NCBI RefSeq assembly: GCF_008831045.1
Contig: NZ_WAJS01000003.1
Coordinates: 1-64,000, forward strand
Origin: Adlercreutzia muris
GTDB lineage: Bacteria; Actinomycetota; Coriobacteriia; Coriobacteriales; Eggerthellaceae
Direction of reading: 5' to 3'
Length of the DNA: 64,000 nt
The notes beneath the pieces were generated by a model that was not told the DNA's origin, searched no databases, and saw nothing but the letters and a program-made list of their open reading frames with translations. Position 1 is the stretch's first letter; each line of letters begins with the position of its first letter. Position numbers and translations under genes: made by a program. Positions 1-64,000 of the stretch are shown piece by piece.

Positions 1-240
1 GCGGATCCGGCGCCATGCAGACCGGCTGGCAGAAAGTCGGGGGCGCTTGGTACTATCTGAAGTCCTCGGGCGCCATGGCCACCGGCTGGCAGAAGGTCGG
101 CGGAACCTGGTACTACCTGAGCGGATCCGGCGCCATGCAGACCGGCTGGCAGAAAGTCGGGGGCGCTTGGTACTATCTGAAGTCCTCGGGCGCCATGGCC
201 ACCGGCTGGCAGAAGGTCGGCGGAACCTGGTACTACCTGA
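1..240 (+). repeat. Two exact tandem copies of a 120-bp unit coding cell-wall-binding modules
   Basis: Bases 1-120 and 121-240 are identical at every position, and a diverging third unit begins at 241. Each 120-bp unit encodes two 20-residue aromatic modules that differ slightly from each other (GGAWYYLKSS versus GGTWYYLSGS). Exact identity implies recent expansion or gene conversion, so module number probably varies between strains. The array probably continues left of the window. Confidence 0.95.
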
Positions 241-1943
241 GCGGATCGGGCGCCATGCAGACTAACCGATGGATTGGCAATTATTATGTTGGCTCCTCTG
301 GAGCCATGGCAACAAACGCTTGGATTGGCAACTACTACGTTGGGCCCGATGGAAGATGGGTGCCAGGTTTCAGCAATTCTGACCAGCAGAAGCCTTCTAT
401 TCCGGACAACAATTCCGGCACTGATCAGCCGTCTCGCCCAGCACCTACCCCCTCGCAGCAGCTCGTCCAGCGTGTGGGCAGTTACACCTACAAGGTAAGG
501 CCTATTATTAACGGCACACTAAATACTGTCGTCTTCGTGGAAACCAATAACCCTGATCCCGATAGCTTCTGCTTAGTCGACGAATCGAGCAAATATGCCT
601 CTACGGGGCAAGTTGTCCGCTTCGACAGCCTTGAAACAATTTATGCCGATGTTCAATATACGAACAAGAGCACTCGCCGCATCGCCAACAAGGGCTATCT
701 ATTCGAAAAGGGGAAGTATGAATCTGACGGAGGCGCCCTCAAAGTAATAGCTCTAACTGATGAAATATATACCGAGGGCTATGGCGCCGGCGATACCGGC
801 ATCACAATAGACGTCGGTCCTCTTATGGATGCCGAAGACTACCTTATCAGCACTTACACTAACGACAACGACACTTTCTTCGGAAAGCTAGATGCCGTAC
901 AATCTATACTCAATGATCTTGCGATTTACCCGAAAACTTTGCTAAATACGAGTCAACCAAATGCGAATGCGTATCCGGGGCTTCTTGTTGCACGGTACCC
1001 CGAACTTGAGTTGAAATCGTATATCGAAGGAATGTACGAACATGGAAGCCTCTTCCTCAACCGCGCTTACGGACTCACCCTCGATTCTCTCGGTATGCCG
1101 GGGATGATGGAAGCCGTTGCAAAACGAATTAACCCCTCTTGCGTGATCAAGTCTGGTTCTACTCACGATAAAGTGACCATAAGTTTTAATGGAACTACTA
1201 AGACCTATGGCGGCCAGGGCAATGGTGGCCCAGGCGTGCTGTATTCCGATCTTATTCCCTGGCGATTCAAATTTGATGGCACCGACGTTGGGTTTGGCAC
1301 GAACCTCTCTATGAGCATTCTGCGACAAGCATGGGCTTCCTGTACGGAAAGTTCGGCAGCACGTGCCGAAACATACCTCCATCAGGTCGATGGCGAAAGC
1401 ATGACTGCCACTGTGGGGGAGGGAGGATGGTTGCGGCTTGGCATAGGCCCACGGCCAGCTGAACGAGCCCTGGGCTATGCCACCATGGGGCCGACGGGTA
1501 CCGTAGCCATCGTATCGGAAGGCTGGGTTGACGGGCGTTACATAGATGCCTTCGAAAAGTATCGAGCAGGAGCTACGTTTACCGAATTTCCTAAAGCAAA
1601 TATCGTCGTTCCCAACGTCACATACAAGAGAAAGAGCGGCGACATTACAACGGGAAACGTCACCTATCAATACTTTGCCGAATCCGATGTTTGGTGCGCC
1701 CTCGATTTTTATGAGGCCAGAGAACGGTCAGTATTTCTCTGGTTTAAGCAAGAAGTCGAGGCACTGAAAACCGCATCGCCCAATCTGGTACTCACACGCA
1801 GTCAAGTAGAGCAAATGGTTGCAGAAGGATCTATCGATGGCAAGACCAACGTCACACCTTCTTGTGGGTATATCTACGACGGCAGCGTCGCCCCCGGCAC
1901 CTACAGCGACCATTTGACCGACGGCTGCACCATGTACCTCTAG
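3..1943 (+). CDS. Cell-wall-binding repeat surface protein, 5'-truncated by window edge
   Basis: The reading frame is open from the first complete codon, so the true start lies upstream. The N-terminal 120 or so residues are six short aromatic modules of the choline/cell-wall-binding type (GWQKVGGTWYYL, about 20 aa each); the last two are diverged (WIGNYYVG). A Pro/Ser-rich linker follows (about residues 115-150), then about 490 residues with no domain I recognise. Repeats of this kind normally hold exported proteins on the cell wall, so an extracellular role is inferred; the activity is unknown. The C-terminal region from about 500 to 1900 is visibly AT-richer and uses more A/T-ending codons than the neighbours, suggesting a transferred domain. 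The gene ends at a strong hairpin shared with convergent rubrerythrin. Confidence 0.8.
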   Translation, partial: GSGAMQTGWQKVGGAWYYLKSSGAMATGWQKVGGTWYYLSGSGAMQTGWQKVGGAWYYLKSSGAMATGWQKVGGTWYYLSGSGAMQTNRWIGNYYVGSSGAMATNAWIGNYYVGPDGRWVPGFSNSDQQKPSIPDNNSGTDQPSRPAPTPSQQLVQRVGSYTYKVRPIINGTLNTVVFVETNNPDPDSFCLVDESSKYASTGQVVRFDSLETIYADVQYTNKSTRRIANKGYLFEKGKYESDGGALKVIALTDEIYTEGYGAGDTGITIDVGPLMDAEDYLISTYTNDNDTFFGKLDAVQSILNDLAIYPKTLLNTSQPNANAYPGLLVARYPELELKSYIEGMYEHGSLFLNRAYGLTLDSLGMPGMMEAVAKRINPSCVIKSGSTHDKVTISFNGTTKTYGGQGNGGPGVLYSDLIPWRFKFDGTDVGFGTNLSMSILRQAWASCTESSAARAETYLHQVDGESMTATVGEGGWLRLGIGPRPAERALGYATMGPTGTVAIVSEGWVDGRYIDAFEKYRAGATFTEFPKANIVVPNVTYKRKSGDITTGNVTYQYFAESDVWCALDFYEARERSVFLWFKQEVEALKTASPNLVLTRSQVEQMVAEGSIDGKTNVTPSCGYIYDGSVAPGTYSDHLTDGCTMYL

Positions 1944-2007
1944 GGCCATCCGGGCCTTCTCATCTACGCCCAGGAAAGCTCTTGAAACGTAAATGCGGCC
2001 GTAACAG

Positions 2008-2043
2008 GCAAAGATGACCGTCCTTCGGGACGGTCATCTTTGC
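2008..2043. terminator. Bidirectional terminator hairpin
   Basis: A perfect 16-bp stem (GCAAAGATGACCGTCC and its complement) closes a TTCG tetraloop. It lies between the convergent surface-protein and rubrerythrin genes and carries A/T-rich flanks on both arms, so it can serve both transcripts. Confidence 0.9.
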
Positions 2044-2066
2044 AATGCGCGTTTTCCGCAACAGGT

Positions 2067-2675
2067 TTAGAACTTGCGGAACTTGTCGGCCGGGGTGAAG
2101 CAGATGGGGCACTTCTCGAAGTCGTCGCCCTTGTGGATGTAGCCGCAGATGGGGCACAGGTAGTAGGCCTCGTCGGTGGGAGCGTCGATGTTGTTGTAGG
2201 CGTCCATGTACAGCTCGGCGTGCACGGCCTCGGCCAGCTTGGCGCGGGTGAACACCATCTCGGCCTTCTTGTTGCCCTCGTCGATGGCGACCTTGATGAA
2301 GTTCGGGTACATGTCGGAGGTCTCGTAGATCTCGCCCAGAGCGCCGGCGATGAGGTTCAGGTCGGTGGCGATGCCCTCGGCCTCGGGGGCGGCGGGACGC
2401 TCGTAGCCCGGCTCCATCTCGGCGATCACGCCGGCCTCCAGGCCGATGTGGATCTGCTCGGCGGCGCTGGTGGCCTCGAACAGGCGGGCGATCTGGTCGA
2501 AGCCCTGCTCCTTGGCGGCCACGGCGCAGGCGGCGTACTTGGCGGAAGCGCCGGTCTCGCCGCAGACGGCGGCCTTCAGGTTCTCCAGAGTGGTGCCCAC
2601 CTCGGTAATGGCCTCGGGAACCACGTTGAAGTTGCTGGAGTTCTCAGCGGTAGGAATAACGTCACGCAGATTCAT
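2067..2675 (-). CDS. rbr: Rubrerythrin
   Basis: A 202-residue cytosolic peroxide-scavenging diiron protein of anaerobes, which reduces H2O2 with electrons passed through its rubredoxin site. The N-terminal three quarters is the ferritin-like helical domain with conserved Glu residues (for example AAEQIH and EAVHAELY). The C-terminus carries a rubredoxin-type Fe(Cys)4 site, CPICGYIHKG followed by CPICFTPADKF. The start MNLRDV was chosen over the longer frame because AGAAGGAG sits 7 bases upstream and the family begins here. The gene stands alone, with its own promoter at about 2733-2760 and a shared terminator. Confidence 0.93.
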   Translation of the reverse strand: MNLRDVIPTAENSSNFNVVPEAITEVGTTLENLKAAVCGETGASAKYAACAVAAKEQGFDQIARLFEATSAAEQIHIGLEAGVIAEMEPGYERPAAPEAEGIATDLNLIAGALGEIYETSDMYPNFIKVAIDEGNKKAEMVFTRAKLAEAVHAELYMDAYNNIDAPTDEAYYLCPICGYIHKGDDFEKCPICFTPADKFRKF

Positions 2676-2732
2676 GGAATCGCTCCTTCTGACTCGTCTT
2701 CTTGTTTCGGCCACCCGAAAATGGCAGCGATC

Positions 2733-2760
2733 ATTATAGTACGAAGATATTGCGTGAAAC
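2733..2760 (-). promoter_or_regulatory. Sigma70-type promoter of the rubrerythrin gene
   Basis: Read on the minus strand there is a consensus TATAAT at 2738-2733, preceded after 16 bases by a GTTTCA -35-like hexamer at 2760-2755. The predicted start near 2726 leaves a leader of about 50 bases before the ribosome-binding site. Confidence 0.55.
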
Positions 2761-2948
2761 CTCAAAGCAACATTTCCCGTCCCCTTTTCACAGGGGGAAC
2801 ACGGGAGCCGCCCGCTGACCGCGCATAGGCTCCGCACCAAAGGCCATTATGGGTGCGCGCCCTGGATTTTCCTTGGGGACATGCCCATCCGTTGCGGTTT
2901 CGTAGCATACTGGGCCCAGCATCTGGCATCCGCGAGAAAGAGGCAGCT

Positions 2949-4421
2949 GTGGAACGAAACGTGGCCTGGAAGCAATACGACGAGACGGCCCTGGCCGAGC
3001 TGGAGGCGCTGGCCGCCGACTATATCGACTTCATTTCGGAGAACAAGACCGAGCGGGAATGCGCCACGGCAGCCATCGCCGCCGCCGAGAACGCCGGCTA
3101 CGACTCCCTGGCCGACTGCATCGCCGCCGGCACCCCGGTGGGCCCGGGCAGCAAGCTGTGGGCTTGCGCCCAGGGCAAGGCCGTCGTGCTCGTGCACGTA
3201 GGCAGCGAGCCCCTGGCTGCGGGCCTGAACATCCTGGGAGCCCACATCGACTCGCCGCGCCTGGACATCAAGCAGAACCCGCTGTACGAGGCCAACGACT
3301 TCGCGCTTCTGGACACCCATTACTACGGCGGCATCAAGAACTACCAGTGGACGGCCCTGCCCCTGGCCCTGCACGGCGTGGTGGCGCAAACCGACGGCAC
3401 CGTGGTGGAGGTGAACATCGGCGAGGACCCCGCCGACCCGGTGTTCTGCGTGACCGACCTTCTTCCGCACCTGGGCGCCCAGCAGCTGGATAAGAAGGGC
3501 GCGAAGGTGGTGGAGGGCGAGGACCTGGACGTGCTCGTAGGCAACCGCCCGCTGGTGGAGGCGGCGGCCACCAACACGGACACGGATGCCGAAGCTGCCG
3601 AGGGCACCGAGCCCGAGGAGGCCGCCGAAGCTACGGGCGAGACGGCCGGCAAGGACCCGGTGAAGGCCCACGTGCTGTCGCTTCTGGCCGACAAGTACGG
3701 CATTGCCGAGGAGGACTTCCTCTCCGCCGAGCTGGAAGTGGTGCCGGCCGGCCGTGCCCGCGATTTGGGGCTGGACCGCTCCATGGTCATCGGCTACGGC
3801 CAGGACGACCGCGTCTGCGCCTACACGTCGCTGGCGGCCCAGCTGGCCCTGGGCGATGATGTGCCCGCCCGCACCGCCGTGTGCGTGCTGGTGGACAAGG
3901 AGGAGATCGGCAGCGTGGGCGCCTCGGGCATGGCATCGATGTTCTTCGAGAACACCATCGCCGAGATCATGGCCCTGGCCGGAGAAGACGGCCCCTTGGC
4001 CCTGCGCCGGGCGCTGACCCGTTCCCGCATGCTGTCCTCGGATGTGTCCGCCGGCTTCGACCCGGCCTACGCGAGCGTCTACGAGGCGAAGAACTCCGCC
4101 TACCTGGGCCGCGGCCTCGTGTTCAACAAGTACACCGGAGCCCGCGGCAAGAGCGGCTCCAACGACGCCTCAGCCGAGTACGTGGCCCTCGTGCGCCGCA
4201 TCATGGACGATGCGCACGTGAGCTTCCAGACCGCCGAGCTCGGTCGCGTGGATGCGGGCGGCGGCGGAACCATCGCCTATATCCCCGCGAAGTACGGCAT
4301 GGACGTCATCGATTCGGGCGTAGCCGTGCTCTCCATGCACGCCCCCTGGGAAGTGACGAGCAAGGCCGACATCTACGAGGCCCGTCGCGGCTACGAGGCC
4401 TTCCTGCGCGACGCGTCGTAA
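2949..4421 (+). CDS. M18 family zinc aminopeptidase
   Basis: A 490-residue cytosolic metallo-aminopeptidase that removes N-terminal residues from peptides (M18, aspartyl/leucyl aminopeptidase I family). Visible family signatures are GAHIDSPRLD (metal-binding His/Asp), DKEEIGS (catalytic Glu), SNDASAEY, and SMHAPWEVTSKAD (C-terminal metal His). GTG at 2949 is chosen because a purine-rich AGAAAGAGG site precedes it and upstream residues of the longer frame are not protein-like. It is longer than most family members because of a low-complexity acidic Ala/Glu/Thr insertion at about residues 203-238. It is monocistronic, with a terminator at 4483. Confidence 0.9.
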   Translation: MERNVAWKQYDETALAELEALAADYIDFISENKTERECATAAIAAAENAGYDSLADCIAAGTPVGPGSKLWACAQGKAVVLVHVGSEPLAAGLNILGAHIDSPRLDIKQNPLYEANDFALLDTHYYGGIKNYQWTALPLALHGVVAQTDGTVVEVNIGEDPADPVFCVTDLLPHLGAQQLDKKGAKVVEGEDLDVLVGNRPLVEAAATNTDTDAEAAEGTEPEEAAEATGETAGKDPVKAHVLSLLADKYGIAEEDFLSAELEVVPAGRARDLGLDRSMVIGYGQDDRVCAYTSLAAQLALGDDVPARTAVCVLVDKEEIGSVGASGMASMFFENTIAEIMALAGEDGPLALRRALTRSRMLSSDVSAGFDPAYASVYEAKNSAYLGRGLVFNKYTGARGKSGSNDASAEYVALVRRIMDDAHVSFQTAELGRVDAGGGGTIAYIPAKYGMDVIDSGVAVLSMHAPWEVTSKADIYEARRGYEAFLRDAS

Positions 4422-4482
4422 GGGCTCGCCCCCCCGCATCACGCGGCGGCGGCCGCTCCGGATTCAACAACCCCGCCTATGC

Positions 4483-4511
4483 AGAAGGGCTCCCCCACAG
4501 GGAGCCCTTCT
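4483..4511 (+). terminator. Rho-independent terminator after the M18 gene
   Basis: A perfect 12-bp stem, AGAAGGGCTCCC and its complement, closes a 5-base loop and is followed by CGGTTTC. It also lies downstream of the convergent lipoprotein gene. Confidence 0.85.
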
Positions 4512-4588
4512 CGGTTTCATATCGTGACGACGCGCGCCTCTGGCGCTACTGCGCCGCAACGGCCCACGCCCCTACGCAGCCCATGCCC

Positions 4589-5419
4589 CTATTCCGCAGC
4601 CTCCTCGGCCCAGGGGCTCGCGTATACGGCATAGCTGGCGAACTCGGGGGCACCCACGGCGTAGATGTCGTAGCCGGCGGCCTGGCCCGGCTCGGTGTCG
4701 ACGATCTTGAAGAAGCCGCCCTCGATCTTGCCGTCCTTATCGAGCAGGATCACATCGACTCGCGACTGGGTAGCGCCGTCAAGCTGCTCGCTCGCGGTCA
4801 CGGTGCCCGTGAACTCCTTGGCGCCGAACTGGGTGTCGGCAGCTCCCCCGTCGGCGACGGCGTACACATCGGCCAGCTTCTGCTCGGTGGCCTGCCAAGA
4901 GCCCTCGGGGGTCGTGATGGCGAAGTCCACCGTCGCGGGCTTGGCGCTCGTCGTGGAGTCGGCGCCCTTGCTCGCCGTGGAGCCGGCCACATAGGAATAG
5001 TAATAGGTGGAATCCGGCAGCACGCCAGGCGTCTCGATGGTCTCGTCGAAGATCACGTTGCCGGCATCGTCCTTGCCGACCACTTCGATGACGGGATCCA
5101 CCGCCTCGACGGTCTTGTTCGGATTCTGCACCTTCACGGCAAAGTCGACCATGCCGTTGTCAGCAGCGAACCAGCCGGAATCGACGATCTGGAGTGCGGC
5201 GGGGTTGGCTGCTTCCTGTTCGGCCGTGGCCTTGTCCGCCTGCTCGTCGACTGCCGCTTGCTCGGCCGCTGGACCCTCGTCCTGCACCTGCTCGACTGCC
5301 CGCTCGGACCCAGCGGGGGCCGCCTGGCCAGTCGGTTCCGCGCATCCGGCCAAACTCAGGGCGAACAAGCCCGCGAAGGCCGCCATGCCTATGTTCCTCA
5401 GCTTCATTGTCATCACCAT
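4589..5419 (-). CDS. Exported lipoprotein of unknown function
   Basis: 276 residues. The N-terminus is a lipoprotein signal, a positively charged start and hydrophobic core ending in LSLAGC, so the mature protein should be lipid-anchored on the outer face of the membrane at that Cys. An Ala/Glu/Gln-rich linker follows (about 30-65), then an Ig-like beta-rich region: DSGWFAADNGMVDFAVKVQN and GVLPDSTYYYSY resemble the FxxK-type extracellular domain in which a residue pair marks a strand edge. The start is ambiguous among three nearby Met/Val codons (5419, 5413, 5407), and no strong ribosome-binding site separates them. No neighbour suggests a partner. The function is not recognised. Confidence 0.72.
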   Translation of the reverse strand: MVMTMKLRNIGMAAFAGLFALSLAGCAEPTGQAAPAGSERAVEQVQDEGPAAEQAAVDEQADKATAEQEAANPAALQIVDSGWFAADNGMVDFAVKVQNPNKTVEAVDPVIEVVGKDDAGNVIFDETIETPGVLPDSTYYYSYVAGSTASKGADSTTSAKPATVDFAITTPEGSWQATEQKLADVYAVADGGAADTQFGAKEFTGTVTASEQLDGATQSRVDVILLDKDGKIEGGFFKIVDTEPGQAAGYDIYAVGAPEFASYAVYASPWAEEAAE

Positions 5420-6081
5420 TCTCGCGTCGGCTCTTCTCTTGAAATACCGTACCGGCGCCCGTGTGTCGCGCGCCAACATGCCCAAAGACCCACAGCGGCG
5501 CTCTCGCGTGGCCGTAGCATCTCTTGAGCCTGCGAGTAAATGATTACCCCTGCTATGGGCGAATCGGAGGCGCAGGCCCTCTTCGTAGCCCCTGCGCCAC
5601 GGCATTGTTTCTGTTGAAATCGCCGCGTCAACGGCGGGAAATCTACAGGAGAAAGGTAATGGTTAACGACATGTCAACCTGGATATCACCCCTCCCCGAG
5701 AGATGGGGCGCAGGCGCCGTCCCCGAAAAACACGAAAGCCCGCGGGAGGGGGAATCCGCGGGCCTCATGTTGTGGCGACAGCGAGACGAGGAGAAGCTGC
5801 GCCACCCAGTAAAACAAGAAGAGAGGAGGTGTCGTCAGGCACGAGGCTCATCGGAAGGCTCTCGCCTTCTCGGAAGTTCCCTGCCCCTTCCGACGAAAGT
5901 TATATTACGTTAACTTCTTCTAGGTCGCAAGAGTGTTAGCTATGGTTTACATTTTCTCCACAAGTACCCCGCAACAAGAGTTTCGCAGCTTTTCTCCCCC
6001 GCTCTTTCCTGCTGCGGCAGCGATTTGTCACGGGAACATGGACGCTTATTTACGCGACGGTAACTATAGGCTTTGCAGACC

Positions 6082-6109
6082 TTGTTCCTCAGAGATTGCG
6101 CCCTATACT
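6082..6109 (+). promoter_or_regulatory. Candidate promoter with no protein gene downstream
   Basis: TTGTTC at 6082-6087 and TATACT at 6104-6109 are separated by 16 bases, a good vegetative-promoter arrangement. The next downstream signal on this strand is the hairpin series ending at about 6297, so it may drive a short untranslated RNA. Confidence 0.45.
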
Positions 6110-6115
6110 GCGATC

Positions 6116-6297
6116 AGCGAAACGGAAAAGAGCTGAAATCCTCCTGTATCTTTCCTCTTTCCCTTTCCTTTCCTTCTTCTCTCTTTTGGAAGCGGGCATC
6201 CCCTCAACAGGCCCGCTTCCCCGAGAACGAGATCTCCCCAATCCGTTCTCGAACCCCTGCAAGAGGCGGCCCTTCCCAGGCCGCCTCGCTTCTTTTC
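6116..6297 (+). ncRNA. Candidate small structured RNA
   Basis: Between the promoter-like pair and a terminator the predicted transcript is about 180 nt. Its 3' half contains three stems in a row: GGAAGCGGGC with its complement (10 bp, 6188-6220), CGAGAACG (8 bp, 6222-6251), and GAGGCGGCC (9 bp, 6263-6287) followed by a T-rich run. The 5' half is a polypyrimidine stretch. It matches no RNA family I recognise (not tmRNA, RNase P or SRP). It could also be the leader of a lost gene. Confidence 0.3.
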
Positions 6298-6418
6298 TAT
6301 GGGATAAACGGCGCCGGGAATCCAAGGGGGTGGGGCTCCCCGAGCTTGTTCTCAGAGGCACTCTCCATGGGAATACAGCCCGTCCCTTGCTCGGCCACGG
6401 CGAGTTCGACGATGCGTG

Positions 6419-6724
6419 CTACGATGCCTTGACGGGAGGCTCCTCGCCCAGAATGGCCAGGGCCCGCTTGTAGCCGCCGGAACCGTAGCTGAGGCACTTC
6501 GACACGCGGGCGATGGTAGTGGCCGAGGCGCCCGTTTCCGCCTCGATGGCCGCATAGGACTTCCCCGCCGCCAGCAGGCGCGCCACCAGCAGGCGCTGGG
6601 AGGTCTCGCGAATCTCACGCACAGTGAACAAATCCTCCAGCAGGGCGAAAACGTCATCGGGCTCGTCAAGCGTCGCCAAAACCGTCAGCAGGTCATCCAC
6701 GTCCGCCGTGCGAATATCAGCCAT
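6419..6724 (-). CDS. YerC/YecD-family TrpR-like DNA-binding protein
   Basis: 101 residues, the usual length of this family. The helix-turn-helix is the TrpR-type segment at about residues 50-75 (AAGKSYAAIEAETGASATTI), preceded by helices containing REIRETSQRLLVARLL. The protein should bind DNA as a small cytosolic repressor; the effector is unknown for most members and no Trp genes are in the window. GGGAGGAAG lies 3 bases before ATG. It is monocistronic as far as can be seen. Confidence 0.85.
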   Translation of the reverse strand: MADIRTADVDDLLTVLATLDEPDDVFALLEDLFTVREIRETSQRLLVARLLAAGKSYAAIEAETGASATTIARVSKCLSYGSGGYKRALAILGEEPPVKAS

Positions 6725-6900
6725 CGACTTCCTCCCATACCTCGCAAGCCCGCAAGCTTGCCGCCAGCCTTTTATCAGTACAGACCATTGTACTCCAACG
6801 CGCTAAAGCGATGGAGCAGGGGACAAGGGACTCCGGAGAAATCAGATGTACTACCCCGCGCCAGCACCTCTGGGCCCTTAACAGCCGGCAAGTACCTTGA

Positions 6901-6953
6901 TGCCACTTTTACGTCGGAATAATTGGCATTTGTGCCACTTTTCAGGCGGAATA
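6901..6953 (+). repeat. Pair of direct repeats upstream of the first DUF4143 ATPase
   Basis: Two 21-bp copies of TGCCACTTTT-N4-CGGAATA at 6901-6921 and 6933-6953, 32 bp apart, which is about three helical turns. They lie 66 bp before the ATPase start, where a promoter or operator is expected, and look like binding sites for one protein on one face of DNA. The intervening TTGGCA is an inverted half of the TGCCA end. Confidence 0.65.
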
Positions 6954-7018
6954 CTCCATTTCTCCTGGCAAAGCATGCGCGCTCATGGTAACCTCCCTAC
7001 CATGGAAAGGAGGTCTCT

Positions 7019-8335
7019 ATGGAACGATTCGCCATGAAAGATCTCATCGCCTGGAAAAACTCCCCACGGCGCCGGCCGTTGCTCGTGCAAGGCGCGCGAC
7101 AGGTAGGAAAGACCTGGCTCATCAAAGAGTTCGGCCGCGCCAACTTCAGCGCCGTAGCCCACGTGAACTTCCTCGAAGACGAAGCCATGGGGCGGCAATT
7201 CGATGGCGAGCTGGCCCCATCCCGCTTGCTCGACGCCATAAGCTTGTACACGGGCGTCAATGCCAAAGACCCCGAAACGCTTGTCGTGCTCGACGAAATA
7301 CAGGAGTGTCCCCGAGCGCTCACCGCCCTGAAAACCTTCGCCGAGCGCAGCCCCAAGACAGCGCTCGTGGCGGCGGGGTCGCTTTTGGGCGTCGCCCTCC
7401 ACCGAGGCACCTCCTTCCCCGTGGGAAAAGTCGACCATCTGTTCATCTACCCCATGACTTTCGACGAGTACCTGCTGGCGACAGGCAACGAACCTATGCT
7501 TCGCGCGCTGGAAGACGCCGACTTTGACTTGGTCGACTCCCTCTCCGAGCGCTATATCGAGCAGTTGCGCAACTACTACTTCGTCGGCGGCATGCCCGAA
7601 GTCGTCCAGACGTTTGCGGACACAGGCAGCTTCGGCGAAACGCGCAAGCAGCAGAACCGACTTTTGTTCGACTACGAGCACGACTTCTCCAAATACGCCG
7701 ACGCCTCTCTGGCGGAAAAGATTCGTCTCGTGTGGAACTCGGCCCCCAGACAGCTCGCCCGCGAGAACAAGAAGTTCGTCTACTCAGCCGTGCGCACGGG
7801 AGCCCGCGCCCGCGGCTACGAAGAGGCCATCCAATGGCTCGTCGATGCCGGGCTGCTCCTGCGGGTCAACCGCATCGCGAAGCCGGAGTTGCCCCCGGCC
7901 TCCTACGAGGACAGGAACGCCTTCAAAATCTACCTGCTCGACGTGGGACTTCTCGGCGCCGCCAGTCGGCTCGACGCCTCGGTTCTCGTCGAAGGTCACG
8001 AGCTTTTCTCCGAGTTCAAGGGCGCTCTTACGGAGAACTATGTGTGCCAGGAGCTGGTGGCTTCGGGGAAGGCAACTCCCTACTACTGGTCGGCCGAGAA
8101 CTCCTCGGGCGAGGTCGACTTCGTATACGACTACGGCCGCTCGGTTGTAGCAGTTGAGGCGAAGGCAGCTACGAACCTGAAGGCGAAGAGCCTTCGATTG
8201 TTCGTGGAGCGCAACCGCCTCGGTCGGGGGCTGCGCCTCTCGCTTTCCCCCTTCAAGGAGCAGGACTGGGTGGTGAACCTCCCCCTCTACGCCGCGGGCC
8301 TGCTTCCCGATTGGTTCGCACGATTTGTAAGCTAG
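7019..8335 (+). CDS. AAA-type ATPase with DUF4143 domain
   Basis: 438 residues. The N-terminal AAA_14 ATP-binding domain has Walker A GARQVGKT (about residues 26-33) and Walker B TLVVLDEIQE (about 89-98), then the sensor-like segment ALVAAGS. The C-terminal DUF4143 region ends in a restriction-endonuclease-like motif, SGEVDFVYDY followed by VVAVEAKAA, with the D...E-x-K arrangement of PD-(D/E)XK nucleases. Family members are common, often multicopy, and their biological role is not established. The start is supported by AAAGGAGGT 5 bases upstream. A second family member is encoded at 28561. Confidence 0.88.
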   Translation: MERFAMKDLIAWKNSPRRRPLLVQGARQVGKTWLIKEFGRANFSAVAHVNFLEDEAMGRQFDGELAPSRLLDAISLYTGVNAKDPETLVVLDEIQECPRALTALKTFAERSPKTALVAAGSLLGVALHRGTSFPVGKVDHLFIYPMTFDEYLLATGNEPMLRALEDADFDLVDSLSERYIEQLRNYYFVGGMPEVVQTFADTGSFGETRKQQNRLLFDYEHDFSKYADASLAEKIRLVWNSAPRQLARENKKFVYSAVRTGARARGYEEAIQWLVDAGLLLRVNRIAKPELPPASYEDRNAFKIYLLDVGLLGAASRLDASVLVEGHELFSEFKGALTENYVCQELVASGKATPYYWSAENSSGEVDFVYDYGRSVVAVEAKAATNLKAKSLRLFVERNRLGRGLRLSLSPFKEQDWVVNLPLYAAGLLPDWFARFVS

Positions 8336-8373
8336 GGATGCAGAAGTTTCTCAGAGAACCCCTTCGCAACCTT

Positions 8374-8421
8374 CGTAAAGCGGTGCGAGGCAGCGTGATC
8401 TGTCGCCGTGCCCGCTTTACG
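8374..8421. terminator. Hairpin between convergent ATPase and MFS genes
   Basis: A 10-bp stem, CGTAAAGCGG at 8374-8383 and its complement at 8412-8421, with a 28-base loop, overlaps the stop codon of the minus-strand transporter. It may end transcription from both sides, though there is no clear T-run. Confidence 0.4.
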
Positions 8422-9796
8422 CGCGGCGCATGAAGCGGGCGTAGGCGATGGCAGCCGCGAAACCGCAGGCGGCGACGGCAGCGGCGACGGCCATGGCCCA
8501 GGCGAATCCCTCGGCGCTCGCCTGGGCCGCAGGAGCGCCGGCGGCAGCGGCCCTTGCGGTGGCAGCGCTCATGACGCCGATGTAGGTGGCCGGCCCCAGG
8601 CACGCCGACAGCTGCACGGCCATGGACATGAGGGTGACGCCATGGGAGTCCAGCTCGTCGGGCAGGCGGCGCAGCCCTGCCGTCTGGGCCGGCGAGAGCA
8701 CCATGCCCGTGCCCAGGTAGCCGAAGAAGATGCCCACCGTGGCCGCCGCCACCGAACCCGCGAGGGCGCCGGCGATGGTCACGGCAAGCCCCGCGGTCGC
8801 CAGTCCGAGGCCCGCCGGCAGCACGGGCCATTCCCCGCGCCGGTCGAGCACGCGCCCGGCCACCACGGCCGCGCTCGCGTTCGCCAACACCGGAGCCACC
8901 ATGAGCAGGCCCGCCGTGCTGGCAGGAAGCCCGGCGGCTTCCTCGAAGTACAGCGGCGCCATCACCGAGAGCGAGAAATACGTCATCATGGTGATCATCA
9001 CGAGCACCGACGCTGGCCAGAACACCCGGCGATGCAACGGCGCGAGCGACACGAGCGGGCAGGCAAGCTTCTCCTGGCGCCACGCGAAGGCGCCAAGGGC
9101 CGCGGCCGACCCGGCCAGCGCCGTCGCTCCCACTGGCGGATGCAGGGCCACTTCCGACAGGCCCACCGACAGCAGCGTCACCCCGAGGGCCACGAGCAGC
9201 GCCGAGGGTACATCGAAGCGGCTTGCAACCGGCTCGCGTCCGTCGCGCACCACGAAGGCGCCCGCGCCCACGAGGAGCACGGCGGCAGCCAGCGGCACGA
9301 GAAAGACGCTGCGCCACCCCAGACCGCTCACCATGAAGCCGGTCACAATGGGGGCGGTGGCGGGCCCCACGGTAATCATGGCCGAGCCGATGGCCAGGTA
9401 GGCTCCCATCTTCTCGTGGGGTACCCGATCGACGATGACGTTCATCATAAGCGGGATGAACACGCCGGTGCCCACGGCCTGCACAAGACGCGCCGCCAGC
9501 AGCACCGCGAAGTTGGGGGCGACAAGGCCGCCGAGCGAACCGGCAATACTCAGGGCCGATGCCGCGAAGAACAGCGTGCGCATGGGCAGGCGGCGGTACA
9601 AATACGCCATGCAGGTGACCACCACGGTCACCGCGATCATGTAGCCAGTGACGAGCCACTGGGCCGTCACCGCGTCCACCGCGAAGTCGCCCATAATGGC
9701 CACGAGGGCCATGTTCACCAGATTCTCGTTGAAGCCGGCCAGAAAGCCGCAGCCGTAGAACACGGCCAGCAACGGGGCCAAAGACGGGGTGCGCAT
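8417..9796 (-). CDS. MFS transporter, DHA2/EmrB-QacA-like drug exporter
   Basis: 459 residues with a hydrophobic profile of about 12-14 membrane helices. Family features are the early helix with ALVAIMGDFAVDAVTAQWLVT, the antiporter-type motif in ARLVQAVGTGVFIPLMM, and VGPATAPIVTGF typical of proton-driven multidrug exporters. It should sit in the cytoplasmic membrane and export small hydrophobic or cationic compounds; the substrate is unknown. Start Met at 9796 has GAGAGGAAGG upstream; the longer frame adds 68 basic residues that do not look like protein. It is monocistronic. Confidence 0.87.
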   Translation of the reverse strand: MRTPSLAPLLAVFYGCGFLAGFNENLVNMALVAIMGDFAVDAVTAQWLVTGYMIAVTVVVTCMAYLYRRLPMRTLFFAASALSIAGSLGGLVAPNFAVLLAARLVQAVGTGVFIPLMMNVIVDRVPHEKMGAYLAIGSAMITVGPATAPIVTGFMVSGLGWRSVFLVPLAAAVLLVGAGAFVVRDGREPVASRFDVPSALLVALGVTLLSVGLSEVALHPPVGATALAGSAAALGAFAWRQEKLACPLVSLAPLHRRVFWPASVLVMITMMTYFSLSVMAPLYFEEAAGLPASTAGLLMVAPVLANASAAVVAGRVLDRRGEWPVLPAGLGLATAGLAVTIAGALAGSVAAATVGIFFGYLGTGMVLSPAQTAGLRRLPDELDSHGVTLMSMAVQLSACLGPATYIGVMSAATARAAAAGAPAAQASAEGFAWAMAVAAAVAACGFAAAIAYARFMRRA

Positions 9797-9912
9797 GCCC
9801 TTCCTCTCTCGAGTTCGTACCGTGGAGCGCGGCAGAACCGGAAAGGCAGCCGCAGGCAGCGTAGATACGGGAGCACGGGCGCGGCGCACGAGCCGCACGA
9901 CGGCACTCCCGC

Positions 9913-10145
9913 CGCGTTCTGCTAGGAAAAGTGTAGCGCATGGGCGCGTTTTTGGCTTGGAAATCACGACTTTGGAACCGATAGGCGGTAATCTCGGCAT
10001 CGGCGAAATGCGCGACCTGGGGAAACGCCGATCCGGTTGCCCTCAGCGAGCGTCGAAACGGCGTTTTCGGTTCCAAAACCGTTCAAAAGAAGCCAAAAAG
10101 CAGCCGGAGCGCCGCCCGTGGGGAGAAACGGCGCTAGGCGACTAC
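9913..10145 (+). repeat. 233-bp palindromic dispersed repeat, copy 1
   Basis: It aligns without gaps to 19549-19781 in the same orientation, with about 18 differences by hand count (about 92% identity). It contains nested complementary arms: TTTTTGGCTT with AAGCCAAAAA, TTTGGAACC with GGTTCCAAA, and AACGCCG with CGGCGTT, so a transcript or single strand would fold into a long interrupted stem. One frame is open across both copies, but differences do not look clearly coding. It lies beyond the 3' end of the membrane-LuxR gene. Confidence 0.85.
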
Positions 10146-10162
10146 CAGAGCAAGCCCGTAAG

Positions 10163-11728
10163 CTAAAGATCCGAGGCCTTGAACGACCAGCATTCGTCAA
10201 AGGCGTCCATGAGCTCCATGCGGGAGTGCACGCCGCACTTCCGGTAGATGCTGTGCACATGGGCCCGCACCGTGGACTCGGCAATGAACAGCTTCTCTGC
10301 GGCGAAGCTCGTCGTGCGCCCCGCGAGCAGATAGGACGCCACCTCGGCTTCGCGCCGGGAAAGCCCCTGCTGCTCGGCGAAGGCGGCGAAGGCCTCCTCG
10401 CGGGTGGGACCCTCCAAAGCACCCTCGGATAGGGCCCGATCGTCGGCAACGGCGGCGAAGGAGGTCATATCGCGCTCGGTGAACACCAGCGAGACGGAAA
10501 CCAGAGCCGCGAACAGCCCGAGGGCCACCAAGCTCGACACGCTTTCCGCCGCACCCGCCAAGGAGGCCGCGGCAAACGCCGCCAGCCAGCCTAAGAACAT
10601 TCCCAGCGTAATGGCCAGCCGGGCCGCCGCCATCACGCGCAGGAGCGACGCGTCGTTGGCCTTCACGATGTTGCAGCAGTCGTTGAGGACCAGCAATTCG
10701 AAGAGCACGTAGCCCAGGGCAACGCAGAAGCCGCCTGCCTCGTCGGGAAGGGGCGAGACGGCCATCAGCAAGAACCCAGCCCCGATAAGCGGGGCAACGG
10801 CCCGGTAGAGCTTGTAGGGCCGATCGGGCCGATGGTCGAACTTGAAGAAGGCCGCGCAGATAGCCCCCAGCACGATCATGGCCGCCGGCTCCACCGTGAA
10901 GGCCCCGATCACTCCCTCCCCGCTGAACAGGGCGATGCCGCACGAGAGGGAAAAGGAGAACGAGTACAGGGCAAGGGCCACACCAATGCGCATTTTCTGG
11001 CGCACGGGACTCTCCGCGCCGCCCGCTGCCCCATGGCGAGAGGCCGCAAAGGCGGCGGCCGGCGGCATGCCCCCTCCCGCCTCTCGGGCGTCGTCGCCCG
11101 AAACCGGCTCCTCGACGAACAGCTCCTCGCCCGTCCGCGCCTTCATGAGGCGCTGGGAGAGCACGAAGGCCGTTCCCGACAGCACGGGGAACAGCACCGA
11201 TGCGGCTGCCATGGCGTTGAAGCCCAATGCCGCCGTCAGAAGGAAGAGCACCGAGCCGATGGCGTAGGACCCCACGAGCAGGACGAAGGTCTCGCCCACC
11301 TTCATGTACCCGAAAAAGCAGAGCCACAGCAGGAACATGCACACCTCGCCGATGGCGGCCGCCACCGCCGAGGCCGAAGCCGCGCCGGCACCCCCGAGGC
11401 CGAGGACAAGCGGGGCCGACGCGGCGCTTGCCGCAACACCGAGCACGAGCAGCCCGCGCTGCCCGGCAACGGAGGCCAGCCGCCGCGAGGCGAGGAGCAC
11501 GGCCACGAGCACCAGCGCCCGTACCGACAGTTCGACCATCTCGAACGGCGCATTCGCAAAGCAGAGCGGCGCCCCGATAAGCGGAGAGGGCGTCACCCCC
11601 GCCAAAAGGAGCCACGCCCAGAAGAACCCGAACCCCAAAAAGCGCACGGGAAAGAGACTCTCCGCCGCCTGGCCCGCTGGGCCGCCCACGCGCCCCTCAT
11701 TTGATGCATCTTTTCCCACTCCAACCAT
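10163..11728 (-). CDS. Membrane-spanning LuxR-family regulator (system 1)
   Basis: 521 residues. About 12 hydrophobic segments fill the first 420 residues, then a C-terminal LuxR helix-turn-helix, LSRREAEVASYLLAGRTTS followed by STVRAHVHSIYRKCGVHSR. It probably senses a small molecule at or in the membrane and activates transcription while anchored there, an arrangement typical of Eggerthellaceae. The start at 11728 has AAGAGGGG upstream; nine extra codons are possible. It is divergent from the molybdoenzyme operon starting at 11949, so that operon is its likely target. Confidence 0.85.
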   Translation of the reverse strand: MVGVGKDASNEGRVGGPAGQAAESLFPVRFLGFGFFWAWLLLAGVTPSPLIGAPLCFANAPFEMVELSVRALVLVAVLLASRRLASVAGQRGLLVLGVAASAASAPLVLGLGGAGAASASAVAAAIGEVCMFLLWLCFFGYMKVGETFVLLVGSYAIGSVLFLLTAALGFNAMAAASVLFPVLSGTAFVLSQRLMKARTGEELFVEEPVSGDDAREAGGGMPPAAAFAASRHGAAGGAESPVRQKMRIGVALALYSFSFSLSCGIALFSGEGVIGAFTVEPAAMIVLGAICAAFFKFDHRPDRPYKLYRAVAPLIGAGFLLMAVSPLPDEAGGFCVALGYVLFELLVLNDCCNIVKANDASLLRVMAAARLAITLGMFLGWLAAFAAASLAGAAESVSSLVALGLFAALVSVSLVFTERDMTSFAAVADDRALSEGALEGPTREEAFAAFAEQQGLSRREAEVASYLLAGRTTSFAAEKLFIAESTVRAHVHSIYRKCGVHSRMELMDAFDECWSFKASDL

Positions 11729-11948
11729 TACCCCTCTTTTCACCTGCGGAAACACAATCCCTAAGCGTTTTGGTGGAGGCCCGCTTATGGCAATTTACAG
11801 CGCTTCGGAGAATGTTCAGCGCGAATGCCGGCCCCTAACCTAGATGCCAACGGGAGGCTCGGCTTTGACGAGTGGATGAGCCTCCCGGAAGTGTAGCAGA
11901 TTCCCCGCGCCGATAAGGGCGCGGGAAGAGACGAGGAGAGGGGAGAGC
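11729..11948. promoter_or_regulatory. Divergent control region of molybdoenzyme system 1
   Basis: This 220-bp interval must hold promoters for both the LuxR gene and the operon. It has two CAGCGC direct repeats 19 bp apart (11798-11803 and 11817-11822), a 10-bp hairpin CGGGAGGCTC at 11851-11887 enclosing TTTGACG, and an 8-bp hairpin CCCGCGCC at 11904-11925 immediately before the GGAGAGGGGAG ribosome site. I see no confident -10 element. Confidence 0.4.
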
Positions 11949-12614
11949 GTGAAGACGAGGGAGAAAACGGATTCCGCCGCGAGCCTCCAAGAGGACGGCG
12001 GGGCGACACGCCCCCAAAAGCCAGGCCTTAGCCGCCGGTCGCTCATCGGCGGCGCCGCGATGGCCGCAGGGCTTCTGGCCTTCGGGGGCGCCACGGCGGC
12101 CTTCGGCGGCGAGACCGATCGCCTGCGACCGCCGGGAGGCCAGGACGCCGACCGGTTCTGGGGCGCGTGCATCCGCTGCGACCGCTGCCGGGCGGCCTGC
12201 CCGCTTGCCGCCATCGGCGTGGAGGGGCTCACCCCCGGCATTATCGGGGCGCGGCTGCCGATCATGGACTTCCGCGAGGGCTACTGCGACATGTGCGACG
12301 GCGCCTTCCGCTGCATCGCCGCCTGCCCCACCGGGGCGCTTACGGCCTTCGATCCCTACGTGGACAAGATCGGCATGGCCGTGGTAGACGAGGCCGAGTG
12401 CCAGCTGTACGGCATCTCGGGCACGTGCAACGCGCCCTGCATCGATGCCTGCGAGTGGGACGCCCTGTCCCTGGACGAGAACGGGCGCCTGGTGGTGGAC
12501 GAAAAGCGCTGCAACGGCTGCGGCGCCTGCGAGTACGTTTGCCCCACGAGCGCCTATCGCAACTACGACGCCAGCAACAAGCGCGGCATCAATGTGGAGG
12601 TGTGGCATGGCTAA
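11949..12614 (+). CDS. NapG-like Tat-exported ferredoxin-type protein (system 1)
   Basis: 221 residues. The twin-arginine signal SRRSLIGGAAMAAG is followed by four Cys-rich clusters (CIRCDRCRAACP, CDMCDGAFRCIAACP, CNAPCIDAC, CNGCGACEYVCP), the layout of MauM/NapG proteins that carry several [4Fe-4S] centres outside the membrane. It probably passes electrons between the NapH-like partner, with which its 3' end overlaps by 8 bases, and an exported reductase. Start is GTG at 11949 with GGAGAGGGGAG upstream. First gene of the operon. Confidence 0.83.
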   Translation: MKTREKTDSAASLQEDGGATRPQKPGLSRRSLIGGAAMAAGLLAFGGATAAFGGETDRLRPPGGQDADRFWGACIRCDRCRAACPLAAIGVEGLTPGIIGARLPIMDFREGYCDMCDGAFRCIAACPTGALTAFDPYVDKIGMAVVDEAECQLYGISGTCNAPCIDACEWDALSLDENGRLVVDEKRCNGCGACEYVCPTSAYRNYDASNKRGINVEVWHG

Positions 12615-13599
12615 GTCGACAACCCCCGAAAACGGCGCCGAGGTTTCCGCGCAGCCGGAGGAGGGCAGCCGCTCGAAGGTGAGTCGCGTGCGTCGGTACG
12701 TCCCGGGCATCGTGTTCGCCCTTCTCGTCATCGGCCTGGTAACCGGCATCGGCTCGGGCACCCTGTGCTCGGTGGGCTACGAGTCCATTGCGGCAGTATG
12801 CCCCCTCGGCGCGTTGGAATCGCTCTTCGGCGCCGGGACCTTCGTGGCGCGGGCCGTAATCATCCTGGCCGTGGCCGCCGCCGTAGTGCTGCTCGTGGGC
12901 AAGGCCTTCTGCAGCTGGGTGTGCCCCATCCCGCCGCTCGACCGGTTCCTGTCGGGCAAGAAGCGCCGCGAGGCCGACAAGGCGGCGCGCATCGAGGCGG
13001 CCCATCATGTGAGCGGGCGCCTGGCCGCGTGCGCCGGTTGTGCGGGCTGCGGTGAGAAGAAGCCCGGCGAAAAGCCCCTCGCCCCCGCCGATGGCGCCGC
13101 CAAGCGACGGTTCGCGAAGGTGGACGGGCGCCATGTGGTGCTCGGCGGTTCGCTTGTGTCGGCGGCGATCTGCGGGTTTCCCGTGTTCTGCCTCATCTGC
13201 CCGGTGGGCCTCACCTTCGCCACGGCCATCGCCCTCTACCGCCTCGTCGGGTTCAACGAGCCCACCTTGGACCTCATCGTGTTCCCCCTCATCATCGTAG
13301 CCGAGCTCACCCTGCTACGGAAATGGTGCCACCGCTTCTGCCCCATCAGCGCCCTTATGGGGCTCGTGGCCAACTTCAGCAAGGCCACGCGTCCCAAGAT
13401 CGACCCCGACCTCTGCCTGCGCAAGGACGGCACGCCCTGCACCGTATGCGCCGCTGCCTGCCCCGAGTTCATCGATCCGGCGGGAGATCTGGGCGACCGG
13501 GCCCTGGCCGAGTGCACCCGCTGCGGCCAGTGCGCCGCCGCCTGCCCCGCAGACGCCATCCGCTTCACGAAGAAAGGACTGACCCGTGGAAACCGCTAG
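12607..13599 (+). CDS. NapH-like membrane ferredoxin (system 1)
   Basis: 330 residues. The membrane segments contain the two paired Cys motifs of NapH/CcoG-type quinol dehydrogenases (FCSWVCPIPPLDR and FCLICPVG, RWCHRFCPISALMG-like), followed by a C-terminal cytosolic double-cluster ferredoxin (CTVCAAACP and CTRCGQCAAACPADAI). It is expected to take electrons from menaquinol and hand them to the NapG-like protein. The ATG overlaps the preceding stop by 8 bases and has GGAGGTG upstream, so translation is probably coupled. A long upstream extension of the frame is a shadow. Confidence 0.85.
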   Translation: MAKSTTPENGAEVSAQPEEGSRSKVSRVRRYVPGIVFALLVIGLVTGIGSGTLCSVGYESIAAVCPLGALESLFGAGTFVARAVIILAVAAAVVLLVGKAFCSWVCPIPPLDRFLSGKKRREADKAARIEAAHHVSGRLAACAGCAGCGEKKPGEKPLAPADGAAKRRFAKVDGRHVVLGGSLVSAAICGFPVFCLICPVGLTFATAIALYRLVGFNEPTLDLIVFPLIIVAELTLLRKWCHRFCPISALMGLVANFSKATRPKIDPDLCLRKDGTPCTVCAAACPEFIDPAGDLGDRALAECTRCGQCAAACPADAIRFTKKGLTRGNR

Positions 13600-14320
13600 C
13601 ACGCCCGCGCCCTGCGATGCCGCCGACGGCGATCTTGCGCCCAAGGCCGCCGACCCCGCATCGGCACCCGAAGCCGACGCCAGCGCCGAGGCCACCTTCG
13701 AGGAAGCCGTGGCCGCCCTTACCGAGACGGTGAACCGGGCGCCCCTGCACCGCGAGATCTTCCTCAAGCTGCTCGCCTTCTGCACCGCCCAGCGCACGCT
13801 CGCCGAAGCCGAGGAGGCGGCCCGAACCTGCCCCGAGTTCTCCTCGGTGGCCCAAAGCCCCTACCGGCTCATCCACACCCTCGTGCACGCCGGCGGCCTG
13901 TATTGGCTGGAGCTGGACGAGACGGGCCGGCCCCTGACGCCCCAGGCCAAGGCGGGGCTCACTCCCGACGAGATCGAGGATGCCACCTTCGCCTACGCCG
14001 TGGTAACCACGCCGGTCGGCGAGCAGGTGGCCGAGGACCTCGCGCCCGAGAAGCGGCTGCAACGCCTCTTCGATCTCGTGCCCCAGCGGCTTACCACCTA
14101 CTTGGACCTTATGGACTTCTGCCGAGAGCAGCGCACCTTCAAGGAGATCGAGGCGCTGTTGCGCGCCCGGCCCGCCGCTGCCTTCGCGAGCACCACCTCA
14201 AGCCAACCCCTGCAGCCGAGCTTCTTCGTGGACGCACTGGAACGCTCGGGCGGCCTTGCCTGGAACGATGGATGGAAGATCACAGAGAGGGGAATGAAGG
14301 TATTGCAGCAACTTCGCTAG
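13586..14320 (+). CDS. Tandem winged-helix-like protein of molybdoenzyme operon (unnamed family)
   Basis: 244 residues, no signal or membrane helix. After an Ala/Glu-rich leader, the protein holds an internal duplication: about residues 50-125 and 165-244 each run L-x-FC-x2-QRT-x2-E, a helical stretch, then a GGL-Y/A-W beta-hairpin and T-P/E-x2-AK/GMK end. This shape resembles two winged-helix modules. A cognate with the same plan lies at 43025 next to a TorD gene. GTG start overlaps the NapH-like gene by 14 bases, and the catalytic-subunit gene follows 40 bases later. Role unknown; a maturation or regulatory partner of the exported enzyme is my inference. Confidence 0.6.
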   Translation: METASTPAPCDAADGDLAPKAADPASAPEADASAEATFEEAVAALTETVNRAPLHREIFLKLLAFCTAQRTLAEAEEAARTCPEFSSVAQSPYRLIHTLVHAGGLYWLELDETGRPLTPQAKAGLTPDEIEDATFAYAVVTTPVGEQVAEDLAPEKRLQRLFDLVPQRLTTYLDLMDFCREQRTFKEIEALLRARPAAAFASTTSSQPLQPSFFVDALERSGGLAWNDGWKITERGMKVLQQLR

Positions 14321-14360
14321 GAACGCCATTTTGACCGTAGAGAGGAAAGAGAGGACCCCC

Positions 14361-17249
14361 ATGACCAAGGGAACCATCAGCCGACGCGGCTTCATGAAGG
14401 CCGCAGCGGCCACGGGCGCGGCCCTGACGGCCGCCGGCTCGATCCCGCTGCTCGAAACGACCGATCAGGCCTTCGCCGCCGGATCCGTGGAGCGCGTGAT
14501 GCACAAGACCGCCTGCCATGGCTGCACCAACTGCTGCCCGGTGCGCGTGTACACCGAGGACGGCCGCGTCGTGAAGATCGAGGGAGACCCGGACGGCCCG
14601 CTGAACAAGGGCGGCGTGTGCCTGAAGTGCCTGTCGCAAATCCAAACCGTCTACAGCCCCCGCCACGTGCTGCACCCCATGAAGCGCGTCGGCGAGCGCG
14701 GCGAGAACCGGTGGGAGGCGATCAGCTGGGAGGAGGCCGTGGATTTGGCCGGCGAGCAGATCGCCACGGCCGTGAAGAAGTACGGTCCCTACTCCTACTG
14801 GAGCGCCCGCGGAGGCGGCGGCGCCTACATCGAGTGGGAGACCTCCGGTCTCGACTACACCTTCGGCGGCTGCAACTCCCTCGCCTCCGGCGCCTGCCAG
14901 TGCGCCATGCCGCGCGACTTCGTCTCCACCACCTCGGTGGGCTTCAACTGCTGCGTTGACATGGACAACGTGGATCGCTGGGTGGGCATCACCGACAACG
15001 CCGAGCTGGATGGCACCCGCCGTGACGACACGGAGCGCGTCTTCGTGCTGTGGGGAAGCCAACCGCACTCCTCCAAGGCGGCCCACGGCGGCCACGGGCT
15101 GACCGATGCCCGGTCGAACCTCGGCGTGAAGACCATCGTCGTGGACCCCTACATGACCGCCGAGGCCACCAAGGCCGACGTATGGCTTCCCGTGCGCCCC
15201 GGCTCCGACTGCGCGCTCATGCTGTCGTGGATTCACCACATCATCGAGAACAACCTGTACGACGAGGCGTTCGTCAAGCACTGGACCAATCTGCCCTTCC
15301 TCATCAACCCCGAGACGCGCCTGGCCTATCGCGCCGAGGAGGTATGGCCCGACTACGTGAACCCGGCCGCCGACCCCGCCGGCGTCTACGACACCCCGGC
15401 CTACGTGTGCTTCGACGCGAAAACCAACTCCGTCCAGCCCTTCCCCTTCACCGCCCCCGAGAACTGCGCGGTCGACCCGGTTATCTTCGCCACCGCCACC
15501 GTGAACGGCAAGGAGGCCAAGACGGCGGGCCAGATTTACAAGGAAGAGGCCGAGCCCTGGACCTTGGAGGCCGCCGGCGAGACCTGCTGGCTCGACCCCG
15601 AGCGCATTCGCGAGGCCGTGGAGCTGTACGCCAAGGCCGACTTCGGCGGCTTGTCCAACGGCGTGTTCTCCGACCACCAGGAGAACTCCTCCACCGCCCC
15701 CTTGGGCGCGCTCGCCATCGACGCGCTGCTCGGCTACGTGGAGTCCCCCTGCTCCGCCTTCCAGAACCACGGCGCCGCCAGCCGCACCGCCGACCGCCCG
15801 ACCCAGCGCCTGGGCGTGTTCTCCTCCACCTTCGAGCGCTACGGCCTGGGCTGGACCACCGGTCTCACCAAGGCCGAGAACGATCGGCTTCTGGACGCCA
15901 TCGTGGCCGACTGGGACGCCAAGGGCCGCGACGGCAAGGAGATGCAGCGCTACTTCTTCCAGTCCCGCTGCGACACCATGGGCGCCAACGAGCACAAGGG
16001 CATCCACCAGTGGCAGACCTGCGCGCCGAAGGAGCTGCGGCAGGCCATCACCACCGGCGAGCCCTACCGCCCGCGCGTGATGTACGAGATGTCGGGCAAC
16101 AAGTACGCCGTCATGGGGCCCTCCCTCGAGTGGAAGAAGGCCTACGACGAGCAGGACTTCGTCATCCAGCAGTACCCGAACATGACCTCGTTCACCGTGC
16201 AGACCGTCGACCTGTTCCTGCCCACCACCGAGTGGCTGGAATACGACTCCTACGAGGCGCCGGGCACCCATTTCAACCGCCACTACGCCCGCTGCCAGGT
16301 GACGCACCTCGGCGAGACCGTGAACCCCTTCGTGTCGCCCTACCAGGTGGCCGAGGCCGCCGTGGAGAAGCTCGGCGCCGAGAACGTGTTCGACCCCGAC
16401 GCCTACAAGGTGCCGTTCTTCGAGAGCCTGGAGGCGGCCCGGGCCGCCTGGGCCGAGCAGATGGGCAAGGGAAGCTGGCAGGAAATGCTCGATGACATCG
16501 ACCACCGCTTCACCGAGGAGCCCATGGACGACTACATGGCCTACTACCAGTACAAGGAGCCGGTGAGCGACGGGCTGCCCCGCGGGTTCGCCACGATGTC
16601 GCGCAAGGTGGACGTGTACTCCGAGGCTATGCTGCGCCTGGCCCGCACCGGCTTCCCCTACATGTACCCCTTCGACCAGCCGGGCTGCGACGACTACGAC
16701 CCCATCTGCACCTTCAAGGAGCCGACGGAAAGCCCCGTCGAGGGCCAGCCGGGCTACGATCCGGAGTACCCGCTCGTCATCACCACGGGGCGCCTCCCCC
16801 ACTTCCACCACGGCACCATGCGCCACGCGCCCTTCATCCGCGAGGTCATGCCCGCCCCCGAGCTGAAGATCAACCCCGAGACGGCAGCGGAGTACGGCAT
16901 CGAGCACCTGGACTGGGTGAAGATCACCTCGCGCCGCGGATCGTCCAACGCGCGGGCCTACCTCACCCAGGGCATTGCCCCCGGCGTGCTCATCACCGAG
17001 CGCTTCTGGAACCCCGAGTGCTTCGATGAGACCCAGGAGTCCATCACCCCCGGCATCGAGGAGTGCGGCTACAACATCATGTCCGCCGACGAGTTCCAAA
17101 ACCCCTGCTTCGCCACGAACAGCTACCGTGCCTTCACGGTGAAGATCGAGAAGACCGAGCGCCCCGAGCGCATCTGGATCGAGAGCGAGCAGTTCCAACC
17201 GTTCATGCCCACGCTTTCGGGCGAACCTGTCACCGAGGAGGTGTTCTAA
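14361..17249 (+). CDS. Molybdopterin oxidoreductase catalytic subunit, DMSO reductase family (system 1)
   Basis: 962 residues. Tat signal SRRGFMKAAAATGAAL (residues 7-22) shows export in folded form. Residues 52-90 bind a [4Fe-4S] cluster (CHGCTNCCP, then CLKC), followed by the three bis-MGD-binding domains; the C-terminal domain starts at about ITTGRLPHFHHGT. It should reduce or oxidise a small substrate outside the membrane. The substrate is not decidable; the Cys spacing is of the thiosulfate/polysulfide/arsenate-type enzymes rather than that of systems 2 and 3. The start at 14361 is preceded by AGAGAGGA. Fe-S and anchor subunits follow directly. Confidence 0.88.
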   Translation: MTKGTISRRGFMKAAAATGAALTAAGSIPLLETTDQAFAAGSVERVMHKTACHGCTNCCPVRVYTEDGRVVKIEGDPDGPLNKGGVCLKCLSQIQTVYSPRHVLHPMKRVGERGENRWEAISWEEAVDLAGEQIATAVKKYGPYSYWSARGGGGAYIEWETSGLDYTFGGCNSLASGACQCAMPRDFVSTTSVGFNCCVDMDNVDRWVGITDNAELDGTRRDDTERVFVLWGSQPHSSKAAHGGHGLTDARSNLGVKTIVVDPYMTAEATKADVWLPVRPGSDCALMLSWIHHIIENNLYDEAFVKHWTNLPFLINPETRLAYRAEEVWPDYVNPAADPAGVYDTPAYVCFDAKTNSVQPFPFTAPENCAVDPVIFATATVNGKEAKTAGQIYKEEAEPWTLEAAGETCWLDPERIREAVELYAKADFGGLSNGVFSDHQENSSTAPLGALAIDALLGYVESPCSAFQNHGAASRTADRPTQRLGVFSSTFERYGLGWTTGLTKAENDRLLDAIVADWDAKGRDGKEMQRYFFQSRCDTMGANEHKGIHQWQTCAPKELRQAITTGEPYRPRVMYEMSGNKYAVMGPSLEWKKAYDEQDFVIQQYPNMTSFTVQTVDLFLPTTEWLEYDSYEAPGTHFNRHYARCQVTHLGETVNPFVSPYQVAEAAVEKLGAENVFDPDAYKVPFFESLEAARAAWAEQMGKGSWQEMLDDIDHRFTEEPMDDYMAYYQYKEPVSDGLPRGFATMSRKVDVYSEAMLRLARTGFPYMYPFDQPGCDDYDPICTFKEPTESPVEGQPGYDPEYPLVITTGRLPHFHHGTMRHAPFIREVMPAPELKINPETAAEYGIEHLDWVKITSRRGSSNARAYLTQGIAPGVLITERFWNPECFDETQESITPGIEECGYNIMSADEFQNPCFATNSYRAFTVKIEKTERPERIWIESEQFQPFMPTLSGEPVTEEVF

Positions 17250-17837
17250 ATGCGCAAGGGTCTGCTGATCAACCTGGATCGCTGCTCTGGCTGCGACAGC
17301 TGCATCGTGGCGTGCAAGCTGGAAAACGACCTGCCCCTGGGCCATTTCTACAACAAGGTGATCGCCGTGGGCCCCACGGGCACCTTCCCCAACGTGGAGA
17401 AGTACTGGCTGCCCTCCCAGTGCCAGCAGTGCGAGAACCCGGCCTGCGTGCACGTATGCCCCACGGCCGCCAGCTACCGCGACCCCGAAACCGGCATGGT
17501 GCTCATCGACAAGGAGAAGTGCATCGGCTGCCAGTACTGCATCTACGCCTGCCCCTACGGCGTGCGCCAGTTCAACGAGGACGCCGGCGTGGTGCAGAAG
17601 TGCACGCTGTGCGCCCAGATCACCGCTGACGGCGACGGCGTGCCGGCCTGCGTTCACAACTGCAACTGCGGTGCGCGTTTCTTCGGCGATTACGACGACC
17701 CGGAATCCGATGTGAGCCGCGAACTGGCGAAGTATCCGGAGGAGGCCATCCACACGCTGCCCGATCCCAATGACGCCAAGCCGCTCACGCGCTACATTCT
17801 GTCCCCCAAGTTCGCTTCCTGGAAGGAGCTGGTGTAA
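17250..17837 (+). CDS. DmsB-like four-cluster Fe-S electron-transfer subunit (system 1)
   Basis: 195 residues with the four Cys groups of DmsB/PsrB/NrfC-type proteins: CSGCDSCIVACK, CQQCENPACVHVCP, CIGCQYCIYACPYG, and CTLC with CVHNCNCGARFFGD. It should carry electrons between the membrane anchor and the catalytic subunit and travel out with the latter, since it has no signal of its own. The start codon abuts the stop of the catalytic gene. Confidence 0.9.
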   Translation: MRKGLLINLDRCSGCDSCIVACKLENDLPLGHFYNKVIAVGPTGTFPNVEKYWLPSQCQQCENPACVHVCPTAASYRDPETGMVLIDKEKCIGCQYCIYACPYGVRQFNEDAGVVQKCTLCAQITADGDGVPACVHNCNCGARFFGDYDDPESDVSRELAKYPEEAIHTLPDPNDAKPLTRYILSPKFASWKELV

Positions 17838-17839
17838 CC

Positions 17840-18724
17840 ATGGCGATTCAATGGCCCCTCGTCCTGTTCTCGCTGCTGGCCGGAGCCGGCGGCGCCACGC
17901 TCGCCTTCGCCGGGCTCTCCCAGCTGCTCGGCGGCTCGCGCACGGTGCGCCGCCGCGCCGTCTGGTGCGCACTGGCCCTGTTCGTGATCGGCGGTTTGTG
18001 CTCGGTGGCCCACCTGGCCTCTCCGCTGAACGCCATCAGCGCTGTGACGAACCTGCTGTCGTTCTCGGGCATCTCCATCGAGCTGATGCTTCTGGGCGCG
18101 AGCTTCATCGCAGGCGCCGCCTACCTGGTGCTCACCCGTGAGGAGGGCCGCGACGGCGCCGTGCGAGTTGTGGCGGTGCTGGCGGTGATCTTCGGTGTGG
18201 CCATCGGGTTCTTCTGCGGCCACGGCTACGTGATCGACGCCCAGCCCACCTGGAGCACCGAAACGCTGCCCTTGGCCTACCTGGGCACGTCTTTGGCCCT
18301 CGGCGCCTTCGCCTACGCCCTGGTGGCGGCCGCGACCAAGGCGCCAGCCGATGAGGCGGCCAACGGGGCGGCGGCCAGTGCCGTGGAGCTGGGAGGCAAG
18401 CTGTGGCCGGCCGTGCTCGTCTGCGCCGTCGTGGACGCCGTGGGCATTCTCGCCTACGGGCTGTTCCTCGGCCTTGACGCGGTCGCGGCCCAAGGAGTCC
18501 TGTTCTGGGGCGGGGCCGTGGCGTGCGGCGTCGTCGGCGTGCTGGCCTGCGCCATTGCCGGCATGACCGCGCTGGCCGCGAAGGCACCCGCTCCCCTGGC
18601 CGTGGCCGGCGTGGCCTGCGCCGCCATCGGGGGCGTGGCCCTGCGTATGCTCATGTGGGCCTGCGCCACCGGCTACATCGACCTGTTCTCCCACGGCATC
18701 CCCAGCGTGATGCTGCACCTGTAG
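17840..18724 (+). CDS. DmsC/NrfD-like membrane anchor subunit (system 1)
   Basis: 294 residues with about eight hydrophobic helices, beginning MAIQWPLVLFSLLAG, the N-terminus also seen in the other two anchors of this window. It should anchor the complex and oxidise menaquinol. Two bases separate it from the Fe-S subunit gene. Confidence 0.85.
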   Translation: MAIQWPLVLFSLLAGAGGATLAFAGLSQLLGGSRTVRRRAVWCALALFVIGGLCSVAHLASPLNAISAVTNLLSFSGISIELMLLGASFIAGAAYLVLTREEGRDGAVRVVAVLAVIFGVAIGFFCGHGYVIDAQPTWSTETLPLAYLGTSLALGAFAYALVAAATKAPADEAANGAAASAVELGGKLWPAVLVCAVVDAVGILAYGLFLGLDAVAAQGVLFWGGAVACGVVGVLACAIAGMTALAAKAPAPLAVAGVACAAIGGVALRMLMWACATGYIDLFSHGIPSVMLHL

Positions 18725-18735
18725 CGTTGTTCCCC

Positions 18736-18784
18736 GGCCGGGGGAAAGCCCCTTCCCGGTACTTTCCCCCGGCCCCTGCGGGAC
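18736..18784 (+). other. Strong intercistronic hairpin before torD-like gene
   Basis: A perfect 13-bp stem, GGCCGGGGGAAAG and its complement, with a 23-base loop lies just after the anchor gene. There is no T-run, so it is better read as an mRNA-stabilising or processing element that sets a lower level of chaperone than of enzyme than as a full terminator. Confidence 0.6.
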
Positions 18785-18838
18785 GGTCCGCCAAGGGAAT
18801 CGTCCCAACCCACCCACTCGTCACCTAAGGAGACCGCC

Positions 18839-19519
18839 ATGACCGACCTCGCCTGCGCCATCGACCTTCTCGAAGATCGCGCCTCCCTGTACCGCCTGCT
18901 CGCCTCGCTGTACTATCAGCCGCTGTCCGAGGAGCAGATCGATGCCCTGGCCGCCAGCGACCTCGCCGGGCTGGCCGGCGACAGCGAATCCCCCTTCGCG
19001 CCGGCCTATCGCGACTTGCACGGAGCGCTGCGCCTGCGGCACACGGGCACCAAAGAGGAGCTGGCCGCCGACTTCACCGGTGCCTTCTACGGCATCCGCA
19101 CCCGTGAGGGCCGCACGGCCCAGCCCTTCGAATCGCTGTTTCGTACCCAGGGGACAGGCCAGCTCATGGGCGAGGCTCGCAGCGAGGTATACCGGGAGCT
19201 GCGCGCGCACCAACTGCGCGTTCCCGAGGGCGTCGACCTGCCCGAGGACCACCTGTCGTTCATCTTCGCCTACTTGGGCCGTCTTTGCGACGATGCCGCC
19301 GCGGCCCTGCGCGCGGGAAACGAAGGCCAGGCCGCAGAGCTTCTCGAGCGCCAGCGATCCTTCTTCCGAGCCCATGTGGCCTCGTGGGTACGGGATTTTC
19401 TGGTCCAGGCGCGGCTGATGGTGGAAACCCGATTCTACCGGGGCGTCCTCGCGCTGACGGAGGCCTTCGTCGCCGAAGAGGAACGCTCCTTCGAAGAGGC
19501 GGCATCACTGGCCGCATAG
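18839..19519 (+). CDS. TorD-family molybdoenzyme chaperone (system 1)
   Basis: 226 residues, all-helical, no signal. It contains the TorD/DmsD-like core (ADFTGAFYGI, QPFESLFRT, LPEDHLSFIFAYLGRL, and a C-terminal ARLMVETRFYRGV). Proteins of this family bind the Tat signal of the apo-catalytic subunit and hold it until cofactor insertion. AAGGAG lies 7 bases before ATG. Last gene of the operon. Confidence 0.88.
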   Translation: MTDLACAIDLLEDRASLYRLLASLYYQPLSEEQIDALAASDLAGLAGDSESPFAPAYRDLHGALRLRHTGTKEELAADFTGAFYGIRTREGRTAQPFESLFRTQGTGQLMGEARSEVYRELRAHQLRVPEGVDLPEDHLSFIFAYLGRLCDDAAAALRAGNEGQAAELLERQRSFFRAHVASWVRDFLVQARLMVETRFYRGVLALTEAFVAEEERSFEEAASLAA

Positions 19520-19551
19520 CGATGGGCGCCCCGAATCTGGGCGCCCATCGC
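19519..19551 (+). terminator. Terminator of molybdoenzyme system 1 operon
   Basis: A 13-bp stem (GCGATGGGCGCCC and its complement) with a 7-base loop begins at the last base of the torD-like stop codon and is followed by GTTCTGCT. The second copy of the 233-bp repeat begins at its right edge. Confidence 0.8.
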
Positions 19552-19781
19552 GTTCTGCTGGGAAGAGTGTAGGGCATGGGCGCGTTTTTGGCTTGGAAAT
19601 CACGACTTTGGAACCAATCGGAGGCAATCTCGGCATCGGCGAAACGCGCGACCTGGGAAAACGCCGTCCCGACTACTCTCAGCGAGTGCCGAAACGGCGT
19701 TTTCGGTTCCCAAACCGTTCAAAAGAAGCCAAAAAGCAGCCGGAGCGCCGCCCGTGGGGAGAAACGGCGCTAGGCGACTAC
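19549..19781 (+). repeat. 233-bp palindromic dispersed repeat, copy 2
   Basis: The partner of 9913-10145, same length and orientation. Its inner stem is stronger here: GAAAACGCCGT and its complement form an 11-bp perfect arm pair. It starts at the end of the system 1 terminator and its last 12 bases overlap the 3' end of the convergent DUF4353-like gene, whose final codons it supplies. Confidence 0.85.
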
Positions 19782-22048
19782 TTCGCCCTGGGGGCCTCCC
19801 GCCGCCGCACTCGATTCCGCGGCGGCGCTTTCTCCCTGACCCTGAGCACGCTCGCCCTGCGCGCCCTCGCCTTGCTGGGCACTCTCGGCGTTTGAGCCGC
19901 CGCGGCGACCGCCGAAGCCGCGGCCCTGACCGCCATCGCCCTGCGGTTGCTCGCCATCAGCGAAATCGCCTCGCATGCCGCCGCGCTGGCCGCCCATGCC
20001 GCCCGCAGTCGGCGTGGTGGACGCCGTGAACTCAGTTGCCGTTCCGTTGACAGACACCGTGCCCGCATCGCCCTCGGCCAACTGCGGAGCCGAGACAACA
20101 ACGCACTGGAAGGCGGACGGAGCTGTATAGTCGACCAACGTCGTGCCGGCCGCATCGGCCACCGCAACCTCCGCGCCAGCGGCCCCTTGGGCCATCACCA
20201 GCGCGAAGGGCTGCGTGCCCTCGGTAAACGACTCGGCCATCCCGGCCGAGCCAGCCAAAAGCACCGTGCCGCCGGTGATGGTGGCGCCGTACTCGTAGTC
20301 AAGCGCACTGTCGCCGTTGCCGGAACTGACCCCGAGCAGCGTGCCGCCTGTCACCTCGATGTACCCGTTGGAGTCGACGGCATCGCCGCCAGCCTGGATA
20401 GTCACCGCGCCGCCATTGACCTGGATGAGGCAATCCTCGCTCGCGTTGGCGCCCAGAGGACCGCCTGCGCCGCCCATGTCGGCCATGTCGCCGCGGCCGC
20501 CCTGGGCATCTGGCCGCCTTCCGCCCCCTCGGGCCGCTCGGGCATCTGGCCGTCAAACCCCTCGGGAGGCTCCGGCATCTGGCCGTCTTCCGGCATCGTC
20601 GGCACCTCACCTTCGGGCAGATCGGGCATGGTACCGTCGGGCATCTGCCCGTCAAAGCCCTCGGGGGGCTCGGGTGCCTGGCCGTCTTGCGGCATCGCGC
20701 CATCTGGGGCGCCGTCGGGCACACCGCTGCCATCGGGCGCGCCGTTGCCGTCGGGCGTCTCGCCCTGCGGCTGGGGCTCTCCGCCCTCCGCGCTCATCCC
20801 CGCCGCATTGGAAGCTGCCGAAGACCCCTCAGCATCCGCGCTCTCGTCGGAGCGCTCGGCCACCGCGGCGTTGATGCCATCGTCGCTCGCCACGATGTTC
20901 AGCTCACCGTCGTTCACGATAACTTCCTCGGCCTCGATGCCCTCCTCGCTTCCCGTCACATTCAGCGTGCCGCCGTCCATGGTGAAGCAAGTCTCGGCGT
21001 TCACGCCCTTGCCTCCAGCCTCCACGGTAAACGAGCCGCCCGTCATAGCCGCTTCCACTTCGGAGCGCAACGCATGATCGGCGGCCTTCACGATTCCCTC
21101 GCCCCCGGCAATGCGCAGATAGGTGGCCGCCTGCACGCCGTCATCCTGCACATCCATGGCGAAGGTGCCGCCGTCGATGGACACTAAACCGCGCGTCGGG
21201 TCCTCATCGTTGCTCGACTTCACCCCGTCGCCTCCGGCCGTCACCGTAAACGAGCCGTCAGCGATCTTCACGCAGTCCTTGCCCCGCAGGCCGTCCTCCT
21301 TAGCCGTCACGGTCAGCGTGCCGCCGGTGATAACCAGATCGTCCTTGGAGTTCACACCGTGACGGTAGTTGCCCTCCACCGTGAGGGCGCCGCTTCCGTT
21401 GATAGTCAGGTCGTCCTTGGAGAACAGGACCGCGTTCGGCTCGTCCTCGCCATCGGCGAGCGTATAGGCCGCGCCGTCGGCCAGTGTGTTCTGCGAGCCA
21501 TCGGCCAGCGTGATGAACACCTTGTCGGCCTGCTGCACGTTCAGCGCCGCGCCGTCGGCGTTGCGAATCGTCGCCCCCGCCAGCACCACCTGCACCTTAT
21601 CCTGATCGGTCGCGCTCACCACAAGAGCGCCGTCGGTAAGCTCGCCGGACACCACATAGGTGCCGGCGGCCGTAATGGTCACCGTGGAGCCGTCCACCGC
21701 AGCGCCATCGCCCTCAACAGTCGCGCCCGCGCCCGAAAGCGCGATCTTCGTGGCCGATGCGGTATCGTAGGAGGCATCCTTGTCGCGGTCGGAGTAGGCG
21801 AAGTCCATCCCCGCAATATCGATGAGCGCGTCCCAATCGACCGCTTCGGCGCTGGCCGCTGCGCCACCGCCTTCACCAGCCGCGCCGCCCTCGCCGGCCG
21901 CCCCGCCGCTTTCAGCAGCATTGTCGCCGTAGGTGCCGCCCGCGCAACCGGACAGCGCCAACGTAGCGGCCAAGGCCGAAGCCAGAGCCCCGCGCGCCCA
22001 CCGTCGCCGCTGCTCAACCGTGCCGTTCATCATATTCGTCTTCATCAT
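19770..22048 (-). pseudogene. DUF4353/Cthe_2159-like carbohydrate-binding lipoprotein, interrupted by a frameshift
   Basis: The N-terminal part (start about 22048, SD GGGAGG) has a lipoprotein signal ending LALSGC, then repeated beta-helix strands of the Cthe_2159 type (GALTVEGNYRHGVNSKDDL, VITGGTLTVTAKEDGLRGK). A long Pro/Glu/Gly/Met-rich linker follows. The frame is then lost near 20504-20506, and the remaining beta-helix (VNGGAVTIQAGGDAVDSNG) continues in another frame to 19770. One extra base in the GGG there restores a single frame of about 759 residues. Cthe_2159 binds plant polysaccharides on the cell surface. DUF4956 and VTC genes upstream are its usual companions. It could be a true lesion or a sequencing error. 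Confidence 0.8.
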
Positions 22049-22119
22049 GCACATCCTCCCAGTAACGTATTGCATTTCCATTTCATTCAGGAAACCCTCG
22101 AAGCGGCCCCCAGCAGCCG

Positions 22120-22815
22120 TTACAGCGTTTCCCGCGCCTGGGGCGTCATGCCCAGCGAGATCTTCAGATTCCCGTTCAAGCAACGCAGCTCGTCGATCAT
22201 GGCCTTCTCCAGCCCCGGCTCGCGCATGCGCAGCTGGTAGGTCAGTTGGAAGAGGCTGCCCATGTTGGTGGTCGTCACCTCCACCAGCTCCAACTCGGCC
22301 GCATAACGCCCGAGCACCGCGTCGAACACGCCGTCGTATTCCAAGTCTTCGGGAATGGTGATGCGCAACATCTTGCCCGGTTCGCGCGGCCGGCCGAAGG
22401 GAGTGAGCACGAACAGCAGGTTCACCAGGGCCACCACCGCGGTGAACAGCACCGCGAGTCCCAGAAAGCCCATGCCCGTGGCCAGACCCACGGCCATGGC
22501 CAGAAACACGCTGCCGATGTCCTTAGCCGATCCGGGAATGGAGCGGAAGCGCACCAGGTTGAACACGCCCATGACGGCGATGCCCGCGCCGAGGTTGCCG
22601 TTCACCAGGGTGATGACCATCTGCACGATCAGCGGCAGCAGGGCCAACGTAACCACGAAGTTCTTCGTATAGTTGTGGCGGAACATGTACACGGCCGCGC
22701 AGATGGCACCGAGCGCCACCGAGAAACCGCAGCACAGCAGAAAATCAGTGGCCGACACCGCCCCCACAAGAGAGTCGGCCGTACCGAACACAGAACTGAA
22801 GGTTGCATCGAACAT
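22120..22815 (-). CDS. DUF4956 membrane protein
   Basis: 231 residues with about four membrane helices in the N-terminal half (LLCCGFSVALGAICAAVYMF, VTLALLPLIVQMVITLV, GIAVMGVFNLVRFRS) and a soluble C-terminal domain containing LRITIPEDLEYDGVFD. The conserved VRFRSIPGSAKDIGSVFLAM segment is typical of DUF4956. Function is not established; members co-occur with VTC-domain and Cthe_2159-like genes, as here. Start Met at 22815 has AAAGGA upstream. A 174-bp inverted-repeat element separates it from the VTC gene. Confidence 0.83.
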   Translation of the reverse strand: MFDATFSSVFGTADSLVGAVSATDFLLCCGFSVALGAICAAVYMFRHNYTKNFVVTLALLPLIVQMVITLVNGNLGAGIAVMGVFNLVRFRSIPGSAKDIGSVFLAMAVGLATGMGFLGLAVLFTAVVALVNLLFVLTPFGRPREPGKMLRITIPEDLEYDGVFDAVLGRYAAELELVEVTTTNMGSLFQLTYQLRMREPGLEKAMIDELRCLNGNLKISLGMTPQARETL

Positions 22816-22846
22816 GAAAATCCTTTCTTTAGGCGAGTACTCTTCC

Positions 22847-23020
22847 AAAAAGTGGACAAAAAAGCCTCGAGTGAGCCCTCAACCGCCCCCAAAGCCCTAT
22901 TTCAAGGGCGCGATCCCTGTCGCCAGCCCGAAAATCACAGGCAAAGTTCGTATCACACGATCATTTTGCTCACCCGAGCGAGGCCCGGCTGCTCACTCGA
23001 CCCACTTTTGTCCATTTTTT
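22847..23020. mobile_element. Possible MITE-like element with 30-bp imperfect terminal inverted repeats
   Basis: Bases 22847-22876 and 22991-23020 are inverted copies matching at 25 of 30 positions, including TGGACAAAA and TCGAGTGAGC blocks. The 174-bp interval has no gene of its own. Its right arm lies within the 3' end of the VTC-domain gene and supplies the last residues of that protein, as if inserted there. No target-site duplication is evident and no second copy is in the window, so a local regulatory dyad remains possible. Confidence 0.4.
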
Positions 23021-24100
23021 CCCATTGTGCCCACAGTGAGCGAGTTGGTAAGCGCTCCCGTACTTGGTGAACGATGCCGAGTAGATGCGATGGGTCGAGA
23101 GCATCGTCACGAGCCAGGGCGGATAGGGGCCGGCGCTCTTAATTTCCAGGATGGCCTCGTCGGAGGCGATAATCGGCAGCCAGGGGGCCTTCGGCTGGTG
23201 ACAGTCGAGGTACACCAGCCCATCGTCGAAGGTGAGGCGCAGACCTGGGTCGAAGACGGGACGTCGGGCTGCATCGAATGCGGAGCGCGGAGCTAGGTCG
23301 AAGGAACCAGCCGCTTTGATCCCGCCGCGCCCTCCTGTCCCGTCGCCCCCTTCGAATGCGTCAGCCGCAGCATAGGCCCAGGCCTCGCGGTCGCAGGCGA
23401 TGCCCATGGATGGCACCAGCGGTAGCCAGCGATCCATTGCGGCCGTCAACTCCCGGGCGATCTGGCGGGCACCGGGCGCGAGGCCTCCCTCCTCGGAGCC
23501 GTCGGCCACGGGCCAGCGGGCCCAGGCCTGTTCGTAGGGCAAACCACTCACGAAGGCCAGGGCCGCCGGCAGCGTAAGGGCCAAGCGCCGCTTGTGCACG
23601 ATGCCCTTGAACTTCTTCTTGATGCCGAAGAACACCGTCGGCGCAGCACTCAAGCCGGCAGCGGCCAGGGCTGAAGCCGCCCGTGCCTCCACCTCGCCGT
23701 CCGACAAGGGCGCTCCGCCAGCCTCACGCCTCACCGGTTCCCCGCCGCCGATCTCGCGCCTCACCGGTTCCCCGCCACCGATCTCGTGCCGCACCATTTC
23801 CACGCCATCGGGCTCACGCCGGGCCGGGCCGGCGCCGAACGCGGTCATGAGCGCCACGCCAGCCGCCTCGCCGTAGGCCCGCAGGCGCAGTTTCTCCTTG
23901 TACAGGGGCTTTTCCACTGACCGGGCGATCATGGCCCGGTCAGGCGTGTCCACATACAGGCTCGTGATGCGGGTGCGACCGTAGGCGTCCACAGCCATGG
24001 GGCCGCCTTCCCGGGCAGCCGCCTCCACCGCGCGCCGCTCGGTCGCCCCGAGGCGGTGCTTCTTTTCCACGCGCTTGAACACGCACTGGTAATCGGCCAC
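22970..24100 (-). CDS. VTC-domain polyphosphate polymerase-like protein
   Basis: 376 residues, cytosolic. VTC-domain features in order: EKKHRL near the N-terminus, RTRITSLYVDTPD, YKEKLRLRAYG, VFFGIKKKFKGIVHKRR, and EAILEIKSAGPYPPWL near the C-terminus, the basic and acidic residues lining the triphosphate tunnel. Two insertions are unusual: a tandem 10-residue repeat (GGGEPVRREI, about residues 110-135) and a Gly/Ala-rich stretch at about 255-285. In bacteria this domain accompanies DUF4956 and surface-polymer genes; whether it makes polyphosphate here is not shown. The last residues derive from the inverted-repeat element. Confidence 0.82.
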   Translation of the reverse strand: MADYQCVFKRVEKKHRLGATERRAVEAAAREGGPMAVDAYGRTRITSLYVDTPDRAMIARSVEKPLYKEKLRLRAYGEAAGVALMTAFGAGPARREPDGVEMVRHEIGGGEPVRREIGGGEPVRREAGGAPLSDGEVEARAASALAAAGLSAAPTVFFGIKKKFKGIVHKRRLALTLPAALAFVSGLPYEQAWARWPVADGSEEGGLAPGARQIARELTAAMDRWLPLVPSMGIACDREAWAYAAADAFEGGDGTGGRGGIKAAGSFDLAPRSAFDAARRPVFDPGLRLTFDDGLVYLDCHQPKAPWLPIIASDEAILEIKSAGPYPPWLVTMLSTHRIYSASFTKYGSAYQLAHCGHNGKKWTKVGRVSSRASLG

Positions 24101-24176
24101 AGGTCACCTCCTCTCGCTCTTTCCCGGCGGCCATCATAGGGGGACTTCCTGAAAAGTCCCTGAAGCAGGGCGGTCC

Positions 24177-24209
24177 TTTCAGCTTGCTTTCAGCCGCGGC
24201 GTTACAATG
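24177..24209 (+). promoter_or_regulatory. Promoter with tandem response-regulator half-sites
   Basis: Two CTTTCAG copies at 24177-24183 and 24188-24194 are 11 bp apart, the spacing bound by OmpR/PhoB dimers. A TACAAT -10-like element follows at 24204-24209, placing the repeats over the -35 position. This suggests autoregulation of the two-component operon by its own regulator. Confidence 0.5.
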
Positions 24210-24251
24210 GAGGTCGTGGCAAAACGGCCCGGCCTAAGGAGAAGGAGCCCC

Positions 24252-24929
24252 ATGCACATACTGGTGGTGGAAGACGACGTGCGCCTCGCCGAGGCGCTGG
24301 CCCGCATCCTGGAGGACAACGGCTACACCGTGGACGCGGTCCACGACGGCCAGGCCGGCATCGACTACGGCGCGACGGGCATCTACGATGTCATCATTTT
24401 GGATGTCATGCTGCCGAAGGCCGACGGCTTTACCGTGGCCCAGCACCTGCGGCGTGCCCATGTGAGCACGCCCATCCTGCTGCTCACGGCCCGCGACGCC
24501 ACGACCGACAAGATCGCCGGGCTCGATTCGGGAGCCGACGACTACATGACCAAGCCCTTCTCGCCGGCCGAGCTCATGGCCCACTTGCGGGCCCTCACTC
24601 GCCGTCAGGGCGACGTGGTCTTCGAGACCTTGGTCGCGGGCGATCTCACCCTGAATCTGGAGAGCCTTGACCTCACCTGCGGAGACGCCGCCGTGCGCCT
24701 GAGCCAGAAGGAGTTCGCCATCGCCCGCATCCTGCTGGGATCGCCCGGAGCGGTCATCTCGAAGGAGGCGCTCATCACCCGGGCCTGGGGGCCCGATTCC
24801 AGCGCCAGCGACAACAACGTGGAGGCCTACATCTCCTTTTTACGGAAGAAGATCGCCCACGTGGGGTCGACGGCCAAGATCGAGACCATCCGCAGCGTCG
24901 GCTACCGCTTCGCCGAGGGCGCCCAGTGA
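24252..24929 (+). CDS. OmpR/PhoB-family response regulator
   Basis: 225 residues. The receiver domain has acidic pocket EDD (7-9), phospho-acceptor Asp51 in IILDVMLP, and Lys in MTKPFSP. The C-terminal winged helix shows VRLSQKEFAIARIL and SDNNVEAYISFLRKKI. Start Met at 24252 (MHILVVEDD) has AAGGAG upstream; the 15 upstream codons in frame are not receiver-like. It overlaps the kinase start (GTGA). Confidence 0.92.
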   Translation: MHILVVEDDVRLAEALARILEDNGYTVDAVHDGQAGIDYGATGIYDVIILDVMLPKADGFTVAQHLRRAHVSTPILLLTARDATTDKIAGLDSGADDYMTKPFSPAELMAHLRALTRRQGDVVFETLVAGDLTLNLESLDLTCGDAAVRLSQKEFAIARILLGSPGAVISKEALITRAWGPDSSASDNNVEAYISFLRKKIAHVGSTAKIETIRSVGYRFAEGAQ

Positions 24930-26581
24930 TCGGCAACGACCCCACCGCCTCGCCGATGACCAACCCTGCCATTGAGGCACCTGCCGCATCCCGCGCCTCC
25001 GCCGCACCGGAAGCCCCCCGCGACGCCGCGTCCCCCGCAGCCGGCCGGGGCTCCACAGCGGAGGCCCGCAGTCGCGGCGCCGCGCCGATCCCTCCCGCTG
25101 CGGCCACCGGGCCCTCCAGCACGACGACCCCGCCTTTGCTGCGCGGCTTGCGGGCGAAGTTCATCGCCTTGAACATGGGCCTGGCCGCCCTGGTGCTGGC
25201 CGGCTCCTTCACGGCCATCTGCTACATGGACTACCGCAGCGATGTGGACGAGACCTACCGCACCCTCGCCCAGGCCCTGAACCCCGCGGGCCATCGGGCC
25301 CAACTCGTTCCCGACCGACACCCCCTTACACCCCCTGAAGAGAGCGGTCCGGCGGACGAGGGTACCTTCACGCCCCCGGAGATCGGCGGAGAGCTCCAGG
25401 GGACGCCGGACAGCCCCGTGCCCACGGCCGTATACCATTGGGAGGGCGATCTCGTCCAGCCGCTGTTGGAGCAGTCGAGCGCCGTCGTGCCCGAAACAGT
25501 GCTGCCCGAAGCGATGCAAGCGGCCCTGACGGCACCGGGCACTCACGGCTACCTAGAGGAGCAGCGCCTGTTCTTCTCGAAGCGGGAAGTGGGGCCCGGA
25601 TGGCTCGTGGCCTTTGCCGGCGGCGGGGCGGCGAACGCGTGGCAGGGGCTCGCTTGGGGGCTCGCGGGCATCGGCGTTATGGCCCTTGGGCTGTTGTTCC
25701 TGCTCAACCTGCGGTTCTCCCGCTGGGCCCTCGGGCCGGTGCAGCGAGCCTGGAACCAGCAGCAGCAGTTTGTCGCCGATGCTTCCCACGAGCTGAAGAC
25801 GCCCCTCACGGTGATCCTCGCGAACAACGCCATCCTGCGCCGACGGGGCGGCGACACCGTGGCCAGCCAGATGCAATGGGTGGAAAGCACCCAAGTGGAA
25901 GCTGAGCGCATGCAGGCCCTCGTGGCCGATATGCTCGATCTGGCCCGCCCGGCCACCGAAGAGGCCGCCGGCGACGAGGCTCCGCTGGTGAACCTCAGCC
26001 GCCTCGTGGAAGGCGAGGCGCTCTCCTTCGAGGCCGTGGCCTTCGAGCGCGATATCGCCTGGGAGAGTTCCGTGGCCGCCGGCATCTCGGTGCGCGGAAA
26101 CGCCACGCGCCTCGAACGACTCGTGGCTGTGCTGCTGGACAACGCCTGCAAGTACACCGAGCCCGGGGGCACCGTGGCCATCCACCTCGGCACCGAGCCG
26201 GGCGAGGCCGTACTGGCCGTGCGCAACAGCGGCGAGCCCATCGCCGCCGAAGACCTGCCGCACCTGTTCGACCGCTTCTACCGAGCCGATAAGGCCCGCA
26301 CCCATGGAACGGCCGCCCTGGCCGGAGGGAACGGCCCGGCGGCTACCGCTGCGGGCATGCCGGCGTTGGCCGGTGATCGAGCCGGTGACAGCGCCGCGTA
26401 CACCGGTGCTGCGAGTGGGTCCCCGTCGTCCGCCGCAAGCGCCCCGGCACCGACGGCCGACGGCTATGGCCTCGGCCTGGCCATCGCCCAGGACATCGCC
26501 CGGGCCCATCGCGGAACCCTCACCGCCGCGAGCACCGCCGAAGCAGGCACCACCTTCACCCTACGCCTCCCCTTGGCCTAG
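24926..26581 (+). CDS. Membrane sensor histidine kinase
   Basis: 551 residues. After a low-complexity Ala/Pro-rich N-terminus of about 70 residues come a membrane helix (about 80-100), an extracytoplasmic sensor of about 135 residues, a second helix (about 238-260), then the kinase core: H-box FVADASHELKTPLTVI (His about 288), N-box LLDNACKYTEPGG, and the G2 box GYGLGLAIAQDIA. An unusual 50-residue Ala/Gly/Pro insertion separates the F and G2 boxes. GTG start overlaps the regulator stop. It is divergent from the VTC gene, so the surface-polymer locus is a plausible target. Confidence 0.9.
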   Translation: MIGNDPTASPMTNPAIEAPAASRASAAPEAPRDAASPAAGRGSTAEARSRGAAPIPPAAATGPSSTTTPPLLRGLRAKFIALNMGLAALVLAGSFTAICYMDYRSDVDETYRTLAQALNPAGHRAQLVPDRHPLTPPEESGPADEGTFTPPEIGGELQGTPDSPVPTAVYHWEGDLVQPLLEQSSAVVPETVLPEAMQAALTAPGTHGYLEEQRLFFSKREVGPGWLVAFAGGGAANAWQGLAWGLAGIGVMALGLLFLLNLRFSRWALGPVQRAWNQQQQFVADASHELKTPLTVILANNAILRRRGGDTVASQMQWVESTQVEAERMQALVADMLDLARPATEEAAGDEAPLVNLSRLVEGEALSFEAVAFERDIAWESSVAAGISVRGNATRLERLVAVLLDNACKYTEPGGTVAIHLGTEPGEAVLAVRNSGEPIAAEDLPHLFDRFYRADKARTHGTAALAGGNGPAATAAGMPALAGDRAGDSAAYTGAASGSPSSAASAPAPTADGYGLGLAIAQDIARAHRGTLTAASTAEAGTTFTLRLPLA

Positions 26582-26734
26582 GCTTTCGCCTTCTCCTCTC
26601 CCAGGCGCCCACCCCTTCCCCATCCGACTCAGCACCCGCCCCCCTTCGCCAACGACAGAAATGTCGTTTCTCGCCCTCCACTGGGCAGCTCAGCCTATGA
26701 AGCGATCCGATCGACCCTTCCCCTACAAACAAAG

Positions 26735-26770
26735 AGGGATTCCCTCGGCGACTAAGCCAAGGGAATCCCT
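26735..26770 (-). terminator. Terminator of the sortase-anchored protein gene
   Basis: An 11-bp stem, AGGGATTCCCT and its complement with a 14-base loop; read on the minus strand it is followed by CTCTTTGTTTGT. It also lies beyond the kinase gene. Confidence 0.8.
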
Positions 26771-26799
26771 GCTATCGAATTTCGTCGAGAGAAATCAAG

Positions 26800-28236
26800 C
26801 TACGACCGTTGCCAGCGTGCAATGACCAAGGCCAGGAGAGATACTGCCGCCATCGCAAAAAGGACGGCCCCTCCCGTCACATCGCCCGTTTGCGCCAGGG
26901 GTGTCGTAGACGAGGCTGTTTTCTTGGCAACTCGTTCGCCATCTTTCATCGGCTTCTCAGTCTTTCCATCGGCCTCAGGCCCAGTGCCCACCTCATCTTC
27001 GGAAGGCCCCGGCTCTTGGCCCGCTTCCTGCTCGGGAATGCCAATCGCGAAGGTAGAGAGATCGCTTACCTCGACGCTCACATGGCCGTCAGCCACCTGA
27101 ACCCGCTGAGAAGTGATACGACCATCGTTGTGCACGTGCCACAGAACAACCCAGTCTCCATCACGGCCGCCGAACTCCTTGGCCTTAACGGGGAATGTAA
27201 GCTTGAGCGTGCCGAAACCGTCGTGAACCTCGCCACCATTCACGGTCATATCGACTTCGTATACGCCGTCCAAAACGCATTTTCCATCCCCGAGGACGAC
27301 CATGAGCTTGTCATAGTCAGCCCCCGACTCCACCGCCTCGGCATCCACTTTGACATAGCTGCCGTCGGGAACGTTCTCGCCGCTCAAATTTCCGCTGGCC
27401 GTGATTCCTGAGCTTCCCCCTACATGGATGGCATCATCTGCGGCCGACTCCTCTTTGACGAGCCACAGAGACACCAAAGCGACATCTGCGGTAATGGGGG
27501 TGTTGAAGTCGTAGCGCGGGCTGTTCACCGTGAGCGTTTCCGCCATCAAGTCGAGGCGCCCGTCGGTGGCCCAATCAACGGGAATGGCGGTCCAGCCAAT
27601 GAACTTCTTCCCCGGACTGGTTTGCCTCGCCTGAAGTTCGGCCACAAGCTCTGGGTTCTCGGCAATGGAGCTCCCCTTCTTCACCTTATGGCGAGAGGGG
27701 GCTCCGCCTCCTTCGATCATATCGGGAGCATCAACCGGCCACCAGCCAGACAAAAAGACCGTGCAGGTCTCCTCGGCCGCATCCAGGGTCCTTTCGGACT
27801 GGGCCGACGATACCCCCTTGGGAGCAGGGGCATCGGCCTTGGCGTCGGCATTCGGAACAGCGCCCTCCTCGACACCGGCGCTCAGTGCAGGCACCTCATC
27901 AGCGGGCTGCTCTGGGGAAACGGCCCCGTTAGAGGCCTCCGGGGAAGGCACTTCGCCCGCGTCCGCTGACCCCCGCGACGGCTCGCCATCGATGGTCGAT
28001 GCTTCCCCGTCGCTCCTCACGGGCGCCGGGGTCGCGGCATCAGCCGCAGGGACGTCGCCGCTAACGTTCTCGCTCTCGAAGGGAATATCCTGCACCTCCA
28101 AAGGCGCTTGAGCAGTCTCGTCACCGGCGAAGGCGCTCGCCGCACCCACCGACGGCAACCCCATACCCGCGACCAAAGCCACGGCGCACAGAAGCGAACC
28201 CCACCGGGAAAGACGCTGCTTGCTCTGCTCTCTCAC
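26800..28236 (-). CDS. Sortase-anchored surface protein with List_Bact-type repeat
   Basis: 478 residues. The GTG at 28236 is chosen for AAAAGGAGAT upstream and because it begins a typical signal peptide (basic start, LLCAVALVAGMGLPSV, cleavage near AFA). A Ser/Ala/Glu/Pro-rich low-complexity region follows to about residue 155, then a beta-grasp region ending in KKFIGWTAI and YDFNTPITADVALVSLWL, typical of InlB-type repeats, and a beta-rich domain (about 290-400). The C-terminus is a sorting signal with LAQTGD at about 447, a hydrophobic helix and a short RWQRS tail. LAQTG departs from LPXTG at position 2. Likely adhesion or surface structure; ligand unknown. Confidence 0.8.
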   Translation of the reverse strand: MREQSKQRLSRWGSLLCAVALVAGMGLPSVGAASAFAGDETAQAPLEVQDIPFESENVSGDVPAADAATPAPVRSDGEASTIDGEPSRGSADAGEVPSPEASNGAVSPEQPADEVPALSAGVEEGAVPNADAKADAPAPKGVSSAQSERTLDAAEETCTVFLSGWWPVDAPDMIEGGGAPSRHKVKKGSSIAENPELVAELQARQTSPGKKFIGWTAIPVDWATDGRLDLMAETLTVNSPRYDFNTPITADVALVSLWLVKEESAADDAIHVGGSSGITASGNLSGENVPDGSYVKVDAEAVESGADYDKLMVVLGDGKCVLDGVYEVDMTVNGGEVHDGFGTLKLTFPVKAKEFGGRDGDWVVLWHVHNDGRITSQRVQVADGHVSVEVSDLSTFAIGIPEQEAGQEPGPSEDEVGTGPEADGKTEKPMKDGERVAKKTASSTTPLAQTGDVTGGAVLFAMAAVSLLALVIARWQRS

Positions 28237-28387
28237 TCTGATCTCCTTTTCTCCACGAAACACTCTCTCCGAGGCATCCGGACAACGGTTCGGCGCCCAC
28301 CTATTTAAAGTAAAATTATAGGATTGGTGCCCTTCGCCGAGTCCTCCCGAATCTGACATAAAAACGCCCATTTATGCGGGGCGCACG

Positions 28388-28436
28388 CAAAAGACCCCGA
28401 GCCATGAAGAGGATAGAGGCTCGGGGGCGGGGCAGG
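28388..28436. repeat. 49-bp direct repeat, left copy (terminator-like hairpin)
   Basis: It matches 29930-29978 at 47 of 49 positions. It contains the stem CCCCGAGCC with its complement and, read on the minus strand, a following TCTTTTG, so it looks like a minus-strand terminator. Here no minus-strand gene precedes it, unlike the right copy. Confidence 0.85.
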
Positions 28437-28463
28437 ATGGATGCCGAATAACCGATGTTAACT

Positions 28464-28533
28464 TGTCCAAATTTACGATATTATGTCTGCCAAATGACTA
28501 GTGTTATTATTGCCAAATGACCGAGATTATCGT
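28464..28533 (+). repeat. Three tandem 23-24-bp repeats upstream of the second DUF4143 ATPase
   Basis: Units begin at 28464, 28488 and 28511. The second and third share TGCCAAATGAC-N5-TTAT; the first is diverged (TGTCCAAAT, then ATATTAT). They end 27 bp before the ATPase start codon and span the expected promoter, so they look like phased sites for a DNA-binding protein. The 5'-TGCCA end is shared with the repeat pair upstream of the other DUF4143 gene at 6901. Confidence 0.7.
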
Positions 28534-28560
28534 AAACTTCCTGATTATTAGGAGGTTCCC

Positions 28561-29850
28561 ATGCTTGAATACTATCCTCGCGTTGCCGACTCCCTCCTCA
28601 ATTTCAAGTTGCAATCGAGCGGAGCCGTGCTCATTCGAGGGCCCAAATGGTGCGGTAAGTCGACGACTGCCGAGCAGAGGGCCCGAAGCTCCGTTTTCAT
28701 GCAAGATCGCCAAACAAGCGCCCAGAACAGAGAGCTTGCAAAAAACGCGCCCGCCCTCCTGCTGGCCGGTCCCGCCCCTCGGCTCATCGATGAATGGCAA
28801 GTGATTCCCTTCATTTGGGATCAAATTCGCTTCGAAGTGGATCAGCGCGGCGAGAACGGGCAGTTCATACTCACTGGCTCAGCCACACCGCTCTCCGATC
28901 CGGAAGGTGACGAACCTCATCCTTACGCGCACAGCGGCATAGGCCGCATAAACCCCCTAACTATGAGAACCATGTCGCTATTCGAATCTCGCGATGGCAA
29001 CGGCAGCGTTTCCCTCGCGGATCTATTCCGCGAAAACGGAGCAATAGCCGCCCAATGCGACCTGACACTGGAGGACTACGCCTATCTCACCTGTCGCGGC
29101 GGGTGGCCCCGCGCCCTCGACCTCGATCGAGAGGTCGCCCTCGAACAGGCATTTGTGTTCTATGACGGCCTCGTTCACGAGGACATCAACCGCGTCTTTC
29201 GGCGAACGAAGAACCCCGAGCGCATCAAGCGCTTCATGCGCTCCTACTCCCGTGCCGTCGCCACCGAGACTTCGCTGGCCGAAATCCGCAAGGACATGGC
29301 CGCCAATGACGAGGCGACGCTGAGTGACGAGACCATCTCGCTCTACATCTCTGCGTTGGAAAAATTGTTCGTCATCGAGAATCTTCCCGCGTGGAATCCG
29401 AATCTACGGTCGAAAACCGCCGTGCGAATATCGGCGACGAAGCATTTCGTCGACCCATCCATTGCTTGCGCCGCCCTCGGTCTTGGACCCCGCGATCTCA
29501 TCAACGACCTCGCGACCTTCGGACTGTTCTTCGAATCTCTCTGCGTGCGAGACCTGCGCGTCTACGCCGAGAGCCTCAACGGTCAGATATACCATTACCG
29601 CGACAAAAAGGGCCGCGAGGCCGATGCGGTCATCCACCTGAGAGACGGAAGCTGGGCGCCGGTCGAAGTAAAGCTGGCCAGCCAAGAGCACATTGAGGAG
29701 GCAGCGCAGAACCTACTCCGTTTCGCTTCCGATATCGACACCAACAAGATGAAACCCCCGAGCTTCCTCGCGGTCGTCACCGCCACCGGCTATGCCTATC
29801 GTCGCTCCGACGGCGTCTACGTCATCCCCCTCGGCTGCTTGCGCCCGTAA
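28561..29850 (+). CDS. AAA-type ATPase with DUF4143 domain, second copy
   Basis: 429 residues. Walker A is RGPKWCGKST (about residues 26-35), Walker B LIDEWQ (about 75-80), followed by the sensor-like ILTGSA. The DUF4143 region ends in a nuclease-like segment, GREADAVIH followed by WAPVEVKLA. It is only distantly similar to the protein at 7019, with a shorter, divergent middle. AGGAGGT precedes ATG. The gene is less GC-rich upstream and lies between 49-bp direct repeats, suggesting arrival as a unit. Role unknown; ATPase plus nuclease-like fold would fit a DNA-acting or conflict function, which is inference. Confidence 0.87.
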   Translation: MLEYYPRVADSLLNFKLQSSGAVLIRGPKWCGKSTTAEQRARSSVFMQDRQTSAQNRELAKNAPALLLAGPAPRLIDEWQVIPFIWDQIRFEVDQRGENGQFILTGSATPLSDPEGDEPHPYAHSGIGRINPLTMRTMSLFESRDGNGSVSLADLFRENGAIAAQCDLTLEDYAYLTCRGGWPRALDLDREVALEQAFVFYDGLVHEDINRVFRRTKNPERIKRFMRSYSRAVATETSLAEIRKDMAANDEATLSDETISLYISALEKLFVIENLPAWNPNLRSKTAVRISATKHFVDPSIACAALGLGPRDLINDLATFGLFFESLCVRDLRVYAESLNGQIYHYRDKKGREADAVIHLRDGSWAPVEVKLASQEHIEEAAQNLLRFASDIDTNKMKPPSFLAVVTATGYAYRRSDGVYVIPLGCLRP

Positions 29851-29929
29851 GAACCCATCCATGGATTTTAGACGATGAGAAGAAGGGCGCGCCATTATAT
29901 ACTTCGCTCGCCCATCAGGTCAGGTGAAA

Positions 29930-29978
29930 CAAAAGCCCCCGAGCCATGAAGAGGATAGAGGCTCGGGGGCGGGGTAGG
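29930..29978 (-). terminator. 49-bp direct repeat, right copy; terminator of the minus-strand Fe-S gene
   Basis: Same stem as at 28388 (CCCCGAGCC at 29937 and its complement at 29960). On the minus strand it is followed by GCTTTTGTTTC and lies 36 bases past the stop of the ferredoxin/FlpD-like gene, so this is the copy in a functional position. Confidence 0.8.
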
Positions 29979-30013
29979 GCAGCTGCCAAAGTTACCGGGA
30001 GAAAGGCAGCCGT

Positions 30014-31321
30014 CTACCTCTCGAAAATGTCGCCGTTGAACGTAAGGCGGAAGGTGTCGAGAATCTGATGGGGGTTGTCGGCCAGATCCACCGGCCGCGG
30101 CGTCATGGGATAGCGATGGCAGGTGCCATCCACCAGCCAGTCGGTGCGCACCTCGTCGAGGATCGTGATGGCCTGGGTCGGGCAGATGTCCCGGCAGCTG
30201 CCGCACTTCACGCAGTCGGCGGGGGTATGGGCCACGCCCAGTGCGCCATCGGCCTCATCGAACTTGGCAATGGCGCCGGTGGGACAGAACGTGGCGCACA
30301 TACGGCAAGAAACGCACTTCGCGCCATCGATGACCACGGCCCCCGCCAAGCGGCACGCCACCGACGGAGCCGCCGGCTCGCCCAAAGCAGCCAGGGCATC
30401 AAGTAAGCGCTCGCGCCGATCGGGAACGAAATGGGGCAGGGTGCCGTCCTTCATGACGTGCAGGGAATGGGACGCGACCTTGCGGCTGTGACCCGAATTC
30501 CAGAAGAAGCGCAGGCCCGGGCCCACCGTGGTATCGGCCGCCTCGGCCTCCGGGGATGAGAGGGACACCGGGCCGCGACCGACTGGGCGCGGGCCGCCCT
30601 CGGAAACCACCCCGTCAGCCGCAGCGTCCCCTTCGCGCACCACGGGCACGCAAGCGCGTCCCTCGGCGAAGAAGTCGTCGCGGGCCCGGGCCGCCTCAGC
30701 GGCCGTAACACCCCCGGTCAGCAGAAACTGCGGCACTTCGTCGGTCACCCGCACGGCCAGGGAGGCACCCCAGGCATCCAGCAGGGTCTGAGCCGTCTCG
30801 GCCACGAGCACGGCTGTGGCGGCCCCGTGGCGCTGGGCGCACCGGTCGCATCGGCCGCAGAGCACGGCAGCCTCCCGCACCCCGCGGGCCGCCAGGGTGC
30901 ACAGAAGCGACTCATCCACGCGCCCGGCGCACACCACGGGAACCACGGCAGCGCTATCCACGAGGCCATCCAGCGCCTCCAAGGCAAGCCCGCAGCCCAC
31001 GACCACCCGCCCGTCGCGCACGGCGCTCAGGCAGGCGCCGGCCAACTCGGCATCGCTCGGGTTCAGAGATTCCAAAGCGCACGTGGGGCACACCGTGGCA
31101 CAGGTACCGCAGCCGACGCACCGGGCCGCATCGATAACCAGCTCGCCCTCCACCAGGGCAATGCAACCCGAGGTGCAGGCGGCGGCGCATTTCAGGCACG
31201 CCACATTGCGATTGCGCACCTTGGCGCAGCGCTCCCGATGAACGCGAATGGCCGCGCTGTCCACGGCCGTAAAGGCAGCGCCCACATGACGGTGAGCGGC
31301 CGCATCGATCTTCTCAACCAT
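30014..31321 (-). CDS. Ferredoxin protein with FlpD/MvhD-like central region (system 2)
   Basis: 435 residues, cytosolic (no signal or helix). An N-terminal double-cluster ferredoxin (CLKCAAACTSGC, CVGCGTCATVCPTC) is followed by a region with VVPVVCAGRVDESLL and VREAAVLCGRCDRC, reminiscent of the [2Fe-2S] FlpD/MvhD subunit that links hydrogenase or formate dehydrogenase to heterodisulfide reductase. A second ferredoxin follows at the C-terminus (CVSCRMCATFCP, CVKCGSCRDICP). It may route cytosolic electrons into the NapGH-type proteins encoded just upstream. AGAGGAG precedes the ATG. Confidence 0.68.
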   Translation of the reverse strand: MVEKIDAAAHRHVGAAFTAVDSAAIRVHRERCAKVRNRNVACLKCAAACTSGCIALVEGELVIDAARCVGCGTCATVCPTCALESLNPSDAELAGACLSAVRDGRVVVGCGLALEALDGLVDSAAVVPVVCAGRVDESLLCTLAARGVREAAVLCGRCDRCAQRHGAATAVLVAETAQTLLDAWGASLAVRVTDEVPQFLLTGGVTAAEAARARDDFFAEGRACVPVVREGDAAADGVVSEGGPRPVGRGPVSLSSPEAEAADTTVGPGLRFFWNSGHSRKVASHSLHVMKDGTLPHFVPDRRERLLDALAALGEPAAPSVACRLAGAVVIDGAKCVSCRMCATFCPTGAIAKFDEADGALGVAHTPADCVKCGSCRDICPTQAITILDEVRTDWLVDGTCHRYPMTPRPVDLADNPHQILDTFRLTFNGDIFER

Positions 31322-31673
31322 AGTTGCTCCTCTTCAAAGGCGGTCGAGCCTCTCCCAAAGCTCTTCCGCTCTTACGACTAAAGCAATGTCTCTTACGTCG
31401 GGTTCCGGCGGCCGCCCTCGCCGACCTCTGCGCGCCCTGCACTCTGCTCAAAATGATATCGCGCAGGCGGCCCGCGGAACCCGTGCTCGCCGACCTCTGA
31501 GCGCCCTGCGAAGAACGCGGCTCAAAAGAAGCAGATTCCACGCCAGCAGCAGCGATGCGGGGATAGTACCGACTAGCGTGCGTCATCCCCTCTGCTTCTC
31601 TCGCCGCGTTCGCAGCAGGAGCAGCGCGAAGCGGGCGGCGAGCACGGGTTCCGCGGGCCGCCGCCCCAAGTTC
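31322..31673. repeat. Intergenic mosaic of short GC-rich repeats
   Basis: Between the NapH-like and ferredoxin genes, a 24-bp unit (CTCGCCGACCTCTG then GCGCCCTGC) occurs at 31417-31440 and 31486-31509 with one difference. A 17-bp block GGGTTCCGCGGGCCGCC occurs at 31646-31662, in variant form at 31400-31416, and inverted at 31466-31482, making a 17-bp hairpin-capable pair. These look like REP-type palindromic intergenic repeats. Nothing here appears to be coding. Confidence 0.6.
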
Positions 31674-32654
31674 CTAGTCCAGCTTCGGCTCCAGATCCTC
31701 CAGGGCCGGGTCGGCCACCACGACGGTGCCCTTCGCCTTCTTCCCCGCCAGCAGCGGCATAGTGATAGCCTTGGTGGGACAGGCGTCCACGCAGGCACGG
31801 CAACGGGTGCAGTCGGCCGTGGTGAGCTCGCCAAAATCGGGGTGGCGCAGGTTGATGTCGAACTGGCACACCTCGGCGCACTTGCTGCACGAGGCGCCCT
31901 TGGCGGTTTCCAAGCACTTCTCATCGTCGATAACCGGCACAAAGGTGCGCGAGAAGCGGCCCACCAGGTTCATGAGGGCCGACAGCGGGCAGAAGCGCGT
32001 GCACCACTTCCGCAAAAACACGAGCTCCACGATGAGCATGGCCGGGATGAGAATGATGCCGATGGTGGCGTCGCCCGCCGAGAAGGCCCGCCACAGCACG
32101 AGCACCGTGGCAAAGGTGAGGCCCACGGGGCACACGAGGCAGAACACCGGGAAGCCGAACACGGCCGTGGACAGAAGCGCGCCGCCGAGCACCGCGTGGC
32201 GCGAGTCCAGCTTGCCGTGCTTAACCGGCTGGCACTTCCCGCAGGCACCGCAGGCGTGGCCCTTGGCGTCCTTGGCCGGCTTCAGGCTGTCCAGCTCCTG
32301 CTGGGAAATGGCCTTGATCTCGGCGTTCTTCTGCTCGGCCAGGGCCTTGCGCTTCTTGGGCGAGCGGAAGTAGTCGCGGATGCGGTAGATGAGGGTGGTG
32401 GGGCACAGCCACGCGCAGAAGGCGCGACCCACGAGCAGCACGAGAGTTGCCATGATGACAAGCGAGATGACCGCCCGGGGAATCATGGTCTTCGTGGCGA
32501 TCATGGTGCCGAGCGCGCCCAAGGGGCACAGCGCCGCGATGGTGTCCCAGCCGAAGCCGGACAGAGTGCCGGTGCTCACGCCGACCACCAGGCCGATTGC
32601 CATCACGCCGAACACAGCGGCGGCAATGATGGTGCGGAGGTTCTTGGTCTTCAT
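31674..32654 (-). CDS. NapH-like membrane ferredoxin (system 2)
   Basis: 326 residues, same plan as the protein at 12607: membrane helices with FCAWLCPTTLIYRIRDYF and FCLVCPVGLTFAT, the Cys pair CGACGKC, RKWCTRFCPLSALMN, and a C-terminal double ferredoxin (CSKCAEVCQ, CTRCRACVDACP). Expected to take electrons from menaquinol and pass them to the NapG-like protein, whose gene ends 9 bases upstream. Confidence 0.85.
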   Translation of the reverse strand: MKTKNLRTIIAAAVFGVMAIGLVVGVSTGTLSGFGWDTIAALCPLGALGTMIATKTMIPRAVISLVIMATLVLLVGRAFCAWLCPTTLIYRIRDYFRSPKKRKALAEQKNAEIKAISQQELDSLKPAKDAKGHACGACGKCQPVKHGKLDSRHAVLGGALLSTAVFGFPVFCLVCPVGLTFATVLVLWRAFSAGDATIGIILIPAMLIVELVFLRKWCTRFCPLSALMNLVGRFSRTFVPVIDDEKCLETAKGASCSKCAEVCQFDINLRHPDFGELTTADCTRCRACVDACPTKAITMPLLAGKKAKGTVVVADPALEDLEPKLD

Positions 32655-32663
32655 AGGTGCCCC

Positions 32664-33374
32664 CTATGCCTCGATGGGACGCACCACAATGGCGCGCTCG
32701 TTGGACTTGATGGAGCCCGAGGACAGCGACAGGCACACGGCCTGGCAGGCACCGCAGCCGTTGCAGCGGTCCTCGATAACGTAGGGAATGGGGTTCGCGC
32801 CGCCCTCGTCCTTCAGCTCGATGGCGCCGTACTTGCAGGCATCGTAGCAGTCGCGGCAGCCGGTGAGGCGGTAGGCCAGGCAGGTGCGCGGGTCGATCTC
32901 GGCCGTGCCGATGACGATATCGCCCGTCTCGCCGGTCTCGGGGTTGCCCACGGTGTAGGAGGCCGGAAGCTCCAAAGCCTCGGTGGGGCACACGGCCACG
33001 CACTGGGGCACGCCGCCGTTCTCCTCGTAGCAGAAGTCGCAGTAGTTCCCCGTGTTGAAGTCGAGCATGGGGCTGCGCATGCCGAGCAGGCCATCCTCGA
33101 TCTTCGCGGGCACGATCACCTTGCGCGGGCAGGCCTCGTAGCAGCGCTCGCAGCGGATGCAGCCCGACACCAGGTGCGCCTCGTCGGTGCCTCCGGGCGG
33201 TCGGTTCAGCGGGTTGTGCCCCGCATAGCGCAGGCCGCCCAGCCCCAATAGGGCCACCGTGGACCCCACGCCGATGAACAGTCCGCGCCGCGAGATACCG
33301 CCGCGCTCGGCGCGCTTGGACTCAACGGCGCCATCCCCGGGCACCGCCGTCGCTTCTTTCTTCTCCTCAGCCAT
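32664..33374 (-). CDS. NapG-like Tat-exported ferredoxin-type protein (system 2)
   Basis: 236 residues. Tat signal SRRGLFIGVGSTVALLGLG near residue 28; then CIRCERCYEACP, CDFCYEENGG with CVAVCP, CRDCYDACK and CNGCGACQAVC, the NapG/MauM four-cluster layout. Probably accepts electrons from the NapH-like partner outside the membrane. GAGGAG precedes the ATG. It lies downstream of the anchor gene but beyond a terminator, so it may be a separate transcript. Confidence 0.85.
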   Translation of the reverse strand: MAEEKKEATAVPGDGAVESKRAERGGISRRGLFIGVGSTVALLGLGGLRYAGHNPLNRPPGGTDEAHLVSGCIRCERCYEACPRKVIVPAKIEDGLLGMRSPMLDFNTGNYCDFCYEENGGVPQCVAVCPTEALELPASYTVGNPETGETGDIVIGTAEIDPRTCLAYRLTGCRDCYDACKYGAIELKDEGGANPIPYVIEDRCNGCGACQAVCLSLSSGSIKSNERAIVVRPIEA

Positions 33375-33398
33375 GGCTTCTCCTCTTCACTCTCGCTC

Positions 33399-33454
33399 AA
33401 ATGGCTTCAAAATCCAGGTTGTGCACAGGCGCAACCTGGATTTTCAAGCCATTT
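33399..33454. repeat. 23-bp near-perfect palindrome upstream of the NapG-like gene
   Basis: Arms 33399-33421 and 33432-33454 are complementary at 22 of 23 positions (AAATGGCTT, one mismatch, AAAATCCAGGTTG) around a 10-base loop. It sits 25 bp upstream of the NapG-like start and can form a cruciform or a stable 5' hairpin. A second, 12-bp pair (AGCGAGGCGGGC) at 33472-33531 lies next to it. Confidence 0.8.
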
Positions 33455-33545
33455 CGGAAACGCTGCCGAGAAGCGAGGCGGGCCGATGCGTTGCCTGCGG
33501 GGCTTGTCCGGTAAGAAAAGCCCGCCTCGCTCAAGTTCCTCAAAG

Positions 33546-33573
33546 GGCGGCCCGTCGACCAGAACGGGCCGCC
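33546..33573 (-). terminator. Terminator after the system 2 anchor gene
   Basis: A 10-bp stem, GGCGGCCCGT and its complement, with an 8-base loop, begins 10 bases past the anchor stop codon and is followed on the minus strand by CTTTGAGG. It separates the catalytic/Fe-S/anchor genes from the NapGH-like genes. Confidence 0.65.
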
Positions 33574-33582
33574 TCCGTTACG

Positions 33583-34497
33583 CTAGTTCGCCCACTGGAA
33601 CTGGATGAGGGCGTTCACGGCCACTTCGTAGAGCAGCACGCGCCACACGATGGTGCCGATGATGGCGCACACGATGGCGATCACGGCGGCCACGAGCACC
33701 TTGTCGGCGGCAATCTTGCCGGTCATGGCCAGGAAGGAGACGATGGCCGGGGCCACGCACCCGATGACGATGGCGCCGAGCCAGAAGGCCACGGCATGCT
33801 GGCCGGTCATGATGGCGCCGGTCACGGCAGCCTCAGCGCCGCGCATGGGCACATCGGGCAGAGTCGGATCGAAGTAGTACTCCATGGTGGTGTAGGACTC
33901 GCCCATGCCGGAGATGGCCACGGCGTACACCACAGTCACGATGGCCACGCACACGGTGCCGATGAAGGCCAGGGTGCTCGACAGCTTCACGGCGTCCTCG
34001 GCCTTGGTGGCGCCGGCGATGATCATGGCGGCCAGACCGCCGAGCATCACCGTGGCGGCCACGTAGTACACGGGCAGCAGCATGGTGTCCCACACCGGGA
34101 TGGCGGCCATGAGGTAGGAATCACCCGTCGCGAACGGCAGGGCCACGGACACCACGATGGCCAGGATGGCACACCACTTGGGGGCCACGCCCTCCTCAGC
34201 GCGACGCATCATGAGGAAGTACAGCACCACGGCGATACCGAAGATGATCACGAAGATCAGCTCGATGGTAATGCCCGAGGTGATGTGGCCGAAGCCGTTC
34301 AGCATGCGCAGGGGGTTCTCCAGGTGGAAGAACACCGCCAGGCCGCCCACGGCCAAAGCCACGATGGCGCTCACGCAGGAGGCCAGCTGCATGGCCTTGC
34401 CCTTGCCCGCCAGGGTCAGGATGCCCTGGACGAGGAAGATGCCGGAGGCCAGGCAGTTAAAGAAGGTGAAGAGAATAAGGGGCCACTGAATTTCCAT
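33583..34497 (-). CDS. DmsC/NrfD-like membrane anchor subunit (system 2)
   Basis: 304 residues with about eight membrane helices, N-terminus MEIQWPLILFTFFNC. The LAVFFHLENPLRMLNGFGHITSG-type stretch after helix 2 carries the His and polar residues expected near a quinol site in this family. Six bases separate it from the Fe-S subunit gene. Confidence 0.87.
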   Translation of the reverse strand: MEIQWPLILFTFFNCLASGIFLVQGILTLAGKGKAMQLASCVSAIVALAVGGLAVFFHLENPLRMLNGFGHITSGITIELIFVIIFGIAVVLYFLMMRRAEEGVAPKWCAILAIVVSVALPFATGDSYLMAAIPVWDTMLLPVYYVAATVMLGGLAAMIIAGATKAEDAVKLSSTLAFIGTVCVAIVTVVYAVAISGMGESYTTMEYYFDPTLPDVPMRGAEAAVTGAIMTGQHAVAFWLGAIVIGCVAPAIVSFLAMTGKIAADKVLVAAVIAIVCAIIGTIVWRVLLYEVAVNALIQFQWAN

Positions 34498-34503
34498 TGG
34501 TAG

Positions 34504-35163
34504 TTACTCCCTCCACTTGCGGCCCTCACGCAGCAAGTACATGATCTTGGGATCGTTGCCCTTGTTGGTGAGATGGTGAATGTCGTTTTCGGTAAAGGCT
34601 TCCACGTAGTCCTTGAGCTTGACGCGGGTCTTGGTCATCTCGTCGTACTGGCAGCCCGGGCTGTCGGGATGGGCCGGCGCCTCGAAGTTCGCCACACCCT
34701 GGTCCAGATCGCCGAAGAAGCGGGCGCGGGCGCCGCACTGGGCCACGCACTGGGGCAGCTCGCCCTGGGAGATGCGCTGCTCGCACAGCGTGCACTTCTC
34801 CACGACGCGCTCCTCCTCATTCAGGTAGCGCACGCCGTAGGGGCAGGCCATGGCGCAGAACTGGCAGCCGATGCACTTGTCCTTGTCGATCTGGATGGTG
34901 CCGTCGGCGGCCACGTGCGAGGCCTCGGTCGGGCACACCTTCACGCACTCGGGGTTCTCGCAGTGCTGGCACTGGACGGGAAGGAAGTACATCTCCACGT
35001 CCGGGTAGGTGCCGGAGCCGCCCTCGATGGGGTGAGGACCGACGCGCAGGGTCTTGATCCAGAAATTGCCCACATCGACGCCGTTGATGGCCTTGCACGC
35101 CACGGTGCAGGCAAGGCAGCCGGTGCAACGGTTCAGGTCCGTGATGATTGCGTAGTTGGACAT
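34504..35163 (-). CDS. DmsB-like four-cluster Fe-S subunit (system 2)
   Basis: 219 residues. Four Cys groups: CTGCLACTVACK, CQHCENPECVKVCP, CIGCQFCAMACPYG, and CTLCEQ with CVAQCGARARFFGD. It links the anchor to the catalytic subunit and has no own signal. It is closely similar along its length to the protein at 48112. GGAAGGAGGT precedes the ATG. Confidence 0.92.
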   Translation of the reverse strand: MSNYAIITDLNRCTGCLACTVACKAINGVDVGNFWIKTLRVGPHPIEGGSGTYPDVEMYFLPVQCQHCENPECVKVCPTEASHVAADGTIQIDKDKCIGCQFCAMACPYGVRYLNEEERVVEKCTLCEQRISQGELPQCVAQCGARARFFGDLDQGVANFEAPAHPDSPGCQYDEMTKTRVKLKDYVEAFTENDIHHLTNKGNDPKIMYLLREGRKWRE

Positions 35164-35181
35164 AGCTTCTACCTCCTTCCT

Positions 35182-38100
35182 TTATTCCTTGATAAGGCTG
35201 ATCGTCTGCAGGCCCTTGGCATCGGACTTCGCATAGGTGAGCTCCACCTTCGAGTCGTCCAGGCGCGGGTCGTTGGCCAGCCATTCCTTCAGACGCGGGT
35301 CGTTGGCGTTCGTGATGGCCTCGTTGCCCCACGGGTCGCACGGCACCGGGTTGCCGAACGGCGAGTTCTCCTCGGTGGCCTTGTAGACGACCATCGGGTT
35401 GCCGCGCAGCTGGGAGGCGCCGCAGATCCAGCACTGGGCGTACTTGTCCATGGTGCAGTTGATGCCGACGAGCTCGAAGCCATGGGCGGCGTGGTCCATC
35501 TCGGGGTACCACCAGGCATGGTTGGCGTTGGTGGTGCCTTCCTTGATGCCGTAGTACAGGTCGGCCACCTCGCGGATGGCGCCCCACGGCGTGCGGACCC
35601 AAATCCAGTCGCCCTGCTCGATGCCGAGGCGCGCCGCGTCGTTCGGGTTCATCTCGAAGCGCGGGGACGGCCACAGCTCGCGGCACCAGGGCAGCTGACG
35701 GTGCTCGGAGTGGAAGTACACGGGCTGGCGAGCGCCGGAAGTGCAGATGAAGGTGGCTTCCGGGTTCTCCTTCACGGCCTTCTTGTAGGCCTCGAGGTTG
35801 TCGGTGTCACCGTTGTCGGTGGCCTGGCCGGTGCCCACGCCCTCGATGAGGTGGTAGGGCTTGTTCAGGTAGCTCTCGCTGTTGTAGGAAGCGCTGTCCA
35901 CCAGGCTGGCGTCGTACCACTCGGGGTTGGAGACGCGGGAGTTCTTGGCCTCGAACCAGTGCGGGAACTTGTCGATGTCCGGAATGTCGCCAGCGTAGGC
36001 GGCACGCTCGGGCGAGCACACCTCGGCGAAGTACGGGGTCTTGTCGCCCACCTTCACCGTGGTGCCCGGCGTCTCCAGCACGTAGGACTCGGTCACCGTG
36101 TCGCCGATGTAGGACTCACAGATGGTCGACCAGATCTCAACCTTGCCGGTGGGAGTGCCGAAGGCGCACTTCTCGTCCACGGCAGCGTACAGGTTGTAGC
36201 CGGCCTGCTGGCGACGGTAGCCCATCTCCCAGCGACGGTAGGTGCCCCAGCGCTCGGGATGCCACTTGCGGCAGTCGAACCAGCCCTCTTCCTGGAACTT
36301 CGCAGCGTACTGCGGGAAGTCGGGGCCATCGGGGTACTCCTCGGTCTTCCACCAGTCGGTGGCGTCCTTGAGCACGCGGTACTCCTGCTCCTCGTAGCCC
36401 ACGCTTCCGCCAGCCTGGATGAAGTCGTGGTAGTCGAGGTTCAGCCACTCGTCGTACTCGGGATCGCGGTCGTTGAACGGCACGCCCATGGACTTGTGCA
36501 GGCACACCACGAAGGTCGGGTCGAAGACCACATCTCCGATGGGCTCCACGCAGCGCTGGCCCGCGCCGAAGATGCCGCCGGCACCCTGGGACACACGGCC
36601 GGTGTTGGTCTCCAGCCAGTGGGTGCAGGGGAAGACGTAGTCGGCGGTGCCGTTGTTCGGGCAGGACCACAGGTTGATGTCCACCCAGAAGTCGAGCTGC
36701 GTGAGGGCGTCCCATGCTTCCAGCAGGTTGGACTGGTTCATGAAGTCGCCGGACATGCAGATGCCGCCGTAGAGCTTGTAGGGGGAATCGATCTCGCGGA
36801 TGGCGTCCCAGATGGAGGAAGCGTCGGTCCAGGAGTTCCAGAAGCGCAGCAGCGGGAAGCGCTCGGCGGAGATCTGGTCCGCGTTGTTCTCGAACGGCGT
36901 CTTCAGACCCGGGAAGGCGCGGGAGCCCTTGTAATCGCCGCCCTTGCGCATGGCGATGATACGGGCCTCCTCATCGGTGGGAATGTGGTTGCCGTAGCGC
37001 TCCATGAGCGGGGAATTCTCCGCCTGCAGGTACTTCACGAAGTTCTGGATCAGCGGGATCTGGTCCTCGATGGTCAGATCGCGCGGGGTGTTGCCGAGCT
37101 CCATGGTGCCGATGCCCTCGCGGATACCCCAGTCGACGGGCTCATGATCGGTCACGATCATGTTGGCGCGGCCGCAGCAGCCGTCCACCTGGGCCTTGGA
37201 GGAGCCGCGGTTGCCGGCGGGCTCGTCGGAGTTGCCGGTCAGGCAAGCGATGAGCTGCAGGGCACGGGTGTTCTGCACGGCGTGGCCGGTCTGGTCGGGA
37301 GCCAGCTGGTAGTGGATGCCGCCGTTGCCGTGAAGCGGGTTCAGGCGCGTGGTGTAGGTGCGCACCGCCTCCTCGATCTTGTCGGCGGGCACCTCGGTGA
37401 TCTGGGACACGTTCTCGAGGGTGTACTCCTCCAGGTTGTGCTCCCACTCCTGCCACACGGACTTGGCCTCGATCATGGTGCCGTTCTTCAACTTCACCTG
37501 CACGCCGTCGGGCCACAGCTCCGGGTCCTTCGGCAGGCCCTTCGGGTTGGACTTGGCGCCCTTCTCGTTGCCCTCGCCAGTCCAGTAGGCGTCGTAGGCC
37601 GGGTCGGCCGGGTCGGCGAACTTGGAGGGGTCGGGCAGCCAGGCATCGGCGATGATGGGCTTGTAGGGGTGCTCGATCCAGGTACCGGTGGTCGGGATCT
37701 TGTGCTTCTCGCCCTCCCACTGGCATTCCTCGGCGTCCCAGTAGGTCGGCTTCTCGTTGGCGGCGTCCCAGCAGATGAAGCGGCGATAGGAGTACTGCTC
37801 CGGCGCCGGCTCCCAGAACTGGGAGACCCACTCGCGATCAAGGTCAGCCTCGGTGAGAAGACGGCTCGTCATGTGAATGCCGCCGTTCATCTCCAGGAAG
37901 TAGCCCTTGTAGGTCTTGCCGTCGGCCTCGGGGTTGTACAGGAACGGACCGTTGGACCAGCGCTTCACGAAGTTCTTGTCGTAGGCGTCGTTGTCCACGA
38001 TCCACTTCAGCCAGCCCAGCGACAGCGCCAGGTCGGTGCCGACGCGGATGGGCAGCCAGATGTCGGCCTCCTTGCCCAGCGGGCTCATGCGCGGGTCCAC

Positions 38101-38826
38101 CAGGATGTGCTTGTAGGCGCGCTGCGAGCAGTCGACGACGGTACGGTTGGTGGAGTCGTAGTTGGAGTACTCCGACGCGGTGCCCCACTGCACGTACACG
38201 ATCGGGCCCTGCTCCACTTCCATCCAGGGCGAGCCCTTCTCATCGGTGAGCACGCCGCCGAAGTGGCGGGGGCCCTTGCAGATCTCGTAGGCGGAATGGA
38301 AGTTATGGGTGCCGAAGACCGACTTCAGCGTGCCATAGGGCGGCTGCGCCCACACACGCGAGGTGCCGCCCATGGAGAAGATCGACTTCCCGCCGTACTT
38401 CTCGATGAGCTCGTTGTACTTGGCGCCGACCTCGTCCATGGCCTCGGCGAAGTTCACACGGACCCAACCGGGATCGTCCTCGCCCTTGGGGTTGGTGCGC
38501 TTCATGGTGTAGCGCAGCCGATCGGGATGGTACAGAGCCAGCATGGACGACTGCGACTTGGCACAGCAATGACCGCGGCTGTGCGCGTTGGACTCGTCAC
38601 CCTCAACCTTGATGACCTTGTTGTCCTGCACGGTGACCCACACACCGCATTCCACTTTACCGCACGCGCGGCAGCAGGAACGGATGCGCTTGACCTCACC
38701 AGCTGATTCGTCGACGCCCTCGGCCAAAGCCGCAGACGGAGCGGCGGCAAAGCTCAAGGTGCTCGCAGCGCCCGTGACGGCGGCTGCCTTCAGGAAGCTG
38801 CGACGAGTCAGTGAAAGTTTAGCCAT
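35182..38826 (-). CDS. Molybdopterin oxidoreductase catalytic subunit, 1214 aa (system 2)
   Basis: Tat signal TRRSFLKAAAVTGAAS (residues 8-23), then an N-terminal Fe-S motif CCRACGKVEC (51-60) with CC at 87-88, and the bis-MGD-binding domains; the C-terminal domain includes QPVYFHSEHRQLPWCRELWP. It is homologous to the 48779 product (shared ECGVWVTV, YHPDR, MKRTNPKGED, DPRMS/LS). The CRxCGKxECGVWVTV pattern is one I associate with the large Eggerthellaceae clade that includes catechol dehydroxylases, but substrate cannot be assigned. The size, about 250 residues above system 1, reflects insertions around residues 330-480. GAGGAGGG precedes ATG. Confidence 0.9.
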   Translation of the reverse strand: MAKLSLTRRSFLKAAAVTGAASTLSFAAAPSAALAEGVDESAGEVKRIRSCCRACGKVECGVWVTVQDNKVIKVEGDESNAHSRGHCCAKSQSSMLALYHPDRLRYTMKRTNPKGEDDPGWVRVNFAEAMDEVGAKYNELIEKYGGKSIFSMGGTSRVWAQPPYGTLKSVFGTHNFHSAYEICKGPRHFGGVLTDEKGSPWMEVEQGPIVYVQWGTASEYSNYDSTNRTVVDCSQRAYKHILVDPRMSPLGKEADIWLPIRVGTDLALSLGWLKWIVDNDAYDKNFVKRWSNGPFLYNPEADGKTYKGYFLEMNGGIHMTSRLLTEADLDREWVSQFWEPAPEQYSYRRFICWDAANEKPTYWDAEECQWEGEKHKIPTTGTWIEHPYKPIIADAWLPDPSKFADPADPAYDAYWTGEGNEKGAKSNPKGLPKDPELWPDGVQVKLKNGTMIEAKSVWQEWEHNLEEYTLENVSQITEVPADKIEEAVRTYTTRLNPLHGNGGIHYQLAPDQTGHAVQNTRALQLIACLTGNSDEPAGNRGSSKAQVDGCCGRANMIVTDHEPVDWGIREGIGTMELGNTPRDLTIEDQIPLIQNFVKYLQAENSPLMERYGNHIPTDEEARIIAMRKGGDYKGSRAFPGLKTPFENNADQISAERFPLLRFWNSWTDASSIWDAIREIDSPYKLYGGICMSGDFMNQSNLLEAWDALTQLDFWVDINLWSCPNNGTADYVFPCTHWLETNTGRVSQGAGGIFGAGQRCVEPIGDVVFDPTFVVCLHKSMGVPFNDRDPEYDEWLNLDYHDFIQAGGSVGYEEQEYRVLKDATDWWKTEEYPDGPDFPQYAAKFQEEGWFDCRKWHPERWGTYRRWEMGYRRQQAGYNLYAAVDEKCAFGTPTGKVEIWSTICESYIGDTVTESYVLETPGTTVKVGDKTPYFAEVCSPERAAYAGDIPDIDKFPHWFEAKNSRVSNPEWYDASLVDSASYNSESYLNKPYHLIEGVGTGQATDNGDTDNLEAYKKAVKENPEATFICTSGARQPVYFHSEHRQLPWCRELWPSPRFEMNPNDAARLGIEQGDWIWVRTPWGAIREVADLYYGIKEGTTNANHAWWYPEMDHAAHGFELVGINCTMDKYAQCWICGASQLRGNPMVVYKATEENSPFGNPVPCDPWGNEAITNANDPRLKEWLANDPRLDDSKVELTYAKSDAKGLQTISLIKE

Positions 38827-39157
38827 GGGTCCCTCCTCTCTCTTAGAGTAGATAGCTTTCAACAAAACACCGGGAGCCGCCGGCGGAGCCTTGGCGGCGC
38901 GTCCCTTGGATGGATGGGAGGGATGTCCGCCGCAGCTGTCGGCAAGCTGCCGATGTTTTGTTGCCCAACGGTGGGAAATGATACGGAGCTGTTACGTTTC
39001 GCAATCATAAGAGCAGGCCGATTCAGGCCCGCGCAATCATCCGCAAGCTCATCTCTTCAGGATGATTTCCCTGTTCGCGCCCCTCCTATACTGGACAACG
39101 AAGAGGATAGGCGGCAGCCAAGATCTACGTCGGCTGCCAACAGGAAAGGAGACCCCG
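38827..39157. promoter_or_regulatory. Divergent control region of system 2 and the coiled-coil/helicase-like operon
   Basis: 331 bp without a gene. For the rightward operon there is a TATACT-like element at about 39090; for the leftward operon I see no confident -10. There are locally AT-rich stretches around 38955-39010. A short dyad GGCAGCTTGCCG near 38939 is the only palindrome I noticed. No LuxR gene adjoins it. Confidence 0.35.
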
Positions 39158-40111
39158 ATGGCAAAGCCCCATCCCTCCATGGCGTTGCTGCTCGACTTGG
39201 ACGAGCGTCTCGTGGACAACGATCTGCGCCTGGAGATCGACCGCTGCTACTCTTATCTGGGAACGCCGGTGGTGCGCACGCACCCGGCGGGCGAGGGAGC
39301 GCCGGAAAACACCATCCGCATGATGGTGCGCGTGGGAGCGCGCGAGTACCTGGATTCCACGGCCGAGGGCGCCGATGCGCTGTGGAGCGATTCCATCGAG
39401 CACTGGCTTTTGAACCAGGTGCACGCCGTTGAGAACCAGATGAAGATCTTCAACCGCCGCCAGCGCGAGGAGGGCCGCGACGAGCTTTTCTTCACGTGGC
39501 TGGAGGTGGAGCTTGCGGGCGGTCGCCTTATGGTGCGCCTGCGCCTGGATTCCTCCTGCGGCATTGATCCGGCCGACAGCGTGTGGGTGACCCGCGTGCG
39601 CGCGGCCCTGAACGAAGGCGCCCTCGGCGAGGGCGTGGTAGCTGTGCAGCTGCCCTCCGATGCGTCCTACGAGGAGCAGTACGTCGCCGGTCTTGCAGCC
39701 CTCGCAGCCCGCAAGGTGGCCGATGAGGCCGCGGCGCGCGCTGCCGAAGCGGCCGCGGCGGCCGAAGCGGCCGAAGCCGAGGCCGCGGCAGAGGCGACGT
39801 TCATGGCCTCGCCGGCCCTGGTGGCCGAAGCCGAGGAGGCGGCCAAAGAAGCCGAGGAGGCCGCCGACATCGTGGTGCAGGCCCGCATTGCCCGCGATCT
39901 GGAAGCCGCCGAGCGCGGCGAGCTCGAGAAGACCCCCGAGCAGATCGTAGCCGAGCGCATCGCCGAGGAGGCCCATCTGGGCGAGGACATCCAGAAGAAG
40001 TACGCCCTGCCCGAGGCCGACTTCCCCATCGCCTTCGACCAGTGGACGGTCATCTACGCCGACGGCACCACCCGCGATTTCGACGCCACCTGCGGCGTCC
40101 TGGCCGAGTAG
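39158..40111 (+). CDS. Unrecognised protein with Ala/Glu-rich coiled coil
   Basis: 317 residues, no signal or membrane helix. The N-terminal 170 residues are a mixed alpha/beta domain (LEIDRCYSYLGTPVVRTHP, ELFFTWLEVELAGGRLMVR) I do not recognise. Residues about 180-268 are a strongly helical Ala/Glu stretch, probably coiled coil, and the last 40 residues form a separate segment ending AFDQWTVIYADGTTRDFD. The start at 39158 has AAAGGAG upstream. The helicase-like gene starts 9 bases after its stop, so the two products probably work together. Confidence 0.6.
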   Translation: MAKPHPSMALLLDLDERLVDNDLRLEIDRCYSYLGTPVVRTHPAGEGAPENTIRMMVRVGAREYLDSTAEGADALWSDSIEHWLLNQVHAVENQMKIFNRRQREEGRDELFFTWLEVELAGGRLMVRLRLDSSCGIDPADSVWVTRVRAALNEGALGEGVVAVQLPSDASYEEQYVAGLAALAARKVADEAAARAAEAAAAAEAAEAEAAAEATFMASPALVAEAEEAAKEAEEAADIVVQARIARDLEAAERGELEKTPEQIVAERIAEEAHLGEDIQKKYALPEADFPIAFDQWTVIYADGTTRDFDATCGVLAE

Positions 40112-40120
40112 GAGGCTGCT

Positions 40121-42076
40121 ATGGCCGACGTGATCGCCGAGATCGCGGCCTTTAGCGGCCGCATCGCCAAAATCGCCGGGCCTGTGCGCTCCGGCAAGAC
40201 CGAGGCTTTGGTGCGCCGCGCCGCTGCCCTGCTGAGCGCCGGAGTCGCGCCCGAGGCCATTCTGCTGGCCACCTCCACGGCCGAGGCCGCCCGCCAGGCA
40301 CGCCATCGGCTGGCTGAAGCCCTCGCCGCTGCCGGCATGCCCGATGCGGCAGCGCTTGCGGCCCGCGCGAACGTGACCTGCGCCCGCGAGGTGTGCCTGG
40401 CCGTGCTGGACGCGCCCGAGGCACGCGCGGTCACCGGGCGCACGCCGCGCGTGCTGGCGCCCTTCGAGTACAACTTCTTCCTGGAGGACATGAAGACCCT
40501 GGGAACCCCGGCCCGGCGTTTGCGCTCGCTGCTGCGCCACTTCAAAGAGCAGTGGTGCGCGGGCGCCCCCGAGGAGGAGTGGGTGGTACCCGGCGAGGAG
40601 CAGGAGACGCTCGATCTGGCCCGGCGCCTGCTCACCCGCACGAACGCCATGCTGGAAGACGAGGTGGCCTACCTCTGCTGCCGCTACCTGCAAAGCGATG
40701 CCGGCGCCGAGGCGCGCCAGCGCTTCGCCCATGTGCTCGCCGACGACTTCCAGAATCTGTCGGCCGCCCAGCAGACCTGCCTGTGCCTGCTCGCCCGCGA
40801 CCAAGTGATCGTGGCGGGCAATCCCGACGAGACGGTGGCCGCGGCCAGCGACTTCCCCGCACCTGAAGGCTTTGACACCTTCGATACCCTGCGCCGCGGC
40901 GTGACCGTGTTCAACCTGGAAACGGCCTTCGGCAACCCCGACATCACGGGCTTCTGCGATGCTGTGCTGCGCGCAGGCAACGAGGACGCCCTTGCCGCCG
41001 GCGAGCGCCGAGGCGAGATCCGCGACATTGCCACGGTGAAGTGGAACACCCCCGATGAGGAGTTCAACGGCCTGACGCGCTACCTGTTCGCCCTGAACGC
41101 CGAGAACCCCGAGGCCATCCAGGCCGAGACATGCATCGTGGCCCCCAACAAGCAGTGGGCCCACGCCTTCTCGCAGATGCTCGCCAAGCGCGGCTTTTCC
41201 GTGTCGTCTTTGGGCTTCGAGCGCCTGGCCGGCGACCCCCGCGATATGAGCCGCGCCAAGGCCCTTGCGGCCTACACGGCGCTGAACCTTATCGCCGACC
41301 CGGATGACTTGTTCGCCTGGCGCGCCTGGCTCGGTTTCGGAAACTACCTCACGCTGTCGGATGGCTGGAAGTTCCTGCTGGAGTGGTGCGACGAGCACGA
41401 CGCGACCATCTTCGATGCCCTGGACGCCGCCAGCGCGGCACGCGCCGCCGGCGAGGCTGAGCCCTACCCCCGCGCCGAGCGCCTGGCCGAGCGCTACGAT
41501 GCCGGCCGCACGCTCATCGAGGCCAACCGCGCCCGTCGCGGCCATGCCTTGCTCGCGGCCGTGGGCGCCGAGGGCCTGCGCGATTTCGCGGCCCTGGCCG
41601 ACCGCATCGTGGGCGACGAGGATGCGGCGGCCCTGTACGCCGCGGCCCGCGCCACCCAGTTCGCCCCGGTGCACGAGGACAACCCCCGGGCGGTGCGCGT
41701 GAGCTCCTACGAGCAGATGTGCGGCTGCTCGTATCGCGCCGTGTACGCTGTGGGCTGCGTGGACGGATTCGTGCCGGCCCGCGACGCCTTCGAGGTGGTC
41801 TCCACTGACGCCGACCGCGCCCGGGTGCGCGAGACCGGTCGGCGCGCCTTCGCCGCCGCAGCCGGCAAGGCGAGCGACGCGCTGATGTTCTCCACCTTCA
41901 GCAAAGCGCCGCTCGAGCTGGCCGAGCGCACGAAGATGCAGGTCTCCCGCGTACGCATGGAATCCGGCGAGCGCGTGGCCACCTTGCGCCCCACCTGTTT
42001 CTTAGGGGAAGCCGGCGGGGCGGCCCCCATTACCTTGGGCGGCCAGGCCCTCTTGGCCGACATGGGCATCGACTAA
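40121..42076 (+). CDS. UvrD/AddB-like helicase-related ATPase with degenerate motifs
   Basis: 651 residues. An SF1-type Walker A is present, AGPVRSGKTEAL (about residues 19-30). The motif II equivalent reads VLADDFQNLSAAQ, with Asp in place of the catalytic Glu of DE-x-Q, followed by VIVAGNPDETV, matching the motif III position of UvrD. The C-terminal third holds VRVSSYEQMCGCSYRAVYAVGCVDG, similar to motif V, but motif VI is not clear. It may bind ATP and DNA without full helicase activity. GGAGGC lies upstream of ATG. Confidence 0.65.
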   Translation: MADVIAEIAAFSGRIAKIAGPVRSGKTEALVRRAAALLSAGVAPEAILLATSTAEAARQARHRLAEALAAAGMPDAAALAARANVTCAREVCLAVLDAPEARAVTGRTPRVLAPFEYNFFLEDMKTLGTPARRLRSLLRHFKEQWCAGAPEEEWVVPGEEQETLDLARRLLTRTNAMLEDEVAYLCCRYLQSDAGAEARQRFAHVLADDFQNLSAAQQTCLCLLARDQVIVAGNPDETVAAASDFPAPEGFDTFDTLRRGVTVFNLETAFGNPDITGFCDAVLRAGNEDALAAGERRGEIRDIATVKWNTPDEEFNGLTRYLFALNAENPEAIQAETCIVAPNKQWAHAFSQMLAKRGFSVSSLGFERLAGDPRDMSRAKALAAYTALNLIADPDDLFAWRAWLGFGNYLTLSDGWKFLLEWCDEHDATIFDALDAASAARAAGEAEPYPRAERLAERYDAGRTLIEANRARRGHALLAAVGAEGLRDFAALADRIVGDEDAAALYAAARATQFAPVHEDNPRAVRVSSYEQMCGCSYRAVYAVGCVDGFVPARDAFEVVSTDADRARVRETGRRAFAAAAGKASDALMFSTFSKAPLELAERTKMQVSRVRMESGERVATLRPTCFLGEAGGAAPITLGGQALLADMGID

Positions 42077-42100
42077 CCTCCCCCCTGCCCAAATCGCCAG

Positions 42101-42123
42101 AAAAGCCCCTTATCGGGGCTTTT
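42101..42123 (+). terminator. Terminator of the coiled-coil/helicase-like operon
   Basis: A 9-bp stem AAAAGCCCC and its complement around TTATC, followed by a T-rich CTTTTGCC: a textbook Rho-independent terminator. Confidence 0.9.
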
Positions 42124-42325
42124 CTTTTGCCAAAGTAATTCCGATAGCTTCCGACTGCTTCTGGCCATGATCCACCGCCCTTGCGCTTGTCACCTCCAGA
42201 TATGCGTCGACCCCGCGTAGGGGGAGGCGGAGTCGACTCGAAAGGAGGGGAAAGAGAGGGGTTGGTAAGGGATGGGGCCGCAGCGAGGCGCGCGATCGCG
42301 ACGCCTCCCGAGCTGCCCAGGGCCG

Positions 42326-43021
42326 TTAGGCCTCCACGGAATCCAGAAGCTCGCGCAGGACGGCCTCGTCTTCCTGAATGGTGCCCAAGGTGAGCTGGCC
42401 CAAGCCCTGATAGAACAGGGTGCGGGCGTGCATGCGCATATCGGTCACCATCATGGGAACCCAGTTGATGAGGTGGTTCTCCAGGAAGTCATAGGAGGTG
42501 CGCAGATAGGCCACGGCCTCGTCCTCGGCATCTTCGGCCAAGGCCTCGGCGGCGCGCAGGGCCATGCGCTGCATGAACTCGAGTTCCAGGGCAATGTGAT
42601 CCTCGGCCTCGTTCCAGTCGCCGCGCTTCAGCTCGTTCTCGCGCAGGGTGGCCAGCACCTCGGCCCGGGCCTCCTGCATAAGCAGGCGCCGCTCGGAGGT
42701 GTACACGCTCTCGTAGGGGTAGGCCGCCGAGTAGCCGTTCACGCCGTGTCCGATGAAGGTGCTCACGTAGTCCACGGCCAGCTCGGTCACCGAGTCGTCC
42801 CAGGCGCGCTTCAGATAGTCGTACAGCTGGTGGTAGCCCTCGTCCACGGCGGCATTGCCCGTGGCCTGGGGAAAGCGCATGCCCTGCAGCTCGCGCAGAG
42901 TCGCCAGGTCCACTTCCTCGCGGAACAGGCGGGCGAGCATTCCATAGGAGCGGGCGCGGGCGTTCATCAGATCGACGAGATCCACGTCCCCAGCCGTCTT
43001 CACGTCTTCCATCACAGCCAT
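42326..43021 (-). CDS. TorD-family molybdoenzyme chaperone (probably system 2 or 3)
   Basis: 231 residues, all-helical. TorD-family landmarks: RARSYGMLARLFREEV, LAVDYVSTFIGHG, YPYESVYTSERRLLMQEARA, and AEDHIALELEFMQRM. It should bind and protect an exported molybdoenzyme precursor. It lies on the same strand as system 2, 3.5 kb upstream of it, and 4 bases from the winged-helix-like gene, so the two are co-transcribed. Confidence 0.87.
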   Translation of the reverse strand: MAVMEDVKTAGDVDLVDLMNARARSYGMLARLFREEVDLATLRELQGMRFPQATGNAAVDEGYHQLYDYLKRAWDDSVTELAVDYVSTFIGHGVNGYSAAYPYESVYTSERRLLMQEARAEVLATLRENELKRGDWNEAEDHIALELEFMQRMALRAAEALAEDAEDEAVAYLRTSYDFLENHLINWVPMMVTDMRMHARTLFYQGLGQLTLGTIQEDEAVLRELLDSVEA

Positions 43022-43024
43022 GAT

Positions 43025-43855
43025 CTATGCCTCCTTGCGCGCCTTCAGCTCAGCGAGCATCGCGCGTCCCAGATCGGTCAGGTTCCAGGCGCCCGAGCCC
43101 CACAAAATGCAGTCGGTCGCCTCCAGAATGTCTACGAAATGCTGGCCGAAGCGCCGCGGCGACTTCGTGATGTCCATGGTGTCGGTCAGCTCCTCGATGG
43201 CCACAAGCTTGCGGGGCGCCTCGGCCAGCGCGTCCATCACGCGCTCGTACACCTCGGCGTAGCGGGACTCGTCCGACTCCAGCACGATGGCGCGGAACTG
43301 GGCCCCGCTCATGTACTCCTCGCGCAGCTGGAGGGCCTCGTCGGTGGCGTGCCAGACGGGATCCACCGTCTCCCTGATCTCCAGATAGCTCACGCCCTCC
43401 TCGGCGCTCTCCTGCTCTTCGGCGGTCTCGGGCATCTCCAAGGTAAGGGCGCCGGCCCGCTCCAGCATGCGGCACAGCGTCATAGGGGCGTACACCGACC
43501 AGTTGTCGCGCTGCCATTCCTCCACGTGCTCGGAGATGACGCTGGAGGCGCAGCCGCCCTCGGCGAGGCCGATGATGTTCAGCAGCACCGGACGGCGGTT
43601 GGGGTTGCGCACGATGAGCGCCTGCAGGGCCGCCCGGGCACTTCCCTGGCGCTCGGGCGAGTACACCGGGTCGCGATGCACCGTCTCGGGCATGTTGCGC
43701 ATCGTGGGGTAGTCGATGGTGTCGTAGGGGTTCTCGTCGTCCATCCACTCTTGGTCGATGATCGAATCGTCCACCGCCAAGGGGTCGAACTCGTCGTCGA
43801 AGGCGAGCAAGTCGAGGGTGTCCTCCCCTGCCGTCCTCGCTGCAGAATATGCCAT
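43025..43855 (-). CDS. Tandem winged-helix-like protein paired with TorD
   Basis: 276 residues, cytosolic. An acidic N-terminal 65 residues (AFDDEFDPLAVDDSIID) precede two similar modules, about 80-135 (LLNIIGLAEGG to RMLERAGALTL) and 190-270 (VYERVMDALAEAP to FVDILEATDCILWGSG, then WNLTDLGRAMLAEL). The same arrangement is seen in the 13586 product of system 1, where the gene is also part of a NapGH/TorD-containing operon. It may recognise DNA or an enzyme precursor. The gene is the first of a two-gene unit with torD; AGGAAGG-like bases precede the ATG. Confidence 0.58.
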   Translation of the reverse strand: MAYSAARTAGEDTLDLLAFDDEFDPLAVDDSIIDQEWMDDENPYDTIDYPTMRNMPETVHRDPVYSPERQGSARAALQALIVRNPNRRPVLLNIIGLAEGGCASSVISEHVEEWQRDNWSVYAPMTLCRMLERAGALTLEMPETAEEQESAEEGVSYLEIRETVDPVWHATDEALQLREEYMSGAQFRAIVLESDESRYAEVYERVMDALAEAPRKLVAIEELTDTMDITKSPRRFGQHFVDILEATDCILWGSGAWNLTDLGRAMLAELKARKEA

Positions 43856-44094
43856 GGGGCGCCTTCCTTTCTTCTATCCTCTTCGCCATCTATTGTAGGA
43901 AGATGGCCGGGGGCATCTTCATACGGCCAGGTCGTATCTGGAGGTCACGGCATCATCCTCTCGTGATGATTTGCGAAGCAAGCGAGGATGATTCCGCATG
44001 ACAGGACCCCTTTTCGCCTTGACGTTTCGCGCGGGCACGCCATAATGGGGGTGCGTTGCGAAACTGCGGGGCTACCGAGTTTTAGGGAGCACTT

Positions 44095-44610
44095 ATGACC
44101 AACGCAGCATTCGGCAAGAAGACTCTTGCTATCGCGGTTATGGCCAGCCTCTGTGCGGCCCTGATCGCCGTCCCGGCCTATGGTTTCTACCATGTGCACG
44201 ACGACGGCGTGTCGGACGGATCGCAGGGCCTGGGTGCCTACGAGGTCTTCATGGTGGTCGACGAGACCGCCGTGGGGGGCGACGTGCACTCCGACCTGAT
44301 GTTCGTTCCGGCGGGCAGCACGGCCGATGTTGTCCTTGACGAGGGCACCATCTCCAGCGAGAGCCAGGCCGGCCTGGACGCCATCCACAACTACGACGTC
44401 CAGTCTGTCGCCGAGTATCTCGCGGCCAACGGTTACAACTACACGGTTGCCGTGTATCCGACCGGGGAGGTTCAGGCCTACAAAGATGCGGAGGGCGCCT
44501 ACGCGGCCACGTCTCAGAACGTGAGCGAGGCCTACACCGCTGCATCGAAGGGCGACGGCAGCACCGTCGTCGATCGCTACGACAACGTGGTGATCACGGT
44601 GACCCAGTAG
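44095..44610 (+). CDS. Small secreted protein of unknown function
   Basis: 171 residues. A signal peptide (KKTLAIAVMASLCAALIAVPAYG) is followed by an acidic 145-residue mature part with YEVFMVVDETAVGGDVHSD and a beta-rich end (NYTVAVYPTGEVQAYKDAEG, YDNVVITVTQ). No Cys, lipobox or anchor signal, so probably released or loosely attached. AGGGAG precedes ATG. Its own terminator follows. No recognised family. Confidence 0.65.
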   Translation: MTNAAFGKKTLAIAVMASLCAALIAVPAYGFYHVHDDGVSDGSQGLGAYEVFMVVDETAVGGDVHSDLMFVPAGSTADVVLDEGTISSESQAGLDAIHNYDVQSVAEYLAANGYNYTVAVYPTGEVQAYKDAEGAYAATSQNVSEAYTAASKGDGSTVVDRYDNVVITVTQ

Positions 44611-44622
44611 GTCGCCACCTTC

Positions 44623-44656
44623 GGGAGGGCCGTCGTCGACCAGCGGCGGCCCTCCC
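44623..44656 (+). terminator. Terminator of the small secreted protein gene
   Basis: A 10-bp stem, GGGAGGGCCG and its complement with a 14-base loop, is followed by CCTTTTCG. Confidence 0.8.
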
Positions 44657-44689
44657 CCTTTTCGCGGGCCGATAAAGCGCGCGGAGAAC

Positions 44690-44733
44690 TTGACGCTGGC
44701 CAGCGTGCGATTCTATAATCCGCTGACTCAGCG
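44690..44733 (+). promoter_or_regulatory. Strong promoter with two operator-like dyads for the membrane LuxR gene
   Basis: TTGACG at 44690-44695 and TATAAT at 44714-44719 are 18 bp apart. Between them is a perfect 14-bp palindrome ACGCTGGCCAGCGT (44693-44706), and at the start site a second dyad CGCTGA-C-TCAGCG (44721-44733). Both contain CGCTG/CAGCG half-sites, with centres about 27 bp apart. Their positions fit repression or autoregulation. Confidence 0.7.
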
Positions 44734-44781
44734 TTAAGAAGACGAGAAGAGACAGCAGGGGAATCAGCGCCAAGGGGGATC

Positions 44782-46686
44782 ATGGGCTTTCACGTACCGC
44801 GCGTCACCATCAGCATCGACTTCGGCAAAGAGGCCTCGTTCGGCGAGCTGAGCCTCATCTCGCTCGGCTACGGGCTGCACCAGGCCTGGATTTACAGCTC
44901 CATGTTCGATAAGGGCGGCATCTTCGGCACGGCCCCCTTGGAAGTAAGCCCTCTGAACGAGGAGCTGTCGCTGGCCTACTTCATGTCCATCCTCGTATAC
45001 GGCGTGTTGCTGCTTGTCGCGAGCGCGCTGGACACGAAGCTCATCCGCTTCTTCCACGCCACGGCGACCCTCGCCAGCGCGGCGGCGCTCGGCGCCGCGG
45101 GTACTCTGCTTCTGCTCTTGCCCGCGTCGGCCGGATGGGACACCGAGATGACCCAGATCGTCTCCGGCGTGCTCACCGGTGCGGGCTCCTCGGTACTGCT
45201 CATCGCCTGGGGCATCGCCTTCGCACGGCGCGACTCGGCTTCCATCGTCATCAACGGGGCTCTGTCCATCGCCATCGGCTTCGGCATCTACGGCGTGGTG
45301 CTGCACCAACTCCCCTTCCCCATCGGCGCTATCGCGAGCGCGCTCATTCCCGTGGCGGAAATGGCGCTTTTGCTCGTGCTGCGCTCTCACGTGAGCCTCG
45401 ATTTCGACAACCGCCGGCTCGTCTTCAGCCCCCTGCCCATTAACCAAGCGCGCTTCGTGTTCCGCTTCGGGCTGCCGGTGTTCTTCCTCGGCGTGGCCCT
45501 AGGCGTGCTGCGCCAAACCTCCATCGAGACGGTGCTGCCCGGTGACGGCTTCGAGGATCAGGCCATCCTCTTCGTCACCGCCTGCTGCGCCATGGTGCTC
45601 ATCATGGTGACGTTTCTGGCTCTCGGCGGCAACGAGCGCTGGCATACCTTCTTCCGCCCGCTCATTCCCTTCATCGCCGTGACGGCCGTGTTCATCCCCG
45701 TATCCGCCGGCTCCGATTCGGTGCTCACCACTTCGGTGGTGCTCATCGGGTACATGACCTTCGAGGCGCTCATGTGGATCTTCTTCGCCGAGCTCTCGCA
45801 GCGCTTCCGCCTCTCGCCCATCTTCGTGTTCGGCCTCGGACGCGGCGTGATGGCCCTGGCGACCCTCGGCGGGTCGCTTCTGCCCGTGGCGAGCGCCGCG
45901 CTGCCCGGCATTCCGGCCGTAGGCGAGACGGGCCTTGTGATTCTGGTGATCGTGGCCATGATGGTGGCCTATGCGCTTCTGCCCGAGGAGCGCGAGATGA
46001 TGACCATCGTATCTACCGCGCCCTGTGTGAAACTGGCCGCCCGCACGCCGGGCACGCCGCTCGTGGTGGCGAACTTTGCCGACCGCGGCGAAGGCGAGGC
46101 TGCAGAAGCAAGCCCGACGGAAAAGGCGGACGCCGCCACCTCGCGAGCACCGTGGGAAATGACCGCCGCAGAAGAGGACGGGAAGGGAGCCAATCTTGAT
46201 TCACCAGCGGCCGCCGGCGACGGCGGCGACGGCGGCACAGCGATGCCGACGGCGGCCGCTGCAGCCTCCGCGGAGGGTGCCACCGCCAATGCGGGAAACC
46301 CGGCAGCGGTGCCGCTCCCCGTAAGCCCCGAAGCCGACCTGCCCGACCCGGCTCCCACGGCCCTGGCGGATTCTGCGGACGGTACCGCCCCGATATCCGA
46401 AGCGCGGCGCACCATGCTCGGCGAGACGGTCGAGAGCGACGACGGAGACGCTCGCATGGGTCGCTTCCGTTTGCGCTGCGAGGCCGTGGCCAACACCTAC
46501 CTGCTGTCGCGCCGTGAAAGCGAGGTGCTCTATTACCTGGCTCGTGGCTACAAATCGGCTTCCATCCAGCAGCAGCTCTACATCTCCGAGGGCACGGCGA
46601 AGACCCACATCCGCCACATCTACCGCAAGCTGAACGTGCACAACCAGCAGGAGCTCATCCTTCTCATCGACGAGGTGGAGCTGTAG
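44782..46686 (+). CDS. Membrane-spanning LuxR-family regulator, long linker
   Basis: 634 residues. Ten to twelve hydrophobic helices occupy residues 1-400, followed by an unusually long acidic Ala/Gly/Pro-rich linker (about 420-555) and a LuxR helix-turn-helix at the C-terminus (LSRRESEVLYYLARGYKS, EGTAKTHIRHIYRKLNVHNQQ). AAGGGGGAT precedes ATG. It converges on the anchor gene of molybdoenzyme system 3. A substrate-responsive, membrane-tethered activator is the likely role. Confidence 0.87.
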   Translation: MGFHVPRVTISIDFGKEASFGELSLISLGYGLHQAWIYSSMFDKGGIFGTAPLEVSPLNEELSLAYFMSILVYGVLLLVASALDTKLIRFFHATATLASAAALGAAGTLLLLLPASAGWDTEMTQIVSGVLTGAGSSVLLIAWGIAFARRDSASIVINGALSIAIGFGIYGVVLHQLPFPIGAIASALIPVAEMALLLVLRSHVSLDFDNRRLVFSPLPINQARFVFRFGLPVFFLGVALGVLRQTSIETVLPGDGFEDQAILFVTACCAMVLIMVTFLALGGNERWHTFFRPLIPFIAVTAVFIPVSAGSDSVLTTSVVLIGYMTFEALMWIFFAELSQRFRLSPIFVFGLGRGVMALATLGGSLLPVASAALPGIPAVGETGLVILVIVAMMVAYALLPEEREMMTIVSTAPCVKLAARTPGTPLVVANFADRGEGEAAEASPTEKADAATSRAPWEMTAAEEDGKGANLDSPAAAGDGGDGGTAMPTAAAAASAEGATANAGNPAAVPLPVSPEADLPDPAPTALADSADGTAPISEARRTMLGETVESDDGDARMGRFRLRCEAVANTYLLSRRESEVLYYLARGYKSASIQQQLYISEGTAKTHIRHIYRKLNVHNQQELILLIDEVEL

Positions 46687-46688
46687 GG

Positions 46689-46728
46689 CGCGAATCGACG
46701 ATATGACCGCTCACATCGTCGATTCGCG
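46689..46728 (+). terminator. Terminator of the 44782 LuxR gene
   Basis: A 14-bp stem, CGCGAATCGACGAT and its complement with a 12-base loop, starts 3 bases after the stop codon and is followed by TCACTTTTGG. Confidence 0.8.
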
Positions 46729-46900
46729 TCACTTTTGGCTCAGAAATCTCTAACGAGACCTGTTTTCTGTCGCAAACCAACGGTATGCTCAGTCACATCG
46801 CCAATTTGGGGCACTTTTGATTCAGAATTCTCCATTGCGAACCGTTTTCCTGCCGAAAAATCATGCTTTGCACGTTCACATCGTCAGTTTGCGCCAACCA
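46711..46900. repeat. Diverged tandem repeat of 82-83 bp in the intergenic region
   Basis: Unit starts at 46711, 46793 and 46876 share TCACATCG-Y-C followed by A/T-rich sequence; the first two units also share CACTTTTG-N2-TCAGAA and GTTTTC blocks. The whole is AT-richer than its surroundings and overlaps the LuxR terminator. No coding frame. The origin is unclear; similar TCR-like palindromic repeats occur at 62515. Confidence 0.55.
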
Positions 46901-46908
46901 ATAGCACG

Positions 46909-46981
46909 GAAAGCCCCCGGTGGGGGCGATTCGCGTTTGCAAGGGGTTTGGGGAAACGAATCGCACCCACCGGGGGCTTTC
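46909..46981 (+). terminator. Large hairpin between convergent LuxR and anchor genes
   Basis: Arms 46909-46933 and 46957-46981 are complementary at 24 of 25 positions (outer GAAAGCCCCCGGTGGG, inner GCGATTCG), loop 23 bases. The right arm ends GGGGGCTTTCTATTTG, terminator-like on the plus strand. The remaining interval 46982-47239 includes a REP-like segment (CTTCGACTGCGCGC and its partial inversion) and nothing coding. Confidence 0.7.
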
Positions 46982-47239
46982 TATTTGTGCGAGATCCTTC
47001 GACTGCGCGCTTCGCGCTCCGCTCAGGATGACGCAAGGTGACTCAACAAAAGCTGAGCGTAGAGGAGACGCGGGCATTCCAGCCGAGCGCAGTTCACCCT
47101 AAGGGTACTTCCTCGCTTCGCTCGGGCGCCGACACGCGACATTCCGTGCACGCGAAGACTGTCGAGCGAATTGGAATACCCAGCGGCTCTGACCAGCGGG
47201 GAGCCGCGAGCCGCAAAGCTCGCAGCCCCCCTTCCCCGC

Positions 47240-48112
47240 TTAGAAGAACGGGTAGATGCTCACACCGGTCATGTAGAACGTCGCACGCAGGGCCAGAGCG
47301 CTCACGAGCACGCAGGCCGCGCCCACGGCACCCCAGATTTTCCAGTCGCCCTTGGCCTTGCCCACAAAAGCACTGGCCGCACCGGCCACCGCCGCTACAA
47401 TGGAGCATACGGCCCAGCCCATGGACGCGCCGGAGAAGGGCGCCGTGGAGCCATCGGGAGTGATGTCCAGCGTCGGCTGGGTGGGGTCGTACCAGAACTC
47501 CACGGCGGTGTAGGATCCAGCCGTGGCCTGCATGGCAATGAGGTAGGCCACCACGAGCACCACGTTGGCACACTGGCCGATCACGTTGGCCTTGGCATCC
47601 AGGTCGGAAGCTTCATCGCGCACGGCACAGATGACGGCCATGGTCGCCGGGCCGAAGGCGCAGGCCGCGCCCAAAAGCGAGCCGATCTGCAGCAGGGAAT
47701 CCCAGGCCGGCAGCGAGGCCATCATGTAGGAGTGGCCCATGACGACCACGAGCACCACGGCCAGCACAAGACCGGCCACGGCGAGCCACGCCGGCACCCT
47801 GGCCTCATCACCGCTGCGGCGCAGGTACACGAAGTAGACCACCATGACCACCGCGAGCACCACGATGGCAATGAGCTCCTGGGTGATGCCGCTGGTCATG
47901 TGGCCGAAGCCGTTGAAGATGCGCTCCCAGTGCTCCAGATGGAAGAACACCGCAATACCGCCGACGGCCAGAAGCGCCACGGAGACGATGAGCGCCGGCA
48001 TCTGGGCTTTCGCGCCCCGGCCGCGCAGGGCCCACAGGCACTGGGCGCCGAACAGGCCCGCCGCCCACGCGAGCAGCGTCGTAAACAAGATAAGGGGCCA
48101 TTGCAGTTCCAT
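47240..48112 (-). CDS. DmsC/NrfD-like membrane anchor subunit (system 3)
   Basis: 290 residues with about eight membrane helices, N-terminus MELQWPLILFTTLLAW. Contains IAVFFHLEHWERIFNGFGHM, aligning with the anchor at 33583. Its ATG overlaps the stop codon of the Fe-S gene (TAATG), so translation is coupled. The upstream extension of this frame is a shadow of the Fe-S gene. Confidence 0.88.
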   Translation of the reverse strand: MELQWPLILFTTLLAWAAGLFGAQCLWALRGRGAKAQMPALIVSVALLAVGGIAVFFHLEHWERIFNGFGHMTSGITQELIAIVVLAVVMVVYFVYLRRSGDEARVPAWLAVAGLVLAVVLVVVMGHSYMMASLPAWDSLLQIGSLLGAACAFGPATMAVICAVRDEASDLDAKANVIGQCANVVLVVAYLIAMQATAGSYTAVEFWYDPTQPTLDITPDGSTAPFSGASMGWAVCSIVAAVAGAASAFVGKAKGDWKIWGAVGAACVLVSALALRATFYMTGVSIYPFF

Positions 48113-48774
48113 TATTCCCCACCCTTCCATTCTCTGTCGCGCAGGATGTAGGCGAAGTGCGGGCCGTTGCCCACGTCGGGCAGCCGGTGCACGTCGGCCT
48201 CGCCGTACTCCTTGGCCATTTCGCCCAGCTTCACGCGATTGCCGGTGTACAGGTTGTCGTAGGAGCGATCGGTGTCGTAGCCCACGGCCGGCGCCTCGAA
48301 GGAGTCGATGCCGGCGTCCAGATCGCCGAAGAAGCGGGCGCGGCCGCCGCACTGGATGACGCACTGGGGCAGGCCGCCGGCGGCGGTGATCTGCTCACAG
48401 AGCGTGCACTTCTCGACCACGCGCTCCTCCTCGTTCAGGTAGCGCACGCCGTAGGGGCAGGCCATGGCGCAGAACTGGCAGCCGATGCACTTGGACTTGT
48501 CGATCTGCACGGTGCCGTCCTCGCGCACCTGGGAGGCGCCGGTGGGGCACACTTTCACGCACTCGGGGTTCTCGCAGTGCTGGCAGCCCACGGGCAGGTA
48601 GTACATCTCCACGTCGCGGGCGCTCGCGGCGCCGGCCTTCTTGCTCGGGCCGATTCTCAGCACCTTGTTCCAGTAGCTGCCGATGGGCACGTTGTTCACG
48701 GCCTTGCACGCGACCATGCACGCGAGGCAGCCCACGCAGCGGTTCAGGTCGGTGACGATAGCGTTCGTTGCCAT
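48112..48774 (-). CDS. DmsB-like four-cluster Fe-S subunit (system 3)
   Basis: 220 residues: CVGCLACMVACK, CQHCENPECVKVCP, CIGCQFCAMACPYG, and CTLCEQ with CVIQCGGRARFFGD. Nearly the same as the 34504 product in its Cys regions. It bridges anchor and catalytic subunit. Four bases separate it from the catalytic gene. Confidence 0.92.
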   Translation of the reverse strand: MATNAIVTDLNRCVGCLACMVACKAVNNVPIGSYWNKVLRIGPSKKAGAASARDVEMYYLPVGCQHCENPECVKVCPTGASQVREDGTVQIDKSKCIGCQFCAMACPYGVRYLNEEERVVEKCTLCEQITAAGGLPQCVIQCGGRARFFGDLDAGIDSFEAPAVGYDTDRSYDNLYTGNRVKLGEMAKEYGEADVHRLPDVGNGPHFAYILRDREWKGGE

Positions 48775-48778
48775 GGCC

Positions 48779-51700
48779 CTAGGCCTCCTCTCGGATATCG
48801 TAGTTGGGCAGCCATGCCTTCAGGCGCGGGTCGGAGGCGTCGCAGATGATCTGGGTGCCGTCCTCGGGCGCGCAGGGGATGACGTTGCCGTCGGGGCAGT
48901 TCTCGGGCGTCGCCTTGTAGATCTTCACGGGCACGCCGCGCATGTGGGACGAGCCGATGAACTTGTCCTGGCCGTAGGGATTCCAGATGCACTCGATGTT
49001 GGACAGCGTGAAGCCGTGGGTCGGCGCCGGCAGCTCGGGGAACCACCAGGCGTGCTCGGCGTTGGCCCAGCCCGGCGCGATGCCGTGGTAGAGGTCCACG
49101 CACTGGCGCACCTTGCCCCACTCGGTCTCGATCCAGGCCCAGTCGCCCTGCTTGAGCCCCAGCTTCTCGGCGTCCTCGGGGTTCATCTCCAGGCGCGGGG
49201 CCGGCCACAGCTCGCGACACCAGGGCAGTTGCCGGTGCTCGGAGTGGAAGTACACGGGGATACGGCGGCCGGTGGTGAGGATGATCGGGTACTCCTCCAG
49301 GTCGATGGTGCCGCTGCCGGCCGCGGACACGGGCGGCTCGTAGTTCGGCATCATCTCCTTGATGACGTCGAACTTGCCAGGCTCGGCCTCGTTGGCCATG
49401 TCGAGGCACAGCGTCTCGAACTGCATGGACCAGAAGCTCACCAAGCCCGTGGGGGTGGGACAGCCGAAGTTGTTCACCGGCTGGCCCGTGGCGGGGTCGG
49501 TCGACCAGGGGGCGGCAGTGCAGGCATCCTTGCCCATGCGCATCCAGCCGGTCTCGAAGCGACGGTAGGTGCCCCAGCGCTCCGGCTCTACTACCTTGGC
49601 GTTGATCCAGCCATTGTCCTGGAAGTCCTGACGGAAGTCCTCCCAGTGCTCCCACTTGCAGCCCGGGTAGCGATCCGAGAAGCCCGACACCTCGTTATGG
49701 GCCTGGAACCAGTCCTCCAAGCGGTCGTCGTGCAGATAGGCACCCGGGGCGTCGCCGGCGATGTTGGTCCAGGTGCCGTTGGGGTTGCCCTGCTTCTCCA
49801 TGGCCTCGAAGATGAGGCGGTTGATGTCGTAGTCGAACTTCGTGTCGGCCGGCGGCTCGATGGCGCGCTGGGTAAGCCCGATACCGCCCGAGGCGCCCTG
49901 GGACACGCGGATGCAGTTCAACTCGGTCCAGTGCTGGCAGGGCAGGATGATGTCGGCCATCTCGGTGCCGGGGTGGTGGAACATGTTGATGTCCACCCAG
50001 AAGTCCAGCTGCGAGAGCGCCTCCCAGGCCAGGTTGGCGTTGGACATGTTCATGAACGAGCCGGACTCGTTGATGCCGCCGCGCAGGCGGTACTCGCCGT
50101 TGCCCAGACAGGCCTCCCAGATGAGGGTGGCATCAGCCCACTCGCCGTAGTAGGGCAGCATGGGGAACTTGCTCGCGCCGATCATCTTGCCGTGCACATC
50201 GCGCTTGTCCGGAATGTTCATCGGATCGACGTCCACATCGGCAAGGTACATCGGCGGGCACATGGGCTCTCCGGTGAGCGCTCCCATGCCCTTCAGGGTG
50301 TACTTCACCTCTTCGGGCATGTTGGTGCCCGGAGCGGCCGTGGACTGCTCGTCCACAGGGGAGCGCGTGAGGCCGCGGTTGCCGGCAGGGCCGTCGAAGT
50401 TGCCCGAGGTGTAGATGAGGTTGCAGATGGCACGCACCGTCTGGGTGCAGTTGCCGATCTGGTCGGGGGCCAGCTGCAGGTGGATACCGCCGTTGCCGTA
50501 GGTCTGGCCCTCGGGACGGGTCAGCCACAGCACGCAGGTCTCCTCGATCATCTGCGGGTCGAGGCCCGTGATCTCGGCGGCCCACTCGGGGGTGCAATCG
50601 GCCACCGAGGCGGCCAGGTAGCTCCACACGGGACGGGCGGCGTGCTTGCTGCCGTCAGCCAGGGTCACCTCGTGGGTGCCCTCCAGATCGAAGTCGATGC
50701 CGGCCTCCACGAGCTCGTTATAGGAGATGGGCGGCAGGTAGCCCTCCTGGGAGGTGCCGGCGTACACCACTTCCATCTGATCGCGGGTGGGGGCCACGTG
50801 GTTGCAGCCCTGCCACTGGGTGGTGTCGGCGTCCCAGTACACCAGGCCGCCGGCGCCGTCGTTGGCGTTCTTGTTCCAGGCCATGAACTTGTGGGGGCTG
50901 CCGCCGGCCACCAGGTCGCTCTCCTTCAGAAGGCGCGTCTTCAGCTTCGTGCCGATGAGATCCTGCAGCGGGGGCACGGCGATGGGGGCCGTCAGATCCA
51001 GGTAGCGTCCGCCCGTGGGCTCCATGTCCTCCACCACCAGCAGCGAGGCGTCGGTCCAGCGCTTCACGAACTCCCAGTCCACCAGGTCCTTTTCGATCAT
51101 GACATGCTGCCAGGCCAGGGCGAGCGCCCCGTCGGTGCCCGGCTCCAGGTTCAGCCAGTAGTCCGCCTCCTTGCCCGAGCCGGACAGGCGCGGGTCGATG
51201 CAGATATGGGCCTCGGCATCGGTCATGCGGTCCACGAGGTTGCGGCAGCTGTCGTCGTAGTTGGAGTTCTCCGGCGCGGTGCCCCACTGCACGTAGACGC
51301 GCGGCCCGTCGCGCAGGGCCATCCATGGGGAGCCGTCCACGGAGCTGATCCAGCCCATGAGGCGGCGGGGGCCCTTGCAGATCTCCGAGGCCACGTGGGC
51401 GTTGGGAGTCTGGAACAGCCACTTGTAGAACGCATAGGGCCCATAGACCCACTGGCGGGACGTGCCGCACATGTTGAAGATGCACTCGCCGCCGTACTGG
51501 TCGATGAGCTCCTGGAACTTGGTGCCGATGGTCTCCATGGCCTCGTCCCAGGTGATGCGCACCCAGCCAGGGTCCTCGCCCTTGGGGTTGGTGCGCTTCA
51601 TGGGATGGTAGATGCGGTCGGGGTGGTAGGCCGCCTGCAGCGACGACTGCGACTTGCCGCAGCAGTTGCCCGACGACTGGAACGACGACTGGTCGCCCTC

Positions 51701-51925
51701 CACCTTGACGGCGCGCCCGTTCTCCACCGTGACCCACACGCCGCACTCCATCTTGCCGCAGCCGCGGCAGCAGGTGCGCACGCGCTTGACCTCACTGCCC
51801 TTGCCCGGCGCCTCGGCATCCTCGGCGAGCGCCGCACCGGGCGCGGCACATCCGATGACCGCCGTGGCGGCCGTGGCCGCGGACAGCTTGGCGAAGGTAC
51901 GGCGGCTCAGGTTGAGCTTACCCAT
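48779..51925 (-). CDS. Molybdopterin oxidoreductase catalytic subunit, 1048 aa (system 3)
   Basis: Tat signal SRRTFAKLSAATAATAV (7-23); a Cys at 26 in VIGC might act as a lipobox, but ALAED nearby is a plausible peptidase site. The Fe-S motif is CCRGCGKMEC (52-61) with CC at 88-89. The C-terminal region contains PVYFHSEHRQLPWCRELWPAP, shared with system 2. A homologue of the 35182 product but without its large insertions. Likely an exported respiratory reductase or dehydroxylase; substrate unknown. AAAGGAGGAGAG precedes ATG. The divergent LuxR at 52126 is its probable regulator. Confidence 0.9.
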   Translation of the reverse strand: MGKLNLSRRTFAKLSAATAATAVIGCAAPGAALAEDAEAPGKGSEVKRVRTCCRGCGKMECGVWVTVENGRAVKVEGDQSSFQSSGNCCGKSQSSLQAAYHPDRIYHPMKRTNPKGEDPGWVRITWDEAMETIGTKFQELIDQYGGECIFNMCGTSRQWVYGPYAFYKWLFQTPNAHVASEICKGPRRLMGWISSVDGSPWMALRDGPRVYVQWGTAPENSNYDDSCRNLVDRMTDAEAHICIDPRLSGSGKEADYWLNLEPGTDGALALAWQHVMIEKDLVDWEFVKRWTDASLLVVEDMEPTGGRYLDLTAPIAVPPLQDLIGTKLKTRLLKESDLVAGGSPHKFMAWNKNANDGAGGLVYWDADTTQWQGCNHVAPTRDQMEVVYAGTSQEGYLPPISYNELVEAGIDFDLEGTHEVTLADGSKHAARPVWSYLAASVADCTPEWAAEITGLDPQMIEETCVLWLTRPEGQTYGNGGIHLQLAPDQIGNCTQTVRAICNLIYTSGNFDGPAGNRGLTRSPVDEQSTAAPGTNMPEEVKYTLKGMGALTGEPMCPPMYLADVDVDPMNIPDKRDVHGKMIGASKFPMLPYYGEWADATLIWEACLGNGEYRLRGGINESGSFMNMSNANLAWEALSQLDFWVDINMFHHPGTEMADIILPCQHWTELNCIRVSQGASGGIGLTQRAIEPPADTKFDYDINRLIFEAMEKQGNPNGTWTNIAGDAPGAYLHDDRLEDWFQAHNEVSGFSDRYPGCKWEHWEDFRQDFQDNGWINAKVVEPERWGTYRRFETGWMRMGKDACTAAPWSTDPATGQPVNNFGCPTPTGLVSFWSMQFETLCLDMANEAEPGKFDVIKEMMPNYEPPVSAAGSGTIDLEEYPIILTTGRRIPVYFHSEHRQLPWCRELWPAPRLEMNPEDAEKLGLKQGDWAWIETEWGKVRQCVDLYHGIAPGWANAEHAWWFPELPAPTHGFTLSNIECIWNPYGQDKFIGSSHMRGVPVKIYKATPENCPDGNVIPCAPEDGTQIICDASDPRLKAWLPNYDIREEA

Positions 51926-52102
51926 CTCTCCTCCTTTTGTCTCTCTTCTCTTCTGGAAGCCGCTGGCGCGGTCTCCCACGTTGACATGGTGGCAAAATCG
52001 GGGCGCCGTCGCATCATATGTTTGCCATGATTTTTGAGTTTTACCAGTTCAATTCCTTATTTGTCCAGGAAAAAGATGGGCGCTTCCCCAAGCTTTTCCC
52101 AC

Positions 52103-52121
52103 TATAATTTTCTCGGGAGAA
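52103..52121 (+). promoter_or_regulatory. -10 element and dyad upstream of the 52126 LuxR gene
   Basis: TATAAT at 52103-52108 is followed directly by the dyad TTCTC-GG-GAGAA (52110-52121), which would cover the transcription start. No good -35 is visible, fitting an activator-dependent promoter. The leader before the first possible start codon (52126) is only about 10 bases. Confidence 0.5.
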
Positions 52122-52125
52122 TAGG

Positions 52126-53736
52126 GTGGATTTCCAGGGGAAGAACACGGTGCCGCCCGCTCGCTCCATGGTTGCCAGTCAAGTCGAGGGGGCTCGCGTG
52201 AGATTCGACTACATCGCAGAGAACCTGCGCGCCCGACGCGCGGAAATCGGCTCGCACCCGCTGTCCCCGGATCGCGTGCTCGGCTTCACGCTCATCCGGG
52301 GCTGGGTGTACCTCATGTTCGTCGGCGCGGCCGCCAGCTCCATGACGTGGACCGGCGAGGCCCTCCCGCCCGTCTTCTATACCGTCTCCACGGCGAGCCT
52401 GTGCGCCGTGCTCCTGGCGAGCGCCCTGGCCGGCAGCCGCTTCGTCCAGCTGATGCTGCACCCTGCCGCCCGGCTCGCCGGGCCCGTGCTCACCAGCGGG
52501 GGCACCCTGCTTTTGGCCTCCTCGGTCGGCGAGAGCGGCGCGGCCCTCATGTGCGGGCTTCTGGGAGCCCTCACCACGGGCATCGGCTCGGGCATCATCG
52601 ATCTGGGCTACGGCGAGCTGTACCGCAACGAGCCACCGGCCCGCACCACCTTCGAGGTGCCCCTGGCCTTCTTCCTAGCCGCCGTGGTGTTCTCCCTCGT
52701 CATCGCACTGCCGCCGACCGCGGGCTGCGTCGTCTGCTCGCTTTTGCCGGCCATTTCCGGATGGATCCTCTTCGGCCGCGAGCATGCCTGGTCCCGCAAG
52801 CACCGCGCCAGCGTGTTGCCCATCGATTTCGACCTGAAGTCCTTCGCCTGGCGCATCGGCGTGTGCGCCTGTTTGGTGGGCGTGGCCGACGGCATGGTGC
52901 GAGCTGCCTTCCTCTCGTCCAACAACCTGAGCATGCACATGTTCCTGCAATGGCCCCTGGCAGGAGCGGGGCTGCTCACCATGGCCATCGTCTACGGTGC
53001 CGCCATCTTGAGCTCCGAGCAGAGCGCCCGCACCATCTACAAGGCCGCCATCTTCGTCATGGCCTTCTTCTTCATGCTGCTGCCCGCGTTCACCGGCGCC
53101 CAGGATATGGAAAGCGTGCTGGCCCTGGCCGGCTACGGCACTTTCAACGTGCTCATCTGGATGCTGCTGGCGGAAATCTCCTACACCTACCGGCTCTCCT
53201 CCACCGAGGTCTTCGGCATCGGCTGGGCCATGGTGACCTTAGGGGTGCTGCTCGGTTCCATCGCCGGAACCATCGTGGATCAGTTCGCCCCGTTCACGCC
53301 CCAGTTCTTGAGCCTCATCGCCCTGGTCGCCACCATGGCCGTGCTCCTGTCGTTTCTGTTTGTGTTTCGCGAGAGCGACCTCATCGATCTGACCGAGGAG
53401 CCCGACGGCGACAACGCGGGCGCCATCGAGAAGGCCGCGGAAAGCCCGAGCTCCGAGGGGGTCGTCGCAGTGGCCGGCGAGTCGGGCGGCGACGAGGGTC
53501 GCCGGCCCCGCTTCCACGACCGCTGCCTGGAGGTGGCCGCCGCCTTCGAGTTATCGCCGAAGGAGACCGAGGTCATGACCTTGTTCGCCAAGGGCCGATC
53601 GGCCGCCCGCATCCAAGAGGAGCTGTTCATATCGAAGGGCACCGTGAGCACACATCTGCGCCACATCTACCAGAAGATGGACGTTCATTCCAAGCAGGAG
53701 CTCCTCGACGTCATCGAAGACCGCGACCGGAAGTGA
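52126..53736 (+). CDS. Membrane-spanning LuxR-family regulator (divergent from system 3)
   Basis: Up to 536 residues. About 12 hydrophobic helices span residues 60-420, followed by a linker and the LuxR helix-turn-helix (LSPKETEVMTLFAKGRSA, KGTVSTHLRHIYQKMDVHSKQ). Start is uncertain: GTG at 52126 lies only about 10 bases after the predicted transcript start; GTG at 52198, preceded by GAGGGGG, would remove 24 residues. Its head-to-head position with the system 3 catalytic gene makes it the probable regulator of that operon. Confidence 0.84.
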   Translation: MDFQGKNTVPPARSMVASQVEGARVRFDYIAENLRARRAEIGSHPLSPDRVLGFTLIRGWVYLMFVGAAASSMTWTGEALPPVFYTVSTASLCAVLLASALAGSRFVQLMLHPAARLAGPVLTSGGTLLLASSVGESGAALMCGLLGALTTGIGSGIIDLGYGELYRNEPPARTTFEVPLAFFLAAVVFSLVIALPPTAGCVVCSLLPAISGWILFGREHAWSRKHRASVLPIDFDLKSFAWRIGVCACLVGVADGMVRAAFLSSNNLSMHMFLQWPLAGAGLLTMAIVYGAAILSSEQSARTIYKAAIFVMAFFFMLLPAFTGAQDMESVLALAGYGTFNVLIWMLLAEISYTYRLSSTEVFGIGWAMVTLGVLLGSIAGTIVDQFAPFTPQFLSLIALVATMAVLLSFLFVFRESDLIDLTEEPDGDNAGAIEKAAESPSSEGVVAVAGESGGDEGRRPRFHDRCLEVAAAFELSPKETEVMTLFAKGRSAARIQEELFISKGTVSTHLRHIYQKMDVHSKQELLDVIEDRDRK

Positions 53737-53840
53737 GTCCAGGCCGATAAGCCGCGCCGGGAAACCGAGGCGGGCCATGTCCGGACTCGCGCACCCCCGC
53801 CCTACGCGAGACCGCCTTTTTCCTTTTTGCGAGCGTTCAG

Positions 53841-53846
53841 TATAAT
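53841..53846 (+). promoter_or_regulatory. -10 element of the 53870 LuxR gene
   Basis: A consensus TATAAT lies 24 bases upstream of ATG, directly preceding the AAGGAGAGGGGG ribosome site. The -35 position is only T-rich, so activation or a weak basal level is possible. Confidence 0.45.
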
Positions 53847-53869
53847 AGCGGGCTGTAAGGAGAGGGGGT

Positions 53870-55393
53870 ATGGGCTTGAACAGGGAGAGTGCGCACCTGA
53901 ACGGACGCGGGGCGCTTATTGCCGTAGGCGCCGGCCTGAACCTGAGCACGTACGGACTGGGCGTATGGGGCGAGAACGTGCTGCTGTCGAGTGGGACCTT
54001 CGTGGGGCCCGCTCTGGCAACGCTCGCGGAAACCTACCTCCTCTTCGCCGCGCTCGGGCTGTTTGCCGCCCTCATCCTGCGCATCGCCATCGCCGCTTGC
54101 ACCGGACAGAGCAACCGCTTCTACTTGGTCTGCGGCCTGGGCCCCATGATCGTGGCGGCCGTGCTGTTCGGAAGCGGCCTGTGGAACGCCTCGGGACTGC
54201 TCATAGCCCTGGCCGCCTTCTGCACCGGCTGGTCCTTTGCCTGCCAGAGCCTGTTCTGGATGAGCGCCCTGTCTTTCGAGCCAGGCCAGATGCGAACGGT
54301 CTTTCCGCTGGAACTCCTGGTCGCGGCCGTGGTGAATGTCGTGTTCGTCGCAGGATTTCTGAACCTGCAGGCCATCTTTCTCGGCGCTGGCATCGCGCTG
54401 TCCGCTGCGGCAAGCGTACTGCTGTTGCACGGGGACGCCCAGCGGGAGCACCCTGCCGTGGCGGCACCGAGCAGGGCGCTCCAGAGCCGATACCTGCCCG
54501 GGTTTCGCCAACTGGCGGAAGTGCTGTTCTGCGTCGTGGCCCTGCAGACCATCGCGCCCACCCTCAATTACATGGGACTTTCCGGCGCCCTGCCGCCCGA
54601 GCAGCAGCAGCTGGCCATCATCGCCGCTAAAATGGCAGCCGCCGTAACTCTCGTGGCCATCCTGCACTGGTCGCGAGCGCCGCTGTACTCGGTGCAGGTG
54701 TTCAAGGTGGTCACGCCCGTGCTCATCCTGCTGCTGTTCGCCGTGCCCTTTGCCAGCGCCGGTTACCTGTTCGCGCTGCTCGTAGGCGGCTCCTGCCTGC
54801 ATTTCATCGTGACCAACTCGCTGTTCTGCATCGATGCCGTGGCCATCGCCCGACGGCGCGGGCTCGTCTTCGAGCTCTTCTACGGCACCGGTTACTTCGC
54901 GCTCATGGCCTTCTGCTCGGTACTCGAGAAGGTGATGCCCACCCTGCTGGCCGCCTCGTCGTCAATGGAACTGCTGCTCGTGTTCGGCGTGTTCTTCTGC
55001 GTCTATGCCCTCAGCATGGCCTTCGTCGCGGTGCGGCGCCGCCGGCGCGACAGCGGCGGAGACGGCGCCGAGAACACGACCGCTCCCGCTTCCCCGCCCT
55101 CCTCCGAGCCGACCGTGACGACTGACGCCGAACGGGTGGCCGCCGTGCAGGCGCACTGCGGCTTGTCTGATCGCGAGGCCGAGATCGTGCTCCTCATGAT
55201 GCACGGGCGCAACGTGCCGGCCATTGCCGAGGCGCTGGTCATCTCCCAGAACACCGTGCGCACCCACGTGAAGCGCATTTACCGCGCCTGCGGCGTCCAC
55301 TCCCGCCAAGAGCTCATCGCCCGCTGCGAAACCGAGGAATCTCAGGGTCATAGCGACGGTCCCCCAGCTAAATCACCTAGTAATCCATCATAA
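53870..55393 (+). CDS. Membrane-spanning LuxR-family regulator (upstream of flavoprotein reductase)
   Basis: 507 residues; about 12 hydrophobic helices to residue 385, then a short Ser/Pro linker and the helix-turn-helix (LSDREAEIVLLMMHGRNV, QNTVRTHVKRIYRACGVHSRQ). AAGGAGAGGGGG precedes ATG. The exported flavoprotein gene begins 87 bases after its stop, in the same direction, and is the likely target. Confidence 0.87.
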   Translation: MGLNRESAHLNGRGALIAVGAGLNLSTYGLGVWGENVLLSSGTFVGPALATLAETYLLFAALGLFAALILRIAIAACTGQSNRFYLVCGLGPMIVAAVLFGSGLWNASGLLIALAAFCTGWSFACQSLFWMSALSFEPGQMRTVFPLELLVAAVVNVVFVAGFLNLQAIFLGAGIALSAAASVLLLHGDAQREHPAVAAPSRALQSRYLPGFRQLAEVLFCVVALQTIAPTLNYMGLSGALPPEQQQLAIIAAKMAAAVTLVAILHWSRAPLYSVQVFKVVTPVLILLLFAVPFASAGYLFALLVGGSCLHFIVTNSLFCIDAVAIARRRGLVFELFYGTGYFALMAFCSVLEKVMPTLLAASSSMELLLVFGVFFCVYALSMAFVAVRRRRRDSGGDGAENTTAPASPPSSEPTVTTDAERVAAVQAHCGLSDREAEIVLLMMHGRNVPAIAEALVISQNTVRTHVKRIYRACGVHSRQELIARCETEESQGHSDGPPAKSPSNPS

Positions 55394-55480
55394 TCACCCA
55401 TTTTGAGACACGGCGGCGCCCCCTTCGTGCCCTATGGTTTCCCTGTCGCGGAAAGCGACGAGAGACCAAGGAGGGAACCT

Positions 55481-57754
55481 ATGTCGAAGATCACCCGAGG
55501 CGGGCTGTCCCGCCGCCAGTTCCTGACCGGATCGGCGATCACCGCCGGCGCCGTAGCATCGCTCGGTTTGGCTGGCTGCGCCCCGAAGGCCCCAGCCGAG
55601 GCACCGGCAGCCGGAAGCGACCTGGCCGCCACCGGCGAGGACGCCGCCAACGTGCGCGCCCATGCGGCCCAGCTCAACCCCCAGGGCGAGCCGAAGCCCG
55701 TGCAGAACACCACCTGCCCCTCGCTATTCACCGAATGGAAGATGGGAGCGCTCACCCTGCCCAACCGTGTGGTGAAGTCGGCCGCTGGCTACATCGGCGT
55801 GACGAGCCAGGGTATCACTGGCGATTTGCATATGCAGCACTATGGTAAGCTGGCCGCCGGTGGCGCATCAGTGGTGTACTGCGATGACTTCGCAGAACTC
55901 TACGATCATTTCCGCGCCATTCCCGACGTGGGCAAGTTCACCGACTGGACCGATGCCGACCTGACCGCCTTCGCCCAGAACATCAAGGACAACGGTGCCG
56001 CCGCCGGTTACCAGCTGGCCACCATGGGCCTCGTGTTCAGCGGTTTCGAGCCCGACCCCACGGCCATCTTCCAGTCCTCGGACTGCATGGATATGACGGC
56101 CGAGGAGATCCAGAACCTCATCGCCGACACCATCAAGGCCGCCGCCACCCTGAAGCGCTGCGGCTTCGATTGCGTGGAGATCAACGCCGCCGGCGAGAAT
56201 ATCGGCCAGACCTTCATGTCCCGCAACCGCAACAAGCGCGAGGACGACTACGGTCCGCAGACCTTCGAGAGCCGCACCCGCTTCGTCTGCGAGATCGTGC
56301 GCGGCATCAAGGCCGAATGCGGTGCCGACTTCCCTGTCCAGGTGCTCATCAACGGCGTTGAGGAGAACGACAAGGCCATCGGCGACTCCGCCCTCTTCAC
56401 CACCGTGGAGGAGAACAAGGAGATGTGCAAGCTCATCGAGGCCGCTGGCGCCGACTCGCTGCATATCCGCATCGGGCCCTGCGGCCAGCACGTCGCCGAG
56501 TTTGCCGGCGACCTGTACTTCTGCGGCACCGGCATCGAGGGCACCACAGGCTACGGCACCCAGTTCGACTTTACTCGCCACTGGCAGGGCATGCTGAAGG
56601 CCGATCAGTCGGGCCTCGGCGTCATGGTGCCCGTGGCCGCCGAGATCAAGAAGGCCGTGAGCATTCCCGTGGGCGCGGTCACCTACATGGACCCGGCTCG
56701 CGATCCGGAGTATTTCGAGGGGTTCATCGCGGGCGGCGATCTGGACTTCATCCTCATGAACCGCCCGCTTTCCGTGGACTACGACTACCTGCACAAGCTG
56801 GAAGAGGGCCGCATCGACGAGATCCGCCCCTGCACCCGCTGCATGCACTGCCATTGGGATGCGGCCGACGACGGAAACCTCACCTTCAGCTGCCGCACCA
56901 ACGCCGCGCACCCCTTCCGCTTCGTCACCGGCCAGCTAACCGGCGGCTACGACCCCGAGCCGGCCGCGACGGCCAAGAACGTCGTCGTAGTGGGCGCAGG
57001 ACCCGCCGGCTTGGAGGCAGCGCGTGTGGCCGCCGAGCGCGGACACGCTGTGACCCTCTACGAGAAGAAGGGCTCTGTGGGAGGCCTTCTGGAATTCGCC
57101 AACAACGTGAAGGGGCCCCACGAGAACCTGAGCGTGCTGCGCAACTACTTCGAGCGTCAGATGGAGCTACTCGGCGTGAACGTGGTGCTGAACACCGAGG
57201 CCACGGCCGACACCATCGCCGAGGCGGCCCCCGATGCCGTGATTCTGGCCACAGGCGGCGTGCGCGACAGCCTGGGCCTCGACGAGACGGCCGGCACGAA
57301 CGTGGTGGGCATCGATGACTTCATGATGGCCGATATTGCCGAGGAGGTTGTCGTGGTCGGATCGAACGCCCAGGCCATCGACGCGGCCATGTATCTGCTG
57401 GCCCAGGGCAAGCACGTGTCGGTGGTCACGCCGAGCGCGGCGGGCACCATCGGCGCCGGCCACTCCTTCTGGGTGAAGACCTTCACCCAGCCCAACATGA
57501 AGGCCCTCGGCGTGCGCTTCTGGCCCGAGGCCGAGGTGGTGGCCGTGAACGATGGCACCGTCACCGTGAAGACGGCTACGGGCATCCAGCAGGAGATTCC
57601 CTGCGGCACCGTCGTGGAGGCCCTGGACAGCCTGCCCAACGGCTCCCTCGCCGAAGGCCTGACCTGCGAGGTGGTCACCGTGGGCGATGCCGCCCGGCCC
57701 TTCAACATCGGCGAGGCCATCTGCTCCGCCAACGCCGCCGCCCGCGCCCTCTAG
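55481..57754 (+). CDS. Tat-exported lipoprotein flavoprotein, OYE/2,4-dienoyl-CoA reductase type
   Basis: 757 residues. The N-terminus has both a twin-arginine motif SRRQFLTGSA (10-19) and a lipobox LAGC (Cys 33), so it is probably a folded lipoprotein outside the membrane. An FMN-binding TIM barrel follows (LPNRVVKSAAGY, FMSRNRNKREDDYG), a Cys cluster C-x2-C-x2-C-x11-C (about 451-469), then an FAD-type nucleotide fold VVVGAGPAGLEAARVA (about 501-516). Family relatives reduce activated C=C bonds with NADH. Outside the cell NADH is lacking, so another electron donor is needed. GGAGGGAA precedes ATG. Substrate unknown. Confidence 0.85.
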   Translation: MSKITRGGLSRRQFLTGSAITAGAVASLGLAGCAPKAPAEAPAAGSDLAATGEDAANVRAHAAQLNPQGEPKPVQNTTCPSLFTEWKMGALTLPNRVVKSAAGYIGVTSQGITGDLHMQHYGKLAAGGASVVYCDDFAELYDHFRAIPDVGKFTDWTDADLTAFAQNIKDNGAAAGYQLATMGLVFSGFEPDPTAIFQSSDCMDMTAEEIQNLIADTIKAAATLKRCGFDCVEINAAGENIGQTFMSRNRNKREDDYGPQTFESRTRFVCEIVRGIKAECGADFPVQVLINGVEENDKAIGDSALFTTVEENKEMCKLIEAAGADSLHIRIGPCGQHVAEFAGDLYFCGTGIEGTTGYGTQFDFTRHWQGMLKADQSGLGVMVPVAAEIKKAVSIPVGAVTYMDPARDPEYFEGFIAGGDLDFILMNRPLSVDYDYLHKLEEGRIDEIRPCTRCMHCHWDAADDGNLTFSCRTNAAHPFRFVTGQLTGGYDPEPAATAKNVVVVGAGPAGLEAARVAAERGHAVTLYEKKGSVGGLLEFANNVKGPHENLSVLRNYFERQMELLGVNVVLNTEATADTIAEAAPDAVILATGGVRDSLGLDETAGTNVVGIDDFMMADIAEEVVVVGSNAQAIDAAMYLLAQGKHVSVVTPSAAGTIGAGHSFWVKTFTQPNMKALGVRFWPEAEVVAVNDGTVTVKTATGIQQEIPCGTVVEALDSLPNGSLAEGLTCEVVTVGDAARPFNIGEAICSANAAARAL

Positions 57755-57862
57755 CGAGCCCCGGCGAAGCGATGTCCATCCATACCATCTGACAGCCGAG
57801 AACACCAGGGGCCCTTCACCGCTTGTGCGGTCCCCGGTGCCTCGGACAAGCTGCACCCTCCC

Positions 57863-57894
57863 GAGGCGGGCGACTCACCCAGATCGCCCGCCTC
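57863..57894 (+). terminator. Terminator after the flavoprotein gene
   Basis: An 11-bp stem, GAGGCGGGCGA and its complement around a 10-base loop, is followed by CCTTCG. Confidence 0.7.
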
Positions 57895-57963
57895 CCTTCG
57901 ACGAATCTCGCCCTTGGCTCTCCCGTCCGTGGCATGATGCCCCGTCGAAGAGGGGAGGCCTCC

Positions 57964-58140
57964 ATGAACATCAACCAATTGGAATGGTTCTGCCTGGCGC
58001 GTGAATCCCTCACCCAGCGCTTCATGACCACGAGCCTGTACGCCTTGGGCGTGCGCCCCTACACCCACGCTTCCATCACCTCGGTGGCCGACGGCTTCGC
58101 CACCGTGCACGGGAAGGCCCATCGGCCGCTTCGGAAATGA
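57964..58140 (+). pseudogene. Short frame resembling the start of a LysR-type regulator
   Basis: 58 codons with a strong GAGGGGAGG site before ATG. The first 12 residues, MNINQLEWFCLA, look like the opening of a LysR-family helix-turn-helix, but the rest does not continue it and the frame ends. It may be a remnant left after an internal deletion, or a genuine small protein. Low confidence. Confidence 0.35.
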
Positions 58141-58215
58141 CGGCAGCGACGAGACCCCAGACGGAGAGGCGACTCCGAACCGCGGTCCGCGACTTGGCGC
58201 CAACGCCGTCTGTCC

Positions 58216-59109
58216 CTAAGCGAGGGCCGCATCGTCGGCGGGGAAGGTGAGGGTGATGGCCAGCTCGTCGCCTTCCAGCGCCGCCGCGACTTCCATGCCC
58301 TGGGCAGCGGCGAGGCTCGCCACCACGGCCAGGCCGAGGCCCGCGCCGCTGCGAGCCCGGGCGGCATCGGCCCGGTAGAAGCGCTCGAAGAGGCGGTCGA
58401 TGTCGATAGCCGCCGGGTCTTCCACCACATTGGCGAAGGTGATGGCGCGGCCCTTTTGGGTGATGGCGGGCGCTGCCGCTCCGTAGCGCAGGGCGTTGCT
58501 GATAAGGTTCTCGAAGATGCGAGCAAGAGCCTCCTCGTCGGCCTCCACTGCAAGCGACTCGTCGGCGATGCGCACCTCCGGCTCCCAGCCGCGCTCCTCG
58601 AAGGCGGGAAACTGCCCCGTGAGCACGGCGGCCAGCACGGGCATCACCGCCGTGGGCCGCAGATCCAGCGCGGCGGTTGGGTCGGTGGCCCGAGCGTAGG
58701 CGAACAGGGCATCCAGCAGCCCTTCCATGTCGTCGAGCCGGGTCGAGGCCGCACCCAGGTAGTGGGCCCGACGCTCGCCGTCGGCCTCGTCGGCCGCCAG
58801 GGCCACGTAGCCCTTGGCCCCCATGAGCGGCGTGCGAATGTCGTGGGACAAACTCGCCAAGTCGCGCTGGAACTGGCGCTGCTCGGCGGCTGCCTCGCGG
58901 CGCTCCGCTTCGGCATCGTCCAGGGTCTCGTTCACGGCCCGAGCCAGCGCCGCGAAACCCGGTCCCGGCATCTCGGTGGACAGCCGCCCGTTGGAGCGCC
59001 GCTCGCGCCCCCGCAGGAAGGCGGCCATGCGGCGCAACTCGCGACCGTACAGCACCACCGTCGCAAAGGCGCACAGGGTCAACGCCCCCATACCCAGCGC
59101 AAGCGTCAT
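58216..59109 (-). CDS. Small membrane histidine kinase
   Basis: 297 residues. One N-terminal membrane helix (GMGALTLCAFATVVLYG), then a short linker and the kinase core: LASLSHDIRTPLMGAKGY (H-box), NLISNALRYGAAAP (N-box), FERFYRADAARARSGAGLGLAV (F/G boxes). With no sizeable extracytoplasmic domain it resembles kinases that sense through a partner transporter, and the ABC genes upstream fit this. Its likely partner regulator is encoded divergently at 61494. A gap of about 200 bp separates it from the permease gene. Confidence 0.88.
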   Translation of the reverse strand: MTLALGMGALTLCAFATVVLYGRELRRMAAFLRGRERRSNGRLSTEMPGPGFAALARAVNETLDDAEAERREAAAEQRQFQRDLASLSHDIRTPLMGAKGYVALAADEADGERRAHYLGAASTRLDDMEGLLDALFAYARATDPTAALDLRPTAVMPVLAAVLTGQFPAFEERGWEPEVRIADESLAVEADEEALARIFENLISNALRYGAAAPAITQKGRAITFANVVEDPAAIDIDRLFERFYRADAARARSGAGLGLAVVASLAAAQGMEVAAALEGDELAITLTFPADDAALA

Positions 59110-59307
59110 GAACCGCTCCTTTCCCGTCGGCGCCCCAAGCGCCCCACTTTACCCTCGTAGCGCCTGGGACGTCTCGCCTCACTCGCACGGCACCCTCTCG
59201 CCCCGCCATCCACTCGCAGCGCCCCGGCGCCCCGTTTTCCCACAGCAGCGCCCCGCACCGCCGCTCGCTATCGACGATCCCGCCGGCGGAGAGGCACCGC
59301 CGCTCGC

Positions 59308-60384
59308 TCACAGGTCGCGCTTGCGCAGCACGCCTAAGGCTAGGGCGCTGCACAGCCCGGCTGCAACCGCGCCCACGATCAGCACCTGCACCGCCACTGG
59401 CACCATGGTCAGGGGCGCGGCGGCCGGAGTGCCGAGCAGCGCGCCCGCAAAGGCCCCCAGATCCTGCACGCAGGATGACAGCAGCCACGGCTCCAAGGCG
59501 CCGAACCACGGAGCGATAACGGCGAGCGACAACAGCACCTGGCCCACCACGGCGCCCAAGAAGCCCGAGCACACCACGATGGCCCAGGCCACACCGGCGC
59601 CCGCGCTGCGGCTGATCCACACGATAACCGCCGCCGAGCAGCCGTAGGCGAAAATGACGAGCCACGTCAGGCCGAAGAACGCCAGCAGATCGGTCAGGCT
59701 GTTCGCGGCCTCGTAGGTAAAGCCCGCCACCGCGAAGGACGCCACGCTGGTCAGCGAGACCACAGCCAGGAAGAATGCCGCCAGCACCCCCACGAGCGCA
59801 ATCTTCTCCCCGTAGTAGCGCACGCGCCCGCGACGATCCATCACGAGGTTGCGGGCGAACCGCGTTGTGAAGTCCTGGGCGCAGAACAGCGCCGCTACCA
59901 GGGCGACGATCAGAGTCAGCATGCCGCCCGACACCACCGAGTCGCCCAACATGTCCGCAGGCGTGGCGAAGGTGCGCATCTCCCGGGACACGCCCTCGAA
60001 ATCGGCCTCGCTCAGAGCCTGGGGGTCCTCGGCGACCGAAGCCCACAGCTCCGCCGAAGCCGAGCCAGACGCAGCGCCCTCCTCCGCTTCCGCAGCATTT
60101 TCGGCGACGTCCTCGACCGCTTCCGCCGCAGCTGCCACCGGCGCTTCGAACGCGGCCGGGCCCTCGGCCTCATCGCCCGAAGCCGCGCCACGGGCTCCTT
60201 CGTCTTCGCAGGCCGTCACCGTCATATCCACGGCCGATGCGGTCATGGAAAGAAACTCCGGCGACGACACCGCATGCATCATGGCGACCACGAGAACGGA
60301 TGCCGCCACCACGATGGCCGTTACCACCCACAGCATCTTCCCATGCGCCAAACGGTACATATCGCTCTTCAGCAGGTTAAACAT
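59308..60384 (-). CDS. ABC transporter permease (ABC-2 type)
   Basis: 358 residues with about six membrane helices and one large acidic Ala/Glu-rich extracytoplasmic region (about 45-120) between helices 1 and 2, the arrangement of bacitracin/lantibiotic-immunity type permeases. The start at 60384 has GGAGGGGG upstream and overlaps the 3' end of the ATPase gene, so the two are coupled. Confidence 0.84.
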   Translation of the reverse strand: MFNLLKSDMYRLAHGKMLWVVTAIVVAASVLVVAMMHAVSSPEFLSMTASAVDMTVTACEDEGARGAASGDEAEGPAAFEAPVAAAAEAVEDVAENAAEAEEGAASGSASAELWASVAEDPQALSEADFEGVSREMRTFATPADMLGDSVVSGGMLTLIVALVAALFCAQDFTTRFARNLVMDRRGRVRYYGEKIALVGVLAAFFLAVVSLTSVASFAVAGFTYEAANSLTDLLAFFGLTWLVIFAYGCSAAVIVWISRSAGAGVAWAIVVCSGFLGAVVGQVLLSLAVIAPWFGALEPWLLSSCVQDLGAFAGALLGTPAAAPLTMVPVAVQVLIVGAVAAGLCSALALGVLRKRDL

Positions 60385-61318
60385 GGGTCGCACCCCCTTC
60401 CATCAGCTCAACGAAGTAGTCTTCGATGTCACGGTGGTCCTGGGAGAATTCCAGGACCACCTGGCCCGCACCGCTTAAGGTGCGGGCGACGGCCTCAGCA
60501 TTATAGTCGCCCGACACCACGATAGTGCCGCCCGGCTCCGCGCGAAAGGCCGCCGCCGGATAGGCCTCCTCCAGCACGGCCAGGGCCCGGGGGCTGTCGG
60601 CCGTGCGCACCCGCAGGCTGCCGCCGCACTCGGCCGCCACCTCCTCGGCGCTCATCTCGCGCACCATGCGGCCGTTGGCGATCACGCCGTAGCGGGTGGC
60701 CATGCGATCCAGCTGATCGAGCACATGAGACGAGATCACCACGGTAATGCCGAAGGTTTGGGCCAGGCGCACGATGAGGTTGCGCATGGCACGGGTGGCC
60801 TCGGGGTCCAGTCCGTTGAAGGGCTCGTCTAACAGCAGCACGTCGGGACTGCCCAGCAGGGCCAGGGCCAGGCCGAGGCGCTGGCGCATGCCGAGGGAGA
60901 ACCCACGCACCTTCTGCTTGCCCGCACCGGCGAGCCCCACAAGCCGCAGCACCTCCTCGCAGCGGGCCGGCCCGTCTACGATGCCCCAGGCAAGCGCCTT
61001 GGCCTGCAGGTTCTGATAGGCCGTCAGATTCGGCAGCAGCCCCGGCTGCTCGATGAGCACGCCGATGCGTCGGGCTTGATCGCCCTCGCCGGATGTCTTC
61101 TGCACAGAGCCGATACCCGTCGGCACGCCGAACAGCGCCACCTCGCCGGCCGTCGGCGCCACCTCCCCGCAGATCATCTTCATCACCGTGGACTTGCCGG
61201 CGCCGTTCTTCCCCACGAAACCGTAGATATCGCCCGCTGCCACGGTCATGGCGAAATCATCCACCACGCGCCGACCGCCGTAGGCCTTGGCCAGACCGCA
61301 CGCCTCAATCACATTCAT
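60377..61318 (-). CDS. ABC transporter ATP-binding protein (BcrA/immunity type)
   Basis: 313 residues. Walker A GKNGAGKST, signature FSLGMRQRL, Walker B DVLLLDEPFNGLDP and the switch His in VISSH are all present. The C-terminal 80 residues are the extension seen in BcrA-type exporters. It energises the permease encoded downstream with an 8-base overlap; function probably antimicrobial-peptide resistance or export. Confidence 0.9.
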   Translation of the reverse strand: MNVIEACGLAKAYGGRRVVDDFAMTVAAGDIYGFVGKNGAGKSTVMKMICGEVAPTAGEVALFGVPTGIGSVQKTSGEGDQARRIGVLIEQPGLLPNLTAYQNLQAKALAWGIVDGPARCEEVLRLVGLAGAGKQKVRGFSLGMRQRLGLALALLGSPDVLLLDEPFNGLDPEATRAMRNLIVRLAQTFGITVVISSHVLDQLDRMATRYGVIANGRMVREMSAEEVAAECGGSLRVRTADSPRALAVLEEAYPAAAFRAEPGGTIVVSGDYNAEAVARTLSGAGQVVLEFSQDHRDIEDYFVELMEGGATHV

Positions 61319-61493
61319 GGCTCTCTCCTTTCTCCGTACAGATATACCCTATTTCCAGCGCTTTCCAGTGTGGAGGGGAATAGTAAAGAAAGTTCTGGCG
61401 AAGCGTTAAGAATGTTTGAAGATGGCGCCTCGCGCTGGCGCACCGTATTATGCTGCCAGAAAAGCACCTGGCGAAGGAGGCCCGAACCACCCG

Positions 61494-62240
61494 ATGGATA
61501 CCCCCTTGGACATACTGGTCATCGAAGATGACCCTTCCATCAACGAAGTGGTGACCGCCCACCTGGAACGTCAGGGCCATCGCTGCCGCCAGGCCTTCTC
61601 GGGCACCGAGGGCACCCTGCTTCTGCGCGAGCAGCGCCCCGACCTGGTCATCACCGACCTCATGCTGCCGGGCATCACGGGCGAGGAGATCGTCCGGGCC
61701 ATTCGCGCCGCCGACGGCGCGCTGCCCATCATCGTCATCTCGGCCCGCATCACCGCCGCCGACAAGATCATGCTGTTGCAAGAAGGGGCCGACGACTACC
61801 TGACCAAGCCCTTCGACCTGGACGAACTGAGCGCGCGCATCGCCGTGCAGTGCCGTCACCGGACCGCGTGCAACCGCGATGGCGTCTCCGTCTCGGACGA
61901 TGCGGCCGCCGATGGGCACGGGCCCGACAGCTCTGGGGCCGCCGTGCTGCGCTTCCGCGATTGGGAACTCAACGGCGACGAACGCACCTTCGCCGTAGGG
62001 GGCATCCCCGTGGCCCTCACCCGCACCGAGTTCAACATCCTGGAGCTGCTCATGGCCCGCCCGCGCAAGGTGTTCACCAAGCAGGAGCTGTTCGAGCTAG
62101 CCTGGGGCGAGCCCTATTCTGTGGAAGATTCCACCGTGAACGTCCACGTGTCGAACTTGCGCCGCAAGCTGAAGCCCACCGGCACCGACGGCTACCTGCA
62201 AACGGTCTGGGGCATGGGATTCAAGCTGACGACCGGGTAG
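61494..62240 (+). CDS. OmpR-family response regulator linked to the ABC exporter
   Basis: 248 residues. The receiver has IEDD, Asp55 (VITDLMLPG) and LTKPFD; a 25-residue Asp/Ala-rich linker follows, then a winged-helix DNA-binding domain (VALTRTEFNILELLM, VEDSTVNVHVSNLRRKLK). AAGGAGG lies 12 bases before the chosen ATG, a rather long spacing. It is divergent from the ABC/kinase genes and probably controls them. Confidence 0.88.
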   Translation: MDTPLDILVIEDDPSINEVVTAHLERQGHRCRQAFSGTEGTLLLREQRPDLVITDLMLPGITGEEIVRAIRAADGALPIIVISARITAADKIMLLQEGADDYLTKPFDLDELSARIAVQCRHRTACNRDGVSVSDDAAADGHGPDSSGAAVLRFRDWELNGDERTFAVGGIPVALTRTEFNILELLMARPRKVFTKQELFELAWGEPYSVEDSTVNVHVSNLRRKLKPTGTDGYLQTVWGMGFKLTTG

Positions 62241-62903
62241 GACTCCCACACCCGGTAGGACTCCCACACAAGGCTCCGCCGCGCCGCAGAACTCCTCCGC
62301 GCTGCGTCCCCCCGCAAGGCTCCGCCGCGCTGCGCCGGCCGCCCACCGCGGTGCGCTAGCCCGGGCCAACCGCTCCCGCGGCCCGCAAGGCCTTCCATCA
62401 CGCACATCTGTCGTGCCTTCCGACCGCCCCCGCTCTGACCAACTCGCCCGCACGCGCCGATTTGCTGACAAGCAATCGCCTTCGATCAATGTTCTCAGCT
62501 CATTCCCTGGTCTTGCGACAAATCATGAGATTGGGCGACATCTCAACGCTCGGATTCGCTCGAAGCGCGACAAATCAGACGATTGAGCGACATTTCCAGC
62601 GTCCAAATGTCGCTCAATCAATCGATTTGTCGCAAAAAGCCGCCCTCACTCCGGGAAACCACAGCGCGCTTAATCGAACCGCTCTTTCTGCGCCACACAG
62701 GCCACTGTCAGCAACGTCGCCACGCGCACAGCCCTTCCCATAGTGAGGAGCAGCCCCCTTCCCAGAAGATGCAACTGCCCCCGCTGTGGGGGGCGTGTGG
62801 TGAGGTCGGGCGATTTCCCCAAGCCTCCCTTCCTATTAACGCGGGGATGTGGGACAATAGATTGACTTGACTTCTACAGCTTCCCCATGGGAAGGAGCAC
62901 AGG
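62241..62903. other. Intergenic region of 660 bp with repeats, no gene seen
   Basis: A 17-bp unit GGTAGGACTCCCACAC occurs twice from 62235; CAAGGCTCCGCCGCGC occurs twice near 62270 and 62314. The palindromic GCGACAAATC repeats are described separately at 62515-62633. Near 62849 GACAAT may be a weak -10 for the following gene. No reading frame looks like protein. Confidence 0.5.
62515..62633. repeat. Three GCGACAAATC/GCGACAT repeats forming a large hairpin
   Basis: Two direct 30-bp copies, 62515-62544 and 62567-62596, share GCGACAAATCA-N4-ATTG-N-GCGACAT; a third is inverted at 62605-62633. Copies 2 and 3 pair in two perfect blocks (GCGACAAATC and ATTGAGCGACATTT) around a 9-base loop. On the minus strand the stem is preceded by TTTTT. 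Function unclear; could be a protein-binding array or a terminator. Confidence 0.6.
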
Positions 62904-64000
62904 GTGTTTGACTTTTTCCGCAAGAAGAACAACGGCGGCCGCGACGGGGACAAAGGGGGGCCGGACGGCGCGTCGCGCTCCAGCGCCGGCGAAGGCGGCG
63001 CAGCCGATCCGAGCGATAAGACCACCCGCGACGTGCTGGGCGAGTTCATCACCGCGCCGCTGCCCGATGCCGTGGACGGCCTGTTGTTCCGCGTGTCCAT
63101 GGCCGACGGCGCCAACCCGGCCCCGGGCTTCGAGGCCTATGCCGCCCGCCTGCTCTCCGATGCCGAGGCACCCACCCTGCGCGCCATCGCCGTGGAGCAC
63201 CCGGTGGAACTGCGCCGTCTGAACACCACCGAGCTGTTCTGGTCGGTCTTCGACGACAGCACCATCAGCGCCGGCGCCCGCGGCACCATCCTGCGCATCG
63301 AGTCGGTGCTCGACCGCCTGGCCCTTATCTCGAAGCTCATGGAGGACGGCAACGGCGCCGTGGCCGCTACCGCCTACAGCGAGGAACAGTGCAGCGAGGC
63401 CGACTGGCGCGTGCTGCGCTCCATCGCCAACGATGCCGGCGACTACCTGGGCGCCGCCGACCGCGACAACAAGCTGGACACCCAGTACGGCACCACGGGC
63501 ACCCGCGGCGGCAACTGGGATCTGGCCACCCGCTTCGCCGCCGCCTGCGAGGCCATGGTGCTCCCCTTCCGCCTGGAGTACCGCTTCGTCTGCGACGCGA
63601 GCACCGGCACTATCGTGGCCGATGTGTCCACGCCGGCCCCCGACGTCTTCCCCAAGTCGCGCTACGACGCCGCGGCCGGCCAGTGGGTCGACAACACTCC
63701 CCGTCGCGCCGACGCCGCTGCGGCCTACGGCCTGCGCCTGGCGGCCCTCATTGCCGCGGCGGCCTTTGGCTGCTCGGTGGGCATCACCCGCGTGGTGATA
63801 AATGAGAAGGAGGGCTCCATCGCCGGCGCCACGGTCATGTCCCTCGAGTTCGGCCGCATCCCCTTCACTATGGGCACCATGGCGAAGATCCGCAGCGGCG
63901 AGTTCGCCTCGCCCGAGAGCGAATGCAACCCGGGGCTGCTCTTCGACATGCTGCACCTCCAGAACCGCGCCATCGATCTGGCCGATGACGGCACGCTGCG
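62904..64000 (+). CDS. Unrecognised protein, 3' truncated by window edge
   Basis: At least 365 residues in an open frame running off the end. GTG at 62904 is preceded by GGAAGGAG with good spacing and gives MFDFFRKKNN, a basic start, then a Gly/Asp/Ser-rich stretch and a globular domain from about residue 45. A hydrophobic segment near 275-290 (LRLAALIAAAAFGCSVGI) and the following VVINEKEGSIAGATVM are visible. No domain recognised. GC content and codon use match neighbours, supporting a real gene. Confidence 0.7.
   Translation, partial: MFDFFRKKNNGGRDGDKGGPDGASRSSAGEGGAADPSDKTTRDVLGEFITAPLPDAVDGLLFRVSMADGANPAPGFEAYAARLLSDAEAPTLRAIAVEHPVELRRLNTTELFWSVFDDSTISAGARGTILRIESVLDRLALISKLMEDGNGAVAATAYSEEQCSEADWRVLRSIANDAGDYLGAADRDNKLDTQYGTTGTRGGNWDLATRFAAACEAMVLPFRLEYRFVCDASTGTIVADVSTPAPDVFPKSRYDAAAGQWVDNTPRRADAAAAYGLRLAALIAAAAFGCSVGITRVVINEKEGSIAGATVMSLEFGRIPFTMGTMAKIRSGEFASPESECNPGLLFDMLHLQNRAIDLADDGTL

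Follow-up and report, generated by a model that had tools for sequence, protein, structure and literature searches.

The window analysed here, 64,000 nucleotides of the Adlercreutzia muris contig NZ_WAJS01000003.1, from a gut bacterium of the family Eggerthellaceae, contains a gene for a predicted Tat-exported lipoprotein of the old-yellow-enzyme (OYE) type. The locus raises the question of where such a flavoenzyme would obtain its electrons outside the cytoplasm, and on what it would act.

Gene, leader and cofactor domains

The reading frame is intact, starts with ATG and encodes 757 residues. The open reading frame listing runs the gene further 5', to a TTG at 55403; the ATG at 55481 was preferred because it has a ribosome-binding site and is followed by a Tat leader (Table 1). 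The frame is coding and conserved. The protein is 96% identical to its same-genus orthologue, third positions account for 122 of the 156 differences, and NG86 estimates of dN 0.020 and dS 0.263 give a dN/dS of about 0.08.

The leader reads SRRQFLTG, followed by a hydrophobic stretch and the lipobox LAGC with Cys33. The assignment as a Tat lipoprotein was made from these three elements (twin arginine, hydrophobic region and lipobox cysteine), all found in the window protein, and from their conservation in related proteins. Pfam recognized Oxidored_FMN (E = 2.4e-21, residues 81–291) and Pyr_redox_2 (E = 7.8e-16, residues 500–729). A [4Fe-4S] motif, C-x2-C-x2-C-x13-C, sits between the OYE barrel and the flavin domain, and the FMN-binding residues Q178, R265 and R428 are invariant across the exported clade described below. 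The sequence-only reading had proposed an exported flavoenzyme of the OYE type, and the leader, the lipobox and the Pfam domains bear this out, export being predicted.

An AlphaFold2 model (pTM 0.82, mean pLDDT 77; leader and segment 339–376 poorly modelled) aligned over some 620 residues, with Z scores of 40–42, to 2-naphthoyl-CoA reductase (NCR), histamine dehydrogenase, trimethylamine dehydrogenase (TMADH) and 2,4-dienoyl-CoA reductase (DCR), NCR being the top match in VIA-align. As modelled, the window protein combines in one chain the FMN barrel, [4Fe-4S] and FAD units that make up the complete architecture of the DCR/NCR/TMADH superfamily. By Pfam it is the sole Oxidored_FMN (PF00724), or old-yellow-enzyme, protein of its genome.

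Table 1. Features of the locus, in window coordinates
Feature	Position	Strand	Evidence or remark
LuxR-type regulator, 10–12 transmembrane segments, C-terminal GerE helix-turn-helix	53870–55393	+	GerE E 2e-12; directly upstream, same strand
Putative activator operator, direct repeat AATCACCTA / AATCACCCA then TTTTGAGACAC	55371–55411	+	Orthologue alignment
-10-like element TATGGT, no good -35	55433–55438	+	Orthologue alignment
Ribosome-binding site AAGGAGGG	55468–55475	+	Sequence
Predicted Tat-exported lipoprotein, OYE-type FMN / [4Fe-4S] / FAD oxidoreductase, 757 aa	55481–57754	+	Sequence, Pfam, model
Predicted Tat signal peptide (R11 R12) with lipobox Cys33	55481–55579	+	Sequence; clade conservation
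OYE-type TIM barrel (residues 81–445), FMN site	55721–56815	+	PF00724, model; Q178, R265, R428 kept
Segment 339–376, unlike cytosolic relatives, near-invariant D363 and H367	56495–56608	+	Alignment; low-confidence model
[4Fe-4S] ligands C451, C454, C457, C471	56831–56893	+	Invariant in 50/50 exported and 49/49 cytosolic proteins
FAD Rossmann motif GAGPAGLEAA...YEKK, intact	56975–57070	+	Sequence
Second Rossmann unit, degenerate NAD(P)H site, GSNAQAIDAA ... VSVVTPS	57344–57436	+	Sequence, clade alignment

A clade of exported relatives

Homologues were surveyed in 296 genomes of the class Coriobacteriia and in 396 genomes drawn across the phylum. Across both sets every homologue scoring above 425 bits has a Tat-type leader, nearly always with a lipobox, and no homologue at or below 205 bits has a leader. 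In a tree of 99 proteins, a sample of 50 exported proteins falls on one side of a branch of length 0.92 with support 100, and all 49 cytosolic relatives lie outside. The gene is thus no single oddity but belongs to a large clade of enzymes predicted to be exported, a point that the sequence-only reading had missed.

The twin arginine is kept across the clade and the lipobox in nearly all of the 50; one genome (G225) has three members with a Tat-type leader and no lipobox. Both the phylum-wide draw and, among the matches listed, a contig pattern scan placed exported members in Coriobacteriia alone, mostly in one family. Their nearest relatives outside the clade, L084–L088, have no leaders. Genomes carry up to 6–7 matches, nearly all of the exported type. 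Four exported members, one pair of them separated by about 230 bp, occur in a genome from another family of the class (G022; L199, L060). The E. lenta type strain carries one member (G068:C1:184752-186974), beside a divergent LuxR gene. Spread of the gene on plasmids was rejected, no plasmid match at 60% identity or more being found.

Loss of the NAD(P)H site

In the second Rossmann unit the last glycine of GxGxxG, at position 632, is Ala in 50/50 exported proteins and Gly in 46/49 cytosolic ones. The middle glycine is Asn in 39 of the 50, the window protein included. The acid at the end of beta-2, a determinant of NADH binding, occurs in 4/50 exported proteins against 45/49 cytosolic relatives. 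Twelve exported members have an Arg or Lys near this strand end, and 36, again including the window protein, have neither acid nor nearby base. Some deep-branching members keep the middle glycine and have His, Lys or an acid at the strand end. Thus the intact GxGxxG with an acidic or basic ribose determinant that marks NAD(P)H-dependent OYE reductases is absent, while the first Rossmann unit, for FAD, and the Fe-S motifs are intact across the clade.

Because the clade is one lineage, loss of the motif in all 50 counts as one shared event and not as 50 independent observations. L084–L088, which lack a leader, all keep the third glycine, and all but L088 keep the acid; motif loss and export thus fall on the same branch. 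The alignment supports the view that the window protein and its clade have no usable NAD(P)H site. A check for lost NADH-binding residues had been called for earlier, and it came out positive. The expectation that another electron source would be needed likewise finds support in the lost second motif and the mostly missing acid.

Active site of the barrel

The proton-donating Tyr of OYEs (column 240) is present in 37/49 cytosolic relatives and in none of the 50 exported proteins, which have Asn (41, among them Asn240 of the window protein), Asp (4), Gln (3) or His (2). This Tyr was called invariant in OYEs by the authors of the NCR study (PMC6502838). The barrel His is replaced by Asn (Asn235) in 43/50, and an FMN-side Arg at 289 by Leu in 50/50. 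The exported clade therefore has neither the proton-donating Tyr nor the His/Asn pair of classical ene-reductases.

Other residues are peculiar to the exported proteins. Arg330 is clade-specific and found in 50/50, and Asp363 and His367 occur in 49/50, the column of His367 being gapped in 49/49 cytosolic relatives. In the FAD domain His547 is present in 50/50, near the NCR FAD-ring residue W459 by alignment position (numbering of PMC6502838). The roles of Arg330, Asp363, His367 and His547 can only be guessed at from the alignment. With the catalytic Tyr replaced and other active-site residues specific to the family, the name ene-reductase, which the sequence-only reading had put forward as a possibility, is doubtful for this enzyme.

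The LuxR regulator and its putative operator

An upstream LuxR gene had been pointed out, and this was confirmed: the GerE match is clear, the protein is polytopic (a rough count gives about 11 hydrophobic segments), and a conserved promoter element precedes the window gene. The adjacency is kept in all seven orthologous loci with flanking sequence. A LuxR-type frame within 300 bp accompanies 34/51 exported loci and 0/25 loci of cytosolic relatives; the remaining 17 exported loci, some at contig ends, have none nearby. The nearby LuxR proteins have 10–12 hydrophobic segments, fewer in a few cases, and LuxR is the only widely recurrent neighbor of clade loci. An adjacent polytopic LuxR is also what characterizes the reductase modules of Coriobacteriia regulated by 10–12-TM LuxR proteins (PMC9734109). 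Membrane LuxR proteins activate catechol dehydroxylase genes in E. lenta, where 50 of them occur near flavin enzymes (PMC9734109).

The putative operator overlaps the 3' end of luxR with its repeats, which lie 21 bp apart, or two helical turns, at the window gene and 20–21 bp apart in orthologues. The orthologue consensus, with small variations, is AATCACC(C/T)A, 11–12 bases, AATCACC(C/T)A and TTTTGAGACAC. Among 216 loci the motif was found only at the promoter of this gene, and the full motif occurs once in the window, with 0 expected. A -10-like element, TAT[CG][GT]T in orthologues, follows downstream; a sigma-70 consensus scan of the promoter returned no site.

A second direct repeat of ATCACCC, at 58437–58464 on the reverse strand within a histidine kinase gene, is likely due to chance. 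The window holds two more polytopic LuxR genes, at 44782–46686 and 52126–53736, the latter divergent from a molybdenum reductase operon.

Possible electron donors

As no donor subunit was found among the neighbors of the clade genes, electrons would be drawn from the membrane chain, with shared carriers of the flavinylated (FMN_bind) kind, or some other quinol-linked donor, as the most likely route. A dedicated multihaem cytochrome of the NapC/NirT type is unlikely, since the genome has no PF03264 match and no recurrent cytochrome family was noticed beside clade loci. The genome contains one ApbE, nine FMN_bind matches and dozens of FAD_binding_2 reductases.

The window protein has no FMN_bind domain with a [S/T]GA[S/T] motif by Pfam. 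Two of the 50 exported proteins, L058 (5011-7563, reverse strand) and L049 (5193-7667, reverse strand), have an N-terminal, leader-proximal FMN_bind-like domain fused to the exported OYE. Both matches fall just under the curated Pfam cut-off of 22 bits, one at 20.6 and the other at 19.4 bits. The flavinylation motif is VSGAT in L058, which fits SGAT, and IAGAS in L049, with A where S or T is required first. These fusions hint that flavinylated carriers can feed the clade.

Elsewhere, the cluster L202 (G000:C8:45121-50571) groups ApbE and a MarR-like frame with a membrane protein, an FAD reductase bearing a Tat leader and a lipoprotein of the FMN_bind type, and is a candidate for a shared electron donor line. 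Three putative Tat-exported molybdenum reductase operons, with ferredoxin-like and membrane subunits, lie in the window at 14331–18724, 31674–38865 and 47240–51979 (Pfam was run on 48779–51979 only), making it rich in respiratory modules.

Proposed function and alternatives

The observations are best explained by a substrate-inducible reductase, lipid-anchored on the outer face of the cytoplasmic membrane, that works without NAD(P)H on electrons from the membrane chain; we give this reading a probability of about 0.7. The LuxR protein would sense a small molecule and activate the promoter in the 87-bp gap, and Tat would export the enzyme folded and loaded with cofactors. Its acceptor is probably some unsaturated compound from the diet or the host; CoA substrates are unlikely outside the cell. 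A family-specific residue would replace the OYE Tyr as proton donor, with His367, Asp363, His337 and Arg330 as candidates. Since the NAD(P)H site is lost, the exported enzymes probably allow their bacteria to respire with compounds from the diet or the host. Counting against this explanation, the catalytic Tyr and the Arg at 289 are lost, which may leave a range of chemistries.

An alternative is the reverse direction, in which an exported dehydrogenase oxidizes an external compound and passes the electrons into the membrane chain. TMADH and histamine dehydrogenase, which carry cysteinyl-FMN, oxidize amines; they share the fold of the window protein and also make no use of NAD(P)H. The VTP strand ending is common to histamine dehydrogenase and the window protein, and the ligand spacing C-x2-C-x2-C is that of the TMADH cluster. 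However, position 103, where the cysteine for 6-S-cysteinyl FMN would be expected, is Cys in none of the 50 exported proteins, and the Asn at the place of the catalytic Tyr also argues against oxidation. Use of an acceptor fits better with an anaerobe that has dozens of FAD_binding_2 flavoproteins, and three molybdenum operons in this window; the dehydrogenase reading is considered unlikely. Somewhat less probable still is a non-reductive role, as an extracytoplasmic hub passing electrons to other reductases or extracellular acceptors, or as a flavoprotein sensor. Degenerate OYE catalytic residues combined with an intact redox relay would suit it, but the distinct barrel residues R330, D363, H367 and K99 are strongly conserved, and up to 6–7 divergent copies per genome, most with private LuxR genes, resemble substrate specialization.

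The least probable reading considered is that the enzyme depends on NADPH after all, using its fold before or without export, with a leader that is slow or non-functional. GxGxxA alone can occur in NADPH-binding folds, and the deep-branching members with a middle glycine are in keeping with this. Nevertheless, in the window protein and in most other members that glycine is Asn and the acid has not given way to a basic residue for the 2'-phosphate, Tat leaders are kept throughout the deep clade, and NCR provides a case of the same fold working without NAD(P)H.

Significance

The respiratory reductases of E. lenta have been described as two families, the flavin-dependent COG1053 and the molybdenum-dependent COG0243 (PMC13060105). 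As the published E. lenta accounts name only these, the exported OYE clade looks like a third. No description of exported OYEs in this group was found in the literature searched (most subscription papers lay outside the search), nor any characterized member of the clade. We put at slightly better than even the chance that gut Eggerthellaceae have a third family of extracytoplasmic respiratory reductases, of the OYE type, in which NAD(P)H binding was lost once together with export, electrons derive from the membrane, a new acid–base site replaces the OYE Tyr, and each copy is induced by its substrate via a private membrane LuxR.

Exported reductases let gut Eggerthellaceae modify drugs, steroids and plant compounds, and surveys count two families of these enzymes; a third with private regulators would widen the pool of candidates for orphan reductions of rings and double bonds. 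Such a family would also give a natural example of an OYE fold that has moved from NAD(P)H to an external electron supply and, as aligned, lacks the "invariant" Tyr. The single member in the E. lenta type strain, where gene deletion exists, makes the proposal directly testable.

Comparison with known systems

NCR (PDB 6qkg) has the same three-domain fold (Z 41.8, 29% identity), with FMN, [4Fe-4S] and FAD. It has no NADPH site; dithionite or Ti(III) reduces it, NAD(P)H does not, and electrons are taken up by the surface-near FAD and pass through the [4Fe-4S] cluster to FMN (PMC6502838). TMADH (2tmd) and histamine dehydrogenase (3k30) have the fold without an NAD(P)H partner and exchange electrons with ETF via the Fe-S cluster (PMC6502838). 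These precedents establish an NAD(P)H-free relay for the fold, and by analogy the window protein would work in this way. It differs from NCR, which has a CoA ester as substrate, keeps the proton-donating Tyr197 and is believed to draw on ferredoxin, in its predicted export and in the Asn at the Tyr197 position. TMADH and histamine dehydrogenase differ in binding ADP in the FAD site and delivering electrons to ETF (PMC6502838). E. coli FadH (2,4-dienoyl-CoA reductase, 1ps9) resembles the window protein in fold (Z 40.7) and in the FMN / Fe-S / FAD relay, but differs in its GxGxxG with basic residues and its NADPH site, in its retained catalytic Tyr and in having no leader.

BaiCD, BilR, OsrB/ci2350 and DZNR are likewise OYE reductases with three domains, from gut bacteria (PMC11574389, PMC12238238). 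The gut OYE enzymes reviewed are described with NAD(P)+ sites (PMC11574389), and ci2350 differs in being coupled to NADH (PMC11574389, PMC12238238). The window protein scored far below the cut-offs of the NCBIfam models for BaiCD and bilirubin reductase. The best NCBIfam match, the mycofactocin OYE, was rejected at 256 bits against a cut-off of 793.

The COG1053 (FAD_binding_2) and COG0243 (Mo) respiratory reductases of Eggerthella resemble the exported clade in having many copies per genome, often beside TM-LuxR genes (PMC13060105, PMC9734109). The genome of the window also has several flavin and molybdenum respiratory reductases with Tat leaders, some with FMN_bind. What sets the COG1053 and COG0243 enzymes apart is the catalytic fold, which is unlike the OYE type.
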